Below, in pieces: positions 1-35,249 of a stretch of DNA of 35,249 nucleotides. A program made the translations under genes and the position numbers. The stretch's first letter is position 1; every line of letters starts with the position of its first letter. Source of the DNA: Sedimentisphaerales bacterium (GTDB lineage Bacteria > Planctomycetota > Phycisphaerae > Sedimentisphaerales > Anaerobacaceae); NCBI GenBank assembly GCA_028282745.1, contig JANQHJ010000013.1, positions 1 to 35,249 of the forward strand, given 5' to 3'. The notes beneath the pieces were generated by a model. It did not search any database. It was not told where the DNA came from and worked only from the letters and a program-made list of their open reading frames with translations.

Positions 1-142
1 TTTTCCAATCGGTAGCTGTCACCCAGACATTTACACCCGTGATGTTGGGATCTTCAAAATCGGCATTGGTTGTAATCAAGTTAGCCTGCGCAAAACTAAT
101 ATACATAAACATCATTATCGTAAAAATCAAAAATACTCTCAT
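1..142 (-). CDS. N-terminal part of a secreted protein (cut by window edge)
   Basis: The frame reads inward from an ATG at 142 and is still open at base 1, giving 47 codons. It begins with a typical Sec signal peptide: MR, then a hydrophobic stretch VFLIFTIMMFMYISFAQA, with likely cleavage after AQA. The mature part starts NLITTNADFEDPN. A ribosome binding site (gtgaggag) lies 7 bases before the ATG. It is downstream of a sigma/FecR pair on the same strand, the same position the LamG/PEP-CTERM proteins hold behind the second pair at 18846-21112. A mature start of this kind is common in planctomycete PEP-CTERM exported proteins, but the C-terminus is outside the window, so the family is not established. 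Confidence 0.7.
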   Translation of the reverse strand, partial: MRVFLIFTIMMFMYISFAQANLITTNADFEDPNITGVNVWVTATDWK

Positions 143-399
143 CTTTTTACTCCTCACTCTTCAAAAAATAAATCATCACACCTGCTCTACTACAACTAAA
201 CAGCTCTTACTACAGGTGAGTAAAAGCTATTTGAGACTTTCTAATAAAACTCCTCCTAAAACTATTCACCCTGCTCACATTACACGAAATGGTTCTTATG
301 GCAGGTAAATAACGAACCATTTACACCCGCTTTTCTTTCAGGCCTTCACCGACATTCGGCGAAATATAATTACACTTATTAAGTTATTAACTTTTCACA
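143..399 (-). other. Leader between fecR-like gene and secreted-protein gene
   Basis: No gene is supported here. Read on the minus strand it holds a strong Shine-Dalgarno-like AGGAGGAGT at 249-257 with no start codon or reading frame behind it. It also has a 6-bp inverted repeat CACCTG/CAGGTG (179-184 and 213-218) enclosing two near-copies of CTCT(T)ACTAC, and a small hairpin around 289-315. The same kind of orphan AGGAGGAGT occurs in the equivalent leader at 18741-18749. Confidence 0.4.
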
Positions 400-2079
400 C
401 TACTCAACAGAGGTCAGCAACAGTTGTGGATGTATAAAGTATGTTCTGTCATAACTAATGTTATCATCTACATCAATTGCCACTAATGTCAGGAAACCAT
501 CCGTTTCATTGATTTCCAAATCAACAGGGATTGAATCTCCCGGTAGTGTAGCACCGCTTTTGAACTTAACCACTCCATCAACAAGAATTACAAAAGATGC
601 TTTTGGATAACTTTTTTCAATAATCTCCCGGACACATAGAGTCTTAAAGCCTTCTATTGATAATCCAGGCAAATCATTGCGTATTTTATTCAGGTCAAAC
701 GTAATACCAAGATTAGCATGTAAATAGATACTTGGATCGTTTACGGCATCATAGACCTGGCCGTCAACATCATAATAGTTCAGATAATCCCAGCCTGCCG
801 GCCCGTTTGTTATATAATGATGAAATTTGCCATTGGTCTTTGGGCAATCAGCATATACATGACCTTGGGAACTTATAACAACTGCACCCTTTTTGACTCC
901 AGGGACAAACACGCCATCAATGTAGTTACTATCATTTACTGAATAATATTGCTTTCCCGCCCAGATATTCATACGTTCCTTTTCAGCATTTTTTTCGTTC
1001 ACAAACTTACCGCCTAAAGGATCCAGCATTACGTCTTCAGAGCCGGCACCGAATCCATCTCCTCCGACAATTACATCTGCCAAGTCAAAATTCTGGCCCT
1101 TCCAGACGAACTCTCTTTTTGAATCGATACCCTGAATGAACTGACTATGCCCTATTTCAATATCTTTCATTCTCCGCATAGTATCCACATGCTTTGCATG
1201 GCCGGTTGTCAGTATGCTTTGGTCGCCGTTATGCGCTTTAGAATCAGTTCTTAAAGACGCCTTACCTTTGAACATGTGCACGCTTGTTCCTTTGTCTCCA
1301 ACCTCTACTCCAAACTTAGTGCCCAGATCAGTTATCTCAGAATTCGGGGTACTAACAACAAAACCTTTCGCCCTTCCTGAAACATTTGCGAACAGTTGGC
1401 CTGACTCAAGGAACATCCTATTTTGACTTTTAAGCTCGAATTCGGCAGGTGCTTCAATAATGACTTGCGCTCCATCATTAAACGCAATCTTAACTACCCC
1501 CTCATCCAGGCGTCTAAATCCCTCACTATTCCACATTTCATCACCAATATTCGTGATCTTTTCAGGATCCGCCCACTTAGCATTAATACTTTCAATAAGA
1601 ACGGCAACCTGCATGCTTTCCGGCACAATATTGACCCATACAGCAATGAAAAGTAAAGCAGCTAAAGATAGACAGGCTGCGGCCAAGGTGAGTTTATTTA
1701 CTTTCCTTGGCCCAACCTGTACTTTCTGTTTTTCTTCAGTTGCTCTTTGTGCTCGTTTTTTATACTCTTCAAATATCTTTACTGACGGAGCAGTCTGTTC
1801 ACTAATGAGTAGTTCATTCCAGAAATTATCGCTCAAAACAGTTGACACGAACTTATCATCAGTTTGGTCTGCATTTTCAGAATGAATTATATAAGTGCCG
1901 ATCTCACCGGGTTGTGACAACCCTGAGTTAATAAAGATAAAATCCATATATGCTTTAGCAGCAGACGGTTTTGATTTCACCAAAACGTTTAGTTCAGAAA
2001 GCTCTTTTTCACTGATAGAGCCATCCATGCACTTGATTATTAATTCATTCAGATATAATTCTTCTTTTTCGCTTAGCAT
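400..2079 (-). CDS. FecR-like anti-sigma/sensor protein with NPCBM-like C-terminus
   Basis: A 559-residue membrane protein, likely the partner (anti-sigma or signal transducer) of the ECF sigma factor encoded just upstream. The N-terminal ~125 residues are cytoplasmic and acidic. One membrane segment lies near residues 130-150 (LTLAAACLSLAALLFIAVWV). A FecR domain follows at about 180-273 (EGVVKIAFNDGAQVIIEAPA; ITDLGTKFGVEV). The last ~150 residues (ITFDL, SFVILVDG, DGFLTLVAIDVDD) resemble the NPCBM carbohydrate-binding fold. I chose the ATG at 2079 because GGAG sits 8 bases before it and it lies 20 bases past the sigma stop; a longer in-frame start at 2139 would overlap the sigma gene by 40 bases. 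Sugar binding is inferred from domain type; the ligand is unknown. Confidence 0.8.
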   Translation of the reverse strand: MLSEKEELYLNELIIKCMDGSISEKELSELNVLVKSKPSAAKAYMDFIFINSGLSQPGEIGTYIIHSENADQTDDKFVSTVLSDNFWNELLISEQTAPSVKIFEEYKKRAQRATEEKQKVQVGPRKVNKLTLAAACLSLAALLFIAVWVNIVPESMQVAVLIESINAKWADPEKITNIGDEMWNSEGFRRLDEGVVKIAFNDGAQVIIEAPAEFELKSQNRMFLESGQLFANVSGRAKGFVVSTPNSEITDLGTKFGVEVGDKGTSVHMFKGKASLRTDSKAHNGDQSILTTGHAKHVDTMRRMKDIEIGHSQFIQGIDSKREFVWKGQNFDLADVIVGGDGFGAGSEDVMLDPLGGKFVNEKNAEKERMNIWAGKQYYSVNDSNYIDGVFVPGVKKGAVVISSQGHVYADCPKTNGKFHHYITNGPAGWDYLNYYDVDGQVYDAVNDPSIYLHANLGITFDLNKIRNDLPGLSIEGFKTLCVREIIEKSYPKASFVILVDGVVKFKSGATLPGDSIPVDLEINETDGFLTLVAIDVDDNISYDRTYFIHPQLLLTSVE

Positions 2080-2099
2080 CTTGCTATCTCCGGGCTGTT

Positions 2100-2636
2100 T
2101 TAAGCCAGCCCATAGTTCTTCAATGCACGTTGAACACATTGCCTTAACGAACGATGCACTCTTGCCATGGTGTTATATATTCCATTTACAGAACGATTTG
2201 TGATCTGCGCGATCGAAGTGCATCGCTTGTTATGCTCGTATCTCAAGGCGATCAGCGCTCTTTCTTTTTCAGGTAACTTCAACAGGCACTTTTGAAGTGC
2301 CTCCAAACGTAATTCGTAATTATCCGAATATGTATCAGTCAGGGCTTGAATGCTGTCCATTGCCTCTTCACTGAGCCACATAGCCCCTTTTTTACGCCTG
2401 CGGTTCAAAACCTTAAAACGTGCAATTTGTGCAGCCCAGGCTGTAAAATTAGTTCCCTCTTCGTATTCGTTGAACTTTTCCCACATCAGCCCAACTGTTT
2501 CCTGGAAAATGTCGTCTGCATCCTGGTAATTAGGGCAAAGGGCAAGAATGTACTGATATATGCGTTTCTGATTCTTTACGAAAAGAGACAGAAAAGCTTT
2601 ATGGTCATTTTCTTGTCTGTTAGCACCTACATCCAT
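2100..2636 (-). CDS. ECF RNA polymerase sigma factor
   Basis: A 178-residue sigma-70 family factor of the extracytoplasmic-function type. Region 2 is at about residues 18-85: DADDIFQETVGLMWEKFNEY, then TNFTAWAAQIARFKVLNRRR, the usual core-binding and -10 recognition segment. Region 4 is at about 115-170: LPEKERALIALRYEHNKRCTSIAQ with a helix-turn-helix NRSVNGIYNTMARVHRSLRQC. The pattern matches the Rhodopirellula/Verrucomicrobium sigma family. It is followed after 20 bases by the FecR-like gene, so the two are probably co-transcribed and work as a signalling pair. The ATG at 2636 has a weak AAGGTG site ~10 bases upstream. Its target promoters cannot be read from this window. Confidence 0.9.
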   Translation of the reverse strand: MDVGANRQENDHKAFLSLFVKNQKRIYQYILALCPNYQDADDIFQETVGLMWEKFNEYEEGTNFTAWAAQIARFKVLNRRRKKGAMWLSEEAMDSIQALTDTYSDNYELRLEALQKCLLKLPEKERALIALRYEHNKRCTSIAQITNRSVNGIYNTMARVHRSLRQCVQRALKNYGLA

Positions 2637-3181
2637 GACTACATAGCACCTTCATTAGGGCATAAAATACCTGTCAAAGACCCTCTATTAAAGAATATGT
2701 CGTTCATGGAAAAATCCTAATGGTAAAAATGCCTTTTTTTCATTATTCACATAATGAAAAACTGTGGGTTTTCACTCGCAGATATGATACCATAACACAT
2801 TGTAAAACATAGATTTATGGTCCTTTGAAAATGTTCTTTAGTTAAATCGAATCTACTTTTTGGATTTTTTTTGAAATTTTCAAAATATTCTGGAGCATTC
2901 GTGAGCAAAGGTATGTTTAAGCTTATTTAATGTACATTAATGAACCGGGAGTCCTAAAAAGACCAAACCTACAGCTAAATCGCTCTATGTTCGGTTTATA
3001 TAAGTACTTATATGGATTTTAAACAAGAACAGGTTAATGTATTCTTAAAATTATCTCGCGGTGTAGGATACACCTCTAAAAATTGGTACAGTTCATAAAG
3101 TTCCGATAACTCGAATTAGAGCATTATTTGAGAGATCCTCTTGCTATTAGAGTACTTGCGCCATTTCAAAAGAAATTCTTG
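2637..3181. other. Intergenic region upstream of first ECF sigma gene
   Basis: No convincing gene in 545 bases of AT-rich sequence. It should hold the sigma gene promoter (minus strand) and the 3' end of the AraC transcript. Visible structures are an AT-rich perfect 11-bp palindrome at 2736-2761 and a small hairpin GGTGTA-GGA-TACACC at 3060-3074. Neither has a clear T-run that would make it a terminator. Confidence 0.4.
2736..2761. promoter_or_regulatory. AT-rich 11-bp inverted repeat upstream of ECF sigma gene
   Basis: TTTTTCATTAT and ATAATGAAAAA are perfect complements around a TCAC loop, about 100 bases upstream of the sigma start. It could be a protein-binding site in the sigma promoter region or a weak transcript hairpin. 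The function is not shown. Confidence 0.35.
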
Positions 3182-3925
3182 CTATTGCTTGGATATGCGC
3201 CTATATAGTGCAGGTGATAGACCAACTGTCTGCTTGAATTGGCGTGAAAAAGTGCTTTGGTCGGAATATCCGCAATCTAATGCTATCTCAATTATTGGAT
3301 CGTCGGTATTACTCAACCGCCTGATAGCTGCATCCATACGGATTTTGTGAATAAACTGCCCCGCTGTTATTTCAAATATCTTCTGTATCCTCTGCTCAAA
3401 TTGGTATGGTGAAAGCTCAGCCATGTCAGCCAAGTCATTTATTTTAAGAGGCTTATTGTAATTGTTCTGAATGTAATGAATGACTTTGCTAATCCCAGAA
3501 TAATCTTCCGTTTTCTCAGATGGTGCGTGAAGATCTCTCGATATTCCAACCAATCCAATTATTTGATTCTCCTTATCCTTAAGCGGAACTTTATTAGTCA
3601 GGCACCATCCAGTACCGCGCGAAGGATATAATTGAAGCTCAAGTTGATTATGAATCGGTTTGCCCGTTTTGATTATGGCATCATCCTGGGCCCTATAACT
3701 TGTCCCAAGCGGCGCAGAAAAAACTTCATCCGCTGTTCGCCCGATTAATTCTTTCTTTTCACGGAAACCACATCTCTCAACTAATGATTGATTGACTACA
3801 ACATATTGGCCTTTGTCATTCTTTATAAAATAGACAAGGTCGGTCATGTGGTCGAAAAGCTCTTCGCCTATGAAGGGCTCCGCCAGTTGGTCAAAAAGCT
3901 CATTTTGAAGTTTTGAGTTAGCCAT
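3182..3925 (-). CDS. PAS-AraC transcriptional regulator, likely of the hydroxyproline operon
   Basis: A 247-residue cytoplasmic regulator. A PAS domain occupies about residues 20-130 (HMTDLVYFIKNDKGQYVVVN; LIGRTADEVF; IIGLVGISRDL). The C-terminal ~100 residues are an AraC/XylS double helix-turn-helix: first helix pair INDLADMAELSPYQFEQRIQ, second IIEIALDCGYSDQSTFSRQF, ending in the usual GLSPALYRR. It is transcribed divergently from the 4-hydroxyproline epimerase gene across 151 bases, the classic position of a local activator. PAS-AraC regulators next to proline-racemase family genes fit control by hydroxyproline or a pathway intermediate, but the inducer is inferred. The ATG at 3925 has no strong ribosome binding site. 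Confidence 0.85.
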   Translation of the reverse strand: MANSKLQNELFDQLAEPFIGEELFDHMTDLVYFIKNDKGQYVVVNQSLVERCGFREKKELIGRTADEVFSAPLGTSYRAQDDAIIKTGKPIHNQLELQLYPSRGTGWCLTNKVPLKDKENQIIGLVGISRDLHAPSEKTEDYSGISKVIHYIQNNYNKPLKINDLADMAELSPYQFEQRIQKIFEITAGQFIHKIRMDAAIRRLSNTDDPIIEIALDCGYSDQSTFSRQFKQTVGLSPALYRRISKQ

Positions 3926-4009
3926 TTTGCAAAAATTTCAGTCTTAGCTAATCGATACGCAAAGATTTACTTTAAAGATTATGACACAATACTTCTCAAG
4001 ATGTCAATA

Positions 4010-4027
4010 GTTAATAAGTATATTAAC
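4010..4027. promoter_or_regulatory. Inverted repeat in araC-like/epimerase divergent promoter region
   Basis: GTTAATA and TATTAAC form a perfect 7-bp inverted repeat with a 4-base spacer, centred about 58 bases before the epimerase start and about 93 bases before the regulator start. The position suits an operator or an element overlapping the promoter. AraC proteins more often bind direct repeats, so assignment to the neighbouring regulator is tentative. Confidence 0.4.
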
Positions 4028-4076
4028 CATCAAGACCTTACAGTGATTTCGGAGACATTCTCGGAAACAAAAAACA

Positions 4077-5009
4077 ATGCAAAACAAGACTAATTCCACG
4101 GTAAGAAAAGTAGTTATTATTGACTCCCACACAGCCGGTGAACCGACCCGTGTAGTTATTGAAGGCGGTCCACCGCTTGGTAAAGGTACGTTGGCCCAGC
4201 GAAGAGAAAAATTTCAAAAAAAATTCGACCGTTTTCGTTCAGCTGTAGTAAACGAACCACGCGGCTCTGATGTTTATGTCGGAGCTTTATTGGTTGAGCC
4301 TACAGATCAGACATGCGCAACGGGTGTAATCTTCTTCAATAATGTCGGCTACCTTGGAATGTGCGGGCACGGTACAATAGGCGTAATGGCAACATTGGCT
4401 CATCTGGGAAAAATTGAGCCTGGCACACATCGCATCGAGACACCGGTCGGAATTGTAGTTGCGACATTGCTTGAGGATGCAAGAGTATCGGTAGAAAATA
4501 TCCCCAGCTACAGGGCACATAAGGATGTGTTAATTAATGTTCCAGACATCGGGCAAATACGCGGAGATATAGCCTGGGGCGGTAATTGGTTTTTCCTTTG
4601 TGAAAATCACGGGCAGGAACTTGGTTTAAATAACGTTGAGCACCTTGTCGATTTCGCATGGCATATTCGCCAGGCTGTTAATGAACAAGGCTATCCCGAA
4701 GTTGACCATATTGAGCTTTTCTCACCTTCCGATTCGCACAGCTTTGTCTTATGCCCGGGCAAAGCTTATGACCGCTCGCCATGCGGGACCGGAACAAGTG
4801 CAAAGCTCTCTTGCTTAGCTGCTGACGGGAAACTCAAAGAAGGAGAAATATGGACACAGGAAAGTATAGTCGGCAGCAAATTCGAAGCAAAGTTTCGCTG
4901 GGAAGGAGAAAAGATAATTCCTACTATTACGGGCATTGCCTTTGTAAATGCAAGATCAACTTTACTGCTTAACGAGGATGATCCTTTCTGTTGGGGGATC
5001 GCCCATTGA
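4077..5009 (+). CDS. 4-hydroxyproline 2-epimerase (proline racemase family)
   Basis: A 310-residue member of the proline racemase fold. It should convert trans-4-hydroxy-L-proline to cis-4-hydroxy-D-proline, the first step of hydroxyproline breakdown. Both catalytic cysteines are present: C96 in MCGHGTIG and C236 in SPCGTGTSAK. A Thr in place of the first Cys would have pointed to a trans-3-hydroxyproline dehydratase instead. The N-terminal signature IDSHTAGEPTRVV is typical. Length matches the family (about 310-335). Epimerase rather than proline racemase is inferred from the operon, which carries every downstream enzyme of the hydroxyproline route. Its stop (TGA 5007-5009) overlaps the TTG start of the next gene. 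Confidence 0.92.
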   Translation: MQNKTNSTVRKVVIIDSHTAGEPTRVVIEGGPPLGKGTLAQRREKFQKKFDRFRSAVVNEPRGSDVYVGALLVEPTDQTCATGVIFFNNVGYLGMCGHGTIGVMATLAHLGKIEPGTHRIETPVGIVVATLLEDARVSVENIPSYRAHKDVLINVPDIGQIRGDIAWGGNWFFLCENHGQELGLNNVEHLVDFAWHIRQAVNEQGYPEVDHIELFSPSDSHSFVLCPGKAYDRSPCGTGTSAKLSCLAADGKLKEGEIWTQESIVGSKFEAKFRWEGEKIIPTITGIAFVNARSTLLLNEDDPFCWGIAH

Positions 5010-6142
5010 GCAAAATATTCGATGCCATTATCGTTGGGGGCGGTATCATAGGCAGTTCATGCGCGATGCATTTGGCAGAATCAGATCTTTCCGTACTTCT
5101 GATCGAAGCAAAAGAAATAGGATCAGGTACCAGCGCCGCGGGCATGGGACATATTGTTGTACTCGATGATTCAGAAGAGCAATTCGTATTGTCATCTTAT
5201 TCGAGAAAACTCTGGAAAGAGCTATCCTGTAAGCTTCCTGAAGATGTGCAATGGAAGCAATTTGGAACAATCTGGGTAGCAGCCGACGATGAAGAAATGC
5301 AGATAGTAAAAGAAAAACATGCTTTCTATACTGAGCGAGGAATAAAAACAGAAGTGCTCGACAAGAAGGCTCTCGCCGAGGCAGAACCAAATCTAAGAGA
5401 AGATTTAGTTGGGGGCCTTTTAGTGTGTGATGATGCGGTCATCTATCCACAATGCGCATCACTGTATTTTGCTAATCGCGCTAAGGAAAATAATGGTAGT
5501 GTCCTTATAAATTCAAAAGTTAAGGAAATAAATACTGATGGAACAGTCTTACTTGGGGACGGCAGAAAATTCAGCGGCGGTATAATTGTAAACGCTGCGG
5601 GCTGTGATTCTGTTGACCTGAGTAAAAATTGCGGAGTATTCAAACGCAAAGGACACCTTGTAGTTACTGACAGCTATCCGGGTTTGATCAGACATCAGGT
5701 TATCGAATTGGGGTATCTTAAAAGCGCCCATGTTATAACCAGCGACTCGGTTGCATTTAATATCCAGCCCAGAATTTCAGGTAAGATGCTTATTGGTTCA
5801 TCACGTCAGTCTAATGCAGACGATTCAAGAATCGATCATGTCGTACTGGCGAAAATGCTGGACCGTGCCTTCGACTATATACCCAGGCTTAGGCACATTT
5901 GGGCTGTTCGTACCTGGTGCGGATTTCGTCCGGCGACCCCGGACAAGCTCCCCCTGATAGGGCCAAGCCCGGATAGCGAAAAAATATGGTTCGCCACCGG
6001 CCATGAAGGCTTAGGAATAACAACTTCAACCGGAACCGGCCGGTTGCTGGCAGATATGGTTCTCGGTAAACAGCCTGAAATTCCTTGCGAACCATACCTG
6101 CCAAATCGATGCGCCGTTGGAGATAGCTCTGATGCCCAATGA
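5006..6142 (+). CDS. FAD-dependent D-hydroxyproline dehydrogenase, catalytic (DAO-type) subunit
   Basis: A 378-residue DAO-superfamily flavoprotein. The N-terminal FAD-binding motif is IIVGGGIIGSS with the acidic LIEAKEIGSGTSAAG following. The C-terminus has WCGFRPATPDKLPLIGP and GHEGLGITTSTGTGRLLADM, as in glycine/D-amino-acid oxidases. With the next two genes it forms the three-subunit arrangement known from HcnABC and bacterial D-hydroxyproline dehydrogenases, oxidising cis-4-hydroxy-D-proline to delta1-pyrroline-4-hydroxy-2-carboxylate. The start is TTG at 5006, overlapping the epimerase stop as TTGA and preceded 7 bases upstream by GGGGGA. Another in-frame TTG at 4991 lies within that ribosome binding site and is less likely. 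Overlap implies translational coupling. Confidence 0.88.
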   Translation: MSKIFDAIIVGGGIIGSSCAMHLAESDLSVLLIEAKEIGSGTSAAGMGHIVVLDDSEEQFVLSSYSRKLWKELSCKLPEDVQWKQFGTIWVAADDEEMQIVKEKHAFYTERGIKTEVLDKKALAEAEPNLREDLVGGLLVCDDAVIYPQCASLYFANRAKENNGSVLINSKVKEINTDGTVLLGDGRKFSGGIIVNAAGCDSVDLSKNCGVFKRKGHLVVTDSYPGLIRHQVIELGYLKSAHVITSDSVAFNIQPRISGKMLIGSSRQSNADDSRIDHVVLAKMLDRAFDYIPRLRHIWAVRTWCGFRPATPDKLPLIGPSPDSEKIWFATGHEGLGITTSTGTGRLLADMVLGKQPEIPCEPYLPNRCAVGDSSDAQ

Positions 6143-6383
6143 AATAACATTATCTGTTGACGGCAGGCAAGTTACTGTCGATAAGGGAACGGTCGTAGCA
6201 GTCGCTATCGCCAAAGCCGGCGTCGAACGCTTCCGTAATTCTTTTTCCGGCCAAAGCCGAGGCCCTCTTTGTGGGATGGGGCTTTGCTTCGAGTGCCGGG
6301 TTACTATCAACGATCAGCCGCACTGTCGAAGCTGCCAAACGATATGCCAACAGGGCATGGAGGTTAAGACCACTGATGAGTAA
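6132..6383 (+). CDS. Small [2Fe-2S] ferredoxin-like subunit of the dehydrogenase
   Basis: An 83-residue protein of the Fer2_4 type. The cysteine cluster reads PLCGMGLCFECRV with further cysteines in CRSCQTIC, the usual plant-type [2Fe-2S] ligand set (C-x4-C-x2-C-xn-C). In HcnABC-like and sarcosine-oxidase-like complexes this subunit passes electrons between the flavin subunits. The ATG at 6132 has GGAGA 9 bases upstream and overlaps the end of the preceding gene by 11 bases; a TTG at 6117 in the same frame is less likely. It overlaps the next gene by 8 bases. Gene order catalytic-ferredoxin-FAD/NAD with overlaps strongly supports one complex. Confidence 0.88.
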   Translation: MPNEITLSVDGRQVTVDKGTVVAVAIAKAGVERFRNSFSGQSRGPLCGMGLCFECRVTINDQPHCRSCQTICQQGMEVKTTDE

Positions 6384-7650
6384 TGCTAACAATGAATATG
6401 ATATTGCAGTCGTTGGCGGCGGGCCTGCTGGAATGGCAGCGGCTTGGGCAGCATCTTTGAACGGGGCAAAGGTAGCTCTGATCGAAACATCGCCGTGGCT
6501 CGGCGGACAAATTTGGCGAGGAGAAGATTCAAAGCCTGTTTCACATGGCGCGAAAAAATGGTTCAACCGTATCAGAAATTGCAATGTTGATGTCTTGCTG
6601 AATACCACTGTTATTGCTGCATACCAACCTTATAGATTAATAGTCGAAATTAATGGCGAACAAAGGGAAATTAACTGCAAAAAACTAATCCTTGCAACAG
6701 GCGCAAGAGAATTGTTTGTGCCTTTTCCTGGCTGGACACTGCCAAATGTATTCGGCGCCGGTGCACTGCAAAACATGGCCAAACTCGGCTGGCCCATTCG
6801 CGGCAAGCGTGTTGCTGTCGCTGGAAGCGGGCCACTTCTATTCGCTGTCGCCAAGCACCTGAAGGATCACGGCGCTAAAGTAGTATTGATCGCTGAACAG
6901 GCTGATTTCTCGTCGCTTATCAGCTTCGGCATGAGACTGCCGTTTTTATCACCCGACAAAATAATTCAAGCTATCTCATATCAACCTAAATTAATAACCG
7001 TCCCATATAAAACCCACTGCTGGCCGGTGGAAGCTCATGGTGATAATGAGTTAAAAAGTGTCACATTCACAAATGAAAAAAAAACCTGGACAGTTGACTG
7101 CGATTACTTTGCCTGCGCGTTTGGGCTCATAGAGAATCTTGAATTGCCAATGACGCTTGGCTGTAGAATTGCAAACAATTCCGTTGTTGTAGAAAAGACA
7201 GGTCTGACTTCGGTTGAAGATATTTACTGCGTGGGTGAGCCAACCGGTATTAGTGGTATCGACGGAGCATTAACCGAAGGCTTGATAGCTGGATTTAGCG
7301 CTACTGACCAGCACGATTCAGCGAAAAGTCTGTTCGGCAGGAGAGTTCGAATTGACAAATTCGGCGCGGTTATGTCCAGACAGTTCAAACTAAGAGAACA
7401 GCTAAAACATCTGGTAAATGATGACACTATCATTTGTCGTTGCGAAGACGTCACTTACGGTACAATCAAAAATGATAAATCGTGGCGAACCGCTAAAATA
7501 TACAGACACATTGGAATGGGACCATGCCAGGGACGCATCTGTGGCGGCGCTGTCAGATTCTTATTCGGCTGGGAAAAAACATCCATAAGGCCGCCTGTTT
7601 TCCCAATCAAAATAGAAACATTAGCTGCCATCGGCAGTTCGAAAAAATAG
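6376..7650 (+). CDS. FAD/NAD(P)-type subunit of D-hydroxyproline dehydrogenase
   Basis: A 424-residue pyridine-nucleotide disulfide-oxidoreductase-like flavoprotein. The FAD motif AVVGGGPAGMAAAWAA is at the N-terminus and a second dinucleotide fold VAVAGSGPLLFAVAKHL begins near residue 140. The C-terminus carries four cysteines in CRCEDV and GPCQGRICGG, matching a BFD-like [2Fe-2S] segment. This architecture is that of HcnB/OoxA-type alpha subunits. The start chosen is ATG 6376 (MSNANNEYD) with GGAGG 12 bases upstream, not the longer open frame from 6271, which would lie inside the ferredoxin gene. It likely receives electrons from the DAO-type subunit; the final acceptor is not evident. Confidence 0.87.
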   Translation: MSNANNEYDIAVVGGGPAGMAAAWAASLNGAKVALIETSPWLGGQIWRGEDSKPVSHGAKKWFNRIRNCNVDVLLNTTVIAAYQPYRLIVEINGEQREINCKKLILATGARELFVPFPGWTLPNVFGAGALQNMAKLGWPIRGKRVAVAGSGPLLFAVAKHLKDHGAKVVLIAEQADFSSLISFGMRLPFLSPDKIIQAISYQPKLITVPYKTHCWPVEAHGDNELKSVTFTNEKKTWTVDCDYFACAFGLIENLELPMTLGCRIANNSVVVEKTGLTSVEDIYCVGEPTGISGIDGALTEGLIAGFSATDQHDSAKSLFGRRVRIDKFGAVMSRQFKLREQLKHLVNDDTIICRCEDVTYGTIKNDKSWRTAKIYRHIGMGPCQGRICGGAVRFLFGWEKTSIRPPVFPIKIETLAAIGSSKK

Positions 7651-7674
7651 CCATACAAAACAGAAAGGATTATC

Positions 7675-9177
7675 ATGGGTTTAGAACTAAAAAAAGAAGC
7701 TATAAATGCCGCAGTTTCTAATCTTCAGCTTCGCACTAAAGCTTTTATAAATGGAAAGTCGGTTAATTCGGTTAGCGGAGAAACTTTTGCGACCGTAAAT
7801 CCAGCTAATGGAAAAACGTTTGCAGAAATTGCAAGTTGCGATGAAAAAGACGTTGAACTCGCGGTAAAAGCTGCTCGTAAATCATTTGAAAGCGGCTGCT
7901 GGTCGAAAATGCCACCCGCCGAACGTAAAAAGATAATATTTAAATTCTGCGATCTGATGGAAGAGCATGAGGCTGAGTTAGCACTTTTAGACTGCCTTGA
8001 CGCCGGTAAGCCTATTTTCGATTGTGTAACGATCGATGCCCCGGAAACAATAGAGTGCATCCGCTGGCACGCTGAAGCTGGTGATAAGCTGCTCGACACT
8101 ATTTCGCCTACCGGCAGCAGTAATCTAAGCCTGATCGTTCGTGAGCCTATGGGTGTAGTTGGGATTATCGTACCGTGGAACTTCCCTGCCCAGATGACCG
8201 CGTGGAAGATCGGCCCAGCTTTGGCTACCGGTAACAGTATCATTCTAAAACCCGCAAAGCTCACTTCATTAAGCGCTATTCTCATGGCGGAACTCGCAGC
8301 CGAAGCTGGAATTCCAGATGGCGTTTTCAATGTCCTGCCTGGCCCAGGGAGTACAGTCGGCAAAGCATTAGGAATGCACATGAATGTCAACATGGTTGCC
8401 TTTACCGGCTCGACCGAAGTAGGCAGAACACTTCTGGGCTATTCATCTCAATCGAATCTCAAAAGAATCATTCTCGAATTAGGCGGTAAGAGCCCGCAGG
8501 TTGTAATGGCTGATGCCGATCTTGATATAACTGCTGAAAATGCCGTCAGCGCCGCTTTCTGGAACATGGGCGAAAACTGCAGCTGCGGCTCGCGATTAAT
8601 CGTTCATAAATCTGTAAAAGACGAACTGGTTAAAAAGATGGTCAAAATATTAAAGACCTGGCCAGTTGGCGATCCGCTTGATCCTGACACTCGATTCGGC
8701 CCAATGGTGGAAGAACCGCATATGGAGAAGGTTCTCAGTTATATCGAAGCTGGTAAAGCAGAAGGCGCTGAGCTGGTAATGGGCGGCAATAGAGTACTCG
8801 AAGAAACCGGGGGTTATTTTATCGAACCTACCATTTTCGATGAATGCAATAACAAAATGAAAATCGCTGCCGAGGAAATATTCGGGCCTGTGCTTTCGGT
8901 TATTCCATTCGAAACAGAAGAAGAGGCTGTTGCTATCGCTAACGACACAGAGTACGGCCTGGCATCATCTCTATATACTCGCAACGTTAACGCCGCTCAT
9001 AGAATTGCTCGTGCAATAAGAGCTGGTACAGTTTCGGTTAACTGTTTCTCCGAAGGTGATATGGGCGCCCCGTTCGGCGGCTTTAAGGAATCCGGCTTCT
9101 TTGGCAGAGACAAATCGATCTACGCTCACTATCAGTACACTGAAATGAAAGCAATATGGATGAATCTTGAGGATTAA
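7675..9177 (+). CDS. Aldehyde dehydrogenase, likely alpha-ketoglutarate semialdehyde dehydrogenase
   Basis: A 500-residue NAD(P)-dependent aldehyde dehydrogenase. Landmarks: VPWNFPAQMTAWK, the nucleotide-binding GSTEVG, the general base E268 in LELGGKSPQV, and the catalytic C302 in NMGENCSCGSR, numbered exactly as in canonical ALDHs. The C-terminal PFGGFKESGFFGRD is also typical. By sequence alone the substrate is open. In this operon it should oxidise 2-oxoglutarate semialdehyde, the product of the adjacent deaminase, to 2-oxoglutarate, the last step of hydroxyproline breakdown. AGAAAGGA precedes the ATG by 6 bases. The 24-base gap to the upstream gene and 5-base gap to the next keep it within the operon. 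Confidence 0.9.
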   Translation: MGLELKKEAINAAVSNLQLRTKAFINGKSVNSVSGETFATVNPANGKTFAEIASCDEKDVELAVKAARKSFESGCWSKMPPAERKKIIFKFCDLMEEHEAELALLDCLDAGKPIFDCVTIDAPETIECIRWHAEAGDKLLDTISPTGSSNLSLIVREPMGVVGIIVPWNFPAQMTAWKIGPALATGNSIILKPAKLTSLSAILMAELAAEAGIPDGVFNVLPGPGSTVGKALGMHMNVNMVAFTGSTEVGRTLLGYSSQSNLKRIILELGGKSPQVVMADADLDITAENAVSAAFWNMGENCSCGSRLIVHKSVKDELVKKMVKILKTWPVGDPLDPDTRFGPMVEEPHMEKVLSYIEAGKAEGAELVMGGNRVLEETGGYFIEPTIFDECNNKMKIAAEEIFGPVLSVIPFETEEEAVAIANDTEYGLASSLYTRNVNAAHRIARAIRAGTVSVNCFSEGDMGAPFGGFKESGFFGRDKSIYAHYQYTEMKAIWMNLED

Positions 9178-9182
9178 ACTAT

Positions 9183-10079
9183 ATGACTGCAAAAGAGACC
9201 GGCCAGACTTTTAAAGGCGTTTTTGTCGCGATGATTACACCGATGACATCGGATCAGGAAGTTGACTATGATCAGCTGGAAAAATTTGCCGACTATTTGA
9301 TCAATTCCGGCGTACATGGATTGATACCATTGGGCAGTACCGGAGAATTTTACGCTCTTAGTGATTCAGAGCGGGCTGAAGTTCTTAAAGTTGTTCTCAA
9401 TACAGCTGACGGACGTGTCCCCGTGCTGGCAGGAACCAACGCCGCATCAACAAGTAGAGTTGTTCAGTTTTCTAAACAGGCTGAAATAGCTGGTGCCAAT
9501 GGGCTACTTATCGCACCGCCTTATTATTCTTTACCTACACTTGACGAGTTGTACGAACACTTTAACCAAATCAACAACAACATTGGCATCCCGATCATGC
9601 TCTACAATTACCCCGGCCGAACCGGCGTCGATATGACAGTTGATTTCGTTGAACACCTTAGTGGTTTAAGCAATGTCAAATACGTCAAGGAGAGCACTGG
9701 CGAGATAACGCGAATTGGTGAACTTGTCCGTAGATGCGGCGACAGGCTTACGGTTTTCTGCGGTGCCGATACTATCTCCCTGGAGAGCTTTTTAATGGGC
9801 GCAACCGGATGGGTAGCCGGCATTGCTAATGTCCTGCCGAAAGAGCACGTCAAACTTTATGAGTTTGCTGTTGAACAACAAGATTACAAAGCCGCCCAGG
9901 AATTTTACGTCAAAATTCTGCCGGCCCTCGGTCACATAGAGAACAGCGGTAAATACACCCAGTTCGTCAAAGCAGGCTGTACTGTCACGGGCCACCACGT
10001 CGGTCCGCCGAGAATGCCTTTATTGCCTGTCACAAAAGAAGAAATGAAGGGAATTGAAGAAGCATTAAAACAACTGTGA
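9183..10079 (+). CDS. DapA-family lyase, likely delta1-pyrroline-4-hydroxy-2-carboxylate deaminase
   Basis: A 298-residue TIM-barrel enzyme of the dihydrodipicolinate synthase/N-acetylneuraminate lyase family. Visible residues are the GSTGEFYAL loop, the catalytic Tyr141 in MLYNYPGRTG, and the Schiff-base Lys169 in KYVKEST. Family members include true DHDPS, sugar-acid aldolases and the hydroxyproline-route deaminase. Its place directly after the semialdehyde dehydrogenase, 5 bases away with GAGGA 9 bases before its ATG, supports the deaminase, which turns pyrroline-4-hydroxy-2-carboxylate into 2-oxoglutarate semialdehyde and ammonia. A role in lysine synthesis is unlikely given the neighbours. 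Confidence 0.87.
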   Translation: MTAKETGQTFKGVFVAMITPMTSDQEVDYDQLEKFADYLINSGVHGLIPLGSTGEFYALSDSERAEVLKVVLNTADGRVPVLAGTNAASTSRVVQFSKQAEIAGANGLLIAPPYYSLPTLDELYEHFNQINNNIGIPIMLYNYPGRTGVDMTVDFVEHLSGLSNVKYVKESTGEITRIGELVRRCGDRLTVFCGADTISLESFLMGATGWVAGIANVLPKEHVKLYEFAVEQQDYKAAQEFYVKILPALGHIENSGKYTQFVKAGCTVTGHHVGPPRMPLLPVTKEEMKGIEEALKQL

Positions 10080-10101
10080 TATAAAAAGCAGGAGTTTTAC
10101 C

Positions 10102-11658
10102 ATGAGGCGATATTTCATTTACTTGCTGGTTTTCTTGACTTGTCTAAACTTCTGCCTAAAAGCAACAGCATCTACAGTCCAAGTCACAGCTGCCCCAAAA
10201 GAATTAGGCTTTGATCCGTTCTATAAAAAGTATCTTGACTGTAATGGAATTCATGTTATCAGCTCGGAACAAGTCAGCGACAAGGCATTTTACAGGCTAA
10301 AAGAACTTCTGGACAAAATGCTTGAGAACCGCCCCGACCTCAGGAAAACATTGGTAAAAGAAAAGTTCAAGTATATTATCATAGGCCAGCACGAACAGGT
10401 CACGGATATCCCGGACTATGCACACATGAAGCCTAAAGATTTCTGGAACCTGCGAGCCAGAGGATTTGGCGGACGAACAACAAGCTGCGGTGAAGAAAAT
10501 TTACTTTCGCTGCCCGGCGATAGATATGATGATGAAAGCATTTTTATACATGAATTGGCACATGGTATTCACTCGCCGGGGCTAAAAACATGTGATCCAA
10601 ACTTCCAGACCAGATTAGATGCTCTCTATAAAAAAGCGATGGATAAAGGCTTGTACAAAAATGATTACGCCTCGACGAATTCGACAGAGTACTGGGCTGA
10701 GGCAGTACAAGCTTTTTTCAATTGCGACCGCGAGAACAACTGGAACCACAACCATGTGAACACTCGCAAAGAACTGATGGAATACCATCCTGACGTCGCG
10801 AATTTTGTTAAGGAAATATTCCGCATCACAGAGGAAAATGACTGGCGATACAAGCCGCTCAAAAACTTGCCTTATGTAGAATCTACACCAAAGAAACTCA
10901 ATCCTCATGGAATGTTCCCTAAATATATAAGGTGCTTCGAACTTTCGATCTTAGGCACGAAAAACGTTCCAGATGAAGCAATGTTGTGTGCAGCAAGTAC
11001 TATTCGAAATATGTTTCGCTACCGTTACGACATCTTAAGAACCCTGGTAGAAGCTAATGTAACCCTCGTAATCTATGAAGATAAGGATATGCCATTACCT
11101 AAAGATATATCTATGGGAATATCAACCGGCTTTTTTATTAAGGAGGATAAAGGCAGGGCACTGATCCAGATTCCAAATAAATTTCGGTTTGGCATACCTG
11201 CTTCAGACATATTGAATAACGATGATGAGTCCACTTCAAGCAAATTAATCCATGACTTTGCCCTGACTGCTTATATTTATACCGGCTTTCGTGAAGTCAT
11301 CCCCAATTTTGCCAACCGTAAAAACATTCAACAATTTGAAAAAGGCCTGAAAAGAATGGACCTAAGGTTCGACAAGAGAATGAACACCCTTTATAATTCA
11401 GCAATAGTCAAAGACCTATGGAAAACAACTCCAGCTTCTAAAAATCGCTTTGAATATTTCGCACAGGGTGTAAAGTCTTTTTTCAACGCAAACAATATTA
11501 TTGTAGCTAACGAACAATCTGTAAATAACCGAGAGCAATTAATCCATTATGACCAGGATTTAGCATTATTGATAGCAGATATATTCAAACACCCTTATCG
11601 AAACGACTGGCGATATAGATCATGTGCCTCGGCAAGTAGGCATGCTAACCCCGACTAA
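10102..11658 (+). CDS. Secreted metallopeptidase-like protein with a second, degenerate copy of the domain
   Basis: A 518-residue exported protein: signal peptide at residues 1-24 (IYLLVFLTCLNFCLKATA), then two homologous halves of about 240 residues. Half 1 has a zinc-peptidase motif HELAH (150-154) and a downstream glutamate helix EYWAEAVQAFFN (from 196), a gluzincin layout resembling ATLF/M34 domains (anthrax lethal factor, Pro-Pro endopeptidases). Half 2 has the matching segments as HDFAL (384-388) and EYFAQGVKSFFN (from 451), so catalytic residues are lost while the scaffold and the closing NDWRY remain. It follows the deaminase by 22 bases with AGGAG before the ATG, so it is probably in the hydroxyproline operon. 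Peptidase activity and substrate are inferred; family assignment is by motif only. Confidence 0.75.
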   Translation: MRRYFIYLLVFLTCLNFCLKATASTVQVTAAPKELGFDPFYKKYLDCNGIHVISSEQVSDKAFYRLKELLDKMLENRPDLRKTLVKEKFKYIIIGQHEQVTDIPDYAHMKPKDFWNLRARGFGGRTTSCGEENLLSLPGDRYDDESIFIHELAHGIHSPGLKTCDPNFQTRLDALYKKAMDKGLYKNDYASTNSTEYWAEAVQAFFNCDRENNWNHNHVNTRKELMEYHPDVANFVKEIFRITEENDWRYKPLKNLPYVESTPKKLNPHGMFPKYIRCFELSILGTKNVPDEAMLCAASTIRNMFRYRYDILRTLVEANVTLVIYEDKDMPLPKDISMGISTGFFIKEDKGRALIQIPNKFRFGIPASDILNNDDESTSSKLIHDFALTAYIYTGFREVIPNFANRKNIQQFEKGLKRMDLRFDKRMNTLYNSAIVKDLWKTTPASKNRFEYFAQGVKSFFNANNIIVANEQSVNNREQLIHYDQDLALLIADIFKHPYRNDWRYRSCASASRHANPD

Positions 11659-11673
11659 TACTGTTGAATAAAA

Positions 11674-11968
11674 CTATTTCACAGGGCCTCTCATATTTGC
11701 CATCCATGCCGGCCATGCATTTCCATTTAACAGCTTTTGCCTTAATTTGTATTGTCTATGCCATTTAAGATCCCACAGGTATTTCAGTCCTACTTTTCTA
11801 ACAGAACCGTCCAGGAAACAAATATTAATATTGGCATTATGGCGATCAATTAACCTGCATAGCATATGCCTTTGCTTTATTAAGAACAGGCACTAAAATA
11901 GCCCTCAGCAGAGCAATAACTGATATTACCACTAAAAGCTCGATCAATGTAAAACCTCTTTTTAAGGA
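11674..11968 (-). pseudogene. Decayed H-X9-DG prepilin, internal deletion and frame change
   Basis: Two fragments of a prepilin like the neighbouring intact gene. Fragment 1 (11846-11968) reads LKRGFTLIELLVVISVIALL...LNKAKAYAMQVN and then stops; it has no start codon and lies in frame directly behind the TAG of the upstream gene. Fragment 2, in another frame down to 11674, reads DRHNANINICFLDGS (the H-X9-DG motif), then VGLKYLWDLKW and a tail ending GPVK. About 190 residues between the two are missing compared with the intact 270-residue neighbour. Sequence divergence from the neighbour suggests an old tandem duplication followed by decay. Confidence 0.8.
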
Positions 11969-12781
11969 CTATTTTGGATATTTACTCAACCATGGGCCCC
12001 AATTATTTTGCTTCCTGTATTTATCAGTATCATAAGATTTATTCCATTTTAAACCACAAAGTTCCTTAAGCCCTACATCTCGAGCGCTGCCATCCAAGAA
12101 AACAACTTCAGTTACTCCACCATGCCTGTCAAAACAGAAATTCCTTAGGCGGTCTTTATTATTCCCGGATTTCATACAATTTTCAGTGGGCAATCTATCA
12201 TCATCTTCTACATGTCCGCCTATCCAGGTGCCATCCGCAATTACAGGTATCCTGTCACTGCGTTTAACCGCTGTCGTACGCCAGGCATTTTTCTTGACAT
12301 TGAAACCTTGAATTGTGTCTTTCCTTGGATTCGACACCCATCGGTTATAAGCATAGCTCCCATACTCTCCACGAGCCTCTAACCATTTAGAATGATCTTC
12401 AGCTATTTTCCAAGCATAGTTAGGTTGCCAATGCTGAGCTCGCGGATCACCTGTCGGAATAATTTTTTTTGCCGCCGCACAAAGCCTCATTTCATTGACG
12501 TCGTCATGGTATTTTTTCAAGGCTGAAATCCATATACCCATATCATCCTCACTAAAGCCCTCCCAGCCAATAATAAGGGAATCATTATTATTAGCAGAAT
12601 ACCCATTAATAGTAAGAATCCATTGGTGCAAATTAGCTTTACATACTGTTTTCTGGGCATATTTTTTAGCTTTACCCAACACTGGAACCAGTATTGCCAT
12701 TAGCAATGCAATAACTGAAATAACCACTAAGAGTTCAATTAACGTAAATCCTCTTTTTTCCTTTCGCAATTTCCCGTGCAT
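11969..12781 (-). CDS. Type II/IV prepilin-like protein with H-X9-DG domain
   Basis: A 270-residue protein. The N-terminus has a class-III signal: KEKRG followed by FTLIELLVVISVIALLMAIL, with the cleavage Gly and Glu at position +5. Near the C-terminus is DRHGGVTEVVFLDGSA, an exact H-x9-DG motif, then VGLKELCGLKW. Such proteins are highly multiplied in Planctomycetota and are presumed pseudopilins handled by prepilin peptidase; their individual roles are mostly unknown. AAGGAAG lies about 12 bases upstream of the ATG. A terminator at 12972-13001 separates it from the upstream PEP-CTERM gene, so it probably has its own promoter in 12782-12970. A decayed paralogue follows directly. Confidence 0.87.
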   Translation of the reverse strand: MHGKLRKEKRGFTLIELLVVISVIALLMAILVPVLGKAKKYAQKTVCKANLHQWILTINGYSANNNDSLIIGWEGFSEDDMGIWISALKKYHDDVNEMRLCAAAKKIIPTGDPRAQHWQPNYAWKIAEDHSKWLEARGEYGSYAYNRWVSNPRKDTIQGFNVKKNAWRTTAVKRSDRIPVIADGTWIGGHVEDDDRLPTENCMKSGNNKDRLRNFCFDRHGGVTEVVFLDGSARDVGLKELCGLKWNKSYDTDKYRKQNNWGPWLSKYPK

Positions 12782-12971
12782 CTTGAATTTCTTCCTTAAA
12801 AGTTATCATTAACATTATAAACCGACATATCTGCCTGACTGTTCATACCCTGACAAATTATATCAGGTAATCCGGTCTATAAATTATTCCCTATTAAGTA
12901 ATATGATAGATCAGTCATTAAATGCTTCGTTCAGCAATTCCTGCTTCTTTGTAATAGTATTTTTTTATAAA

Positions 12972-13001
12972 AAGCATAGCCCGCTTTTGCGGGCTATGCT
13001 T
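12972..13001 (-). terminator. Rho-independent terminator after PEP-CTERM gene
   Basis: A perfect 13-bp stem (AAGCATAGCCCGC and GCGGGCTATGCTT) with a 4-base loop begins 13 bases after the stop of the PEP-CTERM gene. On the minus strand the stem runs into TTTTT and then an A/T-rich stretch; on the plus strand there is no T-run, so it acts on minus-strand transcription. Confidence 0.8.
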
Positions 13002-13014
13002 ATAAGAAAATCAT

Positions 13015-13998
13015 TTACCTTCTTTTTCTTCTAAACAGTAAACCGCCGAGACCGAGCAATGCGATTGTTGCAGGTTCTGGAACGACCAGCGATAAAGTAT
13101 CAGTCGTATCATTAGCATCTAACTGGAACTTATAACCGTTCACAACTGTTGTGGTATCCTGAACAAGAACACCATCAATGCTGAACATGCCCTGAATCAG
13201 TTTTGCTGCAAGGTTTTTGACTGTATCAGTATTGTCTGTATGGACTAACTGTGCAGCACCAGCACCTTCTGTCGTGGTAAAGTTAATGCGATTACTAACT
13301 TGAGAATCATTTGGATCCGGCTGAGATGCTGTTCTTATAGCATTACTGTTACTTAACGTAATTGTTCCACTTTCGAATGTAAATAAAGTGGTCAAAGAAC
13401 CAGCACTACCAAACTTAATTGATGGGGCTGTTAGTGTAGAATTATCCTTCATTGTAAAGCTGGTGCCAGACAACATTTCCAGACCATTTGAAAAAGCACC
13501 AGAATTAGCCAGTGTGATCGACGCAGAATCTGACATTACAATAGAACCATCAGCTTCCATTGTAAGGGCATACTTATTATTTTTCCCTTTATTTGTCAAA
13601 TCTAAGGCAGCAGTACTGGACAGGGTCATCACTGCGGTGTTAGAATCACCAATGAGCCCCACTTTCATAGCAACGGCATAGTTACCTGTTTCAACAATAC
13701 TAAGTGTTCCAGCTGCCTGTGTCCAGATACCGGCACTCATCTTGGTCAGGCCACCTGTTCCACTGGCATCAGTCTTGCTGATATTACCCGTTGAAGCACC
13801 AAGGGTAATATCAAAACCTTGATAGTTAATATAGCCGACCATATCATCATCTGTTCCATTTGAATCAGCTACACCATTTCTGGTCCAGTTAAGGTCGGAC
13901 CAGTCACCGTCACCACCCTGCCACACCAGGGTGGTTGCTGATTGCGAAACAGCTGTTACTGCAAACACCATAAGAAAAATTAAAAGAATTCTTCTCAT
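13015..13998 (-). CDS. PEP-CTERM exported surface protein
   Basis: A 327-residue exported protein. Signal peptide at residues 1-20 (MRRILLIFLMVFAVTAVSQS). The body (about 22-300) is Thr/Ser/Asn-rich with repeated short beta strands (MTLSSTAALDLTNKG, SIVMSDSASITLANSG, FTFESGTITLSNSNAIR), suggesting a beta-solenoid. The last 22 residues are a PEP-CTERM sorting signal: VPEP, a hydrophobic stretch ATIALLGLGGLLF, then RRKRR. Such proteins are thought to be processed by exosortase and sent to the surface or matrix. The body matches the N-terminal module of the protein encoded at 16256-18226 (shared WQGG-DW-DLNWTRNGV start). AGGAGG lies 8 bases before the ATG. No exosortase gene is in the window. 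Confidence 0.9.
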   Translation of the reverse strand: MRRILLIFLMVFAVTAVSQSATTLVWQGGDGDWSDLNWTRNGVADSNGTDDDMVGYINYQGFDITLGASTGNISKTDASGTGGLTKMSAGIWTQAAGTLSIVETGNYAVAMKVGLIGDSNTAVMTLSSTAALDLTNKGKNNKYALTMEADGSIVMSDSASITLANSGAFSNGLEMLSGTSFTMKDNSTLTAPSIKFGSAGSLTTLFTFESGTITLSNSNAIRTASQPDPNDSQVSNRINFTTTEGAGAAQLVHTDNTDTVKNLAAKLIQGMFSIDGVLVQDTTTVVNGYKFQLDANDTTDTLSLVVPEPATIALLGLGGLLFRRKRR

Positions 13999-14115
13999 AA
14001 TAAGCCTCCTCTTCTAAAAATAATAAAAAATCTCAAACTCTCACATAAGCTTTCATCTCGATCATATTTTGGCCTTCACTATTTTTTGCTTCTAAGACCA
14101 CGAGCCTTATAAGCA

Positions 14116-14141
14116 GCCTTGCCTCTTGAATGAGGCAAGGC
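14116..14141 (-). terminator. Stem-loop between LamG-protein and PEP-CTERM genes
   Basis: A perfect 10-bp stem GCCTTGCCTC/GAGGCAAGGC with a 6-base loop, 43 bases after the stop of the upstream LamG gene. There is no T-run after the stem on the minus strand, so it may be a weak or factor-dependent terminator, or an mRNA 3'-end or processing hairpin that sets different levels for the two genes. Confidence 0.5.
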
Positions 14142-14184
14142 CGATCGAACATTAAAAGCATTCAAAACATTATCAAAGAACCTG

Positions 14185-16209
14185 CTACTGACAATGACTT
14201 TGAGGGAATAACCCGCAATCAAGCCAGTAATCAATCCAAACATCGAAGTCATAAAGATCTACTCTACAATCGGGTACATCAATACCACCCGGGCCAGCCA
14301 AGTCATATTTACTAGCGTAATCACCCACACAATCGTTTTCGCCGGTGACTGCATTATATATGTCATACACAGCCAGCTTATCGAGCGGATAATTCCAAAC
14401 CTGAACATCGTCAACGCTACCTGTAAATGACAGACCTGGAGACTGTGATTTCTGGACACCGACTATAAAGGCATCGAGCTTTGTTTTAGCTTCAGTTTTA
14501 CTATTCACCTCTATGCCATTGAAATAAGTGGTGGTGTTTGTTGCATCGCAGGTAACTGTAAGAAGCACCCAGTCAGAACTATAATCACCTAAAAAGATAT
14601 TGGTGGAATCCGATTTATATCTATAACCAGCATTTACATCAGAATTAAGGGCTATATTAAAACCGTCAGGCCCGGTAGCAAATATACCGGTAAATTCGCC
14701 CTGGTTAGGATCGGGATTCTTTGCCCAAAGGCTTACTGTCCAACCTGCGTCCCAATTCTCGTTCGGGTCCAAATCGGTATAAACCCAATCGTTATTGTCA
14801 CCGACAAAATTAATCGCATTAGGGCCAACATTGCCGGCAACATAAGTTGGGCTGCCATTCGAACTGTCCAGATCATAATTACCATTTGAGTCACAGGGAT
14901 CACCGTCGAATTTCCAATGAGCCATTTGTCTCTTGATTGTCAGTGAAGCAGAAGCGGAATTGACATCACCGCCGGTAACACTGATCGTACATACATAATC
15001 ACCTTCATCACTGATATCAACATTGGTTAAACTCAGTGTTGATTTGTAAAGATTGTTGTCCAGGGGTGTTATAGTATCATCAGTTGGATGTGCAGAACCG
15101 TTAAATTCCCAAACAACTTCAGTTGTGATAGGTGTTGCAGCACTCCAGAAAATACAATTGAAATCAGCCGATTCACCCGGGAATTTTAGGACGCTTTCCG
15201 GATCCTCGTCAACATTAGGACTGTTCGTATCAGCGAGCCCTAAGGTCATCTGCCCTTGATTACTGTCGGCAGTCATAAAGAAGTATCTGCCATGGATAGG
15301 CTGATCCTCTAAAGCAGCATTTATATCAGCAATATTACCATATGGGCCTGCTTTTTCGTTGTAATCAGGGATAGCACTAAAATCAAGCTTAATGCCATCA
15401 ATCCCCATCATCTCAAGCTTTTGTGGGAGCTCTTTGCCCGGTTGATCATTGGTTGATGCGGTCAAAATTGCTGCACCAGCTGAACCTGTCCAGTTAAATA
15501 ATACATTTGAGAAGGAAATCGATGACCTGATTGAATTGTTTGAATCTAAAGTAATTGTACCACTCTCAAATGTAAAATTGGAGTCGCTGGCAATGCTGCC
15601 ATCCAAACGAATATAACTATCAGCTCCACTGTTAGAAAGAATTGTAGAATTACCAGTCACCTTAAACCGTGCACCATTTTCTATTTCTATACAATCATCC
15701 TGACTGGAAGAATTATCTGAAATATCAATAGTAGAGCCGCCGTCAACTAAAATGCTGCCATTCTGCAAATATATGGTTCTCGTAGCAGCATTAAGCGAAC
15801 TAACCACCAAAGTTGCTCCATTATCAAGAATAAGATTCGCATCCTCAGCGCCATCTTCACCATCAACATTAAAACCAAGGACAAAACCTGCCATATTCTC
15901 GGTTGTTGTAGGTATAATCTCTAATCTCGAATTATCAACCGTCAATGTACCACCTTCGATACGCAGGCGAACCTGGCTGGTTACGTAATCGAGATCTCCA
16001 TTATCCTTGATTAAAAAGTTATCACCAGAATGATCATTAGTGTTATTGTCAGCTATCAAATCATTTGGGTATTGGTTCGTTAAAGCGCCAACTGTCCATG
16101 TAGGGCTATTCCAGTCAGCCTCATTAACCTCCTGCCAAACGTAATCCGCTGCATGTGAAGCCGCAGTGAAGATAATTAAGAAAAGCATTAAAATTAATAT
16201 TCTTTTCAT
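14185..16209 (-). CDS. Secreted modular protein: beta-rich module, Ig-like, LamG, dockerin-like end
   Basis: A 674-residue exported protein. Signal peptide about residues 1-20 (MKRILILMLFLIIFTAASHA). A Ser/Thr/Asn-rich beta module runs to about 310 and shares FTFESGTI and the following asparagine/arginine pattern with its two neighbours. An Ig-like domain at about 330-420 shows the Cys, Trp and DEGDYVC pattern. A LamG/concanavalin-like domain at about 425-615 starts AHWKFDGD and ends FTGSVDDVQVWNYPL. The C-terminus (DCRVDLYDFDVWIDYW, then paired cysteines) resembles the dockerin-like end common in planctomycete surface proteins. The ATG at 16209 has AAAGGAG 9 bases upstream; a second in-frame ATG at 16227 precedes that site and is rejected. 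Binding target unknown. Confidence 0.85.
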   Translation of the reverse strand: MKRILILMLFLIIFTAASHAADYVWQEVNEADWNSPTWTVGALTNQYPNDLIADNNTNDHSGDNFLIKDNGDLDYVTSQVRLRIEGGTLTVDNSRLEIIPTTTENMAGFVLGFNVDGEDGAEDANLILDNGATLVVSSLNAATRTIYLQNGSILVDGGSTIDISDNSSSQDDCIEIENGARFKVTGNSTILSNSGADSYIRLDGSIASDSNFTFESGTITLDSNNSIRSSISFSNVLFNWTGSAGAAILTASTNDQPGKELPQKLEMMGIDGIKLDFSAIPDYNEKAGPYGNIADINAALEDQPIHGRYFFMTADSNQGQMTLGLADTNSPNVDEDPESVLKFPGESADFNCIFWSAATPITTEVVWEFNGSAHPTDDTITPLDNNLYKSTLSLTNVDISDEGDYVCTISVTGGDVNSASASLTIKRQMAHWKFDGDPCDSNGNYDLDSSNGSPTYVAGNVGPNAINFVGDNNDWVYTDLDPNENWDAGWTVSLWAKNPDPNQGEFTGIFATGPDGFNIALNSDVNAGYRYKSDSTNIFLGDYSSDWVLLTVTCDATNTTTYFNGIEVNSKTEAKTKLDAFIVGVQKSQSPGLSFTGSVDDVQVWNYPLDKLAVYDIYNAVTGENDCVGDYASKYDLAGPGGIDVPDCRVDLYDFDVWIDYWLDCGLFPQSHCQ

Positions 16210-16255
16210 TATTGCCACTCCTTTCATTAAAACAAAGGATTCATTTAGTTAATTG

Positions 16256-18226
16256 TTAACAACCGCCCGGGTATAATCCACAGTCGAACCACACCTCAGC
16301 CAAGTCCGCAAAGTCAACAAAGTTGACTACGCAATCATCATTTGTATCAAGAAGACTATTGTACAACTCGTCTTTGCAGATAGGTGTCCCGCTAATATTG
16401 TAATATTCGAGGAAAATATCATCCTCACTTCGCCCATAGTTGTATAGCTTGACATCATCAACACTACCTTGGAAACGGAAGTTAGTATTGTCCTTTCGGT
16501 TAGTACCTATGGCAAGGGAAGCCACTAAAGTTTCACTCGCTGAAGTTGCGTGTGTACTTACTAACTTGCCATTGAAATAAATTGAGGTTTCATCTCCATC
16601 GCTTGAGATCCCAATGAATGACCATACATTTGGGTAGTCATCGGAATCAACTATTTGTCCGATGTCATAATTGAAAGAATTACCATGTTGCCTGTAGGTA
16701 CCACCGCCATTGCAGTCAATCTGGAATCCATTTTCAACACCGAAGCTGAAAACGCTTTTGTATTGGCCTTGCTCTGGTTCAGGTGTCTGGACCCAAAGAG
16801 TAACTGTATAACCCTGCGACCAATCTTCTTCAACCGCAAAAGTTGTACGGCCGTATTCGTCAACACCATTTAATGTAATCGCCTGACTTATCAGACCTGT
16901 GGAGTAATTGCTGCTATCAACATTACACGGATCCAAGTCATAGTTCCCATTGGAATCATTAAGATTTCCATCCAGTTTCCAGTGTGCCACTTGTCTCTTG
17001 AGTAAGACCCGTGCTTCAACTGAATTGACTTCACGAGCTACGTTTTCCAGGTGGCAATAATAGTACCCATCATGGCTCAAATTAACGTCTGTTAGAGATA
17101 ACGTCGCAATACCTACTCCAGATGTGGCATTGTAATCATATGTGCCAGCAGCATAATAAGCACCGTCTTTATGCCACTCTACAACTGTTGGAGCCGATGC
17201 TGATTCGAATCCACAAACCAGGTTATAATCACATACATCCGGAACTGCGGTTGAAAAGTCATCTGGATTATCAATCACAAACAAGTAATCCGGTTCACTT
17301 GAGCCTGCTTCAAGAGTTAAAGTGTCAGTACCAGCAGTTTCATTAGTGGTGATCAGAAGCGAATAACCATTGACTTGCTCATAAACATTGGTTACGACTA
17401 CATCGTCAATACAAAAGTAACCGAAGCCTGCTTTACCATCCAATCTATTACTGGCATCTCCTGTGATATCGGTATGGACTAATGCAGCTCCACCTGCACC
17501 GCTACTTGTTTTAAAGTTAATACGGTTACTGGGCGTATTAGGTTCCGGATAACCTGCAGTTCTTAAAGCATTTTGACCAGTAACAACGATAGTGCCAGAC
17601 TCAAAGGTAAAGAAAGTACTCCTGGAACCGGCACTAATGAATCTGATATCAGGGGTGTTAAGGTCGGCACTACCTTTTATAGTAATATTGCAGTCGGCTC
17701 CAATATCAAATCCATTAGAATTATTTTCAGAATTTATCAAGGTGATCGAAGCTGAACCGCTTAGTGTTAAGCTCGTATTAACATCCATGGTTATAGTATG
17801 CTTGTTGTTCCTGCCCTTATTGGTTAAAACCCATGCAGCTGTTCCGGAAAGATTTATATCTACCGGGCCACCACCAGTAGCATTAGTTCTCACCGCGACA
17901 GAGGAGTTTCCTGATTCGTTAATAATAAAGTTCCCATCTGACTGTACCCATGTACAACCTGATTCGAACTTTATTAACCCATTATCTCCATTCACGTCGC
18001 TCTTATAGAGATTGGTCATATTCGGTTCGAATGTAAAATTGGTATCTGTAAAAAGAATATAACCAACAAAGTCATCATCCAAAGCATTCGAATCCGGGAC
18101 TCCATTTCTGGTCCAGTTCAAATCCTTCCAGTCGCCTCCGCCTCCCTGCCAGTGCAGAGTTGTCGCCGCGTGCGAGGTAGCGATGAAAGTTACTATAAGA
18201 AGAAATACAATTAATTTCTTTCCCAT
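16256..18226 (-). CDS. Secreted modular protein: shared surface module, Ig-like, LamG, dockerin-like end
   Basis: A 656-residue exported protein. Signal peptide at about 1-20 (MGKKLIVFLLIVTFIATSHA). Residues about 22-290 are homologous along their whole length to the body of the PEP-CTERM protein at 13015-13998 (WQGGGGDWKDLNWTRNGV; ALTNKGRNNKH-like segment; FTFESGTI). An Ig-like segment follows (about 300-390), then LamG (about 395-600; AHWKLDGN to FQGSVDDVKLYNYG) and a dockerin-like tail CVVNFVDFADLAEVWFDCG. ATG 18226 has AAAGGAGAAGG just upstream; the ATG at 18244 precedes that site. It is the first secreted gene after the sigma/FecR pair, separated by a 619-base leader, and is followed after 46 bases by a related gene. 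Confidence 0.85.
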   Translation of the reverse strand: MGKKLIVFLLIVTFIATSHAATTLHWQGGGGDWKDLNWTRNGVPDSNALDDDFVGYILFTDTNFTFEPNMTNLYKSDVNGDNGLIKFESGCTWVQSDGNFIINESGNSSVAVRTNATGGGPVDINLSGTAAWVLTNKGRNNKHTITMDVNTSLTLSGSASITLINSENNSNGFDIGADCNITIKGSADLNTPDIRFISAGSRSTFFTFESGTIVVTGQNALRTAGYPEPNTPSNRINFKTSSGAGGAALVHTDITGDASNRLDGKAGFGYFCIDDVVVTNVYEQVNGYSLLITTNETAGTDTLTLEAGSSEPDYLFVIDNPDDFSTAVPDVCDYNLVCGFESASAPTVVEWHKDGAYYAAGTYDYNATSGVGIATLSLTDVNLSHDGYYYCHLENVAREVNSVEARVLLKRQVAHWKLDGNLNDSNGNYDLDPCNVDSSNYSTGLISQAITLNGVDEYGRTTFAVEEDWSQGYTVTLWVQTPEPEQGQYKSVFSFGVENGFQIDCNGGGTYRQHGNSFNYDIGQIVDSDDYPNVWSFIGISSDGDETSIYFNGKLVSTHATSASETLVASLAIGTNRKDNTNFRFQGSVDDVKLYNYGRSEDDIFLEYYNISGTPICKDELYNSLLDTNDDCVVNFVDFADLAEVWFDCGLYPGGC

Positions 18227-18845
18227 AACACCTTCTCCTTTCATTTCAATAATTACAATTTAAAATTTATTTACAGATTCAATGAACTACGAAAAATACA
18301 TAATTTACAATAATAATCCCGCTTACATTTTTCAGGGCAATTACAGCCTAAAATCCCTCCTGTGAAATACATATCAAATACTTATAGACCACCAACTTCC
18401 AACTTATGTCATCCACACCTCCTTTTTTAGATATTGACAGGAAATATATTAAGTTTACTCCCATAAACAATTATTACTATGTATATTTTATCCGCATATT
18501 AGATGCCGAAACCCACGCTTGATGATTATAAAACTTTGTTTGTTGTAATGCCCGGCCAGAGCAGCGATCCTAATGGTCAAGAACGCTGCTCTTTGACCAA
18601 ACATTCCCGTTGTTGAAATTTCCTTCACATCTTTGCGAATTCGTTACAGCAATTATCTTATTACCAATCTTCCTAAAATAACCAATAAGTTTTAAAAAAG
18701 CACTCATCACTACAAGAGGACAAAATCACCCATACTTTTAACTCCTCCTGAGTTTATTAAAACTTTTTGCTGACGATCACTAACCAATCACCCACTAATC
18801 CTTTTAGATACATACCTTCTAAAAATTCCTGTTTTTACGACATTA
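18227..18845 (-). other. Long leader between LamG-FecR gene and secreted-protein genes
   Basis: No gene is supported in 619 bases. On the minus strand it contains, in order: an AGGAGGAGT site (18741-18749) in front of a 7-codon frame MGDFVLL (18733-18710); two overlapping, mutually exclusive hairpins (18558-18599); an AAAAAAGGAGGT site (about 18418-18429) in front of ATG-ACA-stop; and finally the true ribosome binding site of the LamG gene. This could be a regulated 5' leader or the scar of lost genes. A 45-codon frame at 18570-18707 has no good ribosome binding site and is not called. Confidence 0.45.
18558..18599. promoter_or_regulatory. Two mutually exclusive hairpins in the leader
   Basis: AGAGCAGCG (18558-18566) pairs with CGCTGCTCT (18584-18592), and TGGTCAA (18574-18580) pairs with TTGACCA (18593-18599). 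The arms interleave, so both stems cannot form fully together: the zero-base junction between arms is too short for a full pseudoknot. Such an arrangement can act as a switch in an RNA leader. No T-run follows. Confidence 0.4.
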
Positions 18846-20555
18846 TTAATAACTTAAACGTTCACCATTTTTTATTGCGACATCATATAATTGCTTAATC
18901 TGATCTGAAGTAAGGTCGTAATCGAAGATCGCAGTTTCATCAATCATCCCTACAAAAGATTGACTATGTGTTTGTCCTGGAGGACTGCCTATGTATATTT
19001 TGTCATTGTATAAGGATGTATTTTGTTGTGATATTTTTAAATGAGTACTTGGAAACGAGGTTTCAAGATTACCGTTCACATACATCCTTCTAACATGGTC
19101 AGTTTTCCAGCCTGAGGTCCAGGCGACCATGTACCATTTATTTTTCTCTGCGATTGTTTGAGATGTTATTGCTAACTTTGAGAGTTTGGGCTTAAGATAG
19201 TTGTGGTGTTGCACTACAAATTTGCCATCTTTGTTAATAAAAAAGCGACGGGTATTTCTTAGCTCTCCATCCTTGCATTTAGCTGTTACAATAATATCCC
19301 CAGATACATTTTCATTAATTTTTACCCAAGTGATATATGTATATGGTCTTTTAGTATTGATCTGCTGAAATACTTCATCAATAACTTCAACATACTGACC
19401 CCGATTCACAATTAGTGCATTGTTAATTTGGTCAGGCCGGAATAAAGGCCCCTGTGTGAATTGCGGTTCTTGCTTACAGGTTCCAATTCCATATTGACCG
19501 TCGATCGAGTTGGCGAGTGCCTTTGAGCGAGAATGATCGTACCGCCAATAGTATAATGGTTTTTCAGCAAGAACCGCTAATTCATATTCAGACGGAATCT
19601 GTTTTTTGAAGAGTGTCTGACTGAAAGATATTTTTTCAATTGTATCATCACTTGAATTCACTCTGATAGCCTGGTTTTCCGAAACATCCTCACTTTGCCA
19701 ATGTCCCGCTTGATTATTTTGAGACAAAAGTTTGACCTTGCCTTCATATACATATAATTCACTTTCACCTTCATCAACATCTATACCAAATTCGGTACCC
19801 AAATCTACAATTCGAGCATAAGATGTATTTACTGTAAACCCAACTGATGCCTTATTAATCTTGGCGTAAATTTTACCCTTTTCAATAAATATCGATCCCG
19901 TGGATTCACAGACAAATTTAGCAGGCCCCTCAATAACTGTTTTGGCGCCATTATCAAATGTAACTTCAGCATATCCCTCTAAAAGATGAAGTAAACTATA
20001 ACCGGATAATCGTTGTCCCTCATCAACCTGAGAATTCCCAGCCCAAACTGCACGCGCCGTATCTGTTAATGTCGCAACGGGTCTGAATTCATCATTTCTG
20101 CCCGTCCTGTTCATTATTAAAGCAGTCAAGAATAATACTATCACTGCTGCTGCTGCCAATGCTGATATTATCGGCAGCTTATAATTTCTTGATTTGTGCT
20201 TTATTTCAGGCTGTGATATTAAACGTTCTGCGCCCTGTCTCATTTTAATATCAACATCTACAGCAGAAGCAGTATCCTCTGCTTCGGCCAGGGCTTCCCA
20301 GAGTTCTGGACTATCTACAGGCACAAGAGATATCCCGCCGTTGATTTCAGTAAACAAATCACCTTGGCTTATCTCCAAAACTTGCCTTAGTTCCGAATGA
20401 ACCAGCAAGTACTCAATATAATATCTCCGTGCATCAGGATCATTTTTTAACAATTCATCAAGTTTATTTGCTAACTGCTCATTTGCATCACCTTCAACGG
20501 CCTGCTCTATTAGCAAGTAAAATTCACGAATTTGTTGTTTGTTATCAAAGCCCAT
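18846..20555 (-). CDS. FecR-like anti-sigma/sensor protein with LamG C-terminus
   Basis: A 569-residue membrane protein and likely partner of the ECF sigma factor upstream. The cytoplasmic N-terminus (about 1-122) is acidic and helical (LLIEQAVEGDANEQLANKLD; DPDARRYYIEYLLVHSEL). A membrane segment lies near 125-147 (LPIISALAAAAVIVLFLTAL). The FecR domain is at about 168-272 (GYAEVTFDNGAKTVIEGPAK; IVDLGTEFGIDV). The last ~230 residues form a LamG/concanavalin-like domain (YTYITWVKIN; WYMVAWTSGW; FVGMIDETAIFDYDLTSDQI). Its ATG (20553-20555) overlaps the sigma stop by one base (TAATG), so translation is coupled. It has the same plan as the FecR protein at 400-2079 but with a different outer domain. 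Confidence 0.87.
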   Translation of the reverse strand: MGFDNKQQIREFYLLIEQAVEGDANEQLANKLDELLKNDPDARRYYIEYLLVHSELRQVLEISQGDLFTEINGGISLVPVDSPELWEALAEAEDTASAVDVDIKMRQGAERLISQPEIKHKSRNYKLPIISALAAAAVIVLFLTALIMNRTGRNDEFRPVATLTDTARAVWAGNSQVDEGQRLSGYSLLHLLEGYAEVTFDNGAKTVIEGPAKFVCESTGSIFIEKGKIYAKINKASVGFTVNTSYARIVDLGTEFGIDVDEGESELYVYEGKVKLLSQNNQAGHWQSEDVSENQAIRVNSSDDTIEKISFSQTLFKKQIPSEYELAVLAEKPLYYWRYDHSRSKALANSIDGQYGIGTCKQEPQFTQGPLFRPDQINNALIVNRGQYVEVIDEVFQQINTKRPYTYITWVKINENVSGDIIVTAKCKDGELRNTRRFFINKDGKFVVQHHNYLKPKLSKLAITSQTIAEKNKWYMVAWTSGWKTDHVRRMYVNGNLETSFPSTHLKISQQNTSLYNDKIYIGSPPGQTHSQSFVGMIDETAIFDYDLTSDQIKQLYDVAIKNGERLSY

Positions 20556-21112
20556 TATATGCGATTTAATCTCATCTTTCTGTTAATACAATTCAGCAAT
20601 ATTGATTTAATCCGCGATGTATTCCTATAAACAACGTGGATTGATGTTCCTATTCTTGCGGCAATATATTTGGCAGCTAATCCATAAGAAAAACGCATCT
20701 CAAGAAGTTTCCTGTCCTGCTTGGTTAGTTTTTGCATACACTCTTTCAGCGCATTAAGGCGGTCTTTTGATTCGTTCATTATTTTCTTGCTTTCAACCTC
20801 AATAAGCTCAAGAGTCTGATTGCTCAAAGAGATGTTCTTGCCTTTGCGGGTTTTGCGAAAGTCCAGAATCCTGTATTTTGCTATAGCGAACGCCCATGCA
20901 AGGAAATCAGTGCCAGGTTTGAACTCATCAAATTTCTTCCACATCATTCTGGAAGTTTCCTGCATTACATCGTCGGTATCTTGGTTATTATATAATTGGC
21001 TCTGAACAAAAGCCCCAATTCGGTAATAATTGGCAGACAGAAGCTTCACAAACAGCTCTGTTTTGGATTCCTCATCAACTTCTTTATAGCTATTGTTCAT
21101 ATCCTCAGACAT
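20555..21112 (-). CDS. ECF RNA polymerase sigma factor
   Basis: A 185-residue ECF sigma factor. Region 2: NQDTDDVMQETSRMMWKKFDEF, then TDFLAWAFAIAKYRILDFRK. Region 4: LTKQDRKLLEMRFSYGLAAK, then helix-turn-helix IAARIGTSIHVVYRNTSRIK. It matches the Rhodopirellula/Verrucomicrobium sigma type and is related to the factor at 2100-2636, though clearly diverged. I list the ATG at 21112 (MSEDMNNSY); alternatives in the same frame are a GTG at 21121 and an ATG at 21100, and none has a strong ribosome binding site. The gene overlaps the FecR-LamG gene by one base. Likely targets are the secreted genes downstream, but no promoter test is possible here. Confidence 0.88.
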   Translation of the reverse strand: MSEDMNNSYKEVDEESKTELFVKLLSANYYRIGAFVQSQLYNNQDTDDVMQETSRMMWKKFDEFKPGTDFLAWAFAIAKYRILDFRKTRKGKNISLSNQTLELIEVESKKIMNESKDRLNALKECMQKLTKQDRKLLEMRFSYGLAAKYIAARIGTSIHVVYRNTSRIKSILLNCINRKMRLNRI

Positions 21113-21685
21113 AGCAAACACTTAAAACAGTTCCATACAATTCATAAAGATACACAGCTTTGTATATGTAAAGGCCAATATTTGTTGTTTTCTGCGCAAA
21201 ATTTTCGATTATTTACAAAAAAAATTCTTACTTATTTGTAATGGGCTTAAATTAGCCTTAAAAAAGTGGAACAGCATGCGATGTTCTTTATAAATCTAAG
21301 AAAACACGCTCAAAAAAAAAGCTTAAATGAGTACCAAGTATTTATTAGATATCGGCGACATACTTAGGTGTAACTGAATAATTACCCTGGAATTGTACCT
21401 CTTTCGGGAAAATGCAAAAGAATGCTGCTGCCTCAGTTAAGGAGTCAGGATTCCCTGCCAGGGATAGACAGCTGTAAGTGATTTCTTATAAATGAGTAAC
21501 AACAGTCTCACTTGAAACTGATTAGAGCCTGCTTATGCCTGATACCATCTAATAGCGCTTTTATATTATGACTGTAACTTTCAGTGTGTAATTGAGAAAA
21601 AAATCACCGGTTAAACAGGAAATATCTCCCTAAGGCGTGTTCAATGATCGCCAAATGAGGTGCAATTCGAAAATGCTATTTCTGA
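21113..21685. other. Intergenic region between pseudopilin cluster end and second ECF sigma gene
   Basis: No gene is supported in 573 bases. It must contain the 3' end of the pilus-type transcript and the promoter of the sigma gene, both minus strand. Only short structures are visible: GAACA-GCATGCGA-TGTTC near 21269-21287 and a 5-bp TCCCT/AGGGA stem near 21454-21466. No clear terminator with a T-run was found. Confidence 0.35.
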
Positions 21686-22180
21686 TTATTGGATTACCCG
21701 CCTGGCTAAAGCCGCCCCGGCAAGTGTTTGTTCGACATCTCCAGCTGAAACTGTCATCGAGATACGAACATTTTTAACGTCCCCGCTTGGAGTGCTGTTA
21801 TCTTTTTTAAACGATACCGCAGTTACATTATCACATAAGGTATAATCAGCTGCTGCTCCATAATCATATAGCATAAGTTTATCGTTGGCGTTATCATAAT
21901 AAAACCTGACTGTACTGCCGTCGCTGCAAAGCACAATACACTCTTGCTCATTAGCTATATTATTGGGGTCCACCAGTCCTGTCCGAATCTGGCTGGTCAT
22001 CCTGATCAATGCCTGTCGAGCCGAATTGACGGCAATAAATGTATCTTCATTTGCTTTATAGTTCATTATTGAAGCACTAAGTGCAGTAGCCAAAGCTGCC
22101 ATAAGCATCGCAAGAATTGCCAGGGACATTAATAACTCTGCTATAGTAAAACCGCTTGATTTTAATCTGGTCTGACACAT
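21686..22180 (-). CDS. Minor pseudopilin, PilW/GspJ-like
   Basis: A 164-residue prepilin-like protein. The class-III signal is RLKSSG followed by FTIAELLMSLAILAMLMAAL, with Gly before the cleavage site and Glu at +5. The following helix leads into NSARQALIRMTSQIRTG, the pattern of GspJ/PilW minor pseudopilins, and the C-terminal half is beta-rich (VRFYYDNANDKLMLYDYG; VKNVRISMTVSAGD). It is the last gene of the pilus-type cluster, 11 bases after the PilV/GspI-like gene. Minor pseudopilins prime or cap the pseudopilus. The exact orthology (PilW versus GspJ) cannot be fixed by eye. Confidence 0.75.
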   Translation of the reverse strand: MCQTRLKSSGFTIAELLMSLAILAMLMAALATALSASIMNYKANEDTFIAVNSARQALIRMTSQIRTGLVDPNNIANEQECIVLCSDGSTVRFYYDNANDKLMLYDYGAAADYTLCDNVTAVSFKKDNSTPSGDVKNVRISMTVSAGDVEQTLAGAALARRVIQ

Positions 22181-22191
22181 TTTATTGATAC

Positions 22192-22689
22192 CTAATAATT
22201 AGAACGGATCCACATCGCACGGGCAAATTCCTCACCGCCTAAAGTCACTGTTATGGTAATCCTCACAAAATTACTCGAGTAATCCCCTACAACCTGTTGT
22301 AGATCTGACTGACTAACATTTTCAACTACAACATTTTGAGTATAAGCCGCGAATTCATTAAGTGGCTCTCGATCGGCTCCGATAGGCGGATTAAATGTTG
22401 TATCGTCGAAATCGTCAATGTCATCATATAAAGCCAATGACAATTCTTCAGGCCCAAATGTGGTCTTACCATCCTCTGGGTCGATAGTTTCAAGAGTATC
22501 GACAAGCTCTCTGATCTGTTCGGCAAGAAATTCCGCTGTAGATATTTCTAACCCGACAGCATTAATCTTTGTGAACGAGCAGTTGGCTGCGATCAACGCG
22601 GTCACCGCCATACCTATAAGTATGATCGCGAACAAAGACTCAAGCAGTGTAAAGCCTTTTCTATTCTTTCGCCCCATTGACACGAACAT
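22192..22689 (-). CDS. Minor pseudopilin, PilV/GspI-like
   Basis: A 165-residue prepilin-like protein. The signal is GRKNRKG followed by FTLLESLFAIILIGMAVTAL, with Glu at +5. LLESLFAIILIG is the form usual in PilV/GspI minor pseudopilins. The C-terminus ends in beta strands (FVRITITVTLGGEEFARAMW). ATG 22689 has GAGG 7 bases upstream; an internal ATG at 22677 is possible. It sits 28 bases after pilC and 11 bases before the GspJ-like gene, in the same minus-strand operon. Confidence 0.77.
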   Translation of the reverse strand: MFVSMGRKNRKGFTLLESLFAIILIGMAVTALIAANCSFTKINAVGLEISTAEFLAEQIRELVDTLETIDPEDGKTTFGPEELSLALYDDIDDFDDTTFNPPIGADREPLNEFAAYTQNVVVENVSQSDLQQVVGDYSSNFVRITITVTLGGEEFARAMWIRSNY

Positions 22690-22717
22690 ATCAAACCTCG
22701 TTTTAAGAAAAGCCTTA

Positions 22718-23911
22718 TCAGCTCGATACCACCGACGACATCTTGAATATCGGCAGAATAATACTCATCGCGATGAAACCAACCAGCACACCCATTAGAA
22801 CAATCATGATGGGCTCAATCATCGAGGTGACGATCTTAATAACGGTTTTAAGCTCCCTTGCATAGAATGACGCGATATCCCTGAGAACATCAGCCATTGT
22901 ACCGGAATCTTCACCACTTCTGATCATCTGCACTACATCGTCAGGCATAAGATTGTACTTGCCGAGACTAAGCGCAATCTTCTTACCTTGCCTTACTTCT
23001 TCATGCACACCCAGCCACATTTTCTTGAAAAGGCTGTTGCCGGATATCTGCGCTGTGATATTGATCGTATTAAGAATTGGAACCCCAGCCCGCGTCAGAA
23101 CTCCCATCGTATGCAGACTTCTTGTTATATAAAGACATCTGCAAAGCTTCTTTATAATAGGCAGAACAAGCTTGGTTCTGTCCCACCACTGCCTGCCGAC
23201 ATCCGTGTGATGAATAAAATAGATAAATCCACCTAATGCCACAAGAATACCCGGCACAAGAAAATACCAGTAGCCGCGCACAAAGCTGCTGCTCGCCATT
23301 AAAATCTTAGTAGGCCCTGGTAGCAAATGTTCCTTACCCATAAATATCTTCGTAAAGCGAGGCAATACAAAAACCAACAAAAACACTGTTACACTAATAG
23401 CCATAACTGCTATTATAACAGGATATACCATTGCGCTTCTGATCTGTGAACGTGTCTCCGCCTCTTCGTCAAGATATTCTGCAAGCTTCTGAAGCATATC
23501 GCTTAAAGAACCCGATATTTCAGCAGCGGCTACCATATTCACATAAAGCCCGCCAAAAACATCACCGTGAGAAGAAAGGGCCTGTGAAAAACTCTGCCCA
23601 GATTCGATCTGGCTTTTGATATTTAAAATTATAGCCTTGAACTTAGAGTTGGCTGTTTGACAGCCGATGATCTCAAGACCATCAGGCAGGCTAATACCGG
23701 CCCGTATCATCACAGCAAGCTGATTCGTAAAGTTTAATATATCTTTTCTGCTCGGCCCAAACTCGACTTTAAATTCTCTGATCTTTGTAAGCAGATCTTT
23801 TTCGCTGTGTTCAATATGAGAACTTGCTGGTTCGATTCGCTTTGAACTCGATGAAGGCTTTTCCGCGACAGCGGTACTTGCCCCATCGCTTGACGAACTC
23901 GAATTAAACAT
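22718..23911 (-). CDS. pilC: Inner-membrane platform protein PilC/GspF
   Basis: A 397-residue polytopic membrane protein that anchors the assembly ATPases of type IV pili or type II secretion. Two GspF domains are visible: the first from about residue 65 (FTNQLAVMIRAGISLPDGLEI; SGQSFSQAL; AAAEISGSLSDMLQKLAEYL), the second from about 265 (RSLHTMGVLTRAGVPILNTI; MIRSGEDSGTMADVLRDIAS). Three membrane segments follow the domains: after residue 160, near 215 and at the C-terminus (IMIVLMGVLVGFIAMSIILPIF). The N-terminus has an unusual Ser-rich tract (SSSSSDGAS, SSSSK) before the first domain. It follows pilT by 39 bases. Confidence 0.92.
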   Translation of the reverse strand: MFNSSSSSDGASTAVAEKPSSSSKRIEPASSHIEHSEKDLLTKIREFKVEFGPSRKDILNFTNQLAVMIRAGISLPDGLEIIGCQTANSKFKAIILNIKSQIESGQSFSQALSSHGDVFGGLYVNMVAAAEISGSLSDMLQKLAEYLDEEAETRSQIRSAMVYPVIIAVMAISVTVFLLVFVLPRFTKIFMGKEHLLPGPTKILMASSSFVRGYWYFLVPGILVALGGFIYFIHHTDVGRQWWDRTKLVLPIIKKLCRCLYITRSLHTMGVLTRAGVPILNTINITAQISGNSLFKKMWLGVHEEVRQGKKIALSLGKYNLMPDDVVQMIRSGEDSGTMADVLRDIASFYARELKTVIKIVTSMIEPIMIVLMGVLVGFIAMSIILPIFKMSSVVSS

Positions 23912-23950
23912 TTGACACCCCCACGATGCTATACTTTAACCACGGGCTTT

Positions 23951-25039
23951 TTAGACCGCGCCGACAGGCTGACCTGTCTTGAGCGTAGCGATTATTTTTT
24001 CCATCTTGCCCGGATTGGTTGACCTTATTATAGCTTCTTCTCGATCGATAAAGCTCTTCGAATACATCTGAAAGATGCTGTGGTCCATCGTCTGCATACC
24101 AAGACGCCTGCTCGTCTCGATAATATTCGGGATCTCGTAAATACGGTTCTCACGAATACAGTTACGAACCGCGCTTGTACACAGCAATATTTCCGTACAA
24201 GGAACCATACCAGGCTCATCCACCCTTCTAAACAGTGTTTGCGATATAACTGCCTGGAGCGTATTGGCCAGCATCGTACGAATCTGGCTTTGCTGGGTTG
24301 AAGGATAAATATCAACAATACGCTCGATCGTTTGCGGCGCGTTCACCGTATGAAGCGTACTGAACACAAGGTGGCCGGTCTCAGCCGCAGTAATGGTCGA
24401 GCTGGTCGTTTCCAAATCTCGCATTTCACCGACCATTATAACATCCGGATCCTGCCTTAAAACATGTCGTAATCCTGACGCAAATTCCGGACAATCAAAG
24501 CCGATCTCCCGCTGCTCGATCATACTCATATCATTCTCGAGCGCATACTCAACAGGGTCTTCGAGCGTAATAATACGCTTTTTATATTTACTATTTATCA
24601 CGCCGATCATCGAAGCAAGAGAGGTACTCTTACCCGAACCGGTGTGACCTGTAACTAATACCAATCCTCTCGGAAGATCGGTCAGATCCTTAACAATATC
24701 GGGCAGATGCAGATCATCTATCGATGGAACCTCATTAGGAATTACCCTAAATGAAATACCGATGGTATCTCGCTGGTAGTGCGTATTAACACGAAAACGA
24801 TGTCCATCGTCGAGCATTGTCGAAAAGTCCAAATCCCTAAGCTCCTCAAATTTCTGGAACCTCTCCGGCCCTACCATAGACATCACCATTTCGCTGGCGT
24901 CCATACTGGTAACAACCGGGAAATCAAGCACGATCAGCTCCGTGTTCTTACGCACGATAGGCGACATACCAACATTGATATGCACATCACTTGCGCCTTT
25001 GCCAATGGCATCGGCAAGGATTTCTTTAACATCCATCAT
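23951..25039 (-). CDS. pilT: Twitching-motility retraction ATPase PilT
   Basis: A 362-residue hexameric secretion ATPase. N-terminal PAS-like half: GKGASDVHINVGMSPIVRKN. The C-terminal ATPase half has Walker A GHTGSGKST (about 131-139), Asp box ITLEDPVEY, Walker B DPDVIMVGEMRD and His box GHLVFSTLHTVNA. The C-terminal AVRNCIRE corresponds to the AIRNLIRE motif that marks PilT rather than the extension ATPase PilB; length also fits PilT. It drives pilus depolymerisation. It lies between the PilP/GspC-like gene (317-base gap) and pilC (39 bases). AAGGAAA precedes the ATG. A PilT with no PilB nearby means the extension motor must be encoded elsewhere. Confidence 0.92.
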   Translation of the reverse strand: MMDVKEILADAIGKGASDVHINVGMSPIVRKNTELIVLDFPVVTSMDASEMVMSMVGPERFQKFEELRDLDFSTMLDDGHRFRVNTHYQRDTIGISFRVIPNEVPSIDDLHLPDIVKDLTDLPRGLVLVTGHTGSGKSTSLASMIGVINSKYKKRIITLEDPVEYALENDMSMIEQREIGFDCPEFASGLRHVLRQDPDVIMVGEMRDLETTSSTITAAETGHLVFSTLHTVNAPQTIERIVDIYPSTQQSQIRTMLANTLQAVISQTLFRRVDEPGMVPCTEILLCTSAVRNCIRENRIYEIPNIIETSRRLGMQTMDHSIFQMYSKSFIDREEAIIRSTNPGKMEKIIATLKTGQPVGAV

Positions 25040-25356
25040 AATTAAATTTCCTTAAGGTTCACCCATTCCACATTTTAGTTCAAAATACCGAGCTACTTAA
25101 AATATAAGAAATAACGGTTTCGATCCCTAATTATTCCAAGTCCATACCGTCAAATACTCATCATTTATCGGTTATTTAATATCATCCCTTAGCTATAAGC
25201 CCGATTCATGCAAATATATCTCGCATATCACGTCCCACCGTGCACCCATAGTCCGATATCATAGAAATGTTTTTAAAGGTGTGTCTCAACTACCATGCAA
25301 CTCTGCGATCGCCTGCTCCTAAGCTCTAATAGATTAGTCAAAAAAAGAATGGCCGC
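25040..25356 (-). other. Gap inside the pilus cluster
   Basis: No gene is supported in 317 bases between the PilP/GspC-like gene and pilT. I see no strong hairpin with a T-run. It is the only long gap in the cluster, so pilT-pilC and the pseudopilins may have their own promoter here. Confidence 0.35.
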
Positions 25357-26013
25357 TTAATCTTTGAGCTTCAATTGTATCTGCCCCTGGCTGCTTTTCA
25401 ACATAACAACGTCGTTCGTTATCCGCGTTATCTTAAAGCCCTTAATCATATCGCCTTCATAAAGAAGATCGTCATTTATCATACAGCAGTTGCCCCGTTC
25501 CGTACCCATAATGCTTATCAATTCAAGCTCACTTTGAGCAATTGCCAACTGACTTTGTGAATCATCCACAACAACATCGACAACAACCTCATCTGTCCTG
25601 AACGGATTCTTACTAAGCTCTTCGACATTCACCTGCTTCGTATTGGCGCAATCATAAAACTTTTTGATTACCTTATCGATGCTATTGAACATTTGGTCTT
25701 TAACACCCGTTATCCTCGTTATAGCCGCTTCTAACTGCTGCTGTTGAAGCTGTTCCGCTGATAGCTGAGCCGCCGAAGCCTGTGAAGGCCCGCTCTTTTT
25801 GATCATGAACCACAGGCACATCATCCCAATAACAAGCAAACCAACAAGCAGATATGTACTACGCTTAAGCTGAGTCTTCCTGTCAGCTACTGTCAAATAC
25901 TCCAGGCTCTCTTCAGGCTGACCACCTTGTCCACTGCTTAAATTTGGATTCGCTTGTGTTTCATTTTGATTATCAGAAGACAAAGAGTCTGGTTCTTTTT
26001 GAAAAGGTAACAT
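25357..26013 (-). CDS. PilP/GspC-like inner-membrane protein
   Basis: A 218-residue single-pass membrane protein. The N-terminal ~50 residues are polar and cytoplasmic. The membrane segment is at about 52-72 (STYLLVGLLVIGMMCLWFMI). A Gln-rich helical stretch follows (LSAEQLQQQQLEAAI). The C-terminal ~50 residues (CCMINDDLLYEGDMIKGFKI, then TRITNDVVMLKSSQGQIQL) match the homology-region fold of GspC and PilP, which links the inner-membrane complex to the secretin. It comes directly after pilO (47 bases), exactly where pilP lies in standard pilMNOPQ operons, but unlike PilP it has a membrane segment rather than a lipoprotein signal. Confidence 0.7.
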   Translation of the reverse strand: MLPFQKEPDSLSSDNQNETQANPNLSSGQGGQPEESLEYLTVADRKTQLKRSTYLLVGLLVIGMMCLWFMIKKSGPSQASAAQLSAEQLQQQQLEAAITRITGVKDQMFNSIDKVIKKFYDCANTKQVNVEELSKNPFRTDEVVVDVVVDDSQSQLAIAQSELELISIMGTERGNCCMINDDLLYEGDMIKGFKITRITNDVVMLKSSQGQIQLKLKD

Positions 26014-26060
26014 ATTGAGTCTCCAATTCTATTTGAGTTTAAAAATATACTACTCATCGG

Positions 26061-26594
26061 TCAGGCTGGGTTATTCTGGAAGAAAATACTCACAACCATA
26101 TCAGCCTCGATCTGCCCCTCCAGTTCTTTCTGCTTCTCCATATCAAGTTCACGCACTTTCATAATCCGGGGCAGATTCTCAAGTTCAAGCAGAAATGAAT
26201 AGAACGAGTTAAAATTACCGACAAGAGTCATTTTTAACGGCTGTTCAATATAGCCGCTGTTGTTTTTAACTTTCATCGTCTTGATCGCTGTCGGCGTCAG
26301 TCCTTCTTTTTGTGCTATTACAGTAACATTTTTAAGCACCGTATGTATCTCGTTTGTCGGAGGCAATTTGCTCTCGAAAAACTTGATTGCCTCTTTAAGC
26401 TGCGCGAGCTGTTGCTTAAGATCTTGTTCGTTAGTTTGTTCTTTAAGCTCATTAAGCTTATCAATCTTGTCCTTTACCCTGCTTCTCGCATCGGTAAGAT
26501 TATCGTTGGCCGGCTTTATCATAAACTGATACGCCACTAATGCTACTCCAACAACAATGACGAAAAACACTGCTTTTCTCATATTGCTGTTCAT
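26061..26594 (-). CDS. pilO: Pilus alignment protein PilO
   Basis: A 177-residue bitopic membrane protein. The membrane segment is at about 6-24 (AVFFVIVVGVALVAYQFMI), then a coiled-coil (LTDARSRVKDKIDKLNELKE) and a ferredoxin-like core (FESKLPPTNEIHTVLKNVTV; PLKMTLVGNFNSFYSFLLEL; LPRIMKVRELDME). This is the PilO pattern. I chose the ATG at 26594 because GGGGGA lies about 8 bases before it; an ATG at 26600 is too close to that site, and the open frame from 26684 would overlap pilN. PilO pairs with PilN to couple the cytoplasmic PilM to the outer parts. Confidence 0.85.
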   Translation of the reverse strand: MNSNMRKAVFFVIVVGVALVAYQFMIKPANDNLTDARSRVKDKIDKLNELKEQTNEQDLKQQLAQLKEAIKFFESKLPPTNEIHTVLKNVTVIAQKEGLTPTAIKTMKVKNNSGYIEQPLKMTLVGNFNSFYSFLLELENLPRIMKVRELDMEKQKELEGQIEADMVVSIFFQNNPA

Positions 26595-26637
26595 ATCCAT
26601 TTCCCCCTGTTTTGATTCTTTATTCCAAACACATAGC

Positions 26638-27369
26638 CTAAAATCTATATGTGCGTTTTTTACATTTTTCTCTAATACGGTCAATATCTTCTTGTGTCAC
26701 ATGGATTTCTTTGCGAAGTCTCGCCGTCAGCTTGAACTGCCTGTACTTAGTATCATCCTTTTTATTCTTTTGTTCTTTCGATTCCACCAAGGCAACATCT
26801 TCGAGTAAAGGCGAACAACCAAGGTTTTCAATGAAAGCTGCAACCTGTAGATCGCTCGGCGTTATCCCTTCAATGCTGATATTCGTTATTAAAAGCTTCT
26901 CTGGAGAAACCGGCTCGGCAGCCTTTTGCTGGTTCTTTTGATTGGCCTTCTGAAATTTGTTAGCAGCAGGCACACTTTTCCTTTGATTAGGAAGGTTCTT
27001 CGGCTTTTCCTGCTTCAGCTCAAGATTGACAAGGCTCGTCCCTACAGGCAGATTATTCGTTATCGATGCCAGTAGAACACTCCGCTGTATCGATTCCTGC
27101 AGCTCACCAGTAGTCAAGACGGTCTTCATCATTTCCTTTTTCTTGCTCTGAAGTTGCTCGTACTGCTTAATATCTTCCTGCGCCTTTTCCACCCTTTCAT
27201 TAACAGCCTTTTCCTCCACCGACACTCTGTGCTGTTGTATCTTTATAACCGCAAAGGCCCCACTCAACCCAACCATCACCAGCGCAAAAAGTATCACGTA
27301 CATAAAGTTCGTCCGACGCGATTCATTGCTCTGGATATAGTCATCAGGTACAAAATTAACTTTTAACAT
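26638..27369 (-). CDS. pilN: Pilus alignment protein PilN
   Basis: A 243-residue bitopic membrane protein. The short N-terminus MLKVNFVPDDYI is the cytoplasmic tail that in PilN binds PilM. The membrane segment is at about 23-43 (MYVILFALVMVGLSGAFAVI), followed by a long coiled coil (VEEKAVNERVEKAQEDIKQY) and a periplasmic ferredoxin-like domain (LLASITNNLPVGTSLVNLEL; ITNISIEGITPSDLQVAAFI). A Lys/Gln/Asn-rich linker of about 35 residues sits inside the periplasmic part. AGGGGA precedes the ATG by 8 bases; the gap to pilM is 19 bases. Confidence 0.87.
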   Translation of the reverse strand: MLKVNFVPDDYIQSNESRRTNFMYVILFALVMVGLSGAFAVIKIQQHRVSVEEKAVNERVEKAQEDIKQYEQLQSKKKEMMKTVLTTGELQESIQRSVLLASITNNLPVGTSLVNLELKQEKPKNLPNQRKSVPAANKFQKANQKNQQKAAEPVSPEKLLITNISIEGITPSDLQVAAFIENLGCSPLLEDVALVESKEQKNKKDDTKYRQFKLTARLRKEIHVTQEDIDRIREKCKKRTYRF

Positions 27370-27388
27370 TTCTCGGTCCCCTAATTAT

Positions 27389-28324
27389 TTATGACAGGCT
27401 CAAACCGAAAGAACCGGCCCAGCTAAAGTTACATCCTCTCCGTTCAATTCCATTCCTAATATCGCTAACTTCTACAACCGCCATGCAGTTACCCATCTGG
27501 GCCGGAATATCCAGCTGCTTCGCTATCATGGCGAAATTACCCTGCATTGTTACTGACGTATTGTTGCCTGCCAGAAAGATCATTCGCTCTATACGATCTT
27601 TTTTATAAAGCGACCCGAAGTGCCTCCGACATGCCGTTAGTTCAAGAATAAATCTCTTCACCGCTTCCTCACCAACAAAGTCATCCGCTCCTATTTGAAC
27701 CGATTTAGCAAACAGCGGATTGACATGACGAGTAATAAGAATATTGCTGTGCTTCTCAGCTATATCAAGAATCATAGCTATCGAATCGACATCTGTCTTA
27801 CGCCTGCCGAAAAACTTTACATACGTCTTCGCAAGCGCCATCGGCCAGACACCTATACTCTTTAAGTTAAGACCAGCCTGCTCGTAAACCGCTAAATGAT
27901 GATCTATCTTCTCACGGTCCGTAACCATTACAAGAACATTGTCATCCGACTGGATATATTTCAGTACTGCCTGCTCCGGATCAAACGGCAGTCGCTGCTT
28001 TACCTTATTTATAAATGATTCCTCAAGCTTGCTCTTCGCTCCTTTAGGAATCTTCAAATGGTCGATAAATAATTCTCTCGGGGGAACCGATGCGACAACA
28101 TCCTTGCCCACAAAACTATTCTTCTGTGTCAGATCGATAACCGTATCGAGCAGCCACCTCTGCCACTTACTGCTGCCCGTTGAAGTATCCTTAGGCCTCT
28201 CCCTGCTAACTCCAGAAACCAGCACCAGCCCGTTACCACTATCCTCTAGCTGTGATAATTTCACCCTGTCATCGTCCACATCGATCCCGATCGGACAAGC
28301 TTGTTTTTTCAAAAAGCCAAACAT
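27389..28324 (-). CDS. pilM: Actin-like pilus assembly ATPase PilM
   Basis: A 311-residue cytoplasmic protein of the PilM/GspL-type actin-like fold. The N-terminus CPIGIDVDDDRVKLSQLE is the first phosphate-binding strand and turn. Further landmarks are VVASVPPRELFIDHLKIPKG and KVKQRLPFDPEQAVLKYIQ, the typical PilM region where the protein handles the pilus inner ring. AMILDIAEKHSNILI is the second phosphate-binding segment. GAGGGA lies 5 bases before the ATG. It is the first gene of the pilM-N-O-P-like series. Confidence 0.87.
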   Translation of the reverse strand: MFGFLKKQACPIGIDVDDDRVKLSQLEDSGNGLVLVSGVSRERPKDTSTGSSKWQRWLLDTVIDLTQKNSFVGKDVVASVPPRELFIDHLKIPKGAKSKLEESFINKVKQRLPFDPEQAVLKYIQSDDNVLVMVTDREKIDHHLAVYEQAGLNLKSIGVWPMALAKTYVKFFGRRKTDVDSIAMILDIAEKHSNILITRHVNPLFAKSVQIGADDFVGEEAVKRFILELTACRRHFGSLYKKDRIERMIFLAGNNTSVTMQGNFAMIAKQLDIPAQMGNCMAVVEVSDIRNGIERRGCNFSWAGSFGLSLS

Positions 28325-28757
28325 AACATTCCCTCGACTACGCTTATGGGGATTAATACCATATTAACTTTCGCCATACGGGCCCAAATCAGCCCCCTTC
28401 CACACACATATCGCTGAACCGCTGATACATTCTGCTAACTAAAATATAGAAAACAAAAGAAACAAAGCCGTATGATTAGCGAAAAAAAAGTGATTTTGAA
28501 CTACATATTTAAGGAATGTTTTGCTCACTCCGTCCGATATAATTACGCACTACTGTCATTGTCGAATCATTGATGAGATGCCTTAGGTACGAGGAGTGAA
28601 ACAGCGAAGTAATCTTAATTTATCATCTCGACCGGAATCCCGAAGGGATGAAGTGCAGTGATCCTGAACCGCTGACACACGGATAAACTATGAAACCGAA
28701 GCCTAACAGTAATACAGACGAATATTACTGTTACAAATTCAAGACACGGATTAACCT
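28325..28757. other. Intergenic region between pilM start and RND pump end
   Basis: No gene is supported in 433 bases. It should hold the pilM promoter and the end of the efflux transcript. It contains two near-identical 15-base copies, TGAACCGCTGATACA at 28415-28429 and TGAACCGCTGACACA at 28665-28679. Between about 28590 and 28663 is a segment (CGAGGAGTGAAACAGCGAAG, then CATCTCGACCGGAATCCCGA) that looks like a dispersed intergenic repeat. Confidence 0.4.
28590..28679. repeat. Possible dispersed intergenic repeat element
   Basis: The stretch has the look of non-coding repeats of the 'GAGTGAAGCGAAGTAATCT ... CATCTCGACC' kind found scattered between genes in several bacterial phyla. It includes a small ATCCC-GAA-GGGAT stem near 28638-28650 and ends in the TGAACCGCTGACACA copy. 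Only one copy of the main segment is in this window, so repetitiveness is not shown here. Confidence 0.3.
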
Positions 28758-31700
28758 TTATTTCAGATATTTAAATTTATCACCTAATTTTTGAACCATT
28801 ACATAAAATACTGGAATAAGAAATATTCCCAATATAGTAGCCATTAACATGCCCCCAAATACTGCTGTTCCCATAGATTGCCTAGACACAGCACCAGCAC
28901 CCGTCGCCAATACTAAAGGGAGAACACCAAAAACAAACGACAGTGCTGTCATAAGAATAGGTCTGAATCGTATTCTTGCAGCCTCAATCGCGGCATCTAT
29001 AGGTGATTTACCTTCTTCATGTAACTGCTTTGCGAATTCAACCAGAAGAATCGATGTTTTAGAAGCTAAGCCAATCAGAAGAATAAAGCCTATCTGGGTA
29101 TAAATGTTGTTATTGAACATCCTTGTTGCTGTTAAAAGCATGGCACCGAATAATGCAAGAGGTACCGTAAGAATAATCGCAACTGGTATTATCCAGCTTT
29201 CATATTGAGCTGCTAAAAACAAAAACACAAATACAGATGCAAGTAGAAATATGATTGGTGCTTTATTACCCGCTTCTATTTCCTGATAGCTAATACCCGA
29301 CCATTCATATTCAATCCCGCTGGGTAATACTGCAAGTAATTTTTCCATCTCTTCCATAGCCTGGCCACTACTGACACCAGGCATTGCCTTGCCCTGAACC
29401 GAATTGCTTGGATACATGTTATAATGGTAAACCGTTTGCGGCCCCGAGGAATCTTCAACATTGGCAAAAGTATCAAAAGGAACCATTTTCCCCATTTGAT
29501 TACGAACTTGTAGTTTCCCAATGTCATTTGTATTTAATCTATGTTGAGCGTCACCTTGCACCAGCACTTTATAAGTTCTGCCGAATAGAGTAAAATCGTT
29601 AACATAAAATGACCCAAGACATGCCTGCAGTGTGTTGAAAACAGAATCAAGAGGAATCAGCAAACTTTTGACTTTTTCACGATCAATATCCACAAACAAT
29701 TGTGGGTAATTTGTTTTAAGGGTAGTCAATACAAACATTATGTTGGAATTTGACATTGCACTAAATTGTATAACATCTGACGCTTGTTGAAGCTGATCAA
29801 GACCAATATCACCTTTGTCCTGCAATTGCAGTTCGAAGTCAGTAAATCCAAGGCCAAAAATTGGTGGAGGGGCCAGAGCAAAACACTTAGCTTCTGAAAT
29901 AGCGGCAATCTTGCCATTAAGCATACCTGCTATCGATTCAGAAGACAGTTCCTTAGAGCGTCTTTGGCTCCATGTATCAAGTGATATAAAGTAAAACGCA
30001 ACATTTGAGGCAACCGCATTTTTTACGATAGAAAAACCACCAATGGTAACATATTCATAAATACCGGGAGTTTCTTCGATAATAGAGTTTATTCTATCTG
30101 TCACTTCCTTTGTTCGAGCAAGACTCGCACCTTCCGGTAACTCAACATCAAGAAAGATAAAACCCTCATCTTCTATTGGTAAAAATTCTGTCGGTGTATT
30201 AGAAATTCCGAGGAAAGTAAGGGCCAGCAAAATAATATATACCAGCATACAAACCGATATTTTACGTGTTGTGATCTTTACTGCATTAATATATCTATTA
30301 GTTGCTTTGGCCATAAATTTATTGAAAAATCTTGAAAACCAGTTTTCTTTTTGCTGGTCGGATGGTCTTAAAAATAAGGCACACAAAGCAGGACTTAGTG
30401 TTAATGCATTAATCGAAGAAAACACCGTAGCAACAGAAATTGTGATCGCGAACTGGGTATAAAGTCTGCCGCTGACTCCACCGATCAGGATTGTTGGAAT
30501 AAAAACAGACAACAAAACAAGAGTGGTCGCTATTACCGGGCCCGTTAGCTGCTTCATAGCTTTAACCGCGGCATTTTTAGGAAAAAGCTGTTCTTCCTGG
30601 ATAATTCTCATGGTGCCCTCGACGACTACAATGGCATCATCTACAACAATACCGATCGCGAGGACAAGTCCGAATAGCGTTAATGTATTAATGGACATTC
30701 CCAGAAGAAGCATTACAGTGAAAGTTCCAATTAATGAAACTGGAATTGTTATTGCAGGTATAATCGTTGTTCGCACATTACCAAGAAAAATAAATACTGA
30801 CAAAACGACAAGAACAACTGCAAATAAAAGTGTTTTGACCACTTCCTTAATCGATTCAGAAATAAAAAGGGTTGGATCAAAAGCAATCCGGTATTCCAAA
30901 CCTTCAGGAAAACTTTTAGACAGATTTTTCATTTGCGCCCTAACATCATTAGCGATATTAAGTGCGTTTGCCCCCGGACGCTGAAATACTCCCATCACTA
31001 TAGAATTCTTGCTGTTGTGCTGGGCATACCATCCATAAAGCTCTGAACCGAGCTCAATTCGAGCTATATCTTTTAGTTTTACCGTCTTGCTCTGGTCCTG
31101 AGTTTTGATAATGATATTTTCAAACTGCTCAACACTATCCAGACGCCCCAGGGTTTTGACTGTGTATTGAAACTGGTTTTCCCCATTTGTTGGCGGTGCA
31201 CCGATTTGGCCTGCAGCAACCTGAATATTCTGTTCCCGAATTGCGTTTATGACATCAACGGTTGTTAGATTTCTGCTTTTTAAAAGCTGAGGATCGATCC
31301 AGATTCGCATCCCAAAATCCTTGGCGCCGAATATTTCTATATTACCAACACCTTCGATCCTCGTAAGAACATCACTAAGGTAAATAGTAATATAATTGCT
31401 CATATAAGTTTCATCATATTGGCCGTCAGGAGATATTAATGAAATTGCCATAGTGATATTGTTAGATGATTTCTGAGTTGAAATACCGTTTCGTTTCACT
31501 TCTTCGGGAAGAACAGCTTCAGCGACTGAGACACGATTTTGGACAAGAACTGTTGCCATATCGATATCAGTTCCCACTTTAAATGTTACCGTTAAAGTCA
31601 AAGAACCATCATCACCTGATGAAGATGACATATATAGCATATCATCAACACCATTTATTGCTTCTTCGAGAGGAGTAGCCACTGTTTTTGCAACAACTTC

Positions 31701-31865
31701 AGCATTTGCTCCTGGATAATAAGCATTTACAATAACTGTCGGAGGTATAATATCCGGAGTCTTTTCGACAGGCAGCAAGGGGATTGACAACGCTCCCATA
31801 AGAACGATGAGTATTGTTATAACAGTTGCAAAAATTGGATGATCTATAAAAAATTTACTTAACAT
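28758..31865 (-). CDS. RND multidrug efflux pump, inner-membrane subunit (AcrB/MexB family)
   Basis: A 1035-residue proton-driven antiporter of the HAE1 class, full family length. It starts MLSKFFIDHPIFATVITILI, the typical first membrane helix. The proton-relay acids D409 and D410 are in helix 4 (LAIGIVVDDAIVVVEGT), and the partner lysine is K936 in LIGLASKTSILLVEFA. Two large periplasmic porter loops follow helices 1 and 7. Charged/polar porter features indicate a drug-type rather than metal-type pump. AGGGATA lies about 8 bases before the ATG. It is the last gene of the operon, 35 bases after the adaptor. Substrates cannot be told from sequence alone. Confidence 0.95.
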   Translation of the reverse strand: MLSKFFIDHPIFATVITILIVLMGALSIPLLPVEKTPDIIPPTVIVNAYYPGANAEVVAKTVATPLEEAINGVDDMLYMSSSSGDDGSLTLTVTFKVGTDIDMATVLVQNRVSVAEAVLPEEVKRNGISTQKSSNNITMAISLISPDGQYDETYMSNYITIYLSDVLTRIEGVGNIEIFGAKDFGMRIWIDPQLLKSRNLTTVDVINAIREQNIQVAAGQIGAPPTNGENQFQYTVKTLGRLDSVEQFENIIIKTQDQSKTVKLKDIARIELGSELYGWYAQHNSKNSIVMGVFQRPGANALNIANDVRAQMKNLSKSFPEGLEYRIAFDPTLFISESIKEVVKTLLFAVVLVVLSVFIFLGNVRTTIIPAITIPVSLIGTFTVMLLLGMSINTLTLFGLVLAIGIVVDDAIVVVEGTMRIIQEEQLFPKNAAVKAMKQLTGPVIATTLVLLSVFIPTILIGGVSGRLYTQFAITISVATVFSSINALTLSPALCALFLRPSDQQKENWFSRFFNKFMAKATNRYINAVKITTRKISVCMLVYIILLALTFLGISNTPTEFLPIEDEGFIFLDVELPEGASLARTKEVTDRINSIIEETPGIYEYVTIGGFSIVKNAVASNVAFYFISLDTWSQRRSKELSSESIAGMLNGKIAAISEAKCFALAPPPIFGLGFTDFELQLQDKGDIGLDQLQQASDVIQFSAMSNSNIMFVLTTLKTNYPQLFVDIDREKVKSLLIPLDSVFNTLQACLGSFYVNDFTLFGRTYKVLVQGDAQHRLNTNDIGKLQVRNQMGKMVPFDTFANVEDSSGPQTVYHYNMYPSNSVQGKAMPGVSSGQAMEEMEKLLAVLPSGIEYEWSGISYQEIEAGNKAPIIFLLASVFVFLFLAAQYESWIIPVAIILTVPLALFGAMLLTATRMFNNNIYTQIGFILLIGLASKTSILLVEFAKQLHEEGKSPIDAAIEAARIRFRPILMTALSFVFGVLPLVLATGAGAVSRQSMGTAVFGGMLMATILGIFLIPVFYVMVQKLGDKFKYLK

Positions 31866-31900
31866 TATTATATCCCTGTATAACAGTTACTTCTTTTGCA

Positions 31901-33049
31901 CTACTTTCCAGGCTCTGTAGAAGGCGGACTCATGTCCATTCCTGGAAAGAGATTCTGGAAACCAGTTTCGATATATCCCTGATTCAAATCCAGACCTTTT
32001 GTTACAACACGCATACCGTCAACTGCTTGTCCTGCCCTGATAGGTTTTCTGATTACGATATTATTCCGGTCGATACTCAGAAGATACTTACCACCAAGAT
32101 CCGTACGTATAGCCCGGTCATTAACCAAAATTGCATTTTTGCGAATTCCAACAGGTATTTTGATCTTAACATACATCCCGGGAAGTAGATCACCTTCAGG
32201 ATTATCATATACTCCACGAATAGAAATTGTTCCGGTCGATTGATCCACTGTATTGGCAATATAATCAATAACAGCTTTTTTATCGAAATCCTTTTGACCG
32301 GCTAAAGCGAATCTAAATATATTTAGATCAGAACCGTCACTTTTTAAGTTATCCAACCTCTTCAGGAAAAAGCTTTCGCTAATATCAAAGTATATGTATA
32401 ACGGTTTAACATTTACTATGGTTGCAAGATGTGTGTTCTCACTGGCACCAACAAGATTGCCTTTATCGACCATGTTTTGACTGATAATTCCATCTATTGG
32501 GGAATATATTTTACTGTAACCAAGGTCAAGTTCTGCCGTCTTAAGCTGTGCTTTTGCCGCCAGCAGCGAAGCATAAGCCATGTCATATCCTGCTTGCTTT
32601 GCAGTTAATTCCTGCTGACTTACAGCATTACTTTCTATCGCCTTTGTAACACGTTCAAGGTCTGATTTAGTTCTATCTACTTCTGCTTTTGCCGCATTGA
32701 GTAAAGCTTCAGCTTGAGCTTTTCGTGCAATATAAAGATCAGGTTCAATTTCAAATAGAAGATCTCCCTGCTTAACCAGAGAGCCATCTTCAAAGTTAAT
32801 GGTATTTAAAAAACCTTTGACCCTGGCTCTAATATCTACATGTTCAAACGCCTGTGTTGTACCTGTAAATTCAGCATATTCGATAACATCCTGTTGAATT
32901 GGCATTGTTAACTCTATTTCAGGGACCGGCATTTGGCCCATTCCCGGCATCATTGGCGGCCTGCGTAAAAACATCGCCCAAACAGTAAATAGAAGAATTA
33001 AAATAACTCCTGCAACCAATAATAGTTTTGTTTTATTTGGTTTTTCCAT
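31901..33049 (-). CDS. RND efflux periplasmic adaptor (membrane fusion protein)
   Basis: A 382-residue AcrA/MexA-type adaptor. An N-terminal membrane anchor at about 7-28 (LLLVAGVILILLFTVWAMFL) has no lipobox cysteine, so it is held by a transmembrane segment. The lipoyl halves flank an alpha-hairpin (HVDIRARVKGFLNTINFEDG; QAEALLNAAKAEVDRTKSDL; SPIDGIISQNMVDKGNLVG). The beta-barrel and membrane-proximal domains follow (GDLLPGMYVKIKIPVG). AGGTGAG lies just before the ATG, overlapping the end of the outer-membrane gene, which stops 4 bases earlier. It bridges pump and outer-membrane channel. Confidence 0.93.
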   Translation of the reverse strand: MEKPNKTKLLLVAGVILILLFTVWAMFLRRPPMMPGMGQMPVPEIELTMPIQQDVIEYAEFTGTTQAFEHVDIRARVKGFLNTINFEDGSLVKQGDLLFEIEPDLYIARKAQAEALLNAAKAEVDRTKSDLERVTKAIESNAVSQQELTAKQAGYDMAYASLLAAKAQLKTAELDLGYSKIYSPIDGIISQNMVDKGNLVGASENTHLATIVNVKPLYIYFDISESFFLKRLDNLKSDGSDLNIFRFALAGQKDFDKKAVIDYIANTVDQSTGTISIRGVYDNPEGDLLPGMYVKIKIPVGIRKNAILVNDRAIRTDLGGKYLLSIDRNNIVIRKPIRAGQAVDGMRVVTKGLDLNQGYIETGFQNLFPGMDMSPPSTEPGK

Positions 33050-33053
33050 TTTC

Positions 33054-34535
33054 TCACCTGTTTATATTTTCATTATTATCTTCGGCATATCTTGCTTCTA
33101 AATTTCCGTACTCATTTATTGGCCAGCCACCACCAATAGCTTTATAAAAACCTATCCAATCTTGAACTATCTGGCCTTTGCTTTGCGCAAGCTTGTCCTG
33201 CTGCTGGAACAGAGTTCGTTCAGTGTCAAGGACATTCTGAAAATCGCTTAAACCACTTTTGTATAATTCCGTTACCTGCTGGACAGCATTCTTTGAAGAA
33301 TTCACAGATGATTGTAATGCCTGATGCCGCTTCTTTTCCTGGACTAGAAAATTCATCGTGTTTTCAACTTCAGCAACAGCCTTAATAACAGATTGCTCGT
33401 AAGATGCTTTTAACTCCTGGGTTTTAGCTTCTTCAAATAATACTTTGCTCTTTATCCTGTTTCCATCAAGGATATTCCAGCTAAAACCCGGTCCAAAAGA
33501 ATACGACCTGCTACCAATATTGAATAGATCGGAAAAATTCATTGCCTGCATATTAAACGATCCGGTGATAGATATATTGGGATACAAAAATGATTTAGCA
33601 AAACCTATTCGGGCAGTTTGTGAAGCAAGCTGTCTTTCTGCAAAACGTATATCCGGCCTCTGCCTTACCAGAGCAAAGGGGAGATTTGCTGGAATTGTTT
33701 TGGGTATTTCCGGTATTGCGGCTGATGCCCGTATATTCAAATCTTCAGGATACATGCCAATCAATACCGCTATTCGATTTTTCACTTGAATTTCCATCTT
33801 ATTAAGAGAGAACAATTCAGCTTTTGTATTCGATAGATTAATTTCAGCCTGCTCAACGTCAAGCTCAGGGGCAAGTCCCGCATCGTATCTTGATTGAGTC
33901 AGCTCCAGCGTCTTCTGCTGTGATTCAATACTGGCCTTGGCAAACTTAATTCTCTGCTGTGTGGTTCTAAGATGTACATAACTGCTTGCCACTTCAGCAT
34001 AAAGAGTAATAAGTATATCATTATAACTGTCTATAGAAGATTCCAGTTCCGCTTGTGATGACTCTACAGAGCGTTTGATCCTGCCGAATAGATCTATCTC
34101 CCAAGATGCATCAAAGCCAGCCGAAAAAAGATTTAAATTCCTTGGCGACTCCGGCGCGCCCTTCAATGCACCATTTGCACTTTCACGACTTCTTGAATAT
34201 GAACCAACTAAATCAACAGTTGGATCCCATGCACCTGCCTGGAAATCTCTAAGTGCACGAGATTGCAATATTCTGTAATATGCTGATTTTAAATCAAGAC
34301 TTGATTGGTTGGCTTTTATAATAAGCTTATTAAGAACAGGATCGTTTAATAATACCCACCATTGTTCAAGTTGAGTTAAACTATTTGGATCAGCCAGGGA
34401 ATATCTTTTTTGCCAACTTTGCGGCATTTTTGTATCTGGACGTTCATAATCTGGGCCAACCATACACCCTGTAAGAAAGAGCAAGAATGCAAACAGTATG
34501 TATAATAAATTACACTTTATTTTTTTAGTTTTCAT
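33054..34535 (-). CDS. RND outer-membrane factor lipoprotein (OprM/NodT family)
   Basis: A 493-residue TolC-fold channel. The lipoprotein signal ends in the lipobox LTGC (Cys about 23), then MVGPDYERP, the hallmark of OprM/NodT factors. Two repeated coiled-coil halves are visible (LELTQSRYDAGLAPELDVEQ in the first; VTELYKSGLSDFQNVLDTER in the second), with LPFALVRQRPDIRFAERQLA between them. It lies 2 bases after tetR and 4 bases before the adaptor. The outer-membrane gene preceding adaptor and pump is a less common order than adaptor-pump-channel. Confidence 0.93.
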   Translation of the reverse strand: MKTKKIKCNLLYILFAFLLFLTGCMVGPDYERPDTKMPQSWQKRYSLADPNSLTQLEQWWVLLNDPVLNKLIIKANQSSLDLKSAYYRILQSRALRDFQAGAWDPTVDLVGSYSRSRESANGALKGAPESPRNLNLFSAGFDASWEIDLFGRIKRSVESSQAELESSIDSYNDILITLYAEVASSYVHLRTTQQRIKFAKASIESQQKTLELTQSRYDAGLAPELDVEQAEINLSNTKAELFSLNKMEIQVKNRIAVLIGMYPEDLNIRASAAIPEIPKTIPANLPFALVRQRPDIRFAERQLASQTARIGFAKSFLYPNISITGSFNMQAMNFSDLFNIGSRSYSFGPGFSWNILDGNRIKSKVLFEEAKTQELKASYEQSVIKAVAEVENTMNFLVQEKKRHQALQSSVNSSKNAVQQVTELYKSGLSDFQNVLDTERTLFQQQDKLAQSKGQIVQDWIGFYKAIGGGWPINEYGNLEARYAEDNNENINR

Positions 34536-34537
34536 AA

Positions 34538-35149
34538 TTACTCTTTCGCTATCTTTTCCTTGATAGTATCGCTGAACATGTCTTGGATTTCTTTAGCATT
34601 TTTTTCGGGTGTAACATCATCACAAAATTTTTGCCATTCAAGCATTCCAATTAAGACAAAAAACATAAGCTTTGCTGTCCTTGTGGTGTCCATCTTATGA
34701 TATTCGTTATTTTCTATACCGCTATCTAAAATTGATTTAAGGCAGTTAATCCCACGCTTAAAACACATATCTTCTTCGGTATGGGCATGCTTTATGACAC
34801 CAAGGTCTTTCGCTGCATCAAAAACGACATGATATTCTTCGAACATCTTAAATACATCTAAAACTAATATTAAAAGCCTTGCTTTTGCAGTTTTATCTAA
34901 AACAGCGTTTTGTTCCATTTTAGAAAGGAAAATTTCATCAACGGTCTCGCATACAAACAGCATTAACTGATTTTTGTTTTGGAAGTAATTATAAAGTGTA
35001 CCGGTTGCAATACCTGCTTTTTGAGCAATTGTCTGCATCTTAAGGGCATCTATTCCATCGTCTTTGATAACTTCCAGGGCAGCTTGGCAAATCGCATCCT
35101 TTGCGGTTTTTTCCTTCACTTGTCTTTGTTTTTCAGCAAAATCAACCAT
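34538..35149 (-). CDS. TetR/AcrR-family repressor of the efflux operon
   Basis: A 203-residue regulator. The N-terminal DNA-binding domain has the TetR helix-turn-helix: AICQAALEVIKDDGIDALKM, then TIAQKAGIATGTLYNYFQNK. The C-terminal ~140 residues are the helical ligand-binding and dimer domain, too variable to assign a ligand. GGAGAG lies 6 bases before the ATG. It is the first gene of the efflux operon (2-base gap), so it probably represses itself and the pump genes and is released by a pump substrate. Candidate operator palindromes lie just upstream (35173-35239). Confidence 0.9.
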   Translation of the reverse strand: MVDFAEKQRQVKEKTAKDAICQAALEVIKDDGIDALKMQTIAQKAGIATGTLYNYFQNKNQLMLFVCETVDEIFLSKMEQNAVLDKTAKARLLILVLDVFKMFEEYHVVFDAAKDLGVIKHAHTEEDMCFKRGINCLKSILDSGIENNEYHKMDTTRTAKLMFFVLIGMLEWQKFCDDVTPEKNAKEIQDMFSDTIKEKIAKE

Positions 35150-35172
35150 TACAACTCTCCAATGAATAAGAA

Positions 35173-35239
35173 TTCACTAAAAAAGAACATGTATTCACAT
35201 TAATGAATTAGCATTCACATGTCAAATGTTTTTAGTGAA
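35173..35239. promoter_or_regulatory. Nested inverted repeats upstream of tetR (candidate operator)
   Basis: An outer perfect 11-bp inverted repeat TTCACTAAAAA (35173-35183) and TTTTTAGTGAA (35229-35239) encloses an inner ATTCA-N6-TGAAT palindrome (35193-35208) and two ACATGT hexamers (35187-35192 and 35217-35222). ATTCAC occurs three times. It lies 24-90 bases upstream of the tetR ATG, where a TetR-type repressor would block its own promoter. Confidence 0.6.
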
Positions 35240-35249
35240 ATTTTTACAA

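What the first reader, a model, noticed from the sequence alone, without database searches (positions are those of the whole stretch)
13015..18226. One surface module carried with two different C-terminal fates
The protein at 16256-18226 and the one at 13015-13998 share about 270 residues (WQGG-GDW-DLNWTRNGV start, LTNKG-NNK, FTFESGTI). One continues into Ig-like, LamG and a dockerin-like end; the other ends in a PEP-CTERM signal. The middle gene carries a diverged module. This suggests building surface structures from a common solenoid attached by different routes.
Basis: seen in the sequence. Interest (0 to 1): 0.55.

Follow-up and report, generated by a model that had tools for sequence, protein, structure and literature searches.

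The report
One binding module, two surface tails
A planctomycete makes the same beta-helix surface module as a short protein with a cell-surface sorting tag and as long proteins with a dockerin-like end, and the same twin arrangement recurs with other binding modules at several loci in related bacteria.

Summary
Gene A (16256-18244) and gene C (13015-13998) share a module at 48% identity over 308 residues; B's copy is diverged, 27%. C ends in PEP-CTERM; A and B continue into Ig, LamG and one degenerate dockerin-like loop (by eye). The module is a predicted right-handed beta-helix. Contig C25 repeats the trio beside sulfatases. On the module tree PEP-tailed copies are not one clade (p-AU 0.002). 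In another family, one stretch (L102) holds ECF sigma, FecR-LamG, module protein, PEP-CTERM protein, sulfatases and prepilin. Two tails reach beyond this module: in PEP-chosen regions of four genomes 9 of 23 neighbouring dockerin-like/PEP-CTERM pairs share a domain, against 3 of 762 pairs from different regions; without this genome 6 of 16 against 0 of 625. Most cases come from one genome. Best reading: an ECF/FecR-linked glycan-binding locus that displays one copy and exports another. Function is inferred.

The parts
16256..18244 (-). Gene A (662 aa): N-terminal signal-like stretch, beta-helix module (about residues 26-312), Ig-like, LamG, one dockerin-like half-repeat ending ...DCGLYPGGC
   Evidence: signal and tail by eye
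17309..18169 (-). Module copy in A
14185..16227 (-). Gene B (680 aa): diverged module, I-set Ig, LamG, degenerate dockerin-like end ...DCGLFPQSHCQ
15232..16152 (-). Diverged module copy in B; groups with the C25 B' copy (100/99)
13015..13998 (-). Gene C (327 aa): N-terminal signal-like stretch, module, then PEP-CTERM directly after the last module strand
13081..13941 (-). Module copy in C; beta-helix model residues 21-307
13021..13083 (-). PEP-CTERM sorting signal of C
   Evidence: (29.1 bits)
11969..12781 (-). Prepilin-like protein with N_methyl head and an H-x9-DG motif (motif read by eye, family name recalled)
18846..20555 (-). FecR-LamG protein, putative membrane anti-sigma/sensor; 32% over 562 aa to the L102 FecR-LamG
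20555..21121 (-). ECF sigma factor (TIGR02989 136 bits, cut-off 124.55)

Best explanation
The window holds an exoprotein locus beside an ECF-sigma/FecR pair in which one ligand-binding beta-helix module is made in two forms. The short form (C) is exported by a signal peptide and sorted by the genome's exosortase through PEP-CTERM, so it should sit at the cell surface or in the exopolysaccharide. The long forms (A and B) carry the module plus Ig and LamG domains and a dockerin-like calcium loop; with no cohesin found, the loop is more likely a structural or secretion end-piece than a cellulosomal plug, and these forms are exported, perhaps with help from the adjacent prepilin-like protein. The probable ligand is a (sulfated) polysaccharide, so displayed and released copies would bind the same polymer and hold substrate between the cell and the secreted proteins. 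SHOWN in sequence: the shared module, the two tails, repetition at a second locus, repeated tail change on the module tree, recurring company of ECF/FecR, sulfatase and prepilin genes. INFERRED: glycan binding, localisation, control of the locus by this sigma factor, the role of the prepilin.
For: Shared module and tails. Second locus C25 with PEP copy, B' and A' beside prepilin and sulfatases. L102 carries ECF, FecR-LamG, a module-Ig-LamG protein with a dockerin-like end (31% over 760 aa to B), a LamG-PEP-CTERM protein, sulfatases and prepilin in one stretch; its sulfatase is 64% identical to one at C25. In G203, of 6 module genes: C36 is joined to a sulfatase, C39 is followed by a sulfatase, C18 lies beside ECF, FecR and sulfatase, C2 beside ECF and FecR; for C31 and C23 no such neighbour was seen. 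Exosortase present. Beta-helix fold. In other twin pairs the shared domain is LamG or, weakly, F5/8 type C, both often carbohydrate-binding (that property is established knowledge).
Against: No binding or localisation data. The fold match is to a very common fold and gives no function; Foldseek alone gave nothing at E<=0.001. None of the 22 window ORFs scanned with Pfam is a sulfatase, so the sulfate link comes from the paralogous and related loci. FecR and A are about 600 bp apart (18846 and 18244) and no promoter was tested, so control by this sigma factor is a guess. Cohesin absence rests on one draft genome and one Pfam model.
Confidence: 0.5

Rival explanations
1. Ordinary tandem duplication and domain shuffling: the copies share a module only because they are neighbours by duplication, and the two tails have no functional relation.
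For: Neighbouring genes are in general more alike than distant ones here: N-N pairs 19 of 1820 in the same region vs 51 of 24320 elsewhere, P-P 14 of 145 vs 18 of 1415, D-D 4 of 7 vs 3 of 100. The C25 A' and D proteins share a 64% identical C-terminal body over 560 aa with different N-termini, so shuffling does occur. In four own-genome cassettes (C33, C35, C57, C107) the PEP and dockerin-like partners share no module, nor do the PEP proteins of L065, L067, L070, L076 and L079 with their neighbours.
Against: Neighbours with different tails (D-P) are homologous more often than PEP-PEP neighbours: 9 of 23 vs 14 of 145 (Fisher P 0.0009), and without the discovery genome 6 of 16 vs 13 of 135 (P 0.006; pairs are not independent). 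The fewest tail changes on the best module tree are 3. The pattern recurs with unrelated modules.
Confidence: 0.3
2. Homotypic assembly: the anchored copy is a docking base on which the secreted long copies stack through the shared module, building a surface layer or fibre.
For: The shared module is a predicted solenoid, and twins are encoded near each other.
Against: Several twin modules are LamG or weakly F5/8 type C, globular lectin-like folds. No interface was modelled.
Confidence: 0.15
3. A cohesin-dockerin scaffold of the kind proposed as a 'planctosome' in freshwater Planctomycetes (PMC6461901): dockerin-ended proteins plug into a cohesin scaffold.
For: 43 Dockerin_1 matches at E<=1 in the genome, some over nearly the whole profile (best 34 bits). 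Passages of PMC6461901 describe such a model.
Against: No cohesin above cut-off, and the tails of A and B are half-repeats not called by Pfam.
Confidence: 0.05

Closest known systems
PEP-CTERM/exosortase sorting (Haft et al. 2006, PMC1569441, passages seen)
   Same: C carries a scoring PEP-CTERM tail; an exosortase is in the genome
   Different: Here the tailed protein is a short copy of a domain also used by neighbours without the tail
Families whose members carry alternative C-terminal sorting tags (Haft and co-workers 2011, PMC3237569, passages seen)
   Same: One protein family with different C-terminal signals; PEP-CTERM as a suffix
   Different: The passages describe sorting tags of different systems in members of one family; here PEP-CTERM and a dockerin-like end lie side by side in one locus
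Putative 'planctosome' (PMC6461901, passages seen)
   Same: Planctomycete dockerin-bearing exoproteins outside cellulose degradation
   Different: That model has cohesins; none passes the cut-off here
Right-handed beta-helix surface proteins (autotransporter passengers, SRRP adhesins)
   Same: Predicted fold; Z 8.5-13.6 in the 50 rows shown
   Different: No Pfam autotransporter domain in A, B or C at E<=0.1; sequence identity 5-18% in those rows

Membership tests
PEP-CTERM/exosortase substrate (gene C) | C-terminal PEP motif, hydrophobic helix, basic end, over the Pfam cut-off | tested here: met
   25.5 bits vs 20.7
PEP-CTERM/exosortase substrate (gene C) | Exosortase in the same genome | tested here: met
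   PF09721 E 2.7e-57
PEP-CTERM/exosortase substrate (gene C) | Cleavage and surface delivery | not testable with these tools
   needs experiment
Type I dockerin (genes A, B) | Two calcium-binding repeats, Pfam Dockerin_1 | tested here: not met
   no Dockerin_1 match at E<=0.1; one half-repeat by eye
Cellulosome-type scaffold | Cohesin in the genome | tested here: not met
   best 16.7 bits vs cut-off 24.1, E 0.011; draft genome
Right-handed beta-helix | Fold | tested here: met
   Predicted model only; Z up to 13.6, residues 21-307; Foldseek alone not significant
Autotransporter/PATR proteins | PATR repeats | tested here: inconclusive
   none in A, B or C at E<=0.1; one PATR in a relative that carries the module (L024, E 2.3e-7)
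H-X9-DG prepilin-like protein (gene 11969-12781) | N_methyl head plus H-x9-DG motif | tested here: met
   N_methyl 33.8 bits; motif by eye; family name recalled and not among the 18 NCBIfam rows at E<=0.1
ECF sigma/FecR pair | Adjacent ECF sigma and FecR-domain genes | tested here: met

The most novel reading that the evidence does not exclude
Phycisphaerae use a general twin-tail surface unit: a PEP-CTERM-tagged copy of a binding module displayed on the cell, a dockerin-like-ended copy exported, and a dedicated H-X9-DG prepilin-like protein that serves export of the dockerin-ended cargo, with the module (beta-helix, LamG, discoidin-like) swapped between loci.
Probability: 0.3. Interest if true: 0.8.

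Novelty: new variant of a known kind. Interest (0 to 1): 0.6.

Why it matters
The planctomycete genomes searched carry many PEP-CTERM, dockerin-like and prepilin-like proteins, mostly without known purpose. A locus type that pairs the first two through a shared domain and often has a prepilin nearby makes a direct test possible: what each tail does, using natural twin proteins that differ in the tail.

Tried and rejected
Tried without result: the search for related loci with the 3-row alignment in genome contigs found no relative; with 6 rows, one. PDB sequence search with the module: none at E<=1. Module in whole genomes, own included: 1 of 99, 1 of 89, 2 of 392, 3 of 397; these sets overlap, and searches scored at most 6 candidates per genome, so copies can be missed. 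The full-length model of A is poor beyond residue 312 (mean pLDDT 54) and was not searched. A conserved 'W..C..C' end on dockerin-like proteins was considered as a tag: 3 own proteins by regular expression plus B by eye, 1 in relatives, too few to claim. One fetched stretch (L104) was not examined further. Considered and rejected: chance similarity, cellulosome. Literature: no paper in the library holds PEP-CTERM, dockerin and Planctomycetes or PEP-CTERM and dockerin; H-X9-DG gave one unrelated paper; other searches were seen as listings, and passages were seen of four papers. No paper was read whole.

Limits of the counts; 42 of the 43 dockerin rows were typed in (the row with an internal stop was dropped), down to E about 0.8; at that threshold 9 of 14 control genomes also ring, so single hits are weak and only the positional contrast counts. 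The cassette idea came from the same genome, so the P-values are after the fact; the genome was treated as one line, contig ends ignored; 40 regions from 8 of 17 genomes, every listed row of those 8 with a frame of 230 aa or more except one left out by oversight (G061:C95); the tool lists only the best 150 rows. One search was a first pass with a stricter pilin pattern (34 pilins; immediate neighbours: upstream dockerin-like 10, downstream 4) and was replaced; dockerin, PEP and pilin classes come from my regular expressions, not Pfam; window B, C25 A' and the L107 partner, dockerin-like by eye, fall in class N there. PEP genes already fetched around pilins were not. Ten of the 17 PEP genes with a twin together come from one genome, G062 (G000 3, G061 2, G769 1, G060 1). 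One search mixed pilin-chosen and PEP-chosen regions and L102 (chosen by a module hit), so its 11 of 36 is not an unbiased rate. Pairs are not independent, so Fisher values are rough.

Full report
CHECK. The three genes lie on the minus strand of contig C4 of a 2.57 Mb draft genome. A and C share 308 residues at 48% identity, E 6e-83. B's module is 27% identical to C's, E 5e-12, and A and B align over nearly their whole length. C ends in PEP-CTERM (25.5 bits). A and B have Ig and LamG domains, A's Ig below the cut-off; their dockerin-like ends are not scored by Pfam and rest on reading the sequence.

THE MODULE. The genome holds six copies: A, B, C and three on contig C25 (with the 3-row alignment; the same six with 6 rows). 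C25 repeats the set: a 337 aa module-PEP-CTERM reading frame open at the contig edge, a B-like 886 aa protein and an 855 aa A-like protein, with a prepilin and sulfatases between and after them (one sulfatase scored by Pfam, three more by BLASTP). The model of C (pLDDT 75.8, pTM 0.78) matches solved beta-helices with Z up to 13.6, although Foldseek alone gave nothing at E<=0.001, and a common fold says little on function. The module is rare: own genome only in 89 family genomes, 2 of 392 in the phylum, 3 of 397 in the class with an 11-row alignment.

TAILS CHANGE. In G203 the module occurs as a 384 aa PEP-CTERM protein, in a 1731 aa protein with a PATR repeat, a dockerin-like stretch (22.4 bits, just under the cut-off of 22.9) and a PEP-CTERM-like end by eye, and in an ORF joined to a sulfatase. 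At C25 the A' protein has a C-terminal body 64% identical over 560 aa to a neighbour without the module. With six rows, the two PEP copies as one clade are rejected at p-AU 0.024; the two forks that bear on it have support 84/97 and 50/47. With 12 rows, 8 of them labelled PEP-only or dockerin-like, the fewest tail changes on the best tree are 3, and one clade of the three PEP-only copies is rejected at p-AU 0.002; the C25 pair has 90/89, B is a long branch and three forks are open.

COMPANY. L102, in another family of the same order, has in one direction: prepilin, ECF sigma, FecR-LamG, a LamG-Ig-LamG protein and a module-Ig-LamG protein (both dockerin-like ends by eye), a LamG-PEP-CTERM protein, another dockerin-like-ended protein, and sulfatases (one sulfatase by Pfam, two by BLASTP). 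B is 31% identical over 760 aa to its module protein, the window FecR 32% over 562, the ECF 32% over 177, and a C25 sulfatase 64% over 511. This suggests that the window and C25 loci descend from one locus type. In G203 four of six module genes have ECF/FecR or sulfatase neighbours.

PREPILIN. In the own genome, of 26 N_methyl proteins with frames of at least 230 aa, 8 have a Dockerin_1 match within 4 kb upstream on the same strand (expected 0.73, binomial P 4e-7), none downstream or on the other strand; 6 have PEP-CTERM within 6 kb upstream (expected 0.5, P 9e-6), none downstream or on the other strand. Of 19 shorter ones none has the dockerin match, and one, the 40 aa remnant in this window, has the PEP match. 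These P-values are after the fact. In 40 regions of eight relatives with 48 such pilins the contrast is weaker: dockerin-like upstream 22 vs downstream 11 (opposite strand 7), PEP 10 vs 4 (opposite 2), both 8 vs 1. Both upstream: G062 4 of 17, G005 2 of 10, G060 1 of 4, G061 1 of 3, and none in G001 (7), G063 (2), G010 (2) and G065 (3).

TWINS. Among 102 PEP-CTERM proteins in regions chosen for PEP-CTERM hits (G000, G062, G060, G005), 9 have a non-PEP homologue in the same region: 12 of 739 same-region pairs vs 4 of 11007 pairs from different regions of the same genome (odds ratio 45, P 5e-12). Without G000, where the idea arose: 8 of 533 vs 0 of 7937. That alone could be tandem duplication, so I split by class: D-P 9 of 23 vs 3 of 762; P-P 14 of 145 vs 18 of 1415; D-D 4 of 7 vs 3 of 100; D-N 5 of 149 vs 5 of 3091; N-P 4 of 716 vs 2 of 10245; N-N 19 of 1820 vs 51 of 24320. 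D-P exceeds P-P within regions (P 0.0009; without G000 6 of 16 vs 13 of 135, P 0.006). Per genome, twins were 3 of 18 in G000, 5 of 44 in G062, 1 of 29 in G060 and 0 of 11 in G005, so the generality is uneven. Of the 9 twin regions 7 have a long prepilin, against 8 of 39 other regions with a PEP protein (P 0.002). The shared domains include LamG (L058, L090, L102, L118) and weakly F5/8 type C (L108, below cut-off in the PEP protein); others are unassigned. In the own cassettes at C33, C35, C57 and C107 the partners share nothing, nor do those of L065, L067, L070, L076 and L079.

MECHANISM AND LIMITS. I commit to a glycan-binding locus with displayed and exported copies (0.5). No step of localisation, binding or regulation is shown. 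Duplication with tail shuffling and no functional pairing stays a serious rival (0.3).

PRIOR WORK. Alternative C-terminal tags within one family are known (PMC3237569, passages), as are the PEP-CTERM system (PMC1569441, passages) and a cohesin-dockerin proposal in Planctomycetes (PMC6461901, passages). PMC12078418 (passages) mentions degradation of sulfated polysaccharides in the phylum. In the library searched no paper holds both PEP-CTERM and dockerin; papers outside it are not excluded.

Noticed in passing
window 11660-11970: Broken second prepilin copy directly downstream of the intact one: the N_methyl head and an H-x9-DG-like tail lie in different frames; the tail resembles the C25 prepilin by eye.
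   Followed up: partly
window 4077-10079: Proline-racemase family, FAD oxidoreductases, aldehyde dehydrogenase and DHDPS-family genes near a PAS-AraC regulator: looks like 4-hydroxyproline catabolism (pathway inferred).
   Followed up: partly
window 10102-11658: Protein with an HELAH motif; weak matches below cut-off to PF07737 (17.9 bits, cut-off 27.4) and M90, probably a secreted metallopeptidase.
   Followed up: no
window 400-2636: Second ECF sigma/FecR pair, the FecR protein without a LamG match (FecR; ECF by BLASTP).
   Followed up: partly
window 21686-28324: Type IV pilus/type II secretion genes (PilM, PilN, PilO, T2SSE, T2SSF, pseudopilins) next to the cassette.
   Followed up: partly
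window 28758-35149: RND efflux transporter with a TetR-family regulator; the two genes between look like its partners by eye.
   Followed up: no
L032 10585-14295: ORF joining sulfatase, PEP-CTERM, then module and a second PEP-CTERM with no stop between: true fusion or assembly error.
   Followed up: no
L024 10211-12400: ORF that looks Cas9-like by eye, near the module gene.
   Followed up: no
L045 8470-9693, L047 9408-10865, window A and B: Some dockerin-like proteins end in W-x-C...C (B by eye).
   Followed up: partly
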